Below, one piece after another: positions 1 through 43,811 of a stretch of DNA of 43,811 bases. This stretch comes from a virus: the IMG/VR virus record IMGVR_UViG_3300050033_000050, positions 1 through 43,811 of that record, one strand, 5' to 3'. A program made the position numbers and the translations under genes. How positions within the stretch are numbered: the stretch's first letter is position 1; each line of letters opens with the position of its first letter. Below the pieces are notes generated by a model, which made no database searches, was not told where the DNA came from, and worked only from the letters and a program-made list of their open reading frames with translations.

Positions 1-57
1 CTGTTATTCCATCCAAATCCGCCACCTCCCACAAAAATAACGCCTCGCTGGGCGGGA

Positions 58-1146
58 TCATTCCTGCTCATCTTTGGGCAGTCGCCTGAATGCCAGCGTC
101 CCCATCAACTTGCGCCGCAGGTTATAACTGTTGCAATGCTTGAGCAGTCCCAGGTAACTCTGGACGCTGGCGTTCACGTCCTCAAATCCAACTTCGCCCC
201 AGGTGTAGGCTCGCTGCAGGTACTTGAGTCTCCGCCGCATCTTCCTTGCCGTGGACTTTCGCAGCTTTTTGTGCGTGCTCCATATCCGGTACCCGACCCA
301 GTCGATCCCCTGGTCTATCGTCCTGATGCAGGACTTGCCATTCAGCGTCAGGCGCAGGCGCTCTGCCAGGAATGTCTGAATCTCCTGCTTGATCTCACGC
401 AGGTAAGCCTTGTCCCGGTGTAGGATCAGGGAGTCATCCATGTAACGCATGTAACGCTTGACATGCAGATCGTGCTTCACGAACTGATCCAGCTCGTTCA
501 GGTATAGGTTGGCGAACATCTGGGACGTCAGGTTGCCAATCGGCATGCCCACTCCCGGAACCCGCACTCCGGTGAACCCGCTGTCGTCCAGGTCCACTCC
601 GAACTTGATATGCTCGCACCTGATGATGGTCTCCAGGAGCCAGAGCAGATCCTTGTCGGCGATCAGGCGCCGCAGGATGCCCACCAGCACGTCGTGATCG
701 ACCCGGTAGAAATACTTGGACACGTCCATCTTCAGCGCGTAAATCCGACCCTGTTTGCTATCCAGGTCTCGCAGCCAATATTGCAACCGGTCAGCCGCTT
801 TGTGCGCTCCGTACCCAACCCGGCAGGCGTAGGTGTCTGAGATATAGCGCCGATCCAGGGGCGGATTCAGCACCCGGTAGATCGCCCACTGGACAACCCT
901 GTCCTTAAACGGCAGCGCCATGATCAGGCGCTTCTTTGGTTCATAAACGAAAAACTCCCGGTAGCTGCCGACCCGGTAGGTCTTCTCTCTCAACTCTTCC
1001 TGGATGGCGACCAGGCTGGCCTCAAGGTTGTGGGTGAACGCCAGCACCTCATTCCGGTATCGCTTGCCCTTCCTGGCCTCTCCGTAGGCTGCAAGCAGGT
1101 TGTCGAAGTCGCATATGGCAGGATAAAGATTCTTGAGCCTCTTCAA
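58..1146 (-). CDS. DGR reverse transcriptase
   Basis: Reverse transcriptase of a diversity-generating retroelement. It copies the template-repeat RNA into cDNA with adenine-specific errors, and the cDNA then replaces the variable repeat. Seen: motif A with MDVSKYF (catalytic Asp about residue 141), the DGR hallmark IGNLTSQ (about 203-209) in place of the QG motif of other RTs, and the YMDD box (about 235-238) with flanking RYM/SLIL, followed by a basic thumb region. The frame stays open upstream to an ATG at 1377, but that extension would translate the template repeat. I place the start at TTG 1146 because AGAGG lies 7 nt upstream and LKRLKNLYPAICDFDNLL resembles the N-terminus of DGR RTs. 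The resulting 362 residues are normal for the family. It is last in the target-avd-TR-RT cassette. Confidence in family is very high, in start moderate. Confidence 0.96.
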   Translation of the reverse strand: MKRLKNLYPAICDFDNLLAAYGEARKGKRYRNEVLAFTHNLEASLVAIQEELREKTYRVGSYREFFVYEPKKRLIMALPFKDRVVQWAIYRVLNPPLDRRYISDTYACRVGYGAHKAADRLQYWLRDLDSKQGRIYALKMDVSKYFYRVDHDVLVGILRRLIADKDLLWLLETIIRCEHIKFGVDLDDSGFTGVRVPGVGMPIGNLTSQMFANLYLNELDQFVKHDLHVKRYMRYMDDSLILHRDKAYLREIKQEIQTFLAERLRLTLNGKSCIRTIDQGIDWVGYRIWSTHKKLRKSTARKMRRRLKYLQRAYTWGEVGFEDVNASVQSYLGLLKHCNSYNLRRKLMGTLAFRRLPKDEQE

Positions 1147-1310
1147 TATGTCGCCTCTTAGAAAATAATGCCGGGCGTGGCACCCTTCACCCTCGGCTAC
1201 TAGCTGCCTTCCCGGCGATTCAGTTTTTTGCCCGCAGGCAGGGAGAATGGCCCCTTTTTCCTGAGCGCTGGACGCCACCCCGTGGGGCAGCGCCTTCTGG
1301 CTGTAGGAGG

Positions 1311-1423
1311 AAGCCGCCCGGAACCCGATGTTGCTATTCGTATTCGTCCGAACATTATTCAGGTTCAGATTGAACACCCCGGCATTCGTGCCGTTGTTCC
1401 AATTGCCACCCCGGATCGGGAGC
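1311..1423 (-). repeat. DGR template repeat (TR)
   Basis: 113-bp template repeat between avd and the RT gene, paired with the variable repeat at 1847-1959 (constant offset of 536). Read in the target frame on the minus strand it holds eleven AAC/AAT codons, the typical DGR design that lets A-mutagenesis reach many amino acids without making stops. Fifteen positions differ from the variable repeat and every one is an A on this strand. Identity ends sharply at both edges. The 164 bp between the TR and the RT start (1147-1310) contain no convincing gene and probably form the structured spacer of the TR RNA, as in BPP-1. Confidence 0.96.
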
Positions 1424-1447
1424 CGCGCTGGCCACTCCCCTAAACTT

Positions 1448-1783
1448 TCAGCGGGTGGTAGTTTTGAACCACCCGCCGATCATCTTGCCGATCTCCGTCA
1501 GATGCTTGGCCCAGTTCTCGTATTTGTTGACCGGCAGAAATCCCAGGTCTTTAGCCAGGCGGACATAATATCTCAGGGTCTCCAGGCTGATGTCGGCGTC
1601 CTGGATGGTGTTCTTTTTGTGGTACCGTTTGTTCGCCCGGACGATCTCTCTGAGCAGGTCAAACATCACCTGCTTGGTCTCTGCCGCCAGCGTGTGCTTC
1701 TCGCTCTTGGGATACTGCTTGATGCAGATGTAGCCGTACTGGATCATGTCGTAGGTCTTCTGGAGCAGCTTTAATTCTTCCAT
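1448..1783 (-). CDS. avd: DGR accessory variability determinant (Avd)
   Basis: Small (111 aa), basic, mostly helical protein between the target gene and the template repeat, the position of avd in the BPP-1 DGR. Family members form a barrel of four-helix bundles (related to 23S rRNA intervening-sequence proteins), bind the RT and the TR RNA, and are required for cDNA synthesis. Seen: helix-forming segments around residues 2-20, 30-55 and 65-82, with clusters of Lys/Arg (RANKRYHKKN) suited to RNA binding, and the ending WAKHLTEIGKMIGGWFK, which fits the usual C-terminal helix. The ATG is preceded by GGAGGCAA, part of which lies in the 3' arm of the DGR hairpin. Identification rests on sequence pattern plus context. 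Confidence 0.9.
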   Translation of the reverse strand: MEELKLLQKTYDMIQYGYICIKQYPKSEKHTLAAETKQVMFDLLREIVRANKRYHKKNTIQDADISLETLRYYVRLAKDLGFLPVNKYENWAKHLTEIGKMIGGWFKTTTR

Positions 1784-1792
1784 TTGCCTCCA

Positions 1793-1810
1793 GGCGGGCT
1801 ATCGCCCGCC
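1793..1810 (-). other. DGR target-site hairpin (IMH-associated)
   Basis: Perfect 7-bp inverted repeat GGCGGGC/GCCCGCC around a 4-nt loop that reads GATA on the minus strand. It begins 36 bp past the 3' end of the variable repeat, after the target stop codon. DGR target sites are known to carry hairpin/cruciform structures downstream of the VR with GC stems of about 7-10 bp and GRNA tetraloops that promote retrohoming; GATA fits GRNA. No T-run follows, so it does not look like a terminator. Confidence 0.85.
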
Positions 1811-1838
1811 CGACAGATTACAGGGATCAGATCCCAGA

Positions 1839-3014
1839 TTAGCAAAAAGCCGCCCGGAACCCGATGTAGCTAGCCGTAGCCGTCCGAACACTATTCAGGT
1901 TCAGAGCGAACACCCCGGCACTCGTGCCGTCGCCCCAACGGCCACCCCGGACCGGGAGCACCTCACCCACGTTGAGCATCCAGAATCCGTCCGCGCCGTG
2001 ACTCGTGTCTATCGGTGCCAAGGCGAGTAGTTTCAGCAGGTTGGGCACCGTCACGCCGCCAGCCACAGCAAGGGTCTCAAATGTGTTGCCGGACACGAAG
2101 TTGCTGGCATTAGCCTGGGTAGACGTGTTAATTCGTGCCGCCCCGCTAGATGCTGGCGCAGCTACAAAATCGTATTTCAGCGTCAGCGCGGTGCCCGGAG
2201 CAACCAGGGTGCCCGCCTGAAGGATCGCCTGCCAGGCCGCGCTGCCGGAACTCTGATCCTTAGACCCGTCGGCAGCGTTGTTGTCCTGCAACACCTGGAT
2301 TTCTCCGGCATTGATCCGCATACCGCCAACCCATTCCCAGACGTCGCCGTTCAGGTCGTAGATCCCGAATGGGGTTCCGTCGTGCGACCAGGCCAGAGGA
2401 CCGGAACCGGTCAGAGTCCTGCCGACGTTCCCAGATTCAAACTCACTGGGAGTAGCTGCTTCTGACGCGATGTTAATGTCGCTGCCGTAGTTGTTGTTGC
2501 CCCGCGGCCAGAAGGGGCCACGTGTCTTGCAGATGAGGGCAATACAAGCCCACTCCGCGTTTGTCATCAGGTGCCAGCCGGTCCCCTTCTGTGTGCAGGC
2601 CAGCCGCGCATTGTCATAGTTAATGCCGTTGCCCGGGTCCTGCATCCGCAGGCTGAAAGCTCTCAGCGTCGTGGTTGCGCCGGTGTAGGCGCACAGGTAC
2701 TTGGCAACGTAGATCACCGGCTTCGTAGCACCGTTGACCGTGAAAGCCGGATGGGGTGCCGTCGCCCCCCCGGAGAGCAACTGCGATTGCATCAGTAAGG
2801 GTACGACAACCATAATAGACGGGTTGCCCTGGTCATCGTACATGACCGTGTTTCTGCCGAAACTGGCCTGCTGGATGGCCTGTCTCCACTGCTCCTGCTC
2901 AGCGGCGACCGTGATCACGCCGTTCCGCAAGAACCGCTCTGTGAGTTGGTTCTCGACGCTGAAAATTGCTTCTGCCAATTGAGCTTGGCTGTATGGTCCT
3001 GGGATGATTTTCAT
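1839..3014 (-). CDS. DGR target protein, C-type lectin/FGE-like fold, predicted receptor-binding tail protein
   Basis: 391-residue protein diversified by the DGR. The C-terminal two thirds look like a formylglycine-generating-enzyme/C-type-lectin domain: GTGWHLMTNAEWACIAL, then LNGDVWEWVGG, then GGRWGDGT and the ending GFRAA, all typical of DGR targets such as Mtd. The variable repeat covers the last about 40 residues; ten residues differ from the template translation (for example Asn to Arg, Gly, Asp, Ser, Ala and Tyr). The N-terminal 100 residues resemble a tail-attachment part. The ATG has GGGAGGT upstream. The gene ends the tail operon, next to fibre and baseplate genes, so it probably binds the host receptor. 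That role is inferred; the target status is directly visible. Confidence 0.93.
   Translation of the reverse strand: MKIIPGPYSQAQLAEAIFSVENQLTERFLRNGVITVAAEQEQWRQAIQQASFGRNTVMYDDQGNPSIMVVVPLLMQSQLLSGGATAPHPAFTVNGATKPVIYVAKYLCAYTGATTTLRAFSLRMQDPGNGINYDNARLACTQKGTGWHLMTNAEWACIALICKTRGPFWPRGNNNYGSDINIASEAATPSEFESGNVGRTLTGSGPLAWSHDGTPFGIYDLNGDVWEWVGGMRINAGEIQVLQDNNAADGSKDQSSGSAAWQAILQAGTLVAPGTALTLKYDFVAAPASSGAARINTSTQANASNFVSGNTFETLAVAGGVTVPNLLKLLALAPIDTSHGADGFWMLNVGEVLPVRGGRWGDGTSAGVFALNLNSVRTATASYIGFRAAFC
1847..1959 (-). repeat. DGR variable repeat (VR)
   Basis: 113-bp copy of the template repeat, inside the target gene and ending 8 bp before its stop codon. It differs from the TR at 15 sites, all template adenines: A to G, C or T in the coding strand. 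Nine of the eleven template Asn codons and one Ile codon are altered. The last 17 bp at the 3' side (bases encoding GFRAA) are GC-rich and identical, as expected for the initiation-of-mutagenic-homing segment; beyond it VR reads TTTGC where TR reads CCTCC. Confidence 0.96.
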
Positions 3015-3015
3015 G

Positions 3016-3231
3016 TCACATACCTCCCATTGGCGGCATTGGCGGCATCACCGGCAGCGGCCATAGATAAGCGTAGTTCCGCCGCAGGTCGCCCTCAAAC
3101 GTCGGCAGGTAATTCAGCGCATCTGCGTCTGTCCCTTTGACGTCGATCTGCCCCTGCAGGTCTATGTCCTCGTCGGCGAAGCTGACGCTGAGCGTCACTG
3201 TCCCCTGGTTGTCAGTCAATTCGTAGGTCAC
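3016..3231 (-). CDS. Small tail-associated protein, unknown function
   Basis: 71 residues, GTG start overlapping the stop of the fibre gene by 4 nt (GTGA), so translation is probably coupled. The N-terminus (TYELTDNQGTVTLSVSFADEDIDLQGQIDVKG) looks like a small beta-rich domain. The C-terminus is Met/Pro/Gly-rich (PVMPPMPPMGGM). The target gene's Shine-Dalgarno lies in its last codons. It sits between fibre and DGR target and may be an adaptor or chaperone for either; nothing in the sequence proves this. Confidence 0.75.
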   Translation of the reverse strand: MTYELTDNQGTVTLSVSFADEDIDLQGQIDVKGTDADALNYLPTFEGDLRRNYAYLWPLPVMPPMPPMGGM

Positions 3232-4058
3232 TCTTCCATCACCGCCATATTAAGACTTGCGCCCTCGCTCACGGCGTAAATTGGGATGTAATTAGCCGGG
3301 TTAAAATCCTGCGACCATGCCGCCCCCGGTTCGACCGGGAAGCCGGTCTGTTGGTTCACGGTTGACGACCCTACCCGCATCCGCAGGGCCTGGTCCTCGT
3401 TCTTGATCGTCAACTGGCAGCGTGTTGTCAGCGCCGATGCTCCGGCGAACACCTCAGCCGGTGTTGCGGTCACGGTCTTGACGCCGGTGACCGGAGCTTG
3501 GGTGATCGGGTTGACCAGACTGATCAAATACGCCAACCTGGCTAGGGTTGACCCGGATGAGTTGGCTGCATCTCCCGTGCTCCCGAGGCCAGGGATGGCA
3601 GTCGTGCCATTCAGGTAGCCCAGAATGGTGCTCGATACGTAGTTTTTTATATCCTTTAGCTTCGCGTTGGCTGAGCCTGTGGCGCTGGCCGCGTCGGCCT
3701 GTGCTCCAATGCCGGGCTGAATCGTACCCGTCTCATAAGCGTAAATGGTGTTGGTCAGGTAGTTGATCAAATACGCCAACCTGGCTAGGGTTGACCCGGA
3801 TGAGTTGGCTGCATCGGCTTCTTGCCCCAGGTCCTGGACCAGGTTGGCCAGCCTCGCCAAGGCGTCCCCGCTTGCGCTCTGCCCGTCGCTGACGAGGCCC
3901 AGTGCTGCGGCCAGGGCTGTCAACTGGGACGTGGTACTCCCGTATATCGTGTGCAGCGTAGTGTCCAGGGTGTCCATGTTCCCATTGAGAACGCCGATGT
4001 CGGCAGTGTCGGTCAGGTCCGGCTTAACCAGGCCGTAGTTCGAAGTTGGTGTTGACAT
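3228..4058 (-). CDS. Tail fibre-like protein
   Basis: 276 residues. The opening NYGLVKPDLTDTADIGVLNGNMDTLD is the kind of baseplate-proximal head seen in many Bacillota phage fibres. The middle is a low-complexity, Ala/Ser/Thr-rich region with repeated units containing DAANSSGSTLARLAYLI (twice nearly exactly) and related copies (ADAASATGSANAKLKDI), suggesting a fibrous trimer. The C-terminal about 80 residues (from TQAPVTGVKTVTATPAEVF) look like a beta-sandwich tip. The ATG has a strong AAGGAGG 7 nt upstream. It lies directly after XkdU and two genes before the DGR target, so it may carry the target protein. Confidence 0.85.
   Translation of the reverse strand: MSTPTSNYGLVKPDLTDTADIGVLNGNMDTLDTTLHTIYGSTTSQLTALAAALGLVSDGQSASGDALARLANLVQDLGQEADAANSSGSTLARLAYLINYLTNTIYAYETGTIQPGIGAQADAASATGSANAKLKDIKNYVSSTILGYLNGTTAIPGLGSTGDAANSSGSTLARLAYLISLVNPITQAPVTGVKTVTATPAEVFAGASALTTRCQLTIKNEDQALRMRVGSSTVNQQTGFPVEPGAAWSQDFNPANYIPIYAVSEGASLNMAVMEE
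3521..3572. repeat. 52-bp direct repeat, copy 1, in the fibre gene
   Basis: Identical to 3764-3815 (243-bp spacing, in frame). Encodes the fibre motif ending ...GSTLARLAYLI. Exact DNA identity, beyond the protein repeat, suggests recent duplication or gene conversion. Confidence 0.9.
3764..3815. repeat. 52-bp direct repeat, copy 2, in the fibre gene
   Basis: Second copy of the 52-bp exact repeat at 3521-3572. Unequal recombination between the copies would delete or add 81 codons without changing frame, altering fibre length. Confidence 0.9.
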
Positions 4059-4070
4059 GGTTGCGCCTCC

Positions 4071-4628
4071 TTAAATTGCCCTAGTCTTCAGGGCACCCCA
4101 GGTGCTGGTCTTTACCCCAGCCCAGGTTAAAGCCTCGACGTTGCCCCAGGTGGTATAAGTAAATGCGTAATTCACCGCCAAATGCGCTGGCTTGATCTGC
4201 TCGATCACTGCCTGTAGGTCGGCCAGGTTCGGCGGTATTCCCAGCGGGTCGACGAACGTCACTATGAAGGAATATGTCTCCGGGTGGTTGGCGACGCTCG
4301 CTGAGCCGTCCACGTAAGCCTCGGCCACATTTTGGATCATGGTGATGGTCACGGTGCCGATGCCCCGGAGCTTCGATTTGATAACTGATCGGCGCTGGTC
4401 GTCCGGCTTCCCGGCCATGGTCGTGATTCCCAGCGTGCTTTCCCAGATGCTCAATCCCCAGGTGGCCGTGTCCACAAAAAACTGGTTCAGGACGTCGTTC
4501 AGAGCGGCCTTGAGGCTGTCGAACTCCATCCCGTCCGCCTGCATGGCCGCCTGCATCACGATCGACGTGGCGTAGTACGGCGGAATGTAGCCCATCATCT
4601 CCTGCCCTTTGGGGCTGGTCACGCTCAT
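4071..4628 (-). CDS. Baseplate/tail protein, XkdU/YmfQ (DUF2313)-like
   Basis: 185 residues from the ATG (MSVTSPKG) that overlaps the stop of the baseplate J gene by 4 nt (ATGA). The frame is open further upstream, but that part is a shadow of the J gene. Features of the Mu gp48/XkdU family: an N-terminal helical part with MGYIPPYYATSIVMQAAMQADGMEF, a central FVDTATWGLSIWESTLGI segment, then a ferredoxin-like C-terminal part ending with IEQIKPAHLAVNYAFTY. The family contributes to baseplate wedge assembly next to the J protein. Family assignment is from pattern and gene order. Confidence 0.88.
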   Translation of the reverse strand: MSVTSPKGQEMMGYIPPYYATSIVMQAAMQADGMEFDSLKAALNDVLNQFFVDTATWGLSIWESTLGITTMAGKPDDQRRSVIKSKLRGIGTVTITMIQNVAEAYVDGSASVANHPETYSFIVTFVDPLGIPPNLADLQAVIEQIKPAHLAVNYAFTYTTWGNVEALTWAGVKTSTWGALKTRAI

Positions 4629-5773
4629 GAGAATGTCACCGTCCCCGGCACGGCCGCTTGCCCAAGGGCGATGGCAATGTTGGCCGTCCCCCCGTTGGCC
4701 AGCAGGTTGGCGTAGTCCGTCACCCCGGCCTGGTTGAGTAGCTGGGAGCCGATCTGCGCCCATTTAATGGAGACGTTCTGGGTCGGCGGATTGTTTGTCG
4801 GGTCGGTCACAAATGCCTGCCCGGCCAGGTAACTGGTCAGGGCGGCCACGAAGGCCGTTTTGATGTCTGCCTCGGCCACCGTGCCGTCCATGGTCAGACT
4901 GGCCGTCACGTTGATGGGTACCGCTGTGGCAGCCGTCACTGTCACTGCCGCCCCGATCGGGGCCTCGCCGTCTCCGGTGGGCAGGCCCCCCGGGCAGATT
5001 GCCTCCTGGGCTGCAGCCACGATGACGACGCTGGCCGGTAGGTTGTCCGCCCCGAGCAGCACCACCTTGACCGTGCCGTTCCCGTTCCAGAGCGGGATCA
5101 CCTGGGCGTCTCCCACGCCAGGGATTGCCATGGCCCATTGTTTGTAGTCCGCCCTGTTCCCGCTCGTGCCCGGATTCTGGACCTTGGCCAGGTATCTTGC
5201 CAGTAGGGCGGTGTCGCTCTCCTCGTCCGTGCCATCTCCGTTCATGGCGGTGTTGGATATCGAGGCGACGCCCGGTATCGGGACCGACAGTACGGTGATC
5301 GTCCCGAGCGCCACGTTCCCGGCTGCCCCGGCCACCACGGCGGTGATCGGCACGGTTATGCTGCCGCCTGCCGGGATGGTCACAGTAGCGTCGGTGGTGA
5401 ACTCGACCGAGGCCGTGCTGGTGGCGTTGTCCGCCGGTGTGCAGACCACCGTCTCGGTGGCGATGGGCGTTCCTGCGGTGCCCGTGATGGTCAGTGTTTC
5501 GGTGGCGCAGACAGCCGCTTTCCTCGGGGTCAGGCCGACCTCACCACATCGCAGATCCAGGTAGGCTCCGTAGGTGGTCTCGGCGAATCCGTACTTGAGC
5601 ACCTGCTGCGCCCAGATCGCTGCTGTCGCCAGTTCGATGGAGGCCGGGGTGACAACGTCCCAGACAAATGATCCCTCTGTCGTGTCCACCCCGGCAGGGA
5701 CGTTCCCCAGCATACGCTGAAGGATGACGTCCTGGGTCTGGTCCGCCAGGTATTCCGGTAGTGCGTCGCTCAT
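4625..5773 (-). CDS. Baseplate J-like protein (XkdT / Mu gp47 family)
   Basis: 382-residue baseplate wedge protein, equivalent to P2 J, Mu gp47 and XkdT. Typical features: N-terminal SFVWDVVTPASIELA segment, LRCGEVGLTPRKAA, Gly/Thr-rich beta domain at about 95-165, then DEESDTALLARYLAKVQNPGTSGNRADYKQWAMAIPGV (a strong family signature), and a C-terminal domain with WAQIGSQLLNQAGVTDYANL. It overlaps XkdS upstream and XkdU downstream by 4 nt each, so the three are translationally coupled. Confidence 0.95.
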   Translation of the reverse strand: MSDALPEYLADQTQDVILQRMLGNVPAGVDTTEGSFVWDVVTPASIELATAAIWAQQVLKYGFAETTYGAYLDLRCGEVGLTPRKAAVCATETLTITGTAGTPIATETVVCTPADNATSTASVEFTTDATVTIPAGGSITVPITAVVAGAAGNVALGTITVLSVPIPGVASISNTAMNGDGTDEESDTALLARYLAKVQNPGTSGNRADYKQWAMAIPGVGDAQVIPLWNGNGTVKVVLLGADNLPASVVIVAAAQEAICPGGLPTGDGEAPIGAAVTVTAATAVPINVTASLTMDGTVAEADIKTAFVAALTSYLAGQAFVTDPTNNPPTQNVSIKWAQIGSQLLNQAGVTDYANLLANGGTANIAIALGQAAVPGTVTFS

Positions 5774-6228
5774 GACATTGTCACCTCGCTTAAAATGGTC
5801 GCAGTCTCTGCCTTGACGCTCGTGATCTGGCAGGTGAAATAACAGGTAGCGCCGTCCCAGGCGAACGCGAAGGCGTCGACCTTGGCCGTCCTGGGGTCGA
5901 CCATCAGGGTCTCCGTCACAATCCGCTGGATCTCGCTTTCGTTGGCCGCCCTTGTCAGGTTCCTGCGGATCAGGTCGTCAAAATCCTGCCCGTAGATCCG
6001 GCTGTAGACAGGGTATTTGTACCTCAAGGTCAGGAGCGCCTTAAGACCCCAATCTGTCCAGGCCTGGACGCCCTGTGTGGGCACGCCCTGCCCGGTCGCC
6101 GTGGTCACGAAGTCGCCTGCCGTAAAATCAAAATTCCAGCTTGTCCCGAAGTTCACCCGGGAGGCTGGAGTCACTGTCGTCTCCGGCGTGGCCGCCGGTA
6201 CGTCTGTCGGGTAGATATTAACCATCAT
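5770..6228 (-). CDS. Baseplate protein, XkdS (DUF2634)/gp25-like
   Basis: 152 residues. Resembles XkdS/DUF2634 proteins, which share the gp25-type baseplate wedge fold: central VQAWTDWGLKALLTLRYKYPVYSRIYGQDFDDLI followed by ANESEIQRIVTETLMVDPRTAKVDAFAF, which is the conserved part. The start overlaps the end of the XkdR gene by 11 nt and the stop overlaps the J gene. Acts at the baseplate-sheath junction in related phages. Confidence 0.9.
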   Translation of the reverse strand: MMVNIYPTDVPAATPETTVTPASRVNFGTSWNFDFTAGDFVTTATGQGVPTQGVQAWTDWGLKALLTLRYKYPVYSRIYGQDFDDLIRRNLTRAANESEIQRIVTETLMVDPRTAKVDAFAFAWDGATCYFTCQITSVKAETATILSEVTMS

Positions 6229-6628
6229 TTGCCACCACCTTGCAGAGTACTACGACGCTCAGTCCGTTGTTGACAGGTATGCAAAGCACCCGGTCTCCGG
6301 CCTTGAGGTCAGGTTTAATCTCGACGTGTACCTGGTCAATCGTTGCCGGGCCGAACGCCCAGGCTGCTGCTCCGGTTACTTGGCCGCCCTTCGAGTCCAG
6401 GAGGCCGCTCTGGCTGCCGCCCATGGCGAAGGCCGGTATGTCCAGTTTGGCCTGCCAATCGGCCACCAGGTAACTGCTGATCTCGTGCTTGAAGGTGTCC
6501 AGTTGCACGCCCCCGGCTGCCGTGATGGTGCCCAGTTCGGCCGGGATGCCCTTCAGGTTCTTGTCGACGTGCTTCTTGATGTGCCCGGTCACTGATTCGG
6601 CCAGATCCTTATACGGATTGGTTACCAT
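6218..6628 (-). CDS. Baseplate protein, XkdR (DUF2577)-like
   Basis: 136 residues from ATG 6628 (MVTNPYKDLAESVTGHIKK). An upstream in-frame ATG at 6652 has no ribosome site, while GGAGG lies 13 nt before 6628. Family features: the N-terminal amphipathic helix, PAELGTITAAGGVQLDTF, and the C-terminal LKAGDRVLCIPVNNGLSVVVLCKV, an OB-like beta segment found in DUF2577 proteins. It overlaps the hub gene by 20 nt. The family sits between hub (XkdQ) and gp25-like (XkdS) in PBSX-type clusters, exactly as here. Confidence 0.87.
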   Translation of the reverse strand: MVTNPYKDLAESVTGHIKKHVDKNLKGIPAELGTITAAGGVQLDTFKHEISSYLVADWQAKLDIPAFAMGGSQSGLLDSKGGQVTGAAAWAFGPATIDQVHVEIKPDLKAGDRVLCIPVNNGLSVVVLCKVVANDG

Positions 6629-7619
6629 TAGTATAATATTTCCTCCGCACATAGTCCGACGTCGCCATTTGCACGGTCATATGGCCTGGTGATCCCAGCG
6701 TGTGGGAGACGTCCGTCGCTATCAGGTTCATGCCGTTCAGCACGACAGCGTCCCCTGCCCGCATGATGTTGATGTCCGGGCTGGTCACCGTGAAGGTCTC
6801 CAGAAGGCCGGTCAGCAGGGCGGTCGCTGCCGCCTTGGCCTCCGCCGTGGTGGTGATCTTGCTGTTCTGGACGAGCTTCTGGAGCGTGCCAAGTTGCGCC
6901 GTCTGGGCGCTGGCAATGGCCAGGACGGGCGTCTTCGTCCCAGAGGTCTCCTTGCCTAAAACCTTGACCTGGGTGATCGCTCCTTCGAGCGTCCGTAACT
7001 GGTCGATCCCCTCGACGTTCTCCAGCACCCAGACCGTGGTGTTGCTGCCGATCACGAACAGTCGCAGGCCGTTCTCCGTGATTCGGGGACGGTACATGGT
7101 GCCCCCCTTCATGCTCGTCTCCTGGATGTCCGAGAGGAGCATGCTGTAAACCGTCCCCCGGTGCGAGGCTCCGGTGCCGGTCGGGGCCAGGAGCACCCCC
7201 GTGCCCGGTATGGTGTCCAGAGGGATGCCCCAATCCGAGGCGTACTGCTTCAGGCGCTGGTCGGCCGTCTGCCCGGCTGGGAACAGGTACTCGTCCTCTG
7301 TTTTCTCCAGGTAGATGGTCTTGTCGTAGACGGTCGCCGTCAGGTGTTTGACGCCCTTGTTCTGGCTGTTAATCTCCCAGACCACGCCCGGGTGCAGCAG
7401 GTAGACCATGGTCGTGCCGCCCAGCGGCACGCCGCTCACTCTGAATGCCTGGCCGTTGGCGATACCCGGGAAGTCGTCGGTGACCACCATCTTGATCTCA
7501 GCCTTGTAGGCGATGTTGCTCAATGAGTCCGTCAGTATGGCGCTCTCGACGATGTTTTTTAGGTAATACTGGTTATTGAGGATAAACTCGTAGTCCTGCT
7601 CGCCAAATGTCACGGCCAT
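6609..7619 (-). CDS. Baseplate hub protein, XkdQ/YqbQ-like
   Basis: 336 residues, related to XkdQ and distantly to P2 gpD/T4 gp27 hub proteins. Seen: N-terminal YYLKNIVESAILTDSLSNIAYKAEIKM, then GQAFRVSGVPLGG and VVWEINSQNKGVKHLTATVYDKTIYLEKTEDEYLF, the segment most conserved in XkdQ; then RLKQYASDWGIP. Near the C-terminus PDINIMRAGDAVVLNG matches the end of the hub domain. ATG shares one base with the stop of the XkdP gene (TGATG). Forms the central tail hub with the LysM protein before it. Confidence 0.9.
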   Translation of the reverse strand: MAVTFGEQDYEFILNNQYYLKNIVESAILTDSLSNIAYKAEIKMVVTDDFPGIANGQAFRVSGVPLGGTTMVYLLHPGVVWEINSQNKGVKHLTATVYDKTIYLEKTEDEYLFPAGQTADQRLKQYASDWGIPLDTIPGTGVLLAPTGTGASHRGTVYSMLLSDIQETSMKGGTMYRPRITENGLRLFVIGSNTTVWVLENVEGIDQLRTLEGAITQVKVLGKETSGTKTPVLAIASAQTAQLGTLQKLVQNSKITTTAEAKAAATALLTGLLETFTVTSPDINIMRAGDAVVLNGMNLIATDVSHTLGSPGHMTVQMATSDYVRRKYYTNGNQSV

Positions 7620-8269
7620 CAGGGCATCACCAGAGCCATTCCCGGTTTAATCAGGTTCGGGTTGGGGCCGATGGTGCTTTGGTTGGCCGTGTAAATGGCC
7701 TGCCACTTCGAGCCGTCTCCGAGACACATCTTGGCGATAATAAAGAGGCTGTCCCCGGACTTGACCGTGTAGGTCTTGGGGACAGGCTTTGTGTCCGGCC
7801 GGGTCTGGAGCGCCGAGACATTGACGGCCGCTGCCGCCTGCACCTGCGCCTGGGTCCGGACGGTAATCGGGTTCCACGTCCGTAGCGTCAGGTCGTAGTA
7901 AACGTCGCCCGGTTCGCCGCCCTGGAAGGTGCTTGTGTGAGCGTCAACCAGCACCAGGGTGTTGACGACGGTGGTGGTGATGATCAGCCGGACCGGCTTC
8001 TTGCTCACCGTCCAGGTGGTCAGTTGCTGCATCGCCTGCTGCGGGTCCGGGATGCTGGCGTACTGGCAATATTCGCTGTCGTAGGCGATCGGCAGAAAGC
8101 TGCTGAGGCTGATCTCCGTGACCTTGGTGCCGATCGTGAAGTCCGCCTCTCCCATGTTGAGGATCGTGACCGTGTCCAGCAGCTTCTCCCGCTTGATGAC
8201 GATCTTGTCGGGGTTGACCGGCAGTTGGAAGGTCACGCCTGCCGTGTCGTCAACCAGGTAGATGTCCAT
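7619..8269 (-). CDS. LysM-domain baseplate protein, XkdP-like
   Basis: 216 residues from ATG 8269 (MDIYLVDDTAGVTFQLPVNP); the longer open frame reads through the terminator at 8291-8315. The N-terminal about 150 residues are the XkdP part (FQLPVNPDKIVIKREKLLDTVTILNMGEADF, LSSFLPIAYDSEYCQY). A LysM domain follows (KTYTVKSGDSLFIIAKMCLGDGSKWQAIYTAN...LIKPGMALVMP), which binds peptidoglycan or stabilises the hub. A terminator just before the start implies its own promoter or antitermination. Confidence 0.92.
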   Translation of the reverse strand: MDIYLVDDTAGVTFQLPVNPDKIVIKREKLLDTVTILNMGEADFTIGTKVTEISLSSFLPIAYDSEYCQYASIPDPQQAMQQLTTWTVSKKPVRLIITTTVVNTLVLVDAHTSTFQGGEPGDVYYDLTLRTWNPITVRTQAQVQAAAAVNVSALQTRPDTKPVPKTYTVKSGDSLFIIAKMCLGDGSKWQAIYTANQSTIGPNPNLIKPGMALVMP

Positions 8270-8290
8270 GCCCTCACCCCGCTCTCTGGG

Positions 8291-8315
8291 CAAAAAAATA
8301 ACCCCTTTCGGGGTT
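8291..8315 (-). terminator. Intrinsic terminator inside the tail operon
   Basis: On the minus strand: AACCCC, GAAA loop, GGGGTT, then A and seven T. A textbook rho-independent terminator in the 70 bp between the small membrane protein gene and the XkdP gene. Confidence 0.85.
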
Positions 8316-8339
8316 GTAACTGCGCTTGTGTTTAGTTGC

Positions 8340-8600
8340 TTACTTGCCGCCGATGCCGATCTTGATCTGGCCGCCGTTCCTTCGCTTCTCCCACCAGACC
8401 ATAGTTCCAAGCGCTGCGGCCAGGACGGCTGCGACGATCACAATGGACAGACCGTTCTGGGCAAACCAGCTCCATACCCCTTGCAGGACGCTCGCCGCCA
8501 CGCTGATCACCATAATCCACAGGAACGCCTTGGCGCTCCACTTGAAAACCTTAATGCCGAAGATCCCCAAAATTACCCCGATTGCAATGATCACTATCAT
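8340..8600 (-). CDS. Small membrane protein in the tail operon, unknown
   Basis: 86 residues with three hydrophobic stretches (about 1-19, 24-46 and 48-70) and a basic tail with WEKRRNGG. Good ribosome site (GGAGGCGAGGAC then ATG). No motif identifies a function. Small size and membrane segments would fit a holin or an envelope-acting protein, but it lies between tape measure and LysM protein rather than beside an endolysin, and a terminator follows directly. Could instead be an assembly or superinfection-exclusion factor. Confidence 0.75.
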   Translation of the reverse strand: MIVIIAIGVILGIFGIKVFKWSAKAFLWIMVISVAASVLQGVWSWFAQNGLSIVIVAAVLAAALGTMVWWEKRRNGGQIKIGIGGK

Positions 8601-8629
8601 GTCCTCGCCTCCTGCCCCACAGTATGGGA

Positions 8630-11170
8630 CTAGGCTGCGAGATTAGCAATGGCCTCCCGGAACTTTTGGGCGGTGATCGTTGCCACTTGCTCCGCCATCT
8701 CGTCCAGGTCGCCGGTGCCGTTGACCTGCGCCTGCAGAGCGCCGTCCATGTAGATGTTGATTACGTGGCCGCTGCTGCCGTTGCCCCCCCCCAACCCCAG
8801 CCGTTGTCCGGCCTGCTGGAAGAGCGAGAACGAGTTGCTACTCCGGGAGAGCGGGATGATTGCCTCTGGCCCCGCTTCGGCCACCAGCCCCAGGTGTGGC
8901 GTGCTGAAGATGCCGCCCGTGGCGTGTTTTTTGGGTGTCGGTGCCACTGCTGTGACTCCGGCCTGGTAGCCTGATTCCGTCCCGCCGATGATTCCTTCGG
9001 CCTGACCTACCACCCACTGACCTGCCGCACCAAGGGTGCCCTTTGCTTTGTCAAATCCGGCGACAAGGCCGCCGACCATTGATTTCCCGAAGCCCTCAAA
9101 GGCCAGCACAACCTGCCCGATTGCCGAGGCGATCCTGTTAGGGATGGTCAGTATCCAGGTGGCAATCTCTCCTGGTAAGGCGGCCACCCAAGCGACGGCC
9201 CTGTTCTTGGCGTTCTGAAACCAGGTATCAAAGTCTGCTGCGATCTGGGTTAGCCAATTGACGGCCACGTTCTTGGTCTGCTCCAACCACGATCCGGCTT
9301 CGCCCGCGAGCGCGGCGATGGCAGCCACGGCCTTGTTCTTGGCTTGCGTGAACCAGGAGGCAAACTCGCCCGGCAGATCTCTGAGTTTGGTAACGCTTTG
9401 TCTAACAATGTAGCCGATCTGCTCCGGCAGGGTGCTCATCTCGGTGCCGATCAGCTTCCCTGGCAGGCTCTTTAACGATGCCTTGGCCTGGTCGAGCGGC
9501 GAAACGACCGCTGGCCCACTGTACGCGCCAGATGTCGGCAGGTGCCCGGTCTTTGCCTTATAGGTGTTCTGGTATTGCTGCTTGTCGTATTGGTCGGAAG
9601 ACAGGCCTCCGTGCTGCAGCTTGAAGACCTCTTGGCTGGCCCATGATCCTGCCGTCTGGGCTGGTTTCCCGACGTTGGTGTAGCGGATGATGGCGTATGC
9701 CAGCGCCGCTGCTGCCGGCCCCCAGACGAACGGGTTGGCCAGAACGGCGACGAAGGCCATCCCCATGGATGTCCCCGCTACCGCCTCGGTTCCCACTACC
9801 GCCTCGGTTCCCGCTACCGCTTCTGGTGCCGCTGCCTCTGCTGCCGGGGCGATCATCCCCTTGGCCGCGTTAATCGCGGCCACGATGAGCTTGACGAGCA
9901 TGCCTCCGCCCAGCATGTAGAACAGCCCTCCGGTCACCACCGTCCCGCCGATGTTGCCGTGGAGCAGATCCTTGAAGGCGTCTCCGACGGTCAGCACCAG
10001 CGCCTTGCCCCACGCCTTTATGGCGATCTCCGCCAGTTGGGTGAATAGGGATATTATCCTGCTGCCTCCCGGGCCGCTGACCCAGGCGTTCAGGGCGTCC
10101 AGGGCGTCGTCGGCGATCATGGTTAACTTGCCGCCTAGTGAGGCGTTCTGGAATGCCGGGTTGTTGGTAAGTTGGTTGACGAAGTTAAAGAAAGCGGTCG
10201 CCGCCTGGTCTAGCCCCTTCGCTGCGGTCTTGCCGACGCCCTCGAAGAAAGCCTGGATCTGCGGTTCGTACTGCTTGATGAAACTTACGATTTTCCCCAT
10301 AATCTTTAATAATTCCGGGGCGATGGCGTTCACAAACGGTAAGAAGGCGTCGGCAAAGCCGTACCCCAGTTGCTGGGTCTGCATCTGGAGCGCCTTCATG
10401 TTTTGGGTCAATTCGTGCGCCTGGATGGGGTCGATCCCGATGGCCTGCACCTTGCTGGCGATCTTGGCGTTCTCCGTGTAGTCCTTGAGCAGCGGGATCA
10501 TCTGCTGCCCCCTCATCCCTAGCACCTGGGCGACGAAATCCTGATCCTTGCCCGCTGCCGTCGCTGCAGCGTATCCCTTAGCCAGGTTGGCCAGTTGGTC
10601 GTTGTAGGACAATGTCTTGCCGCTGGCGTCCTTCAGTGCCACCCCGAACTGCGCCAGCCCCTTGGTGGTAGCGTTACCGCTTTTCCCGGCGGTGTCCACG
10701 GCCTTGTCCAGCCGGATCATGGTGCTGGTGAACAGCGTACTGCTTGTCCCCGACAGCGTCAGTACTTTGTTCATGTCCGCCGCTTGCTGTGTGGACATGT
10801 GCATTTTGGCGGCCATCTCGTAGAGCGAATTCCCGTAATCGGCCGCGCCCTTGGTCAAGGCAAACAGCCCGAAGGCGGACGCTGCGACGCCGATGATGGC
10901 CATGGGGTTGCTCAGCAAGCCGAAGACGCTGCTCGCCTTGCTCTTGAGGTTGTCCAGGCCGCTGCCGATCTTCTTGAGCGGCGCGCTGATCTTGTCCTGG
11001 ATGGTGACGGCCGGGTTGACCTTGATTTTGTTCAGGGTGTTCATCTGCTTCTCGGCGTTGCCGGTGAACTTCTCGACCGTTGCCCCTGCCTTGGCCATGC
11101 CCTCGTCCACGCCCGAGGTGTTTGCCCCGATGGTAATTATTACATTTTTGCCTTCCTCGTTCTCTGCCAC
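8630..11170 (-). CDS. Tail tape measure protein
   Basis: 846 residues, the longest gene here; sets tail length and is likely ejected with the DNA. Starts at GTG 11170 behind GGGAGGTGAT. The N-terminal 120 residues are helical/coiled (VDEGMAKAGATVEKFTGNAEKQMNTLNKI), followed by PMAIIGVAASAFGLFALTKGA and the conserved MSTQQAADMNKVLTLSG...YNDQLANLA region seen in Xkd/P2-type tape measures. A hydrophobic Ala/Gly-rich central part (about 390-510) includes an 18-bp repeat. Later come about 20-residue Trp-containing repeats (WFTQAKNKAVAAIAAL, WLEQTKNVAVNWLTQI, WFQNAKNRAVAWVAAL), typical of tape measures. It ends with HATGGIFSTPHLGLVAEAGPEAIIPLS, a common C-terminal signature. Confidence 0.95.
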   Translation of the reverse strand: MAENEEGKNVIITIGANTSGVDEGMAKAGATVEKFTGNAEKQMNTLNKIKVNPAVTIQDKISAPLKKIGSGLDNLKSKASSVFGLLSNPMAIIGVAASAFGLFALTKGAADYGNSLYEMAAKMHMSTQQAADMNKVLTLSGTSSTLFTSTMIRLDKAVDTAGKSGNATTKGLAQFGVALKDASGKTLSYNDQLANLAKGYAAATAAGKDQDFVAQVLGMRGQQMIPLLKDYTENAKIASKVQAIGIDPIQAHELTQNMKALQMQTQQLGYGFADAFLPFVNAIAPELLKIMGKIVSFIKQYEPQIQAFFEGVGKTAAKGLDQAATAFFNFVNQLTNNPAFQNASLGGKLTMIADDALDALNAWVSGPGGSRIISLFTQLAEIAIKAWGKALVLTVGDAFKDLLHGNIGGTVVTGGLFYMLGGGMLVKLIVAAINAAKGMIAPAAEAAAPEAVAGTEAVVGTEAVAGTSMGMAFVAVLANPFVWGPAAAALAYAIIRYTNVGKPAQTAGSWASQEVFKLQHGGLSSDQYDKQQYQNTYKAKTGHLPTSGAYSGPAVVSPLDQAKASLKSLPGKLIGTEMSTLPEQIGYIVRQSVTKLRDLPGEFASWFTQAKNKAVAAIAALAGEAGSWLEQTKNVAVNWLTQIAADFDTWFQNAKNRAVAWVAALPGEIATWILTIPNRIASAIGQVVLAFEGFGKSMVGGLVAGFDKAKGTLGAAGQWVVGQAEGIIGGTESGYQAGVTAVAPTPKKHATGGIFSTPHLGLVAEAGPEAIIPLSRSSNSFSLFQQAGQRLGLGGGNGSSGHVINIYMDGALQAQVNGTGDLDEMAEQVATITAQKFREAIANLAA
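9777..9830. repeat. 18-bp tandem repeat within the tape measure gene
   Basis: Two near-perfect 18-bp units plus a diverged third; encodes the repeated (E/T)AVAGT / EAVVGT stretch in the hydrophobic middle of the tape measure protein. In-frame expansion or loss would change tape length. Confidence 0.75.
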
Positions 11171-11177
11171 CTTCGCA

Positions 11178-11752
11178 TCACCTCCCGCCCTTATTGCCCT
11201 TTTTCTCCCGCTCGATCTCGACCTCAGCGCAGCACATCAGGAACTGCTGCTCGCCCCGGGAGAGATTGAAATATTGGCTGGGGAGCAGGTGGTGCTGGCT
11301 CCAAAGGTTAAACAGCACCGTTGCCAGCCCCCCGGCCTTGATCAGTTTTTTGTGTCGTCGAGGTCGATGTTGTAGCCTGAAAGGTCAAGCACTATGTCGC
11401 CCAGTGCCGACATTTCTCCGGCCAGCAGTGCCCGCTTGATGACCTCTTCGGGTCCGCTGGCCTTGAACTTGCCGGTCAGTGCCGGTGCGCCCCAGTTCGG
11501 CCTTTTGGTGGCCGCCGAAATCAGCCCGACGTTGAAGTCCTCGGTGTCGATCCGGTCAGCTCCCGTCTTCTTGTTGTGAATGGTGCAGCGTTCCTGGATC
11601 TGGAACACCTGCTTGCCGGTCAGCCCCATGAGCGTGACCGGGATCTTCAGCCGTTCGAGCACCACTGTCTTCTCTGGGATGATGTCAGCGTCCAGAAGAC
11701 GCCGCAGCACCTCCTCTTCGGACAGTCCCTCGATCTTCTCTTTACTTGCCAT
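11178..11752 (-). CDS. Tail assembly chaperone, -1 frameshift fusion (gpGT-like)
   Basis: Predicted long form made by -1 ribosomal frameshifting at 11345-11351. After N136 the ribosome would re-enter the -1 frame and add 55 residues (LIKAGGLATVLFNLWSQHHL...) up to the TGA at 11178-11180, giving 191 aa. The extension is open throughout, has a protein-like composition and ends 7 nt before the tape measure start, exactly as lambda gpG/gpGT and many other tail chaperone pairs. No independent start for the extension is visible. Fusion inferred from sequence, not demonstrated. Confidence 0.85.
11342..11752 (-). CDS. Tail assembly chaperone, XkdN-like (short form)
   Basis: 136 residues. XkdN-family features: acidic N-terminus with EKIEGLSEEEVLRRLLDADIIPEKTVVLERLKIPVTLMGLTGKQVFQIQERCT, and ISAATKRPNW. 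Binds the tape measure protein during tail polymerisation. Lies between tail tube and tape measure, the fixed position for this protein. The gene ends ACA AAA AAC TGA, so the stop directly follows the slippery heptamer. Confidence 0.9.
   Translation of the reverse strand: MASKEKIEGLSEEEVLRRLLDADIIPEKTVVLERLKIPVTLMGLTGKQVFQIQERCTIHNKKTGADRIDTEDFNVGLISAATKRPNWGAPALTGKFKASGPEEVIKRALLAGEMSALGDIVLDLSGYNIDLDDTKN
11345..11351 (-). promoter_or_regulatory. -1 ribosomal frameshift slippery site A AAA AAC
   Basis: Heptamer A_AAA_AAC in the zero frame of the tail chaperone gene, followed at once by TGA. It fits X XXY YYZ and allows both tRNAs to re-pair in the -1 frame. GC-rich sequence follows and could fold as a stimulator. 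Confidence 0.88.
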
Positions 11753-11770
11753 TGCCCCCCACTCCCCTCT

Positions 11771-12181
11771 TTACGATGCGACGATCGGGTCTAAAAGCTC
11801 GTACCCGCTAAACGTGAACGCTACCGATTCGGCGACCTCGTTCCCCGCCTCCCAGTTCGCCAGTTGGATCTTGTCAAACATCACGTTTTTCAGCCGGATG
11901 GTCTCGGAGCCGTAACTCTCCGGGTCAGCCAGTGTGGAGAGGATCTCCAACTTGGCGAAGCCGTTGGCGATCATGCCGCTGGTGACGTGGAACCCGGACA
12001 GCGTGCCGGTGCCCTTGAGCGCCCCCCGCTTGTGCCGGGTCCAGTTGTCCCCCGATAGGAGCAGTTCCTTCTTGACCTGCTCGACCTCGGCGACCAGCTT
12101 ATTGAAGTTGGTCTGCCAGATTCCGTTGATGTACGCCTGGCCGTAGGTGCCCAGGATTACTCTGGATTCGTCCAATGCCAA
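11771..12181 (-). CDS. Tail tube protein, XkdM-like
   Basis: 136 residues, right size for XkdM (DUF2001) tube proteins. Signature: GTYGQAYINGIWQTNFNKLVAEVEQVKKELLLSG, HKRGALKGTGTLSGFHV and the ending ESVAFTFSGYELLDPI. Forms the inner tube through which DNA passes. Sits between sheath and tail chaperone as expected. Confidence 0.95.
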   Translation of the reverse strand: MALDESRVILGTYGQAYINGIWQTNFNKLVAEVEQVKKELLLSGDNWTRHKRGALKGTGTLSGFHVTSGMIANGFAKLEILSTLADPESYGSETIRLKNVMFDKIQLANWEAGNEVAESVAFTFSGYELLDPIVAS

Positions 12182-12194
12182 TTAGTCCACCTCC

Positions 12195-13631
12195 TTATCC
12201 GTTGATGCATCCGGTGCCAAAGATGCGCTCCATGCTGTCCACAATCGTCGCCGTGTACGTCCAGAAGAACTGGTCGCTCTCTGCCGTCTTCATGGCATCG
12301 GCATCCGTCTGTACCGTGAAGTCGGCGTCCAGCAAATCCGGGGCCAGCGTCTCAAAATACTGCTTGATAGCGCACAGGAGCGCCGTCTGCCCGATGGTGT
12401 TGTTCAGGATTTTCCCGACGTAGCTGCTCTGGGCGGCCTTGGCGGTGTCGGTGGCGATTGCATCCATGATCCTGATGCACTTGATCTTCCGCCATACCTT
12501 GCCCTGGGTCTCCGAGAACGTGGTCAGGGTGTCGATGCCCTGCTCGACGATGACGTGCTCTCCGTCATAGGTCAGCACCAGGGTGCCTGCGTTCAGGGCG
12601 GCGATGACCTGGTCGTTCGTCAGTCTGGGTGTCACATCCTGGAACGCGGTCACAGCGTAGGTCAGGCTTTCGCTCAGTGCCTGCCCCGAAGTCAGCCCGG
12701 CGATGTAACAGGCCACCATGGCGCTCGGGTAGGTCACGCCGTCCAGGATGCCGCTCACGCCGACGTTGATCACTCCTTCGACGTTAAAGCCCAGACTCTG
12801 GGCGTTGGCTGCGGTAATCTCCTGGTCGGCCACGGCCGTGCCGCCCATGTAGGTCGTGACCATCTTGCCGTTTCTCCGTATGCGGGCGATCCAGGCGGCC
12901 ACAGATGTCTGCAGCGCCGGGTCGGTTGCCCCGTCCAAGGTAAAGGCGTTGATGGTCTGCGCCTCAAAGGCCGACATGGCGGCGGTGTAGTCGGTGTTGG
13001 TGATCCCGGCCAGACCGTCGTTGCCTCCGGTGAGGGCTACATTGCTGACCGCTGCCAGGGTGCCGTTGCCCGGTGCCGGGCTGGTGGCATTGATGTAGGT
13101 GTTGTTGGCGTTGGCGGCGATCGCTGCCACGGCGTTGGCGGCAATGCCCGCCCCCTTGGCAAAGGTGATGACCACCAGTTGCGCCGTTCCCTCGAACAGC
13201 ACAATGTCCGTCATGGTTGCCGGACTGACCGGGTTGTCTCTCACGGTCACGTTGAAGGCTCTGGTGGATTCGTACTTGGTAGTTAATGTCAGGGCGTTGG
13301 CGACAGCGCTGTCCTTCAGGGTCACGCTGCCCTTGGCAGCGCTGGCATCGGCCATCCGGTAGGCGAGCACCGTCTGGGGCTGTCCCAAGAGCGCCAGGTA
13401 GATGCTGTCGTGGGCGGTGTAGGGTGCCGAAGCCTCGCCGTAGTAATTATCCAGGTCGGTCTCGCTGGTGATCTGCACCATCGTCTCGATCGGCCCCCAG
13501 TTGGCCTTGACCGGGATGGCGACGATGCCCCGCGCTCCGGGCGTAATTGCCGCCAGGGCGGCTGCCACGAAGTTCATGTAAAAGCCGGGCCTGACCGGCA
13601 GGTCTGTTTTCGACCAGTTTCCTGATGCCAC
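12195..13631 (-). CDS. Contractile tail sheath protein, XkdK-like
   Basis: 478 residues. N-terminal RPGFYMNFVAAALAAITPGARGIVAIPVKANWGP is the conserved start of PBSX/XkdK-type sheath proteins. Insertion domain with many Ala/Thr (about 100-240), then GVINVGVSGILDGVTYPSAMVACYIAGLTSGQALSESLTYAV and the C-terminal handshake part with QGIDTLTTFSETQGKVWRKIKCIRIMDAIATD and GKILNNTIGQTALLCAIKQYFETL. Presence of a sheath makes this a myovirus. Strong assignment. Confidence 0.96.
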   Translation of the reverse strand: MASGNWSKTDLPVRPGFYMNFVAAALAAITPGARGIVAIPVKANWGPIETMVQITSETDLDNYYGEASAPYTAHDSIYLALLGQPQTVLAYRMADASAAKGSVTLKDSAVANALTLTTKYESTRAFNVTVRDNPVSPATMTDIVLFEGTAQLVVITFAKGAGIAANAVAAIAANANNTYINATSPAPGNGTLAAVSNVALTGGNDGLAGITNTDYTAAMSAFEAQTINAFTLDGATDPALQTSVAAWIARIRRNGKMVTTYMGGTAVADQEITAANAQSLGFNVEGVINVGVSGILDGVTYPSAMVACYIAGLTSGQALSESLTYAVTAFQDVTPRLTNDQVIAALNAGTLVLTYDGEHVIVEQGIDTLTTFSETQGKVWRKIKCIRIMDAIATDTAKAAQSSYVGKILNNTIGQTALLCAIKQYFETLAPDLLDADFTVQTDADAMKTAESDQFFWTYTATIVDSMERIFGTGCING

Positions 13632-13889
13632 TTAACTCACCTTCCTTTCTAAGAAATCCTTGATCGCTGCCCGGACATCGTCGGTGGACAGTTCGCTTTT
13701 TGTGTTGCCGTAGAGCGCCCCGATCACGATCTCCGGGTACACTCCGAATATCTCCCTCGCCCTGGCTACCAGTTCTGCCCTCGGATAGAGGGTGGGCTGG
13801 ACCTGGTCCTGGGCGATCTGCTTCTTTTCTGCCCTCGGGTAGGGGGCGGACTGGACCTGGTCCCCGGTGATCTGCTCCTCTTCCATCAT
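13632..13889 (-). CDS. Small protein, YqzN/YkzM-like C-terminal domain
   Basis: 85 residues. The N-terminal half holds a repeated unit (DQVQSAPYPRAEK, DQVQPTLYPRAEL). The C-terminal half (LVARAREIFGVYPEIVIGALYGNTK...STDDVRAAIKDFLERKV) resembles the short YqzN/YkzM domain found just upstream of sheath genes in Bacillota phages. The start overlaps the previous gene by 4 nt (ATGA). Function unknown; possibly a tail terminator helper. Confidence 0.8.
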   Translation of the reverse strand: MMEEEQITGDQVQSAPYPRAEKKQIAQDQVQPTLYPRAELVARAREIFGVYPEIVIGALYGNTKSELSTDDVRAAIKDFLERKVS

Positions 13890-14725
13890 GTCTTTATCTC
13901 CTCCTTGGTCAGCGTTACGGTGTCCATCAGCGTGCCTGTTAGCGCGCCTGCGATCGGCGGCCGCAGTGTCACCCGTTGCAGGGTGACGGTTGCCTTACTG
14001 AGCAGGTTGCTCTGGCCGTCGGCGCTGGCCGCCGGTGTGATAACGGTCAGCCAGGTGTTGCTCGTGGGGTCCAGCGGGATCTTGATGGCACAGGCCAGCC
14101 CGGTGATCAGGGTTGCCGCTGCCTGGGCGTGCTCGTTGGGTGTCCGCCCAAGTAAGAAGCCGGTGAGTTTCTTCTGCAGCAGATAGCTGCTCCCGCCCCG
14201 CTCCTTGGTCTGGGTGCCGGTCAGCATCCAGGTAACTGATGGCCGCTTGAATCCCCGCCAGCCGCTGTAAATCATCCAACCGGGTAGTGCTGCGGTTGTC
14301 CAGTTCGCCAGGGCGGTCAGCCAATCGTCCGCCTGGGCGTTCCCGGCCAGATTGACGACCACTGCCCGGAAGAAAAACAGGTAGCGCCCTAGCTCGTCTC
14401 TGGCTGTAATGGACGGAATATCCTGCAGTTGCGCTATGTACTGGTTCTCTCCGACAGCGAACGTGCCGTCTGGGGTCGTCGGGTAGAGAATGCTGCTCAG
14501 TGCCGCCCAGATGTTGGCGTATCCTGTCGCATGGTCCGGGCTGCGGACCTGGACGTAAAGCTCCCGCCATGATTCAGGCGGCTCCTCTGGCGATGGCCCG
14601 CCTGCGTCAAACACTGTTATGCAGGCTGCTGGGTTTTCCGGCTGGTACTCGTAGAAGATGTCGGTGCCGACGGTGCCCATGCCCTGTGTTGCCAGGTAGG
14701 TGGTAATGTCCTCGCTGATTGGCAT
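13886..14725 (-). CDS. Tail terminator/minor capsid-type protein with C-terminal extension
   Basis: 279 residues. The first about 130 resemble minor-capsid-3/tail-completion proteins (DITTYLATQGMGTVGTDIFYEYQPENP, ELYVQVRSPDHATGYANIWAALSSILYP, LGRYLFFFRAVVVN). The rest (about 140-279), with WMIYSGWRGFKRPSVTWMLTGTQTKERGGSSYLLQKKLTGFLLG, looks like a second domain, perhaps an XkdJ-type piece fused to it. Sits between a gp10-like protein and the sheath cluster, where tail-terminator genes lie. The two-domain reading is inference. Confidence 0.75.
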   Translation of the reverse strand: MPISEDITTYLATQGMGTVGTDIFYEYQPENPAACITVFDAGGPSPEEPPESWRELYVQVRSPDHATGYANIWAALSSILYPTTPDGTFAVGENQYIAQLQDIPSITARDELGRYLFFFRAVVVNLAGNAQADDWLTALANWTTAALPGWMIYSGWRGFKRPSVTWMLTGTQTKERGGSSYLLQKKLTGFLLGRTPNEHAQAAATLITGLACAIKIPLDPTSNTWLTVITPAASADGQSNLLSKATVTLQRVTLRPPIAGALTGTLMDTVTLTKEEIKT

Positions 14726-14728
14726 GGT

Positions 14729-15268
14729 TTACGCCTCCCCGTGCAGTTGCTTGTTGGCGGCCGTTACCACCGCGGTCTGTACTCGCGTTGCGAACACCGG
14801 CAGGTTGCGCTCCACCGGCCCCGTCAGGTATGGTCGCCCGGCTCTAGCGGGAATGTGTACCCGCTTGCCCAGGATCACGTAGTTGCCGTCCTTGGATAGA
14901 CAGGGCAGCCCTGCGCCATATGGGTTGGCGCTGCCCTTCCAATGCCGGATCGATACCGCCATGACCTTCTTGGTTCTGACCGAGACATCGTGCGCCTTCG
15001 TCCCGTCATGGACATATCTGGCATAGGGTGCTGCCGGGCCTCCGAAGCCCATCTCCACGTTGACCTTCTGGCCGTCGATGACCGGCTCCTTGACATACCC
15101 GGTGTCCCGCAGGGTGCCGGTGTCGACCGGGGTCTCTTTCTTGCAGTCTGTCATGGTCAGTTCGACTTCCTGGTAGATTGCTATTCCGACCACCCGGGGT
15201 GCCTGGCTGCCGATGATCTTCAGGTTGGCCAGTAACTCCGGTAGTCCTTCGACCTTGTAGCTGATCAT
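14729..15268 (-). CDS. Tail completion/head-tail joining protein, HK97 gp10-like
   Basis: 179 residues from ATG 15268, which shares one base with the preceding stop (TAATG); the longer open frame upstream is a shadow. HK97-gp10/XkdI-like features: GLPELLANLKIIG near the N-terminus, KKETPVDTGTLRDTGYV, GFGGPAAPYARYVHDGTKA, and the C-terminal ARAGRPYLTGPVERNLPVF. Completes the neck or head-tail joint in related phages. Confidence 0.88.
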   Translation of the reverse strand: MISYKVEGLPELLANLKIIGSQAPRVVGIAIYQEVELTMTDCKKETPVDTGTLRDTGYVKEPVIDGQKVNVEMGFGGPAAPYARYVHDGTKAHDVSVRTKKVMAVSIRHWKGSANPYGAGLPCLSKDGNYVILGKRVHIPARAGRPYLTGPVERNLPVFATRVQTAVVTAANKQLHGEA

Positions 15269-15582
15269 TATGTGTACACCACCTTGTGGTGCGTTGCGCC
15301 TGTCTCGTCGACGAGCGTGGCAATCGAGATAATCAGAGGCTGGGTGCCGTCGGGCAGGGTGATCCGGTCGTCCGGCCCCACCGGGGTCAATCCGTCCAGG
15401 TAGACCTGCGCCGTGCTGACAGTATCTTTTCCCTTGGTGCTCCTGGTCATCTTTACCTTGCCCTGTACCTTGGCTGCGTAGGGGACGGCCGCTCCGTATT
15501 GAGGTTCGGCGGCTCCGTTCTGACCGGTGCAAGGTTCGATCGTGATTTCCTGGCAGAGCAGTTGCTTCAGCTCAATCTCCAT
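15268..15582 (-). CDS. Head closure/minor capsid protein
   Basis: 104 residues from ATG 15582 (MEIELKQLLCQEITIEPC). The longer frame adds 12 residues that overlap the preceding gene. Beta-rich, with YGAAVPYAAKVQGKVKM, ...VSTAQVYLDGLTPVGPDDRITLPDGTQPLIISIATLVDETG and HHKVVYT, the pattern of minor-capsid-1/head-closure (gp16-like stopper) proteins. Position between the connector and gp10-like protein agrees. Confidence 0.85.
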   Translation of the reverse strand: MEIELKQLLCQEITIEPCTGQNGAAEPQYGAAVPYAAKVQGKVKMTRSTKGKDTVSTAQVYLDGLTPVGPDDRITLPDGTQPLIISIATLVDETGATHHKVVYT

Positions 15583-16012
15583 AGACGCCTGCCCCCGCTG
15601 CGGTGCTCGTCGGTCCATCAGCGCCCATCATGCCGCGCTTGAAGGTCGGCTGCACGGTGGTCGGGTCGAGCGTCTCGTTCAGCTTCTCTGTCGGGCTGAT
15701 GCCCCCAGAGTAGGGTTGCGCCATCACGGCTGCGTCGACCATGATGTCTGTCGCCAGCTTGCGGTATGCTTCCGCCTGCTGGGAGAAGCTCATCCTGAGA
15801 TCCCCGATGCTTCTGTCCGCCTTTCGGCTGTACTTTGCTATCAGGTTCAGACAGCATTTATAGGCGGCCACCTTAATGGTGCCCTCCTGGTTGATGCGCC
15901 AGTTGATCTCCTCATTTTGCAGTTGCGGATCGGTGTCGTCGGTGTCGCCGATCAGGAATCGGACCGCATCTACCGAGGTCGTGCTCGGGTCCCCGCTGTA
16001 GCTCCAACTCAT
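15572..16012 (-). CDS. Head-tail connector (gp6/YqbG-like)
   Basis: 146 residues, helical. WSYSGDPSTTSVDAVRFLIGDTDDTDPQLQNEEI is the standard start of this connector family; the middle has AAYKCCLNLIAKYSRKADRSIGDLRMSFSQQAEAYRKLA. The Gly/Ala/Thr-rich C-terminus is probably disordered. Forms the ring under the portal. Starts within the previous small gene behind GAGG. Confidence 0.9.
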   Translation of the reverse strand: MSWSYSGDPSTTSVDAVRFLIGDTDDTDPQLQNEEINWRINQEGTIKVAAYKCCLNLIAKYSRKADRSIGDLRMSFSQQAEAYRKLATDIMVDAAVMAQPYSGGISPTEKLNETLDPTTVQPTFKRGMMGADGPTSTAAGAGVYGD

Positions 16013-16157
16013 CCGCCTCGACCTCCTCTTCGGTCAGAAAACTCGCTCCGACCATGGCTTTCAGGTTGGGAAATGAAGCGGCGGACGGCACTATTTGGCC
16101 GCCCGCGTACTCCACTCCGTCGGCCACGAATGCTCTCCGTGCCCGGTAGACTTTCAT
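15912..16157 (-). CDS. Small head-region protein, unknown
   Basis: 81 residues, from ATG 16157, 2 nt past the capsid stop. MKVYRARRAFVADGVEYAGGQIV...FLTEEEVEA looks like the short gene often found between capsid and connector in Bacillota phages. The last about 33 residues overlap the connector gene and are Arg-rich (IPDRRHRRHRS), so they may be frame shadow; either the overlap is real or a base error moved the stop. Function unknown. Confidence 0.55.
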   Translation of the reverse strand: MKVYRARRAFVADGVEYAGGQIVPSAASFPNLKAMVGASFLTEEEVEADELELQRGPEHDLGRCGPIPDRRHRRHRSATAK

Positions 16158-16159
16158 GG

Positions 16160-17152
16160 TTAGGACACGCACCCGGCAAAGAAGCAGCCCAGGTCAGCGC
16201 CAACGACCTTGATGTCGAACGCCATTTCACCCTCGATGCGCTCTGTGCCCTCACCCAACCAGGGCATCGGGATGCGCCCGATCCGGTTGCCGTATGCGCC
16301 CGAACCAAACAACCCGTTCCAGGCGAAGCAGTAACCGCCCGAGGCGGTCTTGATGCCAGGGGACGGTGCAGCGTAGGTCAGCAGTGCGCCTTTCCCGAAC
16401 ACAAAGTTGATGTTCTGGGTGGCTGCACCCTTGGCGGAGGCGTTCTGGACGGCCGCTGCCACCAGCACCTTGTCCACGTCCAGCAGGGTCGCCAGGAGGT
16501 CCGGGGTCACAATGCCGCGCTGAGTGTACTTGATGCGGTCCAACACGATCGGGTGGTTCCGCAGCGCCTTGTAGGTGTACGGCCCGAGCACCAGGATCTG
16601 CGGCAGTTTGCCGGTCACGCTGGCGATCGCCCATCGCTGGGTGTCGATGTCCTCGATCGGGTTGCTGTTCTCGTAGTCGTCCCAGTGAATGAAGGTGCCC
16701 GCTCCCTGATCGGCGGACGGTGCTCCAGTCATGTCGGTGCCCCAGACGCTTGCTTTGAAGTAGCTCTGTGCCCAGAGGTTCTCCCGGCGGAGCAGCATCT
16801 TGTCGGTGACGAACTGGACGGCGTCCTCATCCGGCCGCAGCGGCTCGTCGCTGTTGGTCCGGTCGTCGTCGGTGACGTCCTTGTGGTATGCCCACTTGAT
16901 GCAGTAGTAACTCGGGGTGTTGTCGATGTCGTAGCCGCCGCCAGCCGATTCGGTTCCGGCAGCGCGCTCCACGGCCTCGTCCCGCAGCCAATCCTCTTTC
17001 TTGTAGACGAAGTACCGATCGCTTTGCTTCTCGACCGGGACGATCGGGAAGACTTTGTCAGCGATGTACATATTCGGGTCCTGCAGGTACGCCACGCTCA
17101 TGTTCGTGAGCGCGGAGTCGATGTGGGTTTCCTGAAGGGTAGGGCTAGGCAT
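16160..17152 (-). CDS. Major capsid protein
   Basis: 330 residues. The start HIDSALTNMSVAYLQDPNMYIADKVFPIVPVEKQSDRYFVYKKEDWLRDEA is the characteristic N-terminus of a well-known phage capsid family with HK97 fold. Further landmarks: LLRRENLWAQSYFK, the acidic loop region at about 165-180, GPYTYKALRNHPIVLDRIKYTQRGIVTPDLLATLLDVDKVLVA and FGKGALLTYAAPSPGIKTASGGYCFAWNG. Encoded after the decoration protein and scaffold, before the connector. No N-terminal pro-domain is evident, so the separate scaffold and XkdF-type protease probably guide assembly. Confidence 0.95.
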   Translation of the reverse strand: MPSPTLQETHIDSALTNMSVAYLQDPNMYIADKVFPIVPVEKQSDRYFVYKKEDWLRDEAVERAAGTESAGGGYDIDNTPSYYCIKWAYHKDVTDDDRTNSDEPLRPDEDAVQFVTDKMLLRRENLWAQSYFKASVWGTDMTGAPSADQGAGTFIHWDDYENSNPIEDIDTQRWAIASVTGKLPQILVLGPYTYKALRNHPIVLDRIKYTQRGIVTPDLLATLLDVDKVLVAAAVQNASAKGAATQNINFVFGKGALLTYAAPSPGIKTASGGYCFAWNGLFGSGAYGNRIGRIPMPWLGEGTERIEGEMAFDIKVVGADLGCFFAGCVS

Positions 17153-17180
17153 TCAGTTTCACTCTCCTCTCGTGTTGTGC

Positions 17181-17543
17181 TTAGCTGAGCAGTCCCCTGG
17201 CAGACAGCAGGACGGTGTGCAGTTCGCCGACCCCTCCGCTTTCCAGGGCAATTCCAAGAACAAATCCGGCGGTCGCCGTAATGGCCCTGCCGGTGGCGTC
17301 ACATTCTACGGATTGCCCGGCGGTCACGCTGGCTCCGTAGTAGACCATGCACTCGCCCAAGATCATGACCTGCGCCGTCTGCCCGATGCCCGGGGTGTTA
17401 ACGATTACCCCTATGGCGTTGGCTCCGAGGGTGGCCGGGATGACATGGCCGGATGCGTCGACCGTGACGTAGGTGTACTGGTCGTGGGTGAAGTCCGCCC
17501 CGGCTACGCGGGACATGTACTCGATCGGGAGTTCAGTCGCCAT
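17181..17543 (-). CDS. Head decoration protein (DUF2190/gpD-like)
   Basis: 120 residues, beta-rich. TYVTVDASGHVIPATLGANAIGVIVNTPGIGQTAQVMILGECMVYYGASVTAGQSVECDATGRAI followed by GFVLGIALESGGVGELHTVLL is the pattern of DUF2190 capsid cement proteins. Lies just upstream of the major capsid gene. Stabilises the expanded head. Confidence 0.9.
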   Translation of the reverse strand: MATELPIEYMSRVAGADFTHDQYTYVTVDASGHVIPATLGANAIGVIVNTPGIGQTAQVMILGECMVYYGASVTAGQSVECDATGRAITATAGFVLGIALESGGVGELHTVLLSARGLLS

Positions 17544-17545
17544 GA

Positions 17546-18841
17546 TTATCTGCCCCTCCTATTTCGTGCCGCTGCCTGCTCGTGCTGCAGTTCGGCATAG
17601 AGATCCGGGTGCTCCCGGTAAACCTTGCGGATCGCCTGCTCCTTGGTCAGTCCGGCGGTGTCCTTGGTCACCATCTCGGCCGCCAGGGCGTCGATCTTCG
17701 GCTGCGCTCCACTCGGAGCAGAGCCGCCCCGGCCGATCTCGCTGAACAGTGCGCCCTTGGTCATGGCCTCGTCGGCCGCCGAAAGCACTTTGTCCAGGGC
17801 CGCGTACTCCTCGGGGGCCTTCTCGCTGATCCCCTTGAGCACGGTGGCGAATCCATCACCCATCGGCAGCGCCTTGTAGATGCCGACCTTGTCCTGGAAT
17901 GCCTTGAGAATCCGGGCATCCTGCTCTACCTTCAGCAAGCTCTCCAGGTCGTCGTTGCGCTTCTTCAGCGCCTCGAAGTCGACTTTAGTTACCTGCTCGT
18001 TCTTGTCCACGTTGTCCCCTCCTTGATTGGTTTCAGCATCCTTGTCGTCCAGGTTCTCGTCGGTGCCCGTGTTCGCGCCGGCCGGGTCGGTGCCCGGGTC
18101 GATCTCGTCGCCGTTGCCCTGGCTGTTCTCGGCGGTGGCGATCACTGCTGCCAGATGGCTGTGAGCGGCCTTGAGTTTGCCCAGGTTGTCGGCGCTGATC
18201 GTGCGCCCGACCTTGGTCAGGGCGTCAAACACAGCAGCATCCTCGCTGGCCGTCTCTTCCTGGCCATGAAACAGTCCCTTGACCAGGTCGACAAAGCGTT
18301 CGCTCCAGATGCTTTTCAGCACATTGGGGACGTCGCCATCTTCGGCGTCCGGGTTGGCCTTAGTCCAGGCCGCCTTGACCTTGGCCTTGACACCTGCCAG
18401 GTCCCCGGCCGGGATCTCGACCTGGTTGCCCCGGAAGCCCTTCGGCCCCAGTGCAGCCAATGCTCCCCCCACCTGCGCTGCCGTCACCGCGTGCGTTTTG
18501 TCCTGGAGCCGGAGCCTCCAGGTGCTCGGCTCGTTGGGGTCAGGCACGTAGGCGTAGGCTGCAGCCGTGTACTTCTCCCCGTCCTCGGTCTTGGTCGGGG
18601 CGTCGGCCTTGTTGAGCGGCGTCTCGTCGCAACCCTTGCAGGTCTTCTTGCCGCAGTCTGCACACGGGCAGTCCTTGCAGTTTCCGCCCTTGCAGATGCT
18701 GCAGAACGGCCCCTTGCCGTCCTTGGTGATGTCGTCCACAGCCTCGCCTCCCTCGCTCTTGATCAGCAAAAAGCGCCGCCGGTTCGCTGCCCGGTCGACG
18801 CCACTGACCTCTGTTATTCGCATGTTCACCAGTTTTGGCAC
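17546..18841 (-). CDS. Capsid scaffold protein with Cys-rich insert
   Basis: 431 residues, GTG start behind GGAGGGACAGCAT. N-terminal MPKLVNMRITEVSGVDRAANRRRFLLIKS matches the start of XkdF/scaffold proteins. Residues 47-71 contain eight cysteines (CSIC, C, C, C, C, C, C spaced 2-4 apart), an unusual metal-binding-like insert. About 95-160 has YAYVPDPNEPSTWRLRLQDK...GGALAALGPKGFRGNQVEIP, a module known in phage proteases/scaffolds. Then a coiled region (about 285-320) and the scaffold C-terminus (MTKGALFSEIGRGGSAP...LTKEQAIRKVYREHPDLYAELQ). Directly precedes decoration and capsid genes. Confidence 0.85.
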   Translation of the reverse strand: MPKLVNMRITEVSGVDRAANRRRFLLIKSEGGEAVDDITKDGKGPFCSICKGGNCKDCPCADCGKKTCKGCDETPLNKADAPTKTEDGEKYTAAAYAYVPDPNEPSTWRLRLQDKTHAVTAAQVGGALAALGPKGFRGNQVEIPAGDLAGVKAKVKAAWTKANPDAEDGDVPNVLKSIWSERFVDLVKGLFHGQEETASEDAAVFDALTKVGRTISADNLGKLKAAHSHLAAVIATAENSQGNGDEIDPGTDPAGANTGTDENLDDKDAETNQGGDNVDKNEQVTKVDFEALKKRNDDLESLLKVEQDARILKAFQDKVGIYKALPMGDGFATVLKGISEKAPEEYAALDKVLSAADEAMTKGALFSEIGRGGSAPSGAQPKIDALAAEMVTKDTAGLTKEQAIRKVYREHPDLYAELQHEQAAARNRRGR

Positions 18842-18856
18842 ATGCTGTCCCTCCTT

Positions 18857-19297
18857 CTAAATCCTCTTGCCCGAGCCGCCCATGCTAAACCCGGTGATCT
18901 GGCCGCTCTCCACCTTCGAGAAGTAGTTGGGTGCCCAAACCACGCCCATGAGCCAGGTGCCCTTGGTGATCTGCTGCGGCCCCTCTGGCGTCGCCAGCTT
19001 GAAATCGACCGGGGCGGCGTAGCACTCCACGATGTCCCCGATGCTGTCGTTCCAGTCGCTGTGCATGTGCCCGAGGCCGTCGCCCTTCTGAATACTGTCC
19101 CAGATCGGGGTCACGTCCAGGGAGATCTCGTCTCCCTTGCTCAGCGCCTCGGTGATGCCGTCCAGGAGGTCCAGCGCCATCTTGGTAAGCTCGCTCTTGC
19201 CCTGGAGGTGCTTCATGAATCCCCAGCACGCCTTTTCGATCTCTGGTGCGCTGGCTTCGTCGCCCTGGCTGTCCTTGACCAACGGCTCGTAGACCAC
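18857..19297 (-). CDS. XkdF-type prohead protease
   Basis: 146 residues from the first in-frame GTG (19297). VVYEPLVKDSQGDEASAPEIEKACWGFMKHLQ and WLMGVVWAPNYFSKVESGQITGFSMGGSGKR are XkdF (peptidase S78-like) signatures. The conserved family start TSRFIKADAQQRYTLG is also encoded in this frame, upstream of the GTG, back to a TGA at 19352-19354, but no ATG, GTG or TTG lies there. A strong ribosome site (AAGGGGGTGA) is placed for a start near ACG 19345. So the true start is probably non-canonical or the sequence has an error. The gene follows two tandem terminators. Confidence 0.85.
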   Translation of the reverse strand: MVYEPLVKDSQGDEASAPEIEKACWGFMKHLQGKSELTKMALDLLDGITEALSKGDEISLDVTPIWDSIQKGDGLGHMHSDWNDSIGDIVECYAAPVDFKLATPEGPQQITKGTWLMGVVWAPNYFSKVESGQITGFSMGGSGKRI

Positions 19298-19370
19298 GCC
19301 CAGGGTGTACCTCTGCTGGGCGTCTGCCTTGATGAATCTGCTCGTATCCCCTCACCCCCTTTCCGGGAAT

Positions 19371-19392
19371 ATAAAAGCCCGCTTGTGCGGGC
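19371..19392 (-). terminator. Intrinsic terminator (second of tandem pair)
   Basis: Minus strand: GCCCGC, ACAA loop, GCGGGC, then TTTTATATT. Lies just before the XkdF-type gene. Confidence 0.8.
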
Positions 19393-19395
19393 CAT

Positions 19396-19428
19396 AAAAA
19401 AACCGCCTTGAGGTTTCCCTCTTGGCGG
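19396..19428 (-). terminator. Intrinsic terminator (first of tandem pair)
   Basis: Minus strand: CCGCC with inner GAGG paired to CCTC and GGCGG, followed by seven T. It starts right after the stop codon of the 83-aa gene. Confidence 0.85.
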
Positions 19429-19440
19429 CTCCTGGCTTAT

Positions 19441-19692
19441 TTAGTCGTGCTTGAAGAACTCGGCTGTGCTTGCGATCATCTTGGCGACCTTGTCGCCTGC
19501 CCAGCCGTCGTTCACGATCAGTCCCTTAGCCACGGCGTGCTGGTAAACCGGCAGCGCCTTGAAGGTGGCCAGGTTCATTCCGCTGGCCTTGATGGCCGAC
19601 AGGAACTCGGCGCTCTTGTACGGTGGCAGATCCCAACTTTGCTTGGTCCAGTCGGCGTTGTGCAGGTCGGCGTCCAGGTTGAACACTCCCAT
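19441..19692 (-). CDS. Conserved-looking small protein, unknown
   Basis: 83 residues, ATG behind GGGGGGCAACTAA. Sequence MGVFNLDADLHNADWTKQSWDLPPYKSAEFLSAIKASGMNLATFKALPVYQHAVAKGLI is soluble, helical and not low complexity. No family recognised. It directly follows the ADP-ribosyltransferase-like gene and precedes tandem terminators, so it is the last gene of that transcript. An immunity or partner role for the transferase is possible but only from position. Confidence 0.72.
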   Translation of the reverse strand: MGVFNLDADLHNADWTKQSWDLPPYKSAEFLSAIKASGMNLATFKALPVYQHAVAKGLIVNDGWAGDKVAKMIASTAEFFKHD

Positions 19693-20841
19693 TTAGTTGC
19701 CCCCCTTAGATGCTTCGGACATATGGTCCCATGCGCTTCCCGGGACAAAACTCATGCTCCTGCCGTCATAGGGGAATGCCCAGACCTTGGCGGTCCCGCC
19801 CAGCACCACTAACTCCTGCTCGTCCCGACACCCATAACCGCTCTGACAGGTACCAATTATCCGCTCTACCGGAACAGTCGCTCCTACCACCATTCTGTTA
19901 AATTCCCCGCCAGAAAAGTCTCTTGCGACCGACGGGTTGCTAGAGAACGAACTCATAGCCTGCAGGCTGACGTCCATCGTGCGAGATTCCCCGTCGAATT
20001 CTTTGCTAGGTATCGGAGCCTCCCCTTGTTGCCAGCACATGCCTCGCATCACCGGCACCTCGGTGATCCCCTGCCCTTTAAACCAATCCTGGGTATTGTC
20101 ATATTGTGCCCGCAGGAATGCCTGCATGCCAGGCTGGATGTCATCGTACTCGCTATGCGCTGCGTCCATGATCTCGCCATCAACGTGCCCCAGGCTATCT
20201 TTGGCGTCAATCCCAAATTCATTTGTGGCAGCGATCTGCATCGCCACTCCCATGGGATTGTGGTCGCCCGACGTCATTGCCCAGTTGTGGATAAAGTCGT
20301 TGACGATCTCGCCGTCTGGGTGGTCGGATGTGTAGCCGAGTTTCTCTTTGGCCGCCTGCCAGTCATCGTTCCCTTGCAGCCTAGCGGCGATCTCGCTGAC
20401 GATTCGGGACTTGGTCTCGGCAGCCGATTCCTTCAAGTAGTTTATCCCATTAGGGTCCAGAAGTTTGCTCATTTGGATGGCCTGTGCTTTCAGATCCGCG
20501 GCGTTCTTCGGGCTGACGTCCAGATCCTTGAGCGTCCCCTTGGCCGGGGCCTGCTTCTCCCCGGGCTTGCCGTACAGCGCCCGGTGCTCATCCATGCTCC
20601 TGCGCCCAACTGGGCCGCCCTTGATCGATCCTTTGAGATCGCTGTAGGTTTTGGCCCCGTCGGCGTCCGAGAACTGTCCCTTTTCGTCGTGGTGCGGATT
20701 AAATTTGTCGATGTCGATTAGAATAGCCGTCGCCCCCCTTACCGTCCAAGCAGCGGCCACAGGATGCCCTACATTGAGAGCACCCCCCCGGCCAGGTGTA
20801 TTCCTATTCGGGCAGTCGTTTTCGCCCCGCAAATCGGACAT
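19693..20841 (-). CDS. Putative ADP-ribosyltransferase, MuF-associated
   Basis: 382 residues from ATG 20841. The frame is open further upstream across the MuF gene, but that is a shadow frame. About residues 47-60, FNPHHDEKGQFSDADG, is a motif seen in MuF-linked phage proteins. The C-terminal domain fits the R-S-E class of ADP-ribosyltransferases: VPVMRGM (Arg 266), SSFSSNPSVARDFS (the STS-like box, 297-310) and DEQELVV (ExE, Glu 341 and Glu 343). It is encoded 20 nt after the MuF head protein, and phage MuF proteins often carry such toxin domains as fusions. It may be packaged and injected to modify a host target early. Domain call from motifs only; target unknown. Confidence 0.78.
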   Translation of the reverse strand: MSDLRGENDCPNRNTPGRGGALNVGHPVAAAWTVRGATAILIDIDKFNPHHDEKGQFSDADGAKTYSDLKGSIKGGPVGRRSMDEHRALYGKPGEKQAPAKGTLKDLDVSPKNAADLKAQAIQMSKLLDPNGINYLKESAAETKSRIVSEIAARLQGNDDWQAAKEKLGYTSDHPDGEIVNDFIHNWAMTSGDHNPMGVAMQIAATNEFGIDAKDSLGHVDGEIMDAAHSEYDDIQPGMQAFLRAQYDNTQDWFKGQGITEVPVMRGMCWQQGEAPIPSKEFDGESRTMDVSLQAMSSFSSNPSVARDFSGGEFNRMVVGATVPVERIIGTCQSGYGCRDEQELVVLGGTAKVWAFPYDGRSMSFVPGSAWDHMSEASKGGN

Positions 20842-20861
20842 GAGGCAGCCGTTTTTTTGCC

Positions 20862-21896
20862 TTACTCGGCCTGGTCGGTTTCGGCTGTATCGTTCTGGTC
20901 GGGCTGATCGTCGGTGGTGGTGTCGTCGCCGTTGCTGGCGGTATCGTCTTCGCTGCCGTCGCCCTTGACCTCTTTTATCCCCAGGCAGCACCGGCAGTCC
21001 GGGTGCAGTGTCGGCCCGTCGACGTCCCCGAAGTCGTCGCTGTGGAACTGGCCGCCGATCGGCGCTGTCTTTCCTTCCATGTCCAGGCAGGCCAGGCAGG
21101 TCCGGTCGTCGTCCGTCACGATCCATTCCTGCACCATCGTGTCCGGCAGCAGTCCGTCGCTGGTTGCTTGTTGCCACGCTGCCTGCTGGCCGCCGCAGAG
21201 GCTGTCGATCGTCTCCGTCCTGGCGATCAGTTCCGATCGGTACTCCAGGAGCCTCCGGCCGTAGGCGTCGGTGGCGTCGTTCACCTGCTGCGCTGTCTGG
21301 TCGCCCTGCTGGGTCAGCGTGTCCTGGTAATTGATCACGGCCGCTACCTGCCTGCTGTGCAGGCCGATAAATGTCTTGATCGTCTTGGCCGTTGAGTATG
21401 GGTGGCCGCCGTTATCCATAGCAAAACCGATCAGCTTCTTGACGCCCAGCTTCTGGTCGTCCGTCACCTGGGTGATCAGGTCGCCGACATGCTGGTCTAC
21501 CCACTCCTTGGCGTAGGGGTTGTTCAGGGCGAAGCTGCCGGTGATCCCTATGCTCTGCAGTTGCTCCGTGGCCTTGACGCCGCACTTCAGCACCACCTTC
21601 AAAATGGCTGGCGTCAGGTAGCCCTTGAGTATCGCCTGGTAGGCGTCCCAGGGCAGCAGGCTCGTCATGTCGCTCTCGTCAACCTCGCCTGCGATCTGCG
21701 CCAGGTTCTGCTGCAGTTCCGTGATGTCCAGGCTGTCCCGGTAGTGCGAGACCGCCGCGCTGAACGCCGTCTGCACGTCGCCCTGGTTCTGGTCGGCGAT
21801 CGCCTGCAGTTCCTCCCAATCCGCCCCGACCTTCTTCAGCCGGTAGATGGCCCGATCAAATGCCTGCGCTATCTTCACCAGGGCCGCCCTGTTCAT
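20862..21896 (-). CDS. Phage head morphogenesis protein (MuF / SPP1 gp7-like)
   Basis: 344 residues. The mostly helical N-terminal part ends at about residue 200; the MuF domain follows with SELIARTETIDSLCGGQQAAW, EWIVTDDDRTCLACLDMEGK and the closing HPDCRCCL, the standard Cys/His pattern. The last about 40 residues are acidic and disordered (DGSEDDTASNGDD...). Encoded right after the portal, which it binds; in SPP1 a few copies enter the head and affect DNA ejection. ATG behind GGGGGGCGACC. Confidence 0.94.
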   Translation of the reverse strand: MNRAALVKIAQAFDRAIYRLKKVGADWEELQAIADQNQGDVQTAFSAAVSHYRDSLDITELQQNLAQIAGEVDESDMTSLLPWDAYQAILKGYLTPAILKVVLKCGVKATEQLQSIGITGSFALNNPYAKEWVDQHVGDLITQVTDDQKLGVKKLIGFAMDNGGHPYSTAKTIKTFIGLHSRQVAAVINYQDTLTQQGDQTAQQVNDATDAYGRRLLEYRSELIARTETIDSLCGGQQAAWQQATSDGLLPDTMVQEWIVTDDDRTCLACLDMEGKTAPIGGQFHSDDFGDVDGPTLHPDCRCCLGIKEVKGDGSEDDTASNGDDTTTDDQPDQNDTAETDQAE

Positions 21897-21909
21897 TTTG
21901 GTCGCCCCC

Positions 21910-23481
21910 CTAACCTTCGAGCGCCTTGCGTATGTCGTCCCGCATGTCGGTGAACAACCCGGCCATGTAGTCCTTCTTGGTCACATCTTCGTCGGTGACC
22001 AGGTTGGCCTGGTCCGGTGTCTGCGCCGGTTCCGGCTTCTGCCCGCTGCCGGGTATGGCTGCCGGTTTAGCTGGCGGTTTGCCTCCGGCCGGTGCGGCGT
22101 CCTGGGCGTCCTGCTGCTGCTGCGGGTTGCCTGGTGCAACCGCGGGGACGGCCTGGCTGTCCGGCTTCTTGGTCGGCAGGTGCGCTGCCAGCCGTAACTG
22201 ATCCTCCAACTGATCGTCTGGGAATAACGGCATGTGGGCGTGGGCCAGCGCCGTGATGTAGGTTCCAAGTTCGCCCAGGTCGGGCGTCTCGACGTCGCCG
22301 TGGACGAGCTTCGGTATGTCGGTGATCCCCGGGAAGGCGTTCATGGCAAACAACTTCGGGATTGCATCGGTGTTGAAGACCTCGCAGATGCAGTCCAGGA
22401 ATGCCCCCAGTGCCTTGGAGAACAGTTCTGTCTTGCTGCTGGCCAGCGCCATCGTCCCGACCTTTGCATGGCCGAGCAAGATAAAGTCGGCCATCGTGGT
22501 CATCGCGATCGCCTGGTTGTATCTGGTGATGATCTGGTTGGTGTCGAACTGCCGCCTGCCGCCGCCGCTGCTGAGCAGTTCGAAACTGTACCCGGTCTTT
22601 TTGCCGTCCGGGGTCTCCGCGGCTGGGAAGACCATGCCCTCCAGTTCGTCACGGCGGACATTCCTGACCATCGTCTGGATCGCCTGGTAGAGCGCCTTTT
22701 TGGCCGGTGAGGCGTCGGGCAGCATGAGTTCTGGCGGTACCGTTGCAAATGGCAACCCGGCCAGGTCTCGCTCGATCCCGATCGCTTCGATCTCTTCGAT
22801 GTTCTTCTTGAAAAACCAGGGACGGTAGGCATTCCTCAGAATACTCCGTCCCTCGGGGTTGTTCTTGTTCGCCTTGGTCCTGAACAGCAGGCTCTTTTCC
22901 ATCGGGATGATCCGCAGCGTGTAATCCGGTGGTGGTATCTGGTGCATCGCCAGGGTGTCGCCCGCCTCGTCGAACTCCCAGCGCCAGAAGGTCTCCTGCG
23001 CCCTGATCGGGATCTTGCGCCAGCTAATCCGGCCGTCGTTGTACCTGCTGCTCCGGGCAGGGTCCTGGGAGCTTCCCATGCGCCGCTTGTAGACCACCTC
23101 GTGCCAACTCCAACCGAAGACCAGGAAGCTCAGGATCTCGGTGATGGTGTCGTGCCAGGAGAATGCCATGTCGCGCATGCAAGTCTCCAGGAACTCCTTG
23201 GCCTCATCGTCGGCAGGCTGGTCTCCAGCCGGTTCAACGTCCCAGGTCACTTCCCGGACAAGCATCTCGATCGCGAACAGCATCGCCCCGACCACGGGGT
23301 CGTTGTCCCGCATCTCCTTGTAGACCTTGATCCCCTGGATGCCGCGGAGGTTTTGCAACCATTCCTCATATACCCAACCCCCAAACCTTGTGAGACCAGT
23401 GCTTCCGGTCTCAAGGTAGAGGTCTTTACTGGAAACTTGCGGAACCTGCACCTGATTGCCGTTCTTGTTGCTGGCGGCCAC
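21910..23481 (-). CDS. Portal protein (DUF935/Mu gp29-like)
   Basis: 523 residues, GTG start with AGGAGGGGAATAGC upstream. Portal features of the DUF935 type: IKVYKEMRDNDPVVGAMLFAIEMLVREVTWDVEPA, FSWHDTITEILSFLVFGWSWHEVVYK, then EGRSILRNAYRPWFFKKNIEEIEAIGIERDLAGLPF and the stem/crown region TNQIITRYNQAIAMTTMADFILLGH. The Pro/Gln/Ala-rich C-terminal 90 residues are probably unstructured. Forms the dodecameric DNA entry ring. Confidence 0.94.
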   Translation of the reverse strand: MAASNKNGNQVQVPQVSSKDLYLETGSTGLTRFGGWVYEEWLQNLRGIQGIKVYKEMRDNDPVVGAMLFAIEMLVREVTWDVEPAGDQPADDEAKEFLETCMRDMAFSWHDTITEILSFLVFGWSWHEVVYKRRMGSSQDPARSSRYNDGRISWRKIPIRAQETFWRWEFDEAGDTLAMHQIPPPDYTLRIIPMEKSLLFRTKANKNNPEGRSILRNAYRPWFFKKNIEEIEAIGIERDLAGLPFATVPPELMLPDASPAKKALYQAIQTMVRNVRRDELEGMVFPAAETPDGKKTGYSFELLSSGGGRRQFDTNQIITRYNQAIAMTTMADFILLGHAKVGTMALASSKTELFSKALGAFLDCICEVFNTDAIPKLFAMNAFPGITDIPKLVHGDVETPDLGELGTYITALAHAHMPLFPDDQLEDQLRLAAHLPTKKPDSQAVPAVAPGNPQQQQDAQDAAPAGGKPPAKPAAIPGSGQKPEPAQTPDQANLVTDEDVTKKDYMAGLFTDMRDDIRKALEG

Positions 23482-23493
23482 GCTATTCCCCTC

Positions 23494-24297
23494 CTATCGT
23501 CCCGGCCCCCTTTCGAGCGCCTGGAGCACTTGCTTGGTCACCACGATCAGCGGCTCCTCCGGGTAAAGTTCGCGGAATTGCCTGATCGTCTCCTGGTGCC
23601 GCTCGTGGAACCAGCCCTTGATTTCATACCAGACGCCCATGTCGGGCAGGTAGAAGTCCGGCGTGTATGTCCTGTCTTGCAGTTCAAATCGCCGGGGTTC
23701 ATACTCCCAGGCGATCCCTCTTTGGTCGAGCGCCCTTGCTGCTCGTATCTCAAATGTTGACCGCATCCAGATCCGGCGGTCGCCGTTTACGTACCAGTTG
23801 CCCTTGCCGTGTGCTGGTGGCTTGCCGTAGCGGTAGCAGGCTGCTCCCTTTTTGCCGTACATGGGGTTCTTTTTACCGGCCCAGTGTCCCTTGCCGCCCT
23901 GGCCGATCTTGGCCCGGTGTTCGGCAGAGAGAGGAACCCCCAGGTGCTGCTCTCTCAGGTTCTCCCTGGTCTCTTCGGTATGGTGCTGGTTGTAGAAACT
24001 GTTGCGTTCCCCCTGGGTATAAAATCCCAGGGGACGTATCTGGACGCCCATCATAACCAGGTGCCGCTTTGCTGCTCGCCTATCGCATCCCAGCCGCTCT
24101 CCAACCTGAGTCATGCTCAGTTGCTCGTCCAGGTAGAGCCGACGCATCTTCTCGTCGTCGATCGGTTCCTTCCCTGCCCGCTCCCTGAACCGCTGGCCGA
24201 TTAGTAGCTTGCTGTCGTCCCGCTGGTGCCGTCCCCACATTGCGTTCTTTTCTTTGCTGTGGTTTATTGCCACACTTATCGCCCCCACAGAACACAC
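23494..24297 (-). CDS. Homing-type endonuclease (NUMOD3 plus PD-(D/E)XK-like)
   Basis: 267 residues at most; starts at ATG 24297, GTG 24273 (after GGGGGCGATAA) or ATG 24240 are all possible. A helix-turn-helix-like stretch (MTQVGERLGCDRRAAKRHL) is followed by NUMOD3-type DNA-binding motifs (HTEETRENLREQHLGVPLSAEHRAKIG, AGKKNPMYGKKG). The C-terminal nuclease part has STFEIRAARALDQRGIAWEYEP, TYTPDFYLPDMGVWYEIKGW: Glu, then PDF and EIKG give a PD-(D/E)XK core. Sits between terminase and portal genes, breaking a normally tight pair, as a free-standing homing endonuclease would. It has no structural role evident. Confidence 0.85.
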   Translation of the reverse strand: MCSVGAISVAINHSKEKNAMWGRHQRDDSKLLIGQRFRERAGKEPIDDEKMRRLYLDEQLSMTQVGERLGCDRRAAKRHLVMMGVQIRPLGFYTQGERNSFYNQHHTEETRENLREQHLGVPLSAEHRAKIGQGGKGHWAGKKNPMYGKKGAACYRYGKPPAHGKGNWYVNGDRRIWMRSTFEIRAARALDQRGIAWEYEPRRFELQDRTYTPDFYLPDMGVWYEIKGWFHERHQETIRQFRELYPEEPLIVVTKQVLQALERGPGR

Positions 24298-24323
24298 ATA
24301 CGGCGTCTGATCGGTGATCCCTG

Positions 24324-25784
24324 CTACCTCCAGCGGCTTGTGCCGCCCAATGTCGGTATGACGATGCTTGCCGGTACGTTGAACTCCTTGGCGTAGACCA
24401 GGGTCACGGCGTCGCCGCGGTCAGGGCTGCCCAGCCCCCTGGCCTTCATTTCATCCTTGCTCTCGATCTTCACCTTGCCCTGGCTGGTGTAACTGTACTT
24501 CCGGCTGGACAGTTGCCCCATCAGTTCCTCGTCGTCCGGCAAGCCGATCGGGTCGTCTCCGTTCGGGTCCAGCAATGCCCGCAGTGTCCACCAAAGTTCG
24601 CTGCTGCGGTCGTTGAACTGTTCCTTGTCGTGGGGCGCTTTGTTGACGTCCACGCCCACCACAGGCTCGCCCTGCTCGTTCAGGCGGTCGTAGACGCCGC
24701 TGCCCATGCCCACAATATCAATCTTGACCTCGGTGGCGTCGTTGTCCTTGCGCTCCCGGAGAATCCAGCCCGCTGTCTCCATCAGGTCGTGCTTGCGCCA
24801 GCCTTTCAACCAGCACACTTTGTGGCCTGCCCGCTTGGCAATCGCCGATTCGTCGCTGCCGTACCGGGCGATGTCGACGCCCAGTTCAACCGGCAGCCCC
24901 TCTTCCATGTCGTGCCACCGCTCCATGGCCGCTTCAACCCAGGCCAACGGTATCAGGACGTTGTCGCCCTCGACCGGGAAGTCGCCCTTCACCCTGGAGA
25001 CGTACATCGGGCTGTCCGGTCCCCAGCGCCGGTATTTGTCCGCCACCCAGGCCGGTGTAACCAGCCAGGGCATCGGCAAGTCGCTGGTGATTTTGCTCTC
25101 CCAGGTGCCGTCGGCGATGTCTGCTTCCGTGATACCAAACGCCAGGAAGTTCGGCGTGTCGAATGCTGAAATCTTGATCCGGTTCACACCCGGGTTCTTG
25201 GCCGGGTTGAACAGATCGGCGAAAAGACAGACAGGGTCCGTCGGGTTGCCGATCACCAGAAGCCTGGCGTCGGCGCTCACCAACAGTGCATCCACGGCCA
25301 CAAAGATCTTGGCCGCCACCCCTGCGCCCTCGTCGACGATCACCAGGATGTGACCGCTGCTGGCATGGATGCCCTGCAGGTTGTCCGGTATGTCGGTGGC
25401 AAAACCGAAGGCGTACCAGCCGTCGGTGATCTGGTGCTTGACCTGCAGCGGCTGCCCAAGGTTGTACTTGGCCTTACCGACGGCCTTGCGCCACTCCTGC
25501 CACAGGATCTCCCGCACCTGTCTGCCGGTCGGCGCTGTCGTTAGGACGATGCTGTCCGGCCAGGCCATCAGGTAGGTGATCCCGATCCTGGCGGCCGTCC
25601 AACTCTTTCCCGCTCCGTGGCAGCTTCTGACCGCTGTTTTGGGGTTCGCCCAAACTGAGGCCAGGATCTCGATCTGCTTCTCCCAGGGCAGGCAGGCCAG
25701 AACGTTCTCCCAGAACCAGGTTGGCTGCGTCTGGGTCGTGTGCAGGATCTTGTATGCCTCTTTAGGCGTCAGTAGTTTTTTCAT
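24324..25784 (-). CDS. Terminase large subunit
   Basis: 486 residues from ATG 25784 (MKKLLTPKEAYK); the open frame continues upstream as a shadow of the small subunit. ATPase: adenine-binding WEKQIEIL (34-41), Walker A SCHGAGKS (54-61), Walker B ILVIVDE (146-152), motif III-like ARLLVIGNPT. Nuclease: VELGVDIARYGSDESAI with the first acidic residue, DIVGMGSGVYDRL, and DRGDAVTLVY at the end. Drives packaging and cuts the concatemer. Start overlaps the small subunit gene by 23 nt. Confidence 0.96.
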   Translation of the reverse strand: MKKLLTPKEAYKILHTTQTQPTWFWENVLACLPWEKQIEILASVWANPKTAVRSCHGAGKSWTAARIGITYLMAWPDSIVLTTAPTGRQVREILWQEWRKAVGKAKYNLGQPLQVKHQITDGWYAFGFATDIPDNLQGIHASSGHILVIVDEGAGVAAKIFVAVDALLVSADARLLVIGNPTDPVCLFADLFNPAKNPGVNRIKISAFDTPNFLAFGITEADIADGTWESKITSDLPMPWLVTPAWVADKYRRWGPDSPMYVSRVKGDFPVEGDNVLIPLAWVEAAMERWHDMEEGLPVELGVDIARYGSDESAIAKRAGHKVCWLKGWRKHDLMETAGWILRERKDNDATEVKIDIVGMGSGVYDRLNEQGEPVVGVDVNKAPHDKEQFNDRSSELWWTLRALLDPNGDDPIGLPDDEELMGQLSSRKYSYTSQGKVKIESKDEMKARGLGSPDRGDAVTLVYAKEFNVPASIVIPTLGGTSRWR

Positions 25785-26295
25785 CCATCCCAGCCCCAAT
25801 CGCCAGCGCCGCCAGGGTTGCCCAGTCCATCTTCTCCTCGACCTCGTGCTTGTCGGCCACCTTTGGTAGCGCCCCCAGGCTCTGCAGCGTCTTGACGTGC
25901 TCCGTCTCGTCTGCCTGGATCTGCACCAGGAGGTCCGTCCTGATCCGTGGGTACCCGACGTGCGTCTGCTTGGTTTCCTGCTTGCCGGTAGCCGGGTCGG
26001 TCTCCGTCTGGAACTTGGGACAGAGCGTGGAGTACTCCTGCCAGCGGTAGGTCTGCCGCTCATCGTAGTTGAGGCAAAGCTCGAACACTGCCTCCTCGAC
26101 CGGCAGGTGCATTGCCTCCGTGCCCTGCTCCTGGGCGTACTTGCGGATCGCCACAATGTCCCGGCCGACGGTCGCCATGCTGATGCCCAGCATCTCGGCG
26201 ATGTCCTCGGCCTTGTATCGCTTGACATAACGAAGGCGCAGAACTTTTCTGCGCCTGTCAATTACCGTCCTATTGGGTCCGAAGCTCCGGCGCAT
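25762..26295 (-). CDS. Terminase small subunit
   Basis: 177 residues. A helix-turn-helix, AEDIAEMLGISMATVGRDIVAI (about 28-50), recognises the packaging site, then a helical oligomerisation region and a C-terminus (EKMDWATLAALAIGAG) that would contact the large subunit. Directly upstream of and overlapping the large subunit gene. The N-terminus FGPNRTVIDRRRKVLRLRYVKRYK is strongly basic. Confidence 0.88.
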   Translation of the reverse strand: MRRSFGPNRTVIDRRRKVLRLRYVKRYKAEDIAEMLGISMATVGRDIVAIRKYAQEQGTEAMHLPVEEAVFELCLNYDERQTYRWQEYSTLCPKFQTETDPATGKQETKQTHVGYPRIRTDLLVQIQADETEHVKTLQSLGALPKVADKHEVEEKMDWATLAALAIGAGMDEKTTDA

Positions 26296-26327
26296 GCTCC
26301 TGCGCCCCCTTCCCTTTACAATCGGCG

Positions 26328-26423
26328 TTATCCGCCGTCATGCTTTCTAACCAGGTAGGCCACTATGGCAGAAGGAAGTATAAAAACGACAACGGCGATC
26401 ACGGCTATAAGAATCCATTTCAT
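26328..26423 (-). CDS. 31-residue single-span membrane peptide
   Basis: MKWILIAVIAVVVFILPSAI then a short basic tail. ATG 26423 overlaps the stop of the ParB-like gene (ATGA) and has a strong GGAGGCGAC site, so translation is credible despite the size. One transmembrane helix (about 3-25). Function unknown; comparable tiny membrane peptides in phages act as holin-like, exclusion or envelope-stress proteins. Confidence 0.7.
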   Translation of the reverse strand: MKWILIAVIAVVVFILPSAIVAYLVRKHDGG

Positions 26424-27292
26424 GTCGCCTCCTCCTCGTCTCCCAGTTGCGCCCCTGCCAGGTAGTCTGCACAGATAAGCTCCAGCGCCCGGCCCCGTGG
26501 ATTCTTTTCGCCCAGCGCCTCGCTGTCGATGCAGGCGTCCAGCGCCTGGTCGACCACACTGGCCTGCGCCTCGAACAGGGCGAACCTGGTCACGACCGGG
26601 GCGTTCTCGTTCTTCAGGTCGGGCCGCTCCAGCACCTGCAGCGCCTGGACGGCCTCGATGACCTGGTCGTATTTGCCTGCGGGCGATTCCACCTTCACCT
26701 TGATTGTGGCGAAGGTCGCCCCGCTCTCCAGGAGGGCCTGCTGAATGAAGTCGTGCAAGCTCCGCTCCGTTTCCTTGTAGATCATCGCGCTGATGAACAC
26801 CGGCTCTGTCTTGCGCTCCTGCGCCGCCTTGGCCGATACCGCCGTGTCGATGTCCGTGGGCATCTTGAGGAGGTCCAGGGTGTCCACAATTTTGCTCTCG
26901 TCGTATGGCAGGATGCCTGCCAGGTCGCCGGTGGTGATCGTCCGGTTCAGGTCGTGCAGCACGCCAGCCAACTTCGCCGGTACCGCCTCGCCTCTCAGGT
27001 AGTTCAGGTTGATCGTCTGCAGTTTGGCATCGATGTCGGTGTCGCCCTCTCTGACGAAGCAAGGCACCGTCTTGTGCCCCAGCTTTTTTGCGATCATCCA
27101 GCGGTGCTCGCCGTCGGTGATCCCGAAGCGACCGCCCTCTTTTGGTCGAACGACCAAAGGGTAGATGATACCCCGCTTCTTGATGTCGGCCTCCAGGCGC
27201 TTCATGTTCGCCGGGTCGACCACGTTCGGGTTGTAGTTGTTCGGGTCGATCAGGTCGATGTCGATCTGCCCGACCTGCTGCGTCTCGCTCAT
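26420..27292 (-). CDS. ParB/Srx-like N-terminal domain protein
   Basis: 290 residues from ATG 27292 (AAGGATAC upstream). ParB-N domain at about 10-110: LIDPNNYNPNVVDPANMKRLEADIKKRGIIYPLVVRP, GRFGITDGEHRWMIAKKLGHKTVPCFV (the GEHRW box corresponds to the GxxR motif of CTP-binding/nuclease members). The rest is helical and acidic at the end. Such proteins often precede terminase genes in phages and may act in DNA processing or packaging; a partition role is unlikely without ParA. Follows a strong terminator. Confidence 0.88.
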   Translation of the reverse strand: MSETQQVGQIDIDLIDPNNYNPNVVDPANMKRLEADIKKRGIIYPLVVRPKEGGRFGITDGEHRWMIAKKLGHKTVPCFVREGDTDIDAKLQTINLNYLRGEAVPAKLAGVLHDLNRTITTGDLAGILPYDESKIVDTLDLLKMPTDIDTAVSAKAAQERKTEPVFISAMIYKETERSLHDFIQQALLESGATFATIKVKVESPAGKYDQVIEAVQALQVLERPDLKNENAPVVTRFALFEAQASVVDQALDACIDSEALGEKNPRGRALELICADYLAGAQLGDEEEAT

Positions 27293-27362
27293 GTATCCTT
27301 GCCCCCCTGCTGGTGTATGCAGCTTCATAAAACAAGCATTATGTAAACTAAACCAGAAAGAT

Positions 27363-27410
27363 AAAGGGCAAATTCCGCCATTTATTCCCGTGGCGGGCAA
27401 TTTGCCCTTT
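27363..27410. terminator. Long bidirectional-looking terminator
   Basis: 12-bp perfect arms (AAAGGGCAAATT/AATTTGCCCTTT) plus an inner CCGCC/GGCGG pair. T-rich sequence flanks both sides (CCCTTTTTC on plus, CCCTTTATC on minus). It separates the accessory block from the packaging genes. A perfect TATAAT reads on the minus strand at 27422-27417, directly before it, but without a good -35. Confidence 0.75.
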
Positions 27411-27477
27411 TTCTGCATTATAGATAAGTGCTCCGAGTAAGCAGATCCTTGACGTCCCGAATGCTGCGCCTAGTTCG

Positions 27478-27807
27478 CTATTGCTGCCCTGTCTGTTTTT
27501 GCTTCCGGACCCTCACCAGTGCTCTTGGCGGTATCGTAAAACTGACCGGCTCTCCGCCCGCTGTCTCTATAAACAGCCATGCCTTGACCGGCTCATCCAG
27601 TCGTGCCTCGTAGCGCCCCTTAATCCAGCCGTCCAATCCGTAGACGCCCTCGGCCAGCTTGACCTCCATATATGCGCCGCAGTGAATGTCCCGGTCGTCC
27701 TGGCCGTCTTTAATGTAGTGCCGCCAGCCGCCCAGTGTCTCCTTCAACTGTAGTCGCCCTTCGATCAGTTCTCGCTCGTCTTCCACGCCATCGCCCCCTG
27801 GCGTCAT
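27478..27807 (-). CDS. DUF5348-like small protein
   Basis: 109 residues if started at ATG 27807, which shares a base with the preceding stop (TAATG); GTG 27786 with AGGGGGC upstream is also good. DERELIEGRLQLKETLGG then GYMEVK-like and DGWIKGRYEARLDEPVKAWLFIETAGGEPVSFTIPPRALVRV, a small beta domain resembling DUF5348. Found in early accessory regions of Bacillota phages. No catalytic motif. Confidence 0.7.
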   Translation of the reverse strand: MTPGGDGVEDERELIEGRLQLKETLGGWRHYIKDGQDDRDIHCGAYMEVKLAEGVYGLDGWIKGRYEARLDEPVKAWLFIETAGGEPVSFTIPPRALVRVRKQKQTGQQ

Positions 27808-28007
27808 TATAAAGGCCGCGGGTGACATTTGCAAAAGGTTCCCCAGGGCATCTCCCCGCTGCCCGGCGTCCGCATGCGCTCCAACTTCGCTGCGGTTCGC
27901 GGGTCGTGCTCGCAGTAGACGGCCTGCATCCAGTATCTCGCTTCCGCCGCTTTGCCCTCGATGTACTTTGGGCAGGCATCGAAGTTATGCTGGTCGTAGC
28001 CGTCCAT
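27807..28007 (-). CDS. Small Cys-containing protein, unknown
   Basis: 66 residues: MDGYDQHNFDACPKYIEGKAAEARYWMQAVYCEH...GTFCKCHPRPL. Four Cys and several His could bind zinc. Coupled to both neighbours by overlapping starts and stops. No family recognised. Confidence 0.68.
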   Translation of the reverse strand: MDGYDQHNFDACPKYIEGKAAEARYWMQAVYCEHDPRTAAKLERMRTPGSGEMPWGTFCKCHPRPL

Positions 28008-28213
28008 TACTCGTCGTCCTTAATCTCCTGCTTGATCTGTCGCAGGTAAGCCTTATTGCTCTCCTCCAAGGTCACGGTGAACACCGTCCCCGGCTCGATC
28101 TTCCGGCCCTGGCTCTCGTCCCTGGTGGCGTATGTCATTCTGCCGATCGTGCCCAGTAGCGTGGCTGTGCAAACGTAATCTCTGCCGTCCTTGCGCTTCT
28201 CGACCGATACCAC
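28007..28213 (-). CDS. Small basic protein sharing a 33-bp segment with the RT gene
   Basis: 68 residues from GTG 28213. AGGAGG lies well upstream, spaced for an ACG codon near 28232 that would add about 7 residues (TTGELVV). The N-terminal part (VSVEKRKDGRDYVCTATLLGTIGRMTYATRD...GTVFTVTLEE) looks like a small beta-barrel. The C-terminus NKAYLRQIKQEIKDDE matches DKAYLREIKQEIQ of the reverse transcriptase, in the same frame, through 31 of 33 identical bases. Function unknown. Confidence 0.72.
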   Translation of the reverse strand: MVSVEKRKDGRDYVCTATLLGTIGRMTYATRDESQGRKIEPGTVFTVTLEESNKAYLRQIKQEIKDDE

Positions 28214-28256
28214 TACCAGTTCCCCTGTCGTTCCGATCGCCTCCTATATATTTAAT

Positions 28257-28309
28257 GGTTGCCTGTCTAAGCGCTGCGGCCGAAACCGCTTATACTCAGA
28301 CAGGCAACC
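28257..28309. repeat. 12-bp perfect inverted repeat, intergenic
   Basis: Arms GGTTGCCTGTCT and AGACAGGCAACC, with an inner AAGCG/CGCTT pair. Lies in the 114-bp gap between two small genes, about 45 bp before the downstream start. No T-run follows on either strand, so an operator, processing site or RNA leader is more likely than a terminator. Confidence 0.8.
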
Positions 28310-28327
28310 GGGGGGCAGTGTCGACCA

Positions 28328-28606
28328 TCATCCCGTTCTCGTGGCGGCTTTATGAATCCGCCTCATGATAACCACCCCTTTCGAGTATTCTGCATACAGT
28401 ACATACGGCTCTTCGACCCCGTGTCCGCAGCAAGCAGCTGCCGCACCATCGATCTTGCCCAGGCAGGCATCATATCCCTCGACGGTAGGCATCTTGCCGC
28501 AGCGTTTGCATGACCTATTATCTTTATACAACGAGTCGTCGCTGTATCGCCATGTTTCGCCATCCCAGTATATTTCATGACCTCTGCCGTTAGCCTTTAT
28601 TGACAT
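28328..28606 (-). CDS. Phage zinc-binding-like protein, unknown function
   Basis: 92 residues. SCKRCGKMPTVEGYDACLGKIDGAAAACCGHGVEEPYVL is a segment I recognise from many Bacillota phage proteins; six Cys and a His suggest one or two metal sites. ATG behind GGGAG, 9 nt after the SSB stop. Biochemical role unknown. Confidence 0.8.
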   Translation of the reverse strand: MSIKANGRGHEIYWDGETWRYSDDSLYKDNRSCKRCGKMPTVEGYDACLGKIDGAAAACCGHGVEEPYVLYAEYSKGVVIMRRIHKAATRTG

Positions 28607-28615
28607 CTACTCCCT

Positions 28616-29032
28616 CTAGAACGGCGGCTCGTCGCCGCCAAATCCGAGGTCATCGCCCTGGTGCGCCTCGTTGTCGCCGCTGCTGGTCGTCCCGCCGCAT
28701 CCACCACCTGCGTCCTTCTTGCGGTCCAGGAACTGCACCCGCTCGGCCACAACGTCGGTGCTGGTCCGGTTCTGGCCTTCCTTGTCCACGTACTTGCTGA
28801 TCTGCAGGCAGCCGTCCACGGCGACCATGCTGCCCTTGCCCAGGTAGGTGGAGCAGTTCTCCGCCCCCTTGCCCCAGACGGTGATTCGTATAAAGTCCGC
28901 TTCTTTCTCGCCTGCTGCGTTAGGCCGTGAGCGGTCAACCGCCAGGGTGAAGTTGGCCACCTCTTTGCCGGTGCTCGTATAGCGCATCTCCGGTTCTCTG
29001 GTCAGCCGCCCAACCAATATGATCCTGTTCAA
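28616..29032 (-). CDS. ssb: Single-stranded DNA-binding protein
   Basis: 138 residues. The OB fold starts MNRIILVGRLTREPEMRYTSTGKEVANFTLAVDR, continues ADFIRITVWGKGAENCSTYLGKGSMVAVDGCLQISKY, and ends with the acidic tip DEPPF used to recruit partner proteins. Ends in TAG, which shows TAG is a working stop codon in this genome. Overlaps the upstream gene by 4 nt. Covers ssDNA during replication and recombination. Confidence 0.96.
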   Translation of the reverse strand: MNRIILVGRLTREPEMRYTSTGKEVANFTLAVDRSRPNAAGEKEADFIRITVWGKGAENCSTYLGKGSMVAVDGCLQISKYVDKEGQNRTSTDVVAERVQFLDRKKDAGGGCGGTTSSGDNEAHQGDDLGFGGDEPPF

Positions 29033-29376
29033 TTCTCGCCACCCCCTTGCGCTATCCTGATCTGCTCCGCCTGCTCCACCTGCGCCTGCGCCAGGCCAGT
29101 AGCTTTTATCTCTGCCCGCCGCTGTTCGACGTTGCGCTGCGCCCGTGCAAAGATCTCGTCGGACGTGACCGCCACGAACCCCTCCGGGTTATCGTGCAGC
29201 ATCCTGAACACCTCGAAGACGACGTCTACCCTGAAGCCCGTCCAGGCCACATCATGAACCAGCGCCTCGGTGATGCCGACCTGCTTGCCTGCCGGTCCCT
29301 CCACCTGTTCTTCCAGCGTCTCTGTCTCCCGGCGTCCCGGTACGATTAGCCTGCCCCTGCGTCCCTTGTCTCTCAC
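29029..29376 (-). CDS. Hypothetical protein next to SSB
   Basis: 115 residues, GTG start after a GGGGGG ribosome site. Basic N-terminus (RDKGRRGRLIVPGRRETETLEEQ), then VHDVAWTGFRVDVVFEVFRMLHDNPEGFVAVTSDEIFARAQRNVEQRRAEIKA and a Gln/Ala-rich helix. No family recognised. Coupled to SSB, so perhaps in replication. Confidence 0.7.
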   Translation of the reverse strand: MRDKGRRGRLIVPGRRETETLEEQVEGPAGKQVGITEALVHDVAWTGFRVDVVFEVFRMLHDNPEGFVAVTSDEIFARAQRNVEQRRAEIKATGLAQAQVEQAEQIRIAQGGGEN

Positions 29377-29391
29377 GTTTAGGTTGCCCCC

Positions 29392-29550
29392 CTAAAATTC
29401 GCATAGTCTCCTGCGCCGCCGTCGGCCCTGGTAATGGTCACAGCGGCTGCAGTTGTCAGGTATTATCAGCTTGCCGTGTTTCCTGCACAGGACGGCCTTA
29501 ATTGTCGTTAGCTCCCTCGCCGGTTTCGGCGGGTGGTATACCTCGAACAT
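29392..29550 (-). CDS. 52-residue zinc-finger-like protein
   Basis: A short gene in an otherwise empty 196-bp gap: ATG 29550 with GGAGGGCCAAG upstream, stop TAG 29392-29394. The sequence has CRKHGK near residue 22 and CSRCDHY near 34, then six Arg and a final Cys, so a C-H-C-C metal knuckle followed by a basic patch. Probably binds nucleic acid. No named family. Confidence 0.72.
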   Translation of the reverse strand: MFEVYHPPKPARELTTIKAVLCRKHGKLIIPDNCSRCDHYQGRRRRRRLCEF

Positions 29551-29572
29551 CTTGGCCCTCCGCGTCCTTTGC

Positions 29573-29935
29573 CTATCTCCCCATCACTACCAGCGCCCGC
29601 TCCAGGCGCTTCAGCAGTTTGCCGTCGTGCGGGATGCCGTCTATTTCGGCCGCCCGATCGCTGCAGGTGACGCATCCCAGCAGTTGCTCGATCTCCCGGT
29701 AGTCCAGGTCGAGGGAGAGCGCCATCGCCTTGTCCGGTCGGCCGCTCTGTCCGTACCAGGCGTCTTCCGGGATAGCCCGCATCTCCACCTGGAACATATA
29801 ATGCTTAGTGCCGATGCCGTGCTTCTCCATCGTGCCCAGTAGGTTTCGCTGGGCGTCCTTTGCTGCCAGCGCCAGTATGTCGACGTTCGCTAGTTCCATC
29901 TCCCTGCCGGGCGTGATGCGCCTGCAGGCGAGCAT
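29573..29935 (-). CDS. Hypothetical protein
   Basis: 120 residues at most, M13 (MELANVDILALAAKDAQR) being an alternative start. Helical, with AKDAQRNLLGTMEKHGIGTKHYMFQVEMRAIPEDAWYG and LDLDYREIEQLLGCVTCSDRAAE. CVTC could be a metal half-site. Unknown family; lies between the methyltransferase and the small zinc-finger-like gene. Confidence 0.68.
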   Translation of the reverse strand: MLACRRITPGREMELANVDILALAAKDAQRNLLGTMEKHGIGTKHYMFQVEMRAIPEDAWYGQSGRPDKAMALSLDLDYREIEQLLGCVTCSDRAAEIDGIPHDGKLLKRLERALVVMGR

Positions 29936-29946
29936 CGGATTCTCTA

Positions 29947-31233
29947 TTATGCTGTCGCCCCCCTCTTCTCCTCGTGCTCGATCACCTTGGCGAACACGCT
30001 GGCCGTGCTGCCGTGCGCCGCCATTATCCGGTCATGCGCCATCATGCCGTACTCCGGCTTCAGGTCGATGTAGATGCTGTCCCTGCCTTCTTGCTCGGCT
30101 ACCAGGCTGACTGTCCCTGCTCCGCCGAGCGGGTCCAGGACGGTACCGCCTTTTGGGCACCCGGCTAAAAGGCAGATCCTTGCCAGCGCCGGTGGGAACA
30201 CCGCGAAATGCGCCCCCTTGAACTGCGCCGTGTTTATGTGCCAAACGCTGCGCCGGTTCTTGCCGGTCAGGTCGAAGCTGGCCGGGAAGTTCAGGCAGTA
30301 CGGCTCCTTGCTATCATAATGCTTGCCCTTGCGGATCTTGCTGCGGTAGGCGACGTCGCTGCCGGTGGCCAGCGGCTCCTTGATCGCCTCTGTGTCGTAG
30401 TAGTAGTCGTGCCCTTTCCAGAGGTTGCGCCTCGTCCAGAACTCCCGGAGCAGCCTGGCCGTCACTGGTGGGTAGTCGACCGTGAGGCCGGTGCGCTTGT
30501 GTGTCCAGACATGATCCGCCCTCGGATGCCGGTCTGTCCGCTGCTTCCGTGGGTGCGTCCAGAACAGGGTCTTGCTGCTCTTGGTCAGTAGGAATACCTG
30601 CTCGTGGTTGCGTGTTGTCCTGTCCTGGACGCTCTCTGGCATCGGGTTGCCCTTCTCCCAGATGTTCTCGGCCCTCAGGTGCCAGCCGTCATCTCTCAGG
30701 GCGAAGGCCATCATCCAGGGCAGGCCGATCAGGTCTTTCGGCTTGAGTCCGGTCGGAACCCGGCTGCCTCGGTTATTGCCGACGTTGCGCTCCCTGCTAT
30801 TCGATATACCGTTGAGCGCCTGGCTGCCTCTGCTGCCTGCATAACTGTCGCCCATGTTCAACCAGCAGGTTCCGTCCTTGCGGAGCACCCGGCGGATCTC
30901 CCGGAACACCCGGGTCAGGTTCGCCACGTACTCCTGCGGGGTCGGCTCCTGGCCGATCTGTCGGTCAATACAGAGAGCGCCGCACTTGTGGCAATACCGG
31001 CGGTCGAGCCGGTCCTGCGCTGCGGCGTGGCTGGATTGTGCCCCTTGGGTCTGCTTCTGCCCACCCCAGCGCCTGACGGCGTGATCGCAGCCCGGATCTC
31101 CGCCTTCCCATGTGCCGGTGCTGTAGTCTCGAAGCCCCCAGTACGGTGGGCTGGTGATCACGCAGTGAACGCTCTCATCGGGCAGGGTCGCCAGGGCGTC
31201 GAGGGCGTCCCCGATCAGCAGGGTGTGGTTCAT
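29947..31233 (-). CDS. Site-specific DNA methyltransferase (SPPY type)
   Basis: 428 residues. MNHTLLIGDALDALATLPDESVHCVITSPPYWGLRDY: motif IV SPPY at 28-31, typical of N4-cytosine/N6-adenine beta-class enzymes. A CHKCGALC metal site follows at about 78-85. The C-terminal part carries VFPPALARICLLAGCPKGGTVLDPLGGAGTVSLVAEQEGRDSIYIDL, with SAM-binding motif I LDPLGGAGT. No restriction endonuclease lies beside it, so it probably protects phage DNA from host restriction. Coupled (ATGA) to the fragment before it. Confidence 0.92.
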   Translation of the reverse strand: MNHTLLIGDALDALATLPDESVHCVITSPPYWGLRDYSTGTWEGGDPGCDHAVRRWGGQKQTQGAQSSHAAAQDRLDRRYCHKCGALCIDRQIGQEPTPQEYVANLTRVFREIRRVLRKDGTCWLNMGDSYAGSRGSQALNGISNSRERNVGNNRGSRVPTGLKPKDLIGLPWMMAFALRDDGWHLRAENIWEKGNPMPESVQDRTTRNHEQVFLLTKSSKTLFWTHPRKQRTDRHPRADHVWTHKRTGLTVDYPPVTARLLREFWTRRNLWKGHDYYYDTEAIKEPLATGSDVAYRSKIRKGKHYDSKEPYCLNFPASFDLTGKNRRSVWHINTAQFKGAHFAVFPPALARICLLAGCPKGGTVLDPLGGAGTVSLVAEQEGRDSIYIDLKPEYGMMAHDRIMAAHGSTASVFAKVIEHEEKRGATA

Positions 31234-31454
31234 GCCGTCGCCCCCTTTGGGCGGCCAACTAAGAGGTATTCCCGGTTCTTGCTCCGGTGCTCCTCGCTGG
31301 CCATGCTCACCATGTGCTTGTATTTTATCTCGTGCGCCTCGACGGTGCGGTACTTGCTCATCATGCTGACCAGGTCGCCCAGGCAGTCATGTTTGCCTCC
31401 GGCGTTGCCCATGCTCAGTATCCAGGTCGGGATATGCTGGGCGTGCTCGAACAC
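31230..31454 (-). pseudogene. C-terminal part of a D12-class adenine methyltransferase, after an in-frame amber codon
   Basis: 74 codons in the same frame as the gene at 31455-32306, separated from it only by one TAG. FEHAQHIPTWILSMGNAGG...KYRTVEAHEIKYKHM...NREYLLVGRP is what D12-class (Dam-like) enzymes have after DPPY. It may be translated separately from GTG 31454, which follows the TAG directly, or by read-through, giving 358 residues together. Otherwise the gene is broken. Confidence 0.8.
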
Positions 31455-32306
31455 CTAGCCCAGCAGCTTCTGGCCGTCCTCGGCGCTGAACTCACTCTGC
31501 TGTCGCTCGATCTTCTTGCCAATCAGGATCTCGTCCAGCGTCCGGTAGATGTCCTCGTAACTGGATGTCCCGGCGTAGGGCGGGTCGAAATATACGACGT
31601 CTGCCTGGATGTGGTCCAGGAAGTCCTTGACGTCGCCCTGGTGCGCCTCGTTGGCCTGGCCGTTGTCGATGATGCCCTCGTTGAGCAGATGTGCCGTGTG
31701 CCAGAGTAGGTCGGTGATCGGCATCATCGCCATCTGAATCGTGCGGCCGTAGGTGCGCTGCTTGATGAACTCGATCCGTCCCTCGGCAAACGGCCGGTTG
31801 AAGGCGTTAGGGCTGCTGAACTTGGAAAGCGGCCGGAGCGCCAGGATGAACTTGACCAGCAGCAGCTTGTAGAGCCAGTGCTTGCCTGCGTCCTGCGGAA
31901 TCGTCCCGATGTACGCCAGGGCCTGGTCCAGGAAGTCAGCGTGCTTTTCGGTGAAGACCTCCGGTACGAAATTCTCCCGGACAAAGCCGACCGATGCCCA
32001 CTGTCCGTTCAGGGCGTCTATTGCCCCCGGCTCGTGCTGGGTTAGTCGGCAGATGTCCAGGAAGTTTATGTGCTCTTTACTGTTCTCGATCAGCGCCTTG
32101 CCGATCAGGACGCTGCGGTCTGCCAGGTCGTTGCATAGCACCCGGTAGCCCAGCGCCTTGGCGTAAAGGCTCACCGATCCGCCACCCAGGAAAGCATCGG
32201 CAAACACCGGGGCGTCGCTTGCCCCCGGTGTCACCGAAAATATCGCTTTTACCAGCTTTCGTTTGCCGCCGAAATATGCGGGCAGGGCGTTGAAGAACTT
32301 GTTCAT
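31455..32306 (-). CDS. D12-class N6-adenine DNA methyltransferase, N-terminal part
   Basis: 283 residues ending at TAG 31455-31457. Motif X ALPAYFGGKRKLV, motif I FADAFLGGGS (about 35-44), and motif IV DPPY at 241-244 within VVYFDPPYAGTSSYEDIYRTLDEILIG. The catalytic and SAM sites are complete, but the C-terminal quarter of the domain lies beyond the amber codon. The two pieces could reassemble, be joined by suppression, or be inactive. Anti-restriction role likely if active. Confidence 0.88.
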   Translation of the reverse strand: MNKFFNALPAYFGGKRKLVKAIFSVTPGASDAPVFADAFLGGGSVSLYAKALGYRVLCNDLADRSVLIGKALIENSKEHINFLDICRLTQHEPGAIDALNGQWASVGFVRENFVPEVFTEKHADFLDQALAYIGTIPQDAGKHWLYKLLLVKFILALRPLSKFSSPNAFNRPFAEGRIEFIKQRTYGRTIQMAMMPITDLLWHTAHLLNEGIIDNGQANEAHQGDVKDFLDHIQADVVYFDPPYAGTSSYEDIYRTLDEILIGKKIERQQSEFSAEDGQKLLG

Positions 32307-32998
32307 AAGACGTCGAGGTGCGCCGTCACGGTTTTGAGCTTGCTGGCCACCTGCTCCACGACCTTCGCCGTCAGTTCCTTCGTGTCCGGGATGATTATCT
32401 TAACGTCGCCGATCACGTACAGGCGGTAGGTGATGCCATCCACCTTGATGTTCTTTTTTGCGTTGCCTGCAAGCGCCCACTGGATGTCTCCGGGTGCAGG
32501 TAGTTCGGCCTCTGGCGTGGGCTGCATCGCTTTCTTGTCCGGAGCAACTGCTCTGCCAGTCCGGCCTTGACACTCCATCGCTTTGCAGAAGGTGTCGCCA
32601 GGGAATCTGTTCTTCAGGTGCTCACTGGCGTGCTGGATGTCGAACACCCGCTGTATGCTGCCGTCCAGGTCGCGCTGGTCGTCCAGCCAGTGCGCCAGCC
32701 GGTCGATCAGCGTCATCGCTTCGTCCAGCGTGTCGTAGCGGGCCAGCGTCTCCCGACGCAGGTTGCCAAGAACAGCCTTGCCGTGCAACAGGACGACGAA
32801 GTGCAGCAGCCTGCCGCTCGGCTCCGCCGGGTAGCAGCGTCCGTCCGGGTCGCTGGGTGTCTGTATCAGTTCCATGTCCGGCACGTGCTTGATCGTGCTG
32901 GTCTTGCTCACGGGCACCAACTTGCGCCCGTCCTGCGTCTTCAAAAAGCCGATTGCGCCGTCGTTGCCGTCAACGTCACAGTCCTTGTCCTTCTCCAT
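32303..32998 (-). CDS. Hypothetical protein
   Basis: 231 residues, ATG with GGGGGGCTACACA upstream. Regions: acidic start, LLHFVVLLHGKAVLGNLRRETLARYDTLDEAMTLIDRLAHWLDDQRDL, and a C-terminal beta part NIKVDGITYRLYVIGDVKIIIPDTKELTAKVVEQVASKL. The middle is Pro/Ala-rich. No family recognised. Overlaps the methyltransferase start by 4 nt, so it may belong to that unit. Confidence 0.72.
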   Translation of the reverse strand: MEKDKDCDVDGNDGAIGFLKTQDGRKLVPVSKTSTIKHVPDMELIQTPSDPDGRCYPAEPSGRLLHFVVLLHGKAVLGNLRRETLARYDTLDEAMTLIDRLAHWLDDQRDLDGSIQRVFDIQHASEHLKNRFPGDTFCKAMECQGRTGRAVAPDKKAMQPTPEAELPAPGDIQWALAGNAKKNIKVDGITYRLYVIGDVKIIIPDTKELTAKVVEQVASKLKTVTAHLDVL

Positions 32999-33422
32999 TG
33001 TGTAGCCCCCCTATAATTCGCACCAGCTTGCGCTGTGCACCATACTCCCGGGCGTCCTCTGCCCGGCTCACGTAGATGTCGATCCGGTCGGTGGGCTTGC
33101 CGTTGATCCACTTGCGCTTGATCAACCCGCCGGTGTCTTCCGCCAGGTATCGGTGGCCGTCTATCTCCACCACGCTGCCCAGCGGGATAACGTTCGGGTC
33201 TACAGCGATCGTCCTGCCCTGTGCTGGCCACGTCCCCGTCTTGGTCTTACTGCCCGTGTAACTGTAAGCCGTGGTCAGTACGGTCATCTCCCGGTCCACC
33301 TGGTCTTGTGTGTCAATCTGCTGCGCCTGGCGCTGCGGTGGCTGGTGGTCGGCCGCCGTGGTGATCGGGTGCATGATGAGGAGCAGGGCGATGGCTGGGA
33401 CGGCCAGCAGTCGTCTCGCCAC
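32976..33422 (-). CDS. Secreted 3D-domain protein (putative peptidoglycan-acting)
   Basis: 148 residues. Signal peptide about 1-24 (RRLLAVPAIALLLIMHPITTAAD). The 3D domain follows: TVLTTAYSYTGSKTKTGTWPAQGRTIAVDPNVIPLGSVVEIDGHRYLAEDTGGLIK...DRIDIYV, with the Asp residues after which the domain is named (AVDP, AEDTGG, DIYV). Related to the catalytic part of MltA/Rpf2/YabE-type lytic enzymes. An exported wall enzyme in the early region is odd; it may remodel the wall, block superinfection or help lysis. Start overlaps the next gene's Shine-Dalgarno. Confidence 0.88.
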   Translation of the reverse strand: MARRLLAVPAIALLLIMHPITTAADHQPPQRQAQQIDTQDQVDREMTVLTTAYSYTGSKTKTGTWPAQGRTIAVDPNVIPLGSVVEIDGHRYLAEDTGGLIKRKWINGKPTDRIDIYVSRAEDAREYGAQRKLVRIIGGLHNGEGQGL

Positions 33423-33434
33423 GTCCTCACCCCC

Positions 33435-33713
33435 TTATTGGTCTGCTTCCGCCAGCCTTTTCTCAGCCCACTGGCGTTGTTCTTCGGGTATTCGCTCCCG
33501 CTCTAGCCGCTTGTTGCGCTTTATCTCCGCCCGGATCGCGTCCCTGGGCGGTATCCGCCGCCGCATCCTGGGCAACAGATCCCAGTAGGTGGTGGCGATC
33601 ATCTTCTTGGCGGTTGCTGCCAGAATCGCCGCCGGGTTGCGGGTACCGGCGCTGCTGCGGTCGTGGTCGTGTCGCTTATTTGCCCGTGTGGCCGTCCGCC
33701 GTATGCTCGCCAT
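33435..33713 (-). CDS. Small very basic protein, unknown
   Basis: 92 residues rich in Arg/Lys (RRTATRANKRHDHDRSSAGTRNP, RMRRRIPPRDAIRAEIKRNKRLERERI). Probably nucleic-acid binding and helical at the C-terminus. Shares its first base with the end of the metallopeptidase gene. No family recognised. Confidence 0.65.
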   Translation of the reverse strand: MASIRRTATRANKRHDHDRSSAGTRNPAAILAATAKKMIATTYWDLLPRMRRRIPPRDAIRAEIKRNKRLERERIPEEQRQWAEKRLAEADQ

Positions 33714-34270
33714 TAGCAGAGCACCTCCGGACGTGCGCCGTTGGGCAGAACATTCTCGGCCGGGTCAAGCATCGGCCAGAGAGGCTCCTCTGCTGTGGGC
33801 GCTGCCGTCTCCCCGCTGGTGGCCGCTCCGTCGAAGTCAAACCGTTCCTGCTTGATCACGGCCTGCTGCTTGACACCTTTTAGGGCGTCCGTCCAAAATC
33901 CCCGGCGCTCTACGATCTCCAGGAAGTCCTCGAAGTCGTGGCCGACGCTGAAATAAATCAAGTCTCCATCCTTGTTGCTCTTGGCTTTGATATGGCTGAG
34001 TTCGTGGTCAAGCAATGCCTCCCGCCAGGGATAGTCGTGCGCCTCCCAGGCGGCCAAGTTAAGCGTGATCTGGACGTCAAACCCGGTCAAGAACTTGGTG
34101 CTGCCAGTGAGTACCTGCGCTGTCCCGTGGACAGTCCGTCCCCTGTTTGTCCACTCGTCCGTCCTGAACAGATAGCAGATCCTTGCCTCGTCCAGGTCCT
34201 GGTGGTGATCCCTGATTACGTCTTTAGCGGTTGCCCTAACCGCATCATTCACCCAATCAAACGCTGCCAT
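33713..34270 (-). CDS. Putative phage metallopeptidase (HExxH)
   Basis: 185 residues from ATG 34270. MAAFDWVNDAVRATAKDVIRDHH, RICYLFRTDEWTNRGRTVHGTAQVLTG and YPWREALLDHELSHIKAKS: HELSH is a zinc-metallopeptidase HExxH motif. Matches the putative phage metallopeptidase family (ribosome-hibernation-like or SprT-like in size). Substrate unknown. Start overlaps the HNH stop by one base. Confidence 0.83.
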   Translation of the reverse strand: MAAFDWVNDAVRATAKDVIRDHHQDLDEARICYLFRTDEWTNRGRTVHGTAQVLTGSTKFLTGFDVQITLNLAAWEAHDYPWREALLDHELSHIKAKSNKDGDLIYFSVGHDFEDFLEIVERRGFWTDALKGVKQQAVIKQERFDFDGAATSGETAAPTAEEPLWPMLDPAENVLPNGARPEVLC

Positions 34271-34563
34271 CAGTATGTGCTCCTCTCTCGTCCCTTTAGT
34301 TCGGCGTAGCTGGCGACCTCGGGATGCCGTTCCCGGAATCTTACCCAGCCGATGATGTGCTGCTCGAACTCGTGGTGATTCTGGCAGAGCGGCATCAGGT
34401 TCTCTTCGGTGTCGCCGCCATATGCCCCCTTGCTCTTGATGTGAGCGGCCTGGGACCTGCCCCGGCATCCTGCCACAGCGCAGGGCTGCTGTCTTACTTC
34501 TGCGAGGAGCGCCTCGTTGATGATCCGGTGCGGCGAGTCCAGCATGCCTGCCCCCGAAAACAA
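34270..34563 (-). CDS. HNH nuclease-like protein
   Basis: 97 residues. RQQPCAVAGCRGRSQAAHIKSKGAYGGDTEENLMPLCQNHHEFEQHIIGW: Cys pairs plus AHIK and NLMPLCQNHH give the beta-beta-alpha metal HNH core. Resembles recombination-associated HNH proteins (NinG/DUF968-like setting) rather than the packaging HNH. First gene after the terminator at 34555-34586. Confidence 0.85.
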   Translation of the reverse strand: MFSGAGMLDSPHRIINEALLAEVRQQPCAVAGCRGRSQAAHIKSKGAYGGDTEENLMPLCQNHHEFEQHIIGWVRFRERHPEVASYAELKGRERSTY

Positions 34564-34586
34564 AAGCGCCCGGTTGTCCCGAGCGC
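34555..34586 (-). terminator. Intrinsic terminator after the ArpU/RinA-like gene
   Basis: Minus strand: GCGCTCGG, GACAA loop, CCGGGCGC (one G-T pair), then TTTTGTTTTC. It overlaps the start region of the HNH gene. Confidence 0.8.
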
Positions 34587-34612
34587 CCCTGTGATAGTTT
34601 CTCCTGCCACAC

Positions 34613-34641
34613 AGTTTAAGGGCGCTCGCTCAAGATTGCAA
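34613..34641 (-). promoter_or_regulatory. Possible promoter upstream of the terminator
   Basis: Minus strand TTGCAA, 17 bp, TAAACT, within the 95-bp gap after the ArpU/RinA-like gene. Four of six matches in each box. A transcript would begin about 20 nt before the terminator stem. Low-confidence pattern match. Confidence 0.3.
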
Positions 34642-34658
34642 GGCCAGATCGCTCATTT

Positions 34659-35078
34659 TTAGCTCAATATTATCTCCGTGAAATCGCAGAACCCATTCCA
34701 GTCCTGCCTTGGTATCGGCCGCAGGTAGACTTCGACGTGTCCGCGAATATCGCTCAATCTTCTGCTCACGGTTGCCCGGCTATAATGCAGCTTCCAGCCG
34801 ATGGTTGAGATGGACATTCGTGCCCTGAAGCGCATCCTGTAGACCCTCTTCAGTGCGCCTGGCATGGTAGTGATCGCCTCGTCGATGGCGTCCAGCACAC
34901 TGGTGATCTGCGCCCGCCTGATGGCCACGTTCTCCAGGGCGCTCCCAAGCTGGTTACCGTGTCTTGTGTCCCCTACGATGCTGCCCCCCGTCTTGCCAAG
35001 GAGCACGGCCGCCTCCATCCTGATCTCAATCAGGTTGGCAAGTATCCAGTTCAGTTCGTCTGTTTTCTTGTACCTCAC
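34659..35078 (-). CDS. ArpU/RinA-like sigma-type transcription regulator
   Basis: 139 residues from GTG 35078, which overlaps the preceding stop (GTGA); the longer open frame is a shadow. KKTDELNWILANLIEIRMEAAVLLG, then a C-terminal sigma-70-region-4-like HTH: RVYRMRFRARMSISTIGWKLHYSRATVSRRLSDIRGHV. Such proteins (ArpU, RinA, DUF1492 types) activate late genes in Bacillota phages. It is followed by a terminator, fitting an early-to-late switch. Confidence 0.82.
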   Translation of the reverse strand: MRYKKTDELNWILANLIEIRMEAAVLLGKTGGSIVGDTRHGNQLGSALENVAIRRAQITSVLDAIDEAITTMPGALKRVYRMRFRARMSISTIGWKLHYSRATVSRRLSDIRGHVEVYLRPIPRQDWNGFCDFTEIILS

Positions 35079-35260
35079 TGGTCGGCGTGCCCCCTCTGCC
35101 TGATCGCCCCGCGTATTCGCTGATACCAGGCTACCTTCATCATCCCCTTCCAATCCGGCCTCTCCTGGTTCTCTCTCTGTTCAGGCTTTGGCCGCTTTGC
35201 TCCGAGTCTTGCCAGAATCTCGGGCTGTGTTACGCTCAGGTACTCGTAGAGGTTGATCAT
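35075..35260 (-). CDS. Hypothetical protein
   Basis: 61 residues: MINLYEYLSVTQPEILARLGAKRPKPEQRENQERPDWKGMMKVAWYQRIRGAIRQRG. Basic, translationally coupled to the regulator after it. No family recognised. Confidence 0.62.
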   Translation of the reverse strand: MINLYEYLSVTQPEILARLGAKRPKPEQRENQERPDWKGMMKVAWYQRIRGAIRQRGHADQ

Positions 35261-35274
35261 GGTGTTCCCCGTGC

Positions 35275-35913
35275 TTATGCCGAAGCACGGCGTGTCCGTT
35301 TGGTACCACCTCCCCGCACTGTCTTCGTGCGCTCCAGGAGCGATGTCTCCCGCCAGCGCCAGTTATCTTGATCCCAGAGGCGATCGACCACCTCCAGGTA
35401 ATCCACCTCGGTGCGGTTCCAGGCCGCCTGCATGACCGAAGGCAATTCAACCACATTGATGCTGGCCGTTTTTTTGTTGTCTGCCTGGTGCGCTTTTTGG
35501 GCGGCTGACCAAATCGGCCAGGGGATCACGTAGTATCGCTCGTCGTTGTAGCACCCCAGGACGAAGGACGCCCCTCCGCTTTTCTCGTTGTCCGTCAGCC
35601 ATTCCGCCTGGTTCTCTGTCACCCTATCCAGAGGCAAACGCGGGTCGATGGTCTTTTTGGCGTCGAAGGCAACCGTCAGGCAAATGCCGTTCTGTAGGCG
35701 GCAACTGCCCATGAAGTCCATGGGCGCTTTTTCCGTCACCTTGCAATCGATGACCTTGCCCCGACTATTTCGAATGGGCAGCCATTCCGTAGGGATCTTG
35801 GCGACGGTGGCCATGCCCATCCTGCGGTATTCCATGTTGCATTTCCGGAGCAGGTCTTCTAAGTCCCGGCCCCGGTTGGCGAGACCTCTCGGGTCTTCTA
35901 TTCGCAGCACCAT
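35275..35913 (-). CDS. RecU-like Holliday-junction resolvase
   Basis: 212 residues. ANRGRDLEDLLRKCNMEYRRMGMATVAKIP is the RecU NRG box and first helix; KAPMDFMGSCRLQNGICLTVAFDAKKTID gives the catalytic D...(D/E)xK core (MDF, FDAKKT), followed by NQAEWL and GGASFVLGCYNDERYYVIPW. Cuts branched DNA in recombination and before packaging. RecU is a Bacillota-type resolvase, supporting the host assignment. Confidence 0.88.
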   Translation of the reverse strand: MVLRIEDPRGLANRGRDLEDLLRKCNMEYRRMGMATVAKIPTEWLPIRNSRGKVIDCKVTEKAPMDFMGSCRLQNGICLTVAFDAKKTIDPRLPLDRVTENQAEWLTDNEKSGGASFVLGCYNDERYYVIPWPIWSAAQKAHQADNKKTASINVVELPSVMQAAWNRTEVDYLEVVDRLWDQDNWRWRETSLLERTKTVRGGGTKRTRRASA

Positions 35914-36213
35914 CTAATTCGCCACCTTGATTGCGGGCATCAGCATAAACTCCCTGCCGCAATGGCTACAGGTGAACTTGCCGCCGTCGAAGTCCATGAT
36001 CTTGCCGCAAGCTGGGCAGTGTATAATCCGCCGCTCCTCGAAGTCTTCTTTGCGGTAGACCTGCAGGATCAGTTGCTCGTCCTCGTTCACGAACATCTCG
36101 ATCGCCATCCCCTCGTTCATGTGCAGGACGTTCCGGATCTCCCGTGGTACTACAATTCGGCCCATGTGATCGATCCTTTTCACGATTCCTGTCGCTTTCA
36201 TGCCTACTCCCAT
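35914..36213 (-). CDS. AbrB/SpoVT-like regulator with zinc ribbon
   Basis: 99 residues from ATG 36213 (AGGAGG 7 nt upstream). Swapped-hairpin AbrB domain: MKATGIVKRIDHMGRIVVPREIRNVLHMNEGMAIEMFVNEDEQLILQVY. A zinc ribbon follows, CPAC...CSHC, at about 68-86. Likely DNA-binding transition-state-type regulator. Stops one base before RecU begins. Confidence 0.92.
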   Translation of the reverse strand: MGVGMKATGIVKRIDHMGRIVVPREIRNVLHMNEGMAIEMFVNEDEQLILQVYRKEDFEERRIIHCPACGKIMDFDGGKFTCSHCGREFMLMPAIKVAN

Positions 36214-36224
36214 CCCATATCCTC

Positions 36225-36626
36225 CTAGCGTTGTGTGGTATGTTGTGTGATGTGTCGCAGGGCGTCTTCTAGTTCGTGATGCCGCTTTGGTGCGTAGACC
36301 TGCATGAACTTGCTCTGAGCGTAGGCGTCCCCCCAAACCACGATCTCCTTGCCCCACTGGTATGCCCATTCCAGTTCGACCGACGTCCCGATGCTGGGTA
36401 CCGGGTGCAGCATCTCGCAGAGGACGATGTCTGCCTCTTCTACCTTGAACCGGCAGTCCTGGTAGACTTGCATGGGCGTCCATCCAGCACTCGCTTCGCC
36501 GATCGGTGGGTCGGTCACTCTGAACCCGGCCGCCTCCAACTTCTCCCGTGCAACCCTGCGCCAGGCCAGGGCTGTCTCCGGGTCTTCGTGCATGTCGATG
36601 CTGCCGATCAGGTAGACCGTCTTCAT
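36225..36626 (-). CDS. DUF4406/nucleoside 2-deoxyribosyltransferase-like protein
   Basis: 133 residues from ATG 36626 (AAGGAGACAAGCC upstream). VYLIGSID near the start, then a middle with EEADIVLCEMLHPVPSIGTSVELEWAYQWGKEIVVW: the acidic E-W-A segment is the family's active-site-like region. May hydrolyse or exchange nucleoside bases, as in related phage nucleotide-metabolism proteins. Ends with His/Thr-rich tail. Confidence 0.82.
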   Translation of the reverse strand: MKTVYLIGSIDMHEDPETALAWRRVAREKLEAAGFRVTDPPIGEASAGWTPMQVYQDCRFKVEEADIVLCEMLHPVPSIGTSVELEWAYQWGKEIVVWGDAYAQSKFMQVYAPKRHHELEDALRHITQHTTQR

Positions 36627-36642
36627 GGCTTGTCTCCTTCCA

Positions 36643-37152
36643 CTATCTCCATAGCGCATCCCGCAACTCCCGCTCCTTACTGGCCGCGTCAAACAGCTTC
36701 GCATTGCTCTTGAGCGCCTCGTTGCTCTGCCGCAGGGATCTGATCTCCGCCTGGCTGGCGGCTAGGTCATCTTTTAGCCGCTCATTCTCAGCCTCAATCT
36801 GCCCCCAATAGCAACCTTCGTTGTGCCCTTCTTCATCCCCACCATGACAAGACGGACAGGAGCCATTCTCCTCAGCACTCTTAGCCCGCTTCATCCAGTA
36901 GTCGCCCTCCTCGATCTCGTCGGCCAGGACCCTCTCCCGTTCCCTACTGGCCGCCAAGTTGTCGCTCAGCTCGTCGCGCTCAGCCTCGCACATGATCGTT
37001 TGTTGATTATGGTATTTAGTGTAATGAGTTTGGGCGGCGATCTCGTCGGCCAGGACCAACTCTGTTACCATCCACTGGGCGTTCTCTTCTAAGACTTGTC
37101 CAGTAATTGCCATCTGACCACGCAGGAGATTTCTCCACTCCTCGTTCTTCAT
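36643..37152 (-). CDS. Coiled-coil protein with CxxC motif
   Basis: 169 residues from ATG 37152, overlapping the preceding stop by 4 nt. Long helical/coiled segments (AERDELSDNLAASRERERVLADEIEEGDYW, IEAENERLKDDLAASQAEIRSLRQSNEAL) flank CPSCHGGDEEGHNEGC, a possible metal hairpin. No function assigned. Confidence 0.75.
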   Translation of the reverse strand: MKNEEWRNLLRGQMAITGQVLEENAQWMVTELVLADEIAAQTHYTKYHNQQTIMCEAERDELSDNLAASRERERVLADEIEEGDYWMKRAKSAEENGSCPSCHGGDEEGHNEGCYWGQIEAENERLKDDLAASQAEIRSLRQSNEALKSNAKLFDAASKERELRDALWR

Positions 37153-37511
37153 GATTTGCCCTCTTTGATCTTGGCCAGTTCTGCCATGGCGATCTCCAGT
37201 TTGATGCTGGCCGTGTGCCAATCTCTTCTGGCCAGGTGATACTCCCCCGGGCTGCCCTCCGTGTCGAGCTTGCTCATCCGGCTGCGGGCGTCTTCCCGCT
37301 CGGCGTAGAGCCGGACCAAGGTGGTCCCTCCCCCGATGCCTGCACAGAATACGGCTGCCAGGGCGGTCACCATGCCCTCCCGCTGCCCCCTCATCTCCGG
37401 CGTCAGGCAGACGTCGTCCAAAATCCGGGCGTATGAGTCCCGGTCGTCCTCTGCCGTCTGTCTCCATGCCCGCTCGTCTTCCCATAATTGCTTGTAACTC
37501 GGTCGCTTCAT
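37149..37511 (-). CDS. Hypothetical helical protein
   Basis: 120 residues. MKRPSYKQLWEDERAWRQTAEDDRDSYARILDDVCLTPEMRGQREGMVTALAAVFCAGIGGGTTLVRLYAEREDARSRM, mostly helical with a short hydrophobic stretch (about 48-68) that could be a membrane helix. Coupled to the loader gene and the coiled-coil gene by 4-nt overlaps. Confidence 0.7.
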   Translation of the reverse strand: MKRPSYKQLWEDERAWRQTAEDDRDSYARILDDVCLTPEMRGQREGMVTALAAVFCAGIGGGTTLVRLYAEREDARSRMSKLDTEGSPGEYHLARRDWHTASIKLEIAMAELAKIKEGKS

Positions 37512-38308
37512 GCCTTATCCCCTCTCAGTCGGTAGTTGGCGTCCAGGCCGTTGACGACCACGATCCGCCCCTTGCTGCGCTCCACAATCCTGCTGCCCAT
37601 GCCCTCGTCAATCCCGCACAGTTGCTTCGGGGTCAGTTCGGTGCTGATGATGGTCGGCAGCAATTCCTCATAGCGGTAGTAGATCACGTCGATGGCCACG
37701 TCGATGTCCCAGCCCCGGAACTGATCGGCGTCCTGGTCTGCTCCATGCTGGCGCTTGAACAGGTCGTCCCAGACCAGTACCGGGGCGTCTTTCAGTTCCT
37801 GAATCTTCGGCTGCACCCGGCCCCGCTGGGCGACCAGGTCCTTCAGCTCGCCCATGCCGTCTTTATGCCTGAAGTATCTAACTGGCGTGCCTTGGCCGAG
37901 AAGTTGGTTGGCGAGGGCGATGCAGAGGTGGGTCTTGCCGCTCCCGGGCTGGCCACAGAACAGCAGGCCGTTCTGGTCGGTGTTCTGGATCTCGTTGAAC
38001 TGGTCGGCGTAGTCCTTGGCTGCGGTGTAGAGCTTGCGGATTATAGGTGGCCGCCCATCCTGGCGGAAATTCTCGAAGGTTTTGGCCTGGAAGGCCGGTG
38101 TGATTCTGCTGTTTTCCTGTGTCTCCTGCATCGCCCTGATCCTCTGGCAACTGCAGACCCTGGCCGTGGCCTCGTCGGTTAGCTCCAGCCCAGTGCCGTG
38201 GCATCTCGGGCAGTCATCCCTTGTAGACGAACTGGTCAAAGTCGACCTCGTCGAGGCGTGTTCTTGCATCTTGGCTATCGTAGTGCCGATTCGGTGTACC
38301 TCTGCCAT
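37508..38308 (-). CDS. DnaC/DnaI-like helicase loader
   Basis: 266 residues from ATG 38308 (GGGGGGCAGAAA upstream). N-terminal zinc-like CPRCHGTG (33-40) and CSC (52-54); AAA+ core with Walker A GQPGSGKT (119-126) and Walker B VLVWDD (177-182), sensor-like IISTELTP and ERSKGRIVVVNG near the end. Loads the host or phage replicative helicase with the initiator upstream. The start lies 95 bp inside the initiator gene, a long overlap. Confidence 0.92.
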   Translation of the reverse strand: MAEVHRIGTTIAKMQEHASTRSTLTSSSTRDDCPRCHGTGLELTDEATARVCSCQRIRAMQETQENSRITPAFQAKTFENFRQDGRPPIIRKLYTAAKDYADQFNEIQNTDQNGLLFCGQPGSGKTHLCIALANQLLGQGTPVRYFRHKDGMGELKDLVAQRGRVQPKIQELKDAPVLVWDDLFKRQHGADQDADQFRGWDIDVAIDVIYYRYEELLPTIISTELTPKQLCGIDEGMGSRIVERSKGRIVVVNGLDANYRLRGDKA

Positions 38309-39119
38309 TTTCTGCCCCCCCATTGCGTTCCTGCCGCAATCGTCGTATAATTCCAATTGTGTAGTCCTCACGTTTCGACGGGTATCTGGAAAGGTGTGTC
38401 TTCAGGCCCTGGATCACGATAGGCGCTGAATAGGCTGCCCATTTGTCCATGGTCCTTCGGATCACACTTTCGGCCAGGCTGCCACCTTGCCGGGTGCGCC
38501 TGATTGCTGTCCAATAGTCGTCGATCGTCCCTAGTTGTTCGGGTGAGTATTTTGCCCGTAGCTCCTCTATGCCAAGAGGGGCTATTTTCTTTGGTGGATC
38601 TTTTCCGGGTGACTCCCCTGGCGGTGCCTCGTCGCCAGGACGGTCTTTTACGATCTCTTGATCTTGATCTATATCTCTATCTAGATCTAGTTCTAGATCT
38701 CCTGCGTTACATTGGCGTTTCAATGGCGTTTCATTATCCGCTGAATCTTCCCTGGTCTTGGCCGCCCTATGGCGTCTCACCCGCTCTGCCACGGCCTCTG
38801 GCTTGTCTGATGGCTTGTTATATTGCCTCGCTTGAAAGTTCATAAGTACGACGATTTCGTTTCTGATTTCTATCATGCGTAGCCTTGAAAACTTGATCAA
38901 ATATTTTTTTAATGTGGCCCGCGTGACGTGTATTGCTTTTGCCAGCGCATCCTCTGGGTAGGGAATTTCTTGGTCGATGCAGATCTCCCCGCGCACCTTG
39001 GATTCTGCTGCTAAGCACATCAGGTTTATCCAAGCCCGGAATTCGGCATCAGATAGCGCCTGCATTTTGGGGTCAGTCCTGATCTCGGTATAGAGCTTAA
39101 GCCATGGCATTTTATTCAT
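38214..39119 (-). CDS. Replication initiator / replisome organiser
   Basis: 301 residues. MPWLKLYTEIRTDPKMQALSDAEFRAWINLMCLAAES is the N-terminal winged-helix domain of phage replisome organisers; YPEDALAKAIHVTRATLKKYLIKFSRLRMIEI is its HTH. An acidic linker (DLELDLDRDIDQDQEIVKD) is encoded by a GATCT-rich tract at about 38651-38700 that may serve as origin DNA. The C-terminus YDSQDARTRLDEVDFDQFVY is probably the loader contact. Directly followed by the DnaC-like gene. Confidence 0.87.
   Translation of the reverse strand: MNKMPWLKLYTEIRTDPKMQALSDAEFRAWINLMCLAAESKVRGEICIDQEIPYPEDALAKAIHVTRATLKKYLIKFSRLRMIEIRNEIVVLMNFQARQYNKPSDKPEAVAERVRRHRAAKTREDSADNETPLKRQCNAGDLELDLDRDIDQDQEIVKDRPGDEAPPGESPGKDPPKKIAPLGIEELRAKYSPEQLGTIDDYWTAIRRTRQGGSLAESVIRRTMDKWAAYSAPIVIQGLKTHLSRYPSKREDYTIGIIRRLRQERNGGAENGRGTPNRHYDSQDARTRLDEVDFDQFVYKG
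38651..38700. other. Candidate origin tract inside the initiator gene
   Basis: About 50 bp with five GATCT units and the perfect palindrome CTAGATCTAG (38681-38690), markedly richer in A/T than its surroundings. Many phage origins lie within the initiator gene. Alternatively it only reflects Asp/Leu codon repetition. Confidence 0.35.
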
Positions 39120-39351
39120 GCCTCTGTCTGCCCTCCCCCCTTGGTTGTATGTGTTAACTCAGATTGCTTCCTGGTACTACTGACATTCGATGCCATTTAT
39201 TAAATTCCTGCTAATTTCGGTTTTTTTTTTTTTATTGTTTTTTTTTCTACTTGCTTCCATTATCTAGCTTTTGCTGGGTATTGCTACCTAACCTGACGAT
39301 TGACTGCCATTCCTGATTATGAAATGGCAGTCAGATCAGATTTTGGTGATG
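39120..39351. promoter_or_regulatory. AT-rich intergenic region before the initiator gene
   Basis: 232 bp without a gene, the most AT-rich stretch of the window. It contains 13 and 9 consecutive T (39221-39233, 39238-39246; A-tracts on the transcribed direction) and a perfect 10-bp inverted repeat, GACTGCCATT/AATGGCAGTC, at 39302-39311 and 39323-39332. A-tracts could act as promoter UP element, bent DNA or unwinding element. No clear -35/-10 pair could be fixed. Confidence 0.5.
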
Positions 39352-40245
39352 CTAGACCAGCGCCGCTGCCAGCCTCTCCAACTCGTCCCGCTTGTGCAGC
39401 ACATTCAGCCATCGCCCCGGGATTGCCTCGGCTCCGTAGTAGGCTCCGGCCAGGCCCCCGGCGACCGCTCCGATGGTGTCGGCGTCGCCGCCCAGGTTGA
39501 CCGCCTCGACCACGCATGCCTCAAAGGTCTCGGTGTGCAACCAAACCCAAAGGGCGCAGGCCAGTGTGTCCAGGCTGTAGCCGGTCGGGCGCAAGCCATC
39601 CCCGGCGGCGTTCGTCAGCCAGGTCCTCTCAAGCGGGTTGACCAGCGCCGCCTCCGCTCCGTCCAGCAGCGTTGTTTTCGCTGTTCTGCTTGTGTCTTCC
39701 GCCGCCAGGCGTACCAGGATATTATAAAAGGCGCTGCTCCAGAAGGCTATTGATGCCGGGTGCGTCATCCTCGTCACCGCGATACTACGCTCGACCATGG
39801 TCTCCTGCCGCCAACTCTTGACGAGGGACAGCGGCAGCGTCCGCATCAGTGCTCCGTTCCCGGCTGCCCGGTCGCCCAGGCGGTACATCTGGCGGCCCAC
39901 CTTTGCCCAGCAGCCGCATTCCTTGTACATTTCCATGGCCATGACGGTGGTGTTGCCGACGTCGATCGGCCTGCTGTCGTACCATTTAATAAAGCGCCTG
40001 CCGATCTGGTCGATCGGGCTGGCCGGGGATGCCAGCACCCCCCATCCGACGGCCAGCATCATCTCAGTGTCGTCGGTGACCTGCCCGGGGCTGACGTTCA
40101 GCCAGCCCCCGCCGATCATGTCCACCACCGTGCCGTGCCTGGTCTGAATCTGCTCTCTCGTCATATTCTCCAGCGGTGCCCCCAGGGCGTCCCCACATGC
40201 CAGTCCCAGTATCGCCCCTCTGACAGCGTTCTCTCTTGTCTTCAT
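39352..40245 (-). CDS. ADP-ribosylglycohydrolase
   Basis: 297 residues from ATG 40245 (AAAGGGGTACACC upstream). Family signatures: AILGLACGDALGAPLE, TDDTEM (57-62, metal ligands), AGNGALMR (about 128-135) and NLGGDADTIGAVAGGLAGAYYG (250-271, second metal site). All catalytic Asp/Thr ligands seem present. Removes ADP-ribose from Arg or other acceptors, or acts in NAD(+)-derived signalling. Lies in the early region behind three 22-bp-spaced boxes. The same phage encodes a putative transferase at 19693-20841. Confidence 0.93.
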   Translation of the reverse strand: MKTRENAVRGAILGLACGDALGAPLENMTREQIQTRHGTVVDMIGGGWLNVSPGQVTDDTEMMLAVGWGVLASPASPIDQIGRRFIKWYDSRPIDVGNTTVMAMEMYKECGCWAKVGRQMYRLGDRAAGNGALMRTLPLSLVKSWRQETMVERSIAVTRMTHPASIAFWSSAFYNILVRLAAEDTSRTAKTTLLDGAEAALVNPLERTWLTNAAGDGLRPTGYSLDTLACALWVWLHTETFEACVVEAVNLGGDADTIGAVAGGLAGAYYGAEAIPGRWLNVLHKRDELERLAAALV

Positions 40246-40261
40246 GGTGTACCCCTTTCTC

Positions 40262-40313
40262 TGCGCGCTTTTTTCATGTTGTTTGCGCGCTGTATTCGTA
40301 TTTCCTGCGCGCT
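40262..40313. repeat. Three TGCGCGCT boxes with exact 22-bp period
   Basis: TGCGCGCT at 40262, 40284 and 40306, filling the 68-bp gap between the DHH gene and the ADP-ribosylglycohydrolase gene. Followed by T-rich, partly similar sequence (TTTTTTC, GTATTCG, TTATTCG). The spacing, two DNA turns, suggests cooperative protein binding. Confidence 0.7.
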
Positions 40314-41186
40314 TTATTCGCTGCCCGGGGTGCTCCTCAGACAACGGGTTGCTACCCATATAGCATCGTATGGATAACCCGCTGCTCCTGGATGACCGCC
40401 GCCGCCGTATCTCTTGGCGATCTCCGAAACGTCCACCCCGCCGGTCCGGGATCTCAGGCTGATGGCGCTGTGCCTGGGCTGGATGATGGCGGCGTATTGG
40501 GCCAAGGGGTGCTCGGCCAGCAGGCGCTCGCCGACGGCGCTGGCGTATTCGTCGGCGTAGCAGACCACCATCGTGCGCCCCTCAGGGTCGATAAACGTCT
40601 TGGCCTCGGTCTTCTCCAGGTAGCGCTGCTCCCGCTCCCGCTCCAGGTCAAGGACGATCTGCTCGGTATCGGTGAACGCCGTCTCCGGGTTGGCAGCGAA
40701 CCGGGCGATGAATCGCTCCCTGCCCATGACGCCCAGCAGCCGGTTCAGTTCCCTGCTTTGCGGTACCTTGTGCTGCCAGCGGTCGTAGTCGTCAATCAAC
40801 AGCGCCAGGGTGCTGTGTTTGAACAGCCCGTCGATCCGGGGCCTCTGCCTATTCAGCCAATCGTAAAACAGCGTAGTCCCGCAGCGGTTCTCGTCAACGT
40901 GCGCCCAGGCGTACTTCTCGGCCATCCAGGCCGCCGTCTTGTGGTGGTCGAGCAGCACCAGCCTGGCGTGGATGCGGTCGATGTAGCGTGCCGTATCCTC
41001 GTCCAGGCTAAGATCTGTAATGCAGATGTCCGCCCCCGGGTGGTCCTGCATCGCCTGCCTGGCGACCTGGTTGACGTCGTCGTAGTTGGCATGGTAAATG
41101 GTTCCTTCTGGTTTCCAAAACCGGAACAGCACGGCGCAGCCGATGCCGTCCAGGTCGGTGTGGGTAATCAGCACCGTCTTGTTCAT
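40314..41186 (-). CDS. DHH-family phosphoesterase
   Basis: 290 residues. Motif I HTDLDGIG (9-16), ICITDLSLDED, DHH at 80-82 with following K, then DENRCGTTLFYDWL; the DHHA1 domain ends with the RNA/substrate motif GGGGHPGAAG (about 261-270). Closer to nano-RNase/oligonucleotide phosphodiesterase types than to full RecJ by length. May degrade short oligonucleotides or cyclic dinucleotides, thus possibly counter-defence. Confidence 0.9.
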   Translation of the reverse strand: MNKTVLITHTDLDGIGCAVLFRFWKPEGTIYHANYDDVNQVARQAMQDHPGADICITDLSLDEDTARYIDRIHARLVLLDHHKTAAWMAEKYAWAHVDENRCGTTLFYDWLNRQRPRIDGLFKHSTLALLIDDYDRWQHKVPQSRELNRLLGVMGRERFIARFAANPETAFTDTEQIVLDLEREREQRYLEKTEAKTFIDPEGRTMVVCYADEYASAVGERLLAEHPLAQYAAIIQPRHSAISLRSRTGGVDVSEIAKRYGGGGHPGAAGYPYDAIWVATRCLRSTPGSE

Positions 41187-41188
41187 GG

Positions 41189-41902
41189 TTATCTCCCCCC
41201 GTGTATGGCTAACTGGTCCTTCTGGAATATACGCACCCCGGCGATCTCCCGGGTGCCTGCCCGGATCGCCATGTTGATCGCCTGGTTGTTGATCAGCAGG
41301 TACTCTCTCGGGATAAGGCTCTCATCCATCACCTCGAACGCCCAGACCTGCTTGACGCTGCTGCTACCCAGCCTCCCGGTGTAGCTCGTCACGGCAGGCT
41401 GCGGCTTGCATGGCGCGGGCGGCCCAGCGTAGACGTTGTCCGCATCAGAACCCGGGGCCGGCCCTATGTCGTCCCAGGTGAGGTCCAGCGGGTCAAGCGC
41501 CGCCAGCCGTTTCTCTTCCTCTTTCTGCCGCTCCTCGGCCTCCCTCTGGCGTGCCTGCTCCTCTTCCGCCCGCTTGCGCTCCTGCTCCGCCAGCCGCTGG
41601 CGTTCCAGGCCATGGAAGGTCAGCACCTTCTGCTTCAGGACGATGGTGGCCGCATCCAACGGTTTCTCGATGGTCTTGAAGGCGTCGTTGACCTGCCTGA
41701 CGCTGTCATTGAGCGGCTTGACGATCGACGTCCGCCGTGTCTCGAATTGCGCCTTGCTCTGGGCGATGAAGCCCATCAGGTTGGTGGCCGCCATTACGTG
41801 GTCGGCCTCTTCGACGATCATCCCTTCCGCCTTGGTCTGAAAAGCCGTCGCTTGGATGACCAGCATGTCCACTTCGTTGAGGATCTGCAGTTCGTTGCCC
41901 AT
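41189..41902 (-). CDS. Coiled-coil early protein, unknown
   Basis: 237 residues. Helical N-terminus (MIVEEADHVMAATNLMGFIAQSKAQFETRRTSIVKPLNDSVRQVNDAFKTIEKPLDAA), then a long Glu/Arg/Gln coiled coil (about 100-132), and a C-terminal part SSVKQVWAFEVMDESLIPREYLLINNQAINMAIRAG...IAGVRIFQKD seen in phage recombination-region proteins near Erf/RecT genes. Function not established. Confidence 0.8.
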   Translation of the reverse strand: MGNELQILNEVDMLVIQATAFQTKAEGMIVEEADHVMAATNLMGFIAQSKAQFETRRTSIVKPLNDSVRQVNDAFKTIEKPLDAATIVLKQKVLTFHGLERQRLAEQERKRAEEEQARQREAEERQKEEEKRLAALDPLDLTWDDIGPAPGSDADNVYAGPPAPCKPQPAVTSYTGRLGSSSVKQVWAFEVMDESLIPREYLLINNQAINMAIRAGTREIAGVRIFQKDQLAIHGGR

Positions 41903-41917
41903 TTCGTTGTCCCCCTT

Positions 41918-41954
41918 AAATTATAAGGGGAGCCGACCTTGTGGCCGCTCCCCT
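41918..41954 (-). terminator. Possible terminator between the RDF-like and coiled-coil genes
   Basis: Minus strand AGGGGAGC/GCTCCCCT, 13-nt loop, then TTATAATTT. Stem is perfect but the T-run is weak; it also overlaps the ribosome site of the next gene, so it may be an attenuator. Confidence 0.5.
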
Positions 41955-41964
41955 GGTATCCAGA

Positions 41965-43557
41965 CTAGGCTGTTTTCTGGCTGTGCCAATCATCTTGTTT
42001 CTTGCCCTTCTTGCCTGCGCTACCCTGCCCCCCGAACATGACCGCCTGCTCAGTTGGCGCTGCGGCCGGGTCGGTCGGTGGGATACTGGTCCCGTCAAAT
42101 ATGGTCTTGGCTGCGGCGAGTCCGTCGTCCGCTCCATCCAGGTTGCCGCCGCAGTGCTCATCGGTAATCCGCTGCAGGGTTGCCTCGAAGTCGTCTTTCG
42201 GCTCCGGTCGCTTGCCCTCTGGTTCAGAATGGGGCGCTCCGTCGCTGGCCTGGGCGTCCTGAAGCGCCAGCACCTCTTCTGGTGCCATCATGCCCAGCGG
42301 AGGGGCCGCCTCGTCCACGGGCGATTCTGTGGCCTCTGCTGCTAAGCTCTCCCGCTCTGCCGTCGCTGCCATTGCCGCCGCTGCGGCTACTTCGGCAGAA
42401 TCCTTTTCAAGCTGCGCCAGGCCCTCGCTCACCTTTTTGTCTTCCAGCATCCTGCTGTACTCGGCGATCACCTGATCCCGCTGCTCGTCGGTGCCGGTCG
42501 CCATGGCCTCATCCAGCTCCGGCGTCTTCTGTCCACCCAGGGCGATGATCATATCCAGGATCTTGGCGTTCTTGCGGTTGGTGACCACCTGCTCCAGCCC
42601 TGCCAGGAGCTTGTCCTTGTCCAGGATCGGGCTGGCGAGCACGGCCTTGCGCTTGGCCGGTAGGGTGCCCAAGTAGTCCCAGGCCGCATCCAGGCGCTCG
42701 TCGATGGTGGGCCGCTTCTTGTCCCCCTCAAACCGGGCGTCGAACCGATCCAGCATCTCGTTGCCTTGTTGGGTGTGCGGTGCCAATTGCGCCGGGGCAT
42801 TGGTCTGGAGCGGCTCGTCCAGCACGCTCTCCGGGTATAGGTCGTCGGGTGCCTCGTCCATGCTGACCTCGGGCAGCCCCAGGCGCTCCGCCAGCGGCTT
42901 GCGGGCATCGGCCAGGATCTCGGACAGCTTCATCTGATCGCTGGCGATGTCCAGTACGTAGATCACTTTTTTCTTGCCCTCGACGGTGGCGTCTTTTGGG
43001 TGGACAACCAACTTCAGCGGGATCATGGAAATCCGGCCGCCGGTCAGGCTCCGCACAAAGTCCAGGGCGCTATTCAGGTTGACGATGGTGTTCCAGCTTG
43101 ATGTGTCGATCTGCCAGGTTCCCAGGCCGGGCACCTCCGGCAGCAGGAACTGCAGGCTGCCGACCGGGCGGCAGTGCTTTTTGTGCGCCCACTCGCAGGT
43201 TGCTGGCTCGCACTTGCGCTCCTGCATCGCTCCGCCCTCGATCATCTCCACCGCCGTCTCTCCGTCGCCCTTGCAGATCAGCCCGGTGCCCTTGCCATAG
43301 CGCCGGTAAAACTGCGGGAAGAATTTGTCCTTGTCCTCGGTCGGAAACAGGACGTCGATCACCTTCGGCTGCTCGCCGTAGACGGCGTGGAAAGCCGCCG
43401 CTGCCGTGTCGCTGGTGCTCTGGTCGCCGTTGCAGACAAAATAATCCACTGCAGCAGGGTAGTCGGACTTGCCGTCTTTTGTTTGTTTTTTGATTCCCAG
43501 GCGTATTTTGCCGATACGCGGGAGCCTTCTGACTTCACTGATTCCCTTGATCGCCAT
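41965..43557 (-). CDS. Recombination directionality factor-like protein (Gp3-like)
   Basis: 530 residues from ATG 43557 (GAGG upstream). The first about 250 residues match the Gp3-like RDF family: MAIKGISEVRRLPRIGKIRLGIK, YPAAVDYFVCNGD, VIDVLFPTEDKDKFFPQFYRRYGKGTGLICKGDG, CEPATCEWAHKKHCRPVGSLQFLLPEVPGLGTWQIDTSSWNTIVNLNSALDFVR. A Cys/His cluster (about 115-130) may bind metal. The C-terminal half is Ala/Glu-rich and variable. RDFs turn serine integrases from integration to excision, so a temperate life cycle is suggested, although no integrase is in the window. Confidence 0.8.
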   Translation of the reverse strand: MAIKGISEVRRLPRIGKIRLGIKKQTKDGKSDYPAAVDYFVCNGDQSTSDTAAAAFHAVYGEQPKVIDVLFPTEDKDKFFPQFYRRYGKGTGLICKGDGETAVEMIEGGAMQERKCEPATCEWAHKKHCRPVGSLQFLLPEVPGLGTWQIDTSSWNTIVNLNSALDFVRSLTGGRISMIPLKLVVHPKDATVEGKKKVIYVLDIASDQMKLSEILADARKPLAERLGLPEVSMDEAPDDLYPESVLDEPLQTNAPAQLAPHTQQGNEMLDRFDARFEGDKKRPTIDERLDAAWDYLGTLPAKRKAVLASPILDKDKLLAGLEQVVTNRKNAKILDMIIALGGQKTPELDEAMATGTDEQRDQVIAEYSRMLEDKKVSEGLAQLEKDSAEVAAAAAMAATAERESLAAEATESPVDEAAPPLGMMAPEEVLALQDAQASDGAPHSEPEGKRPEPKDDFEATLQRITDEHCGGNLDGADDGLAAAKTIFDGTSIPPTDPAAAPTEQAVMFGGQGSAGKKGKKQDDWHSQKTA

Positions 43558-43580
43558 GTGTGTCCTCATCCTCTCTTTAT

Positions 43581-43603
43581 ATTATGGTATATGATGCCAT
43601 AAT
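43581..43603. promoter_or_regulatory. Operator-like dyad upstream of the RDF-like gene
   Basis: ATTATGG and CCATAAT, 7-bp arms 9 bp apart, 24 bp before the start codon. CATAAT on the minus strand resembles a -10 box, so the dyad would overlap a promoter; no good -35 was found. Confidence 0.4.
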
Positions 43604-43690
43604 TTGGGGTGGTGCCTTGTTCTCAATAGGTTATCTTTGATATATTCGCCATTGCTTATCTAAGTCCTGCTTTTTCTACCATATGTAATG

Positions 43691-43712
43691 AAAAAAACCG
43701 CCCTATTGGCGG
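43691..43712 (-). terminator. Intrinsic terminator
   Basis: Minus strand CCGCC, 5-nt loop, GGCGG, then seven T. It follows the partial gene at the right edge. Confidence 0.85.
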
Positions 43713-43729
43713 CCTTTTCCGATGTTCTT

Positions 43730-43811
43730 TTATGACCGGCCGAGGTGCTCCAGATGCGCCTGAATCGCCAGGTCGTATTCTTCGCTGCGGCTGGCGCTCC
43801 TGTCCCCGGCT
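43730..43811 (-). CDS. C-terminal end of a protein, cut by the window edge
   Basis: Last 26 residues (AGDRSASRSEEYDLAIQAHL..., ending LGRS, TAA 43730-43732). The start lies beyond the window. Looks like a helical C-terminus; no family can be named from this piece. Confidence 0.55.
   Translation of the reverse strand, partial: AGDRSASRSEEYDLAIQAHLEHLGRS

Follow-up and report, generated by a model that had tools for sequence, protein, structure and literature searches.

Organization of the Locus

The DNA analyzed here (the window) is a 43,811-base IMG/VR virus record in which positions 58-3014 of the minus strand are occupied by a complete diversity-generating retroelement (DGR). Read along that strand, the element comprises a target gene that ends in a variable repeat (VR), the accessory variability determinant avd, a template repeat (TR), a spacer, and a reverse transcriptase (RT) gene, which is the order known as mtd-avd-TR-brt in phage BPP-1. 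A previous reading based on the sequence alone had proposed a complete DGR in BPP-1 order, and every part that it listed (target with VR, avd, TR, and RT) was recovered where it had been placed. Two further parts had been overlooked, namely a hairpin with a GATA loop and a structured spacer RNA, both of which are present. No second VR, remote target, or further TR/VR copy was found within the 43.8-kb record, and a promoter scan gave no result.

The element lies directly downstream of structural genes on the minus strand, as the sequence-only reading had also stated. Genes for a Mu Gp48-like protein, a Baseplate J protein, and a sheath initiator (4071-6228, in XkdU/T/S order) precede a fibre-like ORF (3228-4058) and a 71-aa ORF (3016-3231) that is placed between the latter and the target gene. 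Since a tail sheath and LysM/XkdP-like, YqbQ/XkdQ-like, and XkdS/T-like proteins are encoded in order, the phage can be assigned to the Xkd/PBSX-type contractile-tail phages, in agreement with the Xkd-type myovirus proposed earlier. The fibre-like gene contains an exact 52-bp direct repeat (3521-3572 and 3764-3815), and recombination between the two copies could change its length. Elsewhere in the window, two DNA methyltransferases (N6_N4_Mtase and D12 class) and an ADP-ribosylglycohydrolase are encoded at 29947-32306 and 39352-40359, which are perhaps counter-defence genes.

Reverse Transcriptase and Avd

The RT gene (58-1146, minus strand) encodes 362 aa from a TTG start and belongs to RVT_1 and to the PHROG RT family phrog_1423 (2.3e-143). 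Among solved structures, the RT of PDB 8UB7 matched it best (1.4e-50), ranking ahead of group II intron RTs. A start at position 1377 had been suggested previously, but the TTG at 1146, which is common to the relatives, is most likely the true one. The 439-aa frame running from 1377, inside the TR, is open by chance, given that all tested relatives (54-74% RT identity) present a stop between TR and RT.

The avd gene (1448-1783, minus strand) encodes 111 aa matching Pfam bAvd (PF22296; 2.6e-36) and the PHROG family "Avd protein of DGR" (phrog_3206; 2.6e-41), and it scored above the cut-off of the NCBIfam model DivGenRetAVD (NF033474). A sequence comparison of Avd with the PDB returned no match.

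A gene of this kind could also belong to a group II intron or a retron lying beside a duplicated gene end and operating without mutagenic homing, and the top NCBIfam model for the RT was indeed group_II_RT_mat, although its 115 bits fell below the cut-off of 300. The chance that this is the case was considered vanishingly small. The RT carries the motifs IGNLTSQ and YMDD, as in BPP-1, and lacks the QG...SP and YADD motifs of the group II intron control RTs. In a phylogenetic tree it grouped with 30 other DGR RTs, including that of BPP-1, and was separated from the RTs of four group II introns with a support of 100/100, in a topology where the branches of BPP-1 and of the group II RTs are long and their exact places less sure. 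Within the DGR RTs, BPP-1 falls on a branch other than that of the window. The presence of avd, a TR, and an adenine-specific VR also argues against an intron or a retron. The phrog_1423 match and the absence of clustering with group II introns thus place the enzyme among the DGR RTs, as had been anticipated from the sequence.

Template Repeat, Variable Repeat, and Hairpin

The TR (1311-1423, minus strand) is a non-coding segment of 113 bp with 28 adenines, against 134 bp in BPP-1, and it is identical in two sibling contigs, L003 and L007, discussed below. The VR (1847-1959, minus strand), also of 113 bp, corresponds to the C-terminal end of the target. The two repeats differ at 15 of the 113 bp, and all 15 mismatches lie at TR adenines. 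Translation of the TR gives LPIRGGNWNNGTNAGVFNLNLNNVRTNTNSNIGFRAA and that of the VR gives LPVRGGRWGDGTSAGVFALNLNSVRTATASYIGFRAA, with the amino-acid changes falling mainly on asparagine (AAY) codons. At their GC-rich 3′ end (IMH), TR and VR are identical: CGGGTTCCGGGCGGCTT.

Beyond the VR and the target stop codon, the hairpin GGCGGGC(GATA)GCCCGCC is found at 1793-1810 (minus strand). Guo et al. 2011 (PMC3240598) described hairpins located 4-34 bp past phage VRs, whose stems measure 7-10 bp and whose loops are of the GRNA type, and demonstrated that such a hairpin structure is required in BPP-1. The window hairpin matches these GRNA-loop hairpins, and its distance of 36 nt from the last TR/VR base lies just beyond the 4-34 range of the other phages (PMC3240598). 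Similar hairpins with a different stem sequence follow the VR in most close relatives. The GATA-loop structure is a candidate target-recognition hairpin or cruciform, and the hairpin rule, like the RT motifs, is common to BPP-1 and the window DGR.

Evidence of Activity in Nature

The comparison with contig L003, which comes from another metagenome record and covers window positions 1-5919, revealed 20 differences in 5,919 bp, of which 19 are inside the VR and one lies outside, at 5792. If the differences were evenly spread, 19 of 20 would fall in the 113-bp VR with a probability of about 4e-32. Moreover, 18 of the 19 VR differences are at TR adenines (P of about 7e-13 for random placing within the VR), with no change in TR, avd, or RT. 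Of the 28 TR adenines, 22 are altered in one or both VRs, and the AAY codons are altered at positions 1 and 2 only. The sole VR difference off a TR adenine is at window position 1946, where the difference to L003 is G to A and the TR has a guanine.

The VR of the third contig, L007, corresponds to the window allele, so that only two VR alleles occur among the three contigs. A search of viral contigs with a DNA pattern holding N at each TR adenine matched only the two known sibling contigs. The same bias was observed in other pairs of near-identical relatives, with 16 VR changes at adenines and one elsewhere in L012/L011, and 14 and none, respectively, in L036/L037. Population variation at the VR, which had been put forward as the check on a functional element, is thus seen on a small scale between sibling contigs in which RT and avd are intact.

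These data bear on whether the element could be a decayed DGR whose parts remain, whose retrohoming has stopped, and whose TR/VR differences are old. Several non-adenine TR/VR mismatches, as drift would give, are found in the relatives L004, L009, L010, and L047, whose DGRs, unlike that of the window, look as if they were idle. All 15 TR/VR mismatches of the window lie at adenines, and two contigs that are 99.98% identical outside the VR nevertheless differ at 19 sites within it. The RT, avd, TR, hairpin, and spacer RNA are all intact, which also speaks against decay, and this explanation was judged very improbable. The DGR is in good working order and was recently active. Altogether, the window element was assigned, with a probability of about 97%, to the complete and active phage DGRs working by mutagenic retrohoming.

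The Spacer RNA Corresponds to Rfam RT-14

The whole spacer between TR and RT covers positions 1147-1310, and a structured RNA matching the full Rfam model RT-14 (RF02921) was detected at 1171-1313 on the minus strand, scoring 61.6 bits where the gathering score is 48.1. Rfam names this family solely by its reverse-transcriptase neighbour. In most relatives above about 45% RT identity, RT-14 is found at the same place, a few bases from the TR end, whereas for most of those near 40% RT identity no spacer family was matched, with E-values of up to 0.01 admitted.

Covariation was assessed on a MAFFT alignment of the spacers of 20 relatives, using the Rfam structure. The structure pairs in 73% of the cells, and for 31 of the 33 pairs both positions vary somewhere among the 20 spacers. 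The covariation score was 0.491, compared with 0.209 for shuffles and 0.109-0.151 for slid structures. To avoid selection by RT, RT-14 alone was searched for in 398 genomes from the phylum to which Desulfoscipio belongs. It occurred in 11 of them, always inside a DGR; one corresponded to a Desulfoscipio element already found by its RT, and in each of the other ten the RNA was preceded by avd and followed by a DGR-type RT. An A-biased TR/VR pair was present in eight of these ten, the TR ending no more than 4 bases from where RT-14 starts. Since RT-14 was found only inside DGRs in this search, it is identified as the spacer RNA of DGRs in this clade.

One element among the relatives, L118 (contig C59 of G226), shows two RT-14 copies ahead of one RT (6480-6591, 7260-7400, and 7725-7990). 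There, an A-rich TR-like repeat with RT-14 is followed by an apparently A-mutated VR-like copy that likewise carries RT-14. The element also contains the 3′ end of the target a second time, identical over 112 bp. This DGR may have duplicated or overwritten its own template.

It was also considered whether the BPP-1 spacer, of 144 nt, and RT-14 could form a single Rfam family, which was rejected: the BPP-1 spacer matches RF03022 (Phage_DGR) and not RT-14. We consider it likely that RT-14 serves a large clade of DGRs in Xkd-type phages as spacer or priming RNA, and that it is the counterpart of the BPP-1 Phage_DGR RNA, having a covarying fold of its own that adjoins the TR directly. Spacer priming of cDNA synthesis is known from work on BPP-1, and by analogy the RT-14 spacer would prime cDNA synthesis here. 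A literature search on RT-14 or RF02921, which did not cover Weinberg et al. 2017, found no paper linking RT-14 to DGR spacers. That study probably introduced the RT-14 family, and the identity of RT-14 as a DGR spacer may already be known.

The Target Is a Homologue of TaqVP

The target gene (1839-3014, minus strand) encodes a protein of 391 aa with the VR at its C-terminus. It matched PF03781 (2.3e-6) and, as its best PHROG, family 2889 (3.5e-113), whose function is not annotated. A comparison with solved structures by sequence retrieved TaqVP (PDB 5VF4; 6.8e-65), the variable protein of a Thermus aquaticus prophage DGR. An AlphaFold2 model (pLDDT 88.8) superimposed on 5VF4 with a Z score of 50.5 and an rmsd of 1.8 Å over 351 residues (42% identity), and resembled more distantly the FGE-type enzymes, TvpA, and Mtd, the likeness to the BPP-1 Mtd fold being distant (Z of about 10.5). 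The suggested structure prediction of the target thus yielded a C-type-lectin fold, and the target is a homologue of a solved DGR variable protein of the same family. Both proteins present an FGE-type C-type lectin with a C-terminal VR, and the window target has an extra N-terminal helical part, with residues 1-36 outside the TaqVP alignment. The Thermus aquaticus DGR belongs to another phage and host, and it lies in a prophage and has a BPP-1-like layout (PMC6328139).

Encoded right after the baseplate genes, the target is probably a receptor-binding protein of the tail tip; judging from this position and from BPP-1, its variation would alter receptor binding and host range, as the sequence-only reading had proposed. 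It is also conceivable, although rather unlikely in our view, that an active DGR diversifies some other displayed protein, in which case variation would affect something besides adsorption. The target's best PHROG has no assigned function, and TaqVP itself is characterized without a natural ligand in the description consulted (PMC6328139). Against this stand the gene position directly after the baseplate and fibre genes, which is that of mtd in BPP-1, and the weaker match of the target to a PHROG tail protein (4e-14). In a survey of thousands of DGRs, moreover, tail structure proteins made up most targets of the viral DGR clades (PMC8144416).

Related Phages and Host

The RT relatives are found in Bacillota, with 70% identity in Desulfoscipio, 57% in Selenomonas, and 58% in a Bacillus phage, which suggests a host in this phylum. 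The latter, BalMu-1 (NC_030945), also carries an RT-14 spacer and shares with the window the order XkdP/Q/S/T, target, avd, TR, RT, and lysis genes, but its target is only 35% identical to that of the window. By its name BalMu-1 is a Mu-like phage, while in the sibling contig L003 a ParA-type gene is found past the lysis genes instead. In L003, which extends beyond window position 1, the region past the RT (5859-10049) encodes an N-acetylmuramoyl-L-alanine amidase followed by the ParA-type ATPase, and this phage may persist as a prophage in plasmid-like form.

Two other observations were made in relatives. In L004, the nearest one, 22 matched repeats make up a CRISPR array just past the DGR (6262-7748), which is either phage-borne or host flank. 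In L018, a DGR-bearing Selenomonas phage, a type II hammerhead ribozyme was matched at 9437-9502.

Proposed Mechanism and Significance

In the mechanism proposed for this element, transcription would cover the TR together with the spacer that follows, and the spacer would fold into the conserved RT-14 RNA, which, together with Avd and the RT, would prime and direct cDNA synthesis over the TR. The RT would misincorporate at template adenines, and the mutated cDNA would take the place of the VR, with which the target gene ends, aided by the GC-rich 3′ sequence that TR and VR have in common and by the hairpin just past the VR. The C-type-lectin face of the target would thereby acquire new surface residues. 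The roles ascribed to the spacer in priming and to the hairpin are inferred, as are the position of the target on the tail tip and a change of receptor or host.

The window cassette is another example of a known system and does not represent a new kind. As a DGR it is unusually clean: it is complete, two near-identical contigs prove its natural activity, and the fold of its target is a solved one. RT-14, so far an RNA family that took its name from a neighbouring gene alone, becomes assignable to DGR spacers and would offer a search handle for DGRs, and it provides a covarying structure that may be compared with the BPP-1 spacer RNA on how cDNA synthesis is primed.

Follow-up and report, generated by a model that had tools for sequence, protein, structure and literature searches.

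The window, i.e., the whole stretch of DNA analyzed here, comprises 43,811 bases and constitutes one IMG/VR virus record. At its left end, the minus strand carries the cassette of a diversity-generating retroelement (DGR), in which the target gene is followed by avd, the template repeat (TR) and the reverse transcriptase (RT) gene, and the variable repeat (VR) forms the 3' end of the target gene (Table 1). The neighbouring genes are those of a contractile-tail phage and include sheath, baseplate and tape measure genes, while an ADP-ribosylglycohydrolase-like protein and a DNA methyltransferase are encoded at 39352-40359 and 29947-31233, respectively. A 52-base exact direct repeat (3521-3572 and 3764-3815, 243 bases apart) is present in one gene of the tail region. 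No named phage close in DNA to window positions 1-18000 was found.

Table 1. Features of the cassette in the window.
Feature	Position	Strand	Remarks
Reverse transcriptase (RT), 362 aa	58..1146	-	Pfam RVT_1; PHROG 1423 (7e-152); profile match to RT structures including 8UB7
Structured spacer RNA, Rfam RF02921 RT-14 RNA	1171..1313	-	61.6 bits against a gathering score of 48.1; begins at the TR end
TR	1311..1423	-	28 A; 11 AAY codons in the target frame (7 AAT, 4 AAC); no change in either sister contig (L002, L003)
avd, accessory variability determinant, 111 aa	1448..1783	-	Pfam bAvd (2.6e-36); PHROG 'Avd protein of DGR' (2.6e-41)
Hairpin/cruciform	1793..1810		Minus strand GGCGGGC-GATA-GCCCGCC; begins 36 nt past the VR; loop agrees with GRNA
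Target gene, 391 aa, FGE-type C-type-lectin variable protein, TaqVP family	1839..3014	-	Pfam FGE-sulfatase; 5VF4
VR	1847..1959	-	3' end of target gene; 15 changes, every one at a TR adenine
IMH-like segment	1847..1864	-	A-free, G+C-rich 3' end common to TR and VR; assigned by sequence

The RT gene adjoins the TR and is of the DGR type, its product carrying the motifs YMDD (residues 235-238) and IGNLTSQ (residues 203-209), taken as those of a DGR-type RT. Its translation probably starts at the TTG codon at 1146, as judged by comparison with relatives. The closest bacterial relatives of this RT are those of Desulfovirgula thermocuniculi and Desulfoscipio geothermicus (L227 and L228; 72 and 70%), which hint at a related Firmicutes host. 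Among solved structures, the variable protein of the Thermus aquaticus DGR (PDB 5VF4; 6.8e-65) is the nearest to the target by sequence, and an AlphaFold2 model of the target (pLDDT 94.2) matches the same structure in Foldseek (E 1e-44, TM 0.85, 39% identity). The product of the gene that ends in the VR has a C-type-lectin fold, as judged by sequence match and model.

An earlier note on this DNA had aligned the TR and VR and claimed that all of their differences fall on template adenines. Its coordinates, direction and counts were reproduced, with minus-strand TR 1423 to 1311 and VR 1959 to 1847 aligning over 113 ungapped columns, of which 98 are identical and 15 different, and with a sharp edge of homology at either side. 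The differences affect 15 of the 28 adenines and none of the 85 other TR positions, the chance of all 15 falling on A being p = 2.1e-11, and comprise ten changes from A to G, four from A to C and one from A to T. Ten codons are altered in the VR, i.e., nine of the eleven AAY codons of the TR and one ATC; all ten alterations change the amino acid, while no stop is created. The pair is also the longest direct repeat within window positions 1-6000 (120 nt, 85%, 536 bases apart), and the VR, which matches all 85 non-A positions of the TR, is the single one in the window. A second VR was considered and rejected, the next best site in the whole window matching merely 42 of these 85 positions. The fingerprint of adenine mutagenesis proposed in the earlier note is thus supported both by the substitutions and by the presence of the parts of a DGR cassette around them.

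The A-free end of the pair is labelled 'IMH-like' in Table 1, a term that we adopt from the DGR literature. For phage DGRs, hairpins with loops obeying a GRNA rule have been reported 4-34 bp after the VR (PMC3240598), and the hairpin of the window is consistent with this loop rule, whereas its distance of 36 nt lies just outside that range. Of 106 loci belonging to the lineage, 70 have a hairpin (stem of 7 bp or more) in the 90 nt that follow the VR, compared to 26 of 2,120 shuffled sequences, and the loops in these loci are mostly GATA, GAAA or similar.

Between TR and RT lies the RT-14 RNA, while Phage_DGR RNA (Rfam RF03022) returned no match in the window with its covariance model. The Rfam covariance search covered the window, 45 loci and two genomes. 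Of 22 relatives examined, 18 contained RT-14 at or above its gathering score (4/7 and 14/15), and so did both genomes. The gathering score was also reached by Phage_DGR RNA in 13/13 BPP-1-type loci and RT-3 in 6/6 Bacteroides p00-type loci, while in the Lagaffe/VP58.5-type loci L224, L225, L307 and L310 none of the three families did so (0/4). Where coordinates were compared, each of these RNAs was situated between TR and RT, so that the three families occupy the same position while being split among separate RT lineages. By this position and this linkage to RT lineage, RT-14 and RT-3 appear to be spacer RNAs of DGRs. The predicted spacer fold, from 40 of 92 deduplicated spacers hand-picked for similar length, contains 31 pairs in seven helices, 26 of which pairs are changed on both sides; 254 compensatory cells were observed versus 75.5 expected from shuffles, and 93.7% of cells are paired versus 41-52% in slid controls, counts that favour well-aligned members and are to be read with caution, the fold having been derived from the same alignment. 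The stretch from TR to RT is unusually long in L040 (327 bases), L063 (431 bases) and L079 (759 bases), perhaps due to insertions. The spacer RNA of BPP-1 primes or shapes cDNA synthesis, and by analogy RT-14 and RT-3 may do the same. Rfam lists both as 'RT-n RNA', a name that gives no function, and no publication tying either to DGRs was found; Rfam's own notes and subscription papers were outside the scope of this search, and the link may therefore already be in print.

Two contigs from other metagenomes, L002 and L003, contain the same phage region as the window. Between L002 and the window, 20 of 5,919 bases differ, 19 of which fall within the 113 positions of the VR and one among the other 5,806 bases (VR enrichment p = 4e-32), while L003 differs at one base over 5,927 and is 100% identical over another 11.9 kb. 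The TR is identical in all three contigs, to which number this pattern of an invariant TR and a diversifying VR is limited. The backbone base at 5792 is shared by L002 and L003 and differs in the window, whereas the VR is shared by L003 and the window, indicating that the VR changes independently of the backbone. A search with the exact TR stretch returned just these two sister contigs, and since the three may come from related samples, the independent VR rewriting events seen directly are few. The earlier note had stated from the TR/VR pair that the element has been active, and had suggested comparing VRs of related phages while checking that the TR stays constant; that comparison now takes the claim beyond inference, the VR being rewritten in L002 in an otherwise near-identical phage.

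Against its TR, the L002 VR exhibits 14 differences, 13 at A and one from G to A (window position 1946), the latter being a VR change at a template G and outside adenine mutagenesis. Differences at non-A template positions had been named in the earlier note as evidence against its reading; they are absent from the window (0/85) and occur this once in L002. Such rare changes do not refute the mechanism, as a survey of RT relatives illustrates. Among 81 entries (80 viral RT relatives and the window), a TR/VR pair was found in 71, of which 64 were retained for site counts following removal of four gapped pairs and three duplicates; in these unique pairs 790 of 1,490 A sites are changed, compared to 21 of 5,603 non-A sites. 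Few loci were recovered when BalMu-1-type and Lagaffe RTs were used as starting points for broader scans of viral sequences (12 and 8, respectively).

With a probability of about 97%, as read from natural sequences, the cassette is a functional DGR that belongs to the TaqVP lineage and is carried by a phage. That TR and VR might instead represent an old duplication that has undergone ordinary mutational drift, with the adenine pattern due to chance or composition, would fit two repeats lying so close together, but is practically negligible given that all 15 changes fall on A, that an RT gene and avd are adjacent and that the 64 related pairs show the same preference, and is refuted by the sister contigs, in which 19 of the 20 differences between near-identical phages lie in the VR. 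That the DGR was recently active and is now inactive in the window phage is very unlikely, although somewhat less so: the window and L003 have one and the same VR despite a differing backbone base, and three contigs only were found for this population, yet the RT gene retains its frame and motifs, avd, the RNA and the hairpin are likewise intact, and L002 bears a rewritten VR in an almost identical phage. Likewise very unlikely is a TR-RT fusion protein encoded by the frame that runs open from TR into RT (1377-58, minus strand) and through which tblastn alignments also run in relatives. This frame is open in just 8 of the 71 loci with a TR, a stop separates TR and RT in L009, and base pairing explains the conserved stretch; the fusion was accordingly rejected, the open frame in the window being probably incidental.

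For an active DGR of this type, a mechanism may be proposed by analogy to BPP-1, in which a transcript of the TR and the structured spacer would be bound by RT and Avd, a cDNA of the TR would be made with errors opposite template A, and this cDNA would replace the VR, with the A-free 3' end and the hairpin beyond the VR serving as guides. As the TR stays unchanged, the cycle could repeat. The rewritten codons correspond to the C-terminal variable region of TaqVP, which forms its putative binding face, and the likely use of VR rewriting is to alter what the phage binds.

The errors themselves were compared at the second A of AAY codons, where AAC and AAT encode the same residue and serve as a natural control for the error spectrum. 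Only ungapped and unique pairs of length at least 70 with at least 80% of changes at A were used, i.e., 60 of 81 viral entries, 55 of 80 genome loci and 47 of 128 BPP-1 entries, the last including the same contigs fetched twice with differing flanks; the window pair was counted once, as L003, and L002 was left out (13 of 17 changes at A in the raw alignment with flanks). In the lineage of the window, changes to C account, among all changed second adenines, for 30/80 in AAT versus 27/202 in AAC in the viral set (p = 1e-5), for 15/41 versus 31/220 in the genome set (p = 0.001) and for 45/121 versus 58/422 in both sets pooled (OR 3.86 stratified by TR column, p = 6e-8), and the effect is also observed within single TRs (OR 2.69, p = 3e-4). 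When pairs were instead assigned to the nearest of five reference RTs, the window group yielded 49/144 versus 51/379 (p = 4e-7).

In the BPP-1 lineage the direction is opposite, with 1/20 for AAT versus 62/254 for AAC (Fisher p = 0.053) and, by nearest reference, 2/29 versus 63/261 (Fisher p = 0.035), both based on few AAT codons; stratified tests on BPP-1 alone were not significant (p = 0.13 by column, p = 0.18 within TR). No clear effect was found for the VP585 group (6/52 versus 15/174) or the Lagaffe group (2/9 versus 27/128), and the hankyphage-type group shows 0/6 versus 2/20. Heterogeneity over the window, VP585 and BPP-1 groups is supported at p = 0.0016. Bootstrapping by TR cluster gave a log OR difference of 1.5 to 4.2 between window and BPP-1, which separates these lineages, while the interval of -0.05 to 3.1 against VP585 represents only a marginal separation. 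At the first A of AAY, the Bacteroides p00-type loci (L226, L315-L341) change to T in 38/51 and to G in only 3, based on eight pairs in three TR clusters.

In a literature search that did not extend to the reportedly large GenBank survey of DGRs (Wu 2018), one study was found that treats the neighbour context of DGR errors (PMC12875486). In that 2026 report, the BPP-1 RT in E. coli misincorporates G, giving A to C in the VR, at a rate of 26.8% if the A stands before C and of 2.5% if it stands before T, and slippage on the preceding C is proposed (PMC12875486). Natural pairs of the BPP-1 lineage agree in direction with this laboratory map, while those of the window lineage are opposite (PMC12875486). 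A first-A shift between AAC and AAT, published for BPP-1, is not observed in the window lineage (T 36% versus 39%).

These statistics from natural TR/VR pairs suggest that the window-lineage RT may select the wrong nucleotide according to the 3' template neighbour, and in a manner opposite to the BPP-1 lineage. On balance, a reading is slightly favoured in which DGR RTs have evolved lineage-specific error signatures of this kind, with G placed opposite A mainly before U in the TaqVP lineage and mainly before C in the BPP-1 lineage. The VRs counted have already passed through protein selection and are not a measurement of the enzyme, and a difference that stems from such selection, from host nucleotide pools or from codon position rather than from the polymerase is an unlikely but serious competitor, as AT-rich hosts may carry more AAT. 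It is opposed by the synonymy of AAT and AAC, which removes amino-acid selection, though not all confounders, by the persistence of the effect within TR columns and within single TRs, and by its appearance in the viral and genome sets separately. Were the polymerase-based reading correct, the amino acids sampled at a site would be set by the synonymous choice between AAT and AAC in the TR, the template-slippage model of BPP-1 would not be general, and templates for targeted protein diversification would have to be designed with the RT lineage in mind. Natural AAC and AAT codons provide an inherent control when error spectra of polymerases are compared, and these spectra are apparently lineage-dependent.

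The DGR itself is an ordinary element of a known kind with canonical parts, although its documentation by natural sister phages is unusually clean; what the analysis adds is the tie of RT-14 and RT-3 to DGRs, together with evidence for error signatures that are specific to a lineage. Bacteroides phage p00, of the hankyphage type, shares the order of TR, spacer RNA and RT with the window, while its spacer is RT-3 and the first A of its AAY codons changes mostly to T (38/51, eight pairs only). Vibrio phages VHML and VP58.5 and Faecalibacterium phage FP_Lagaffe are related in RT (40-44% identity) and, along most of its length, in target (34-42%), yet differ in that no DGR-type Rfam RNA reached its gathering score in the four loci of this type and in that no clear AAT/AAC effect was found. 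BPP-1 (NC_005357) has the same gene order and strand as the window and likewise exhibits adenine mutagenesis, a GRNA-loop hairpin after the VR and a structured RNA between TR and RT (PMC3240598, PMC12875486). Its RT type is nevertheless distant from that of the window (36.6% for BIP-1), its spacer belongs to Phage_DGR rather than RT-14, its hairpin follows the VR at 4 nt instead of 36 nt and its lineage has the opposite context bias at the second A. The Thermus aquaticus prophage DGR (TaqVP, 5VF4) has a host different from that of the window phage and was compared by target, gene order and template; it resembles the window in the family and the fold of its target, which is 39% identical, in the succession of target, avd and TR, in its C-terminal VR and in its AAY-rich template (PMC6328139).
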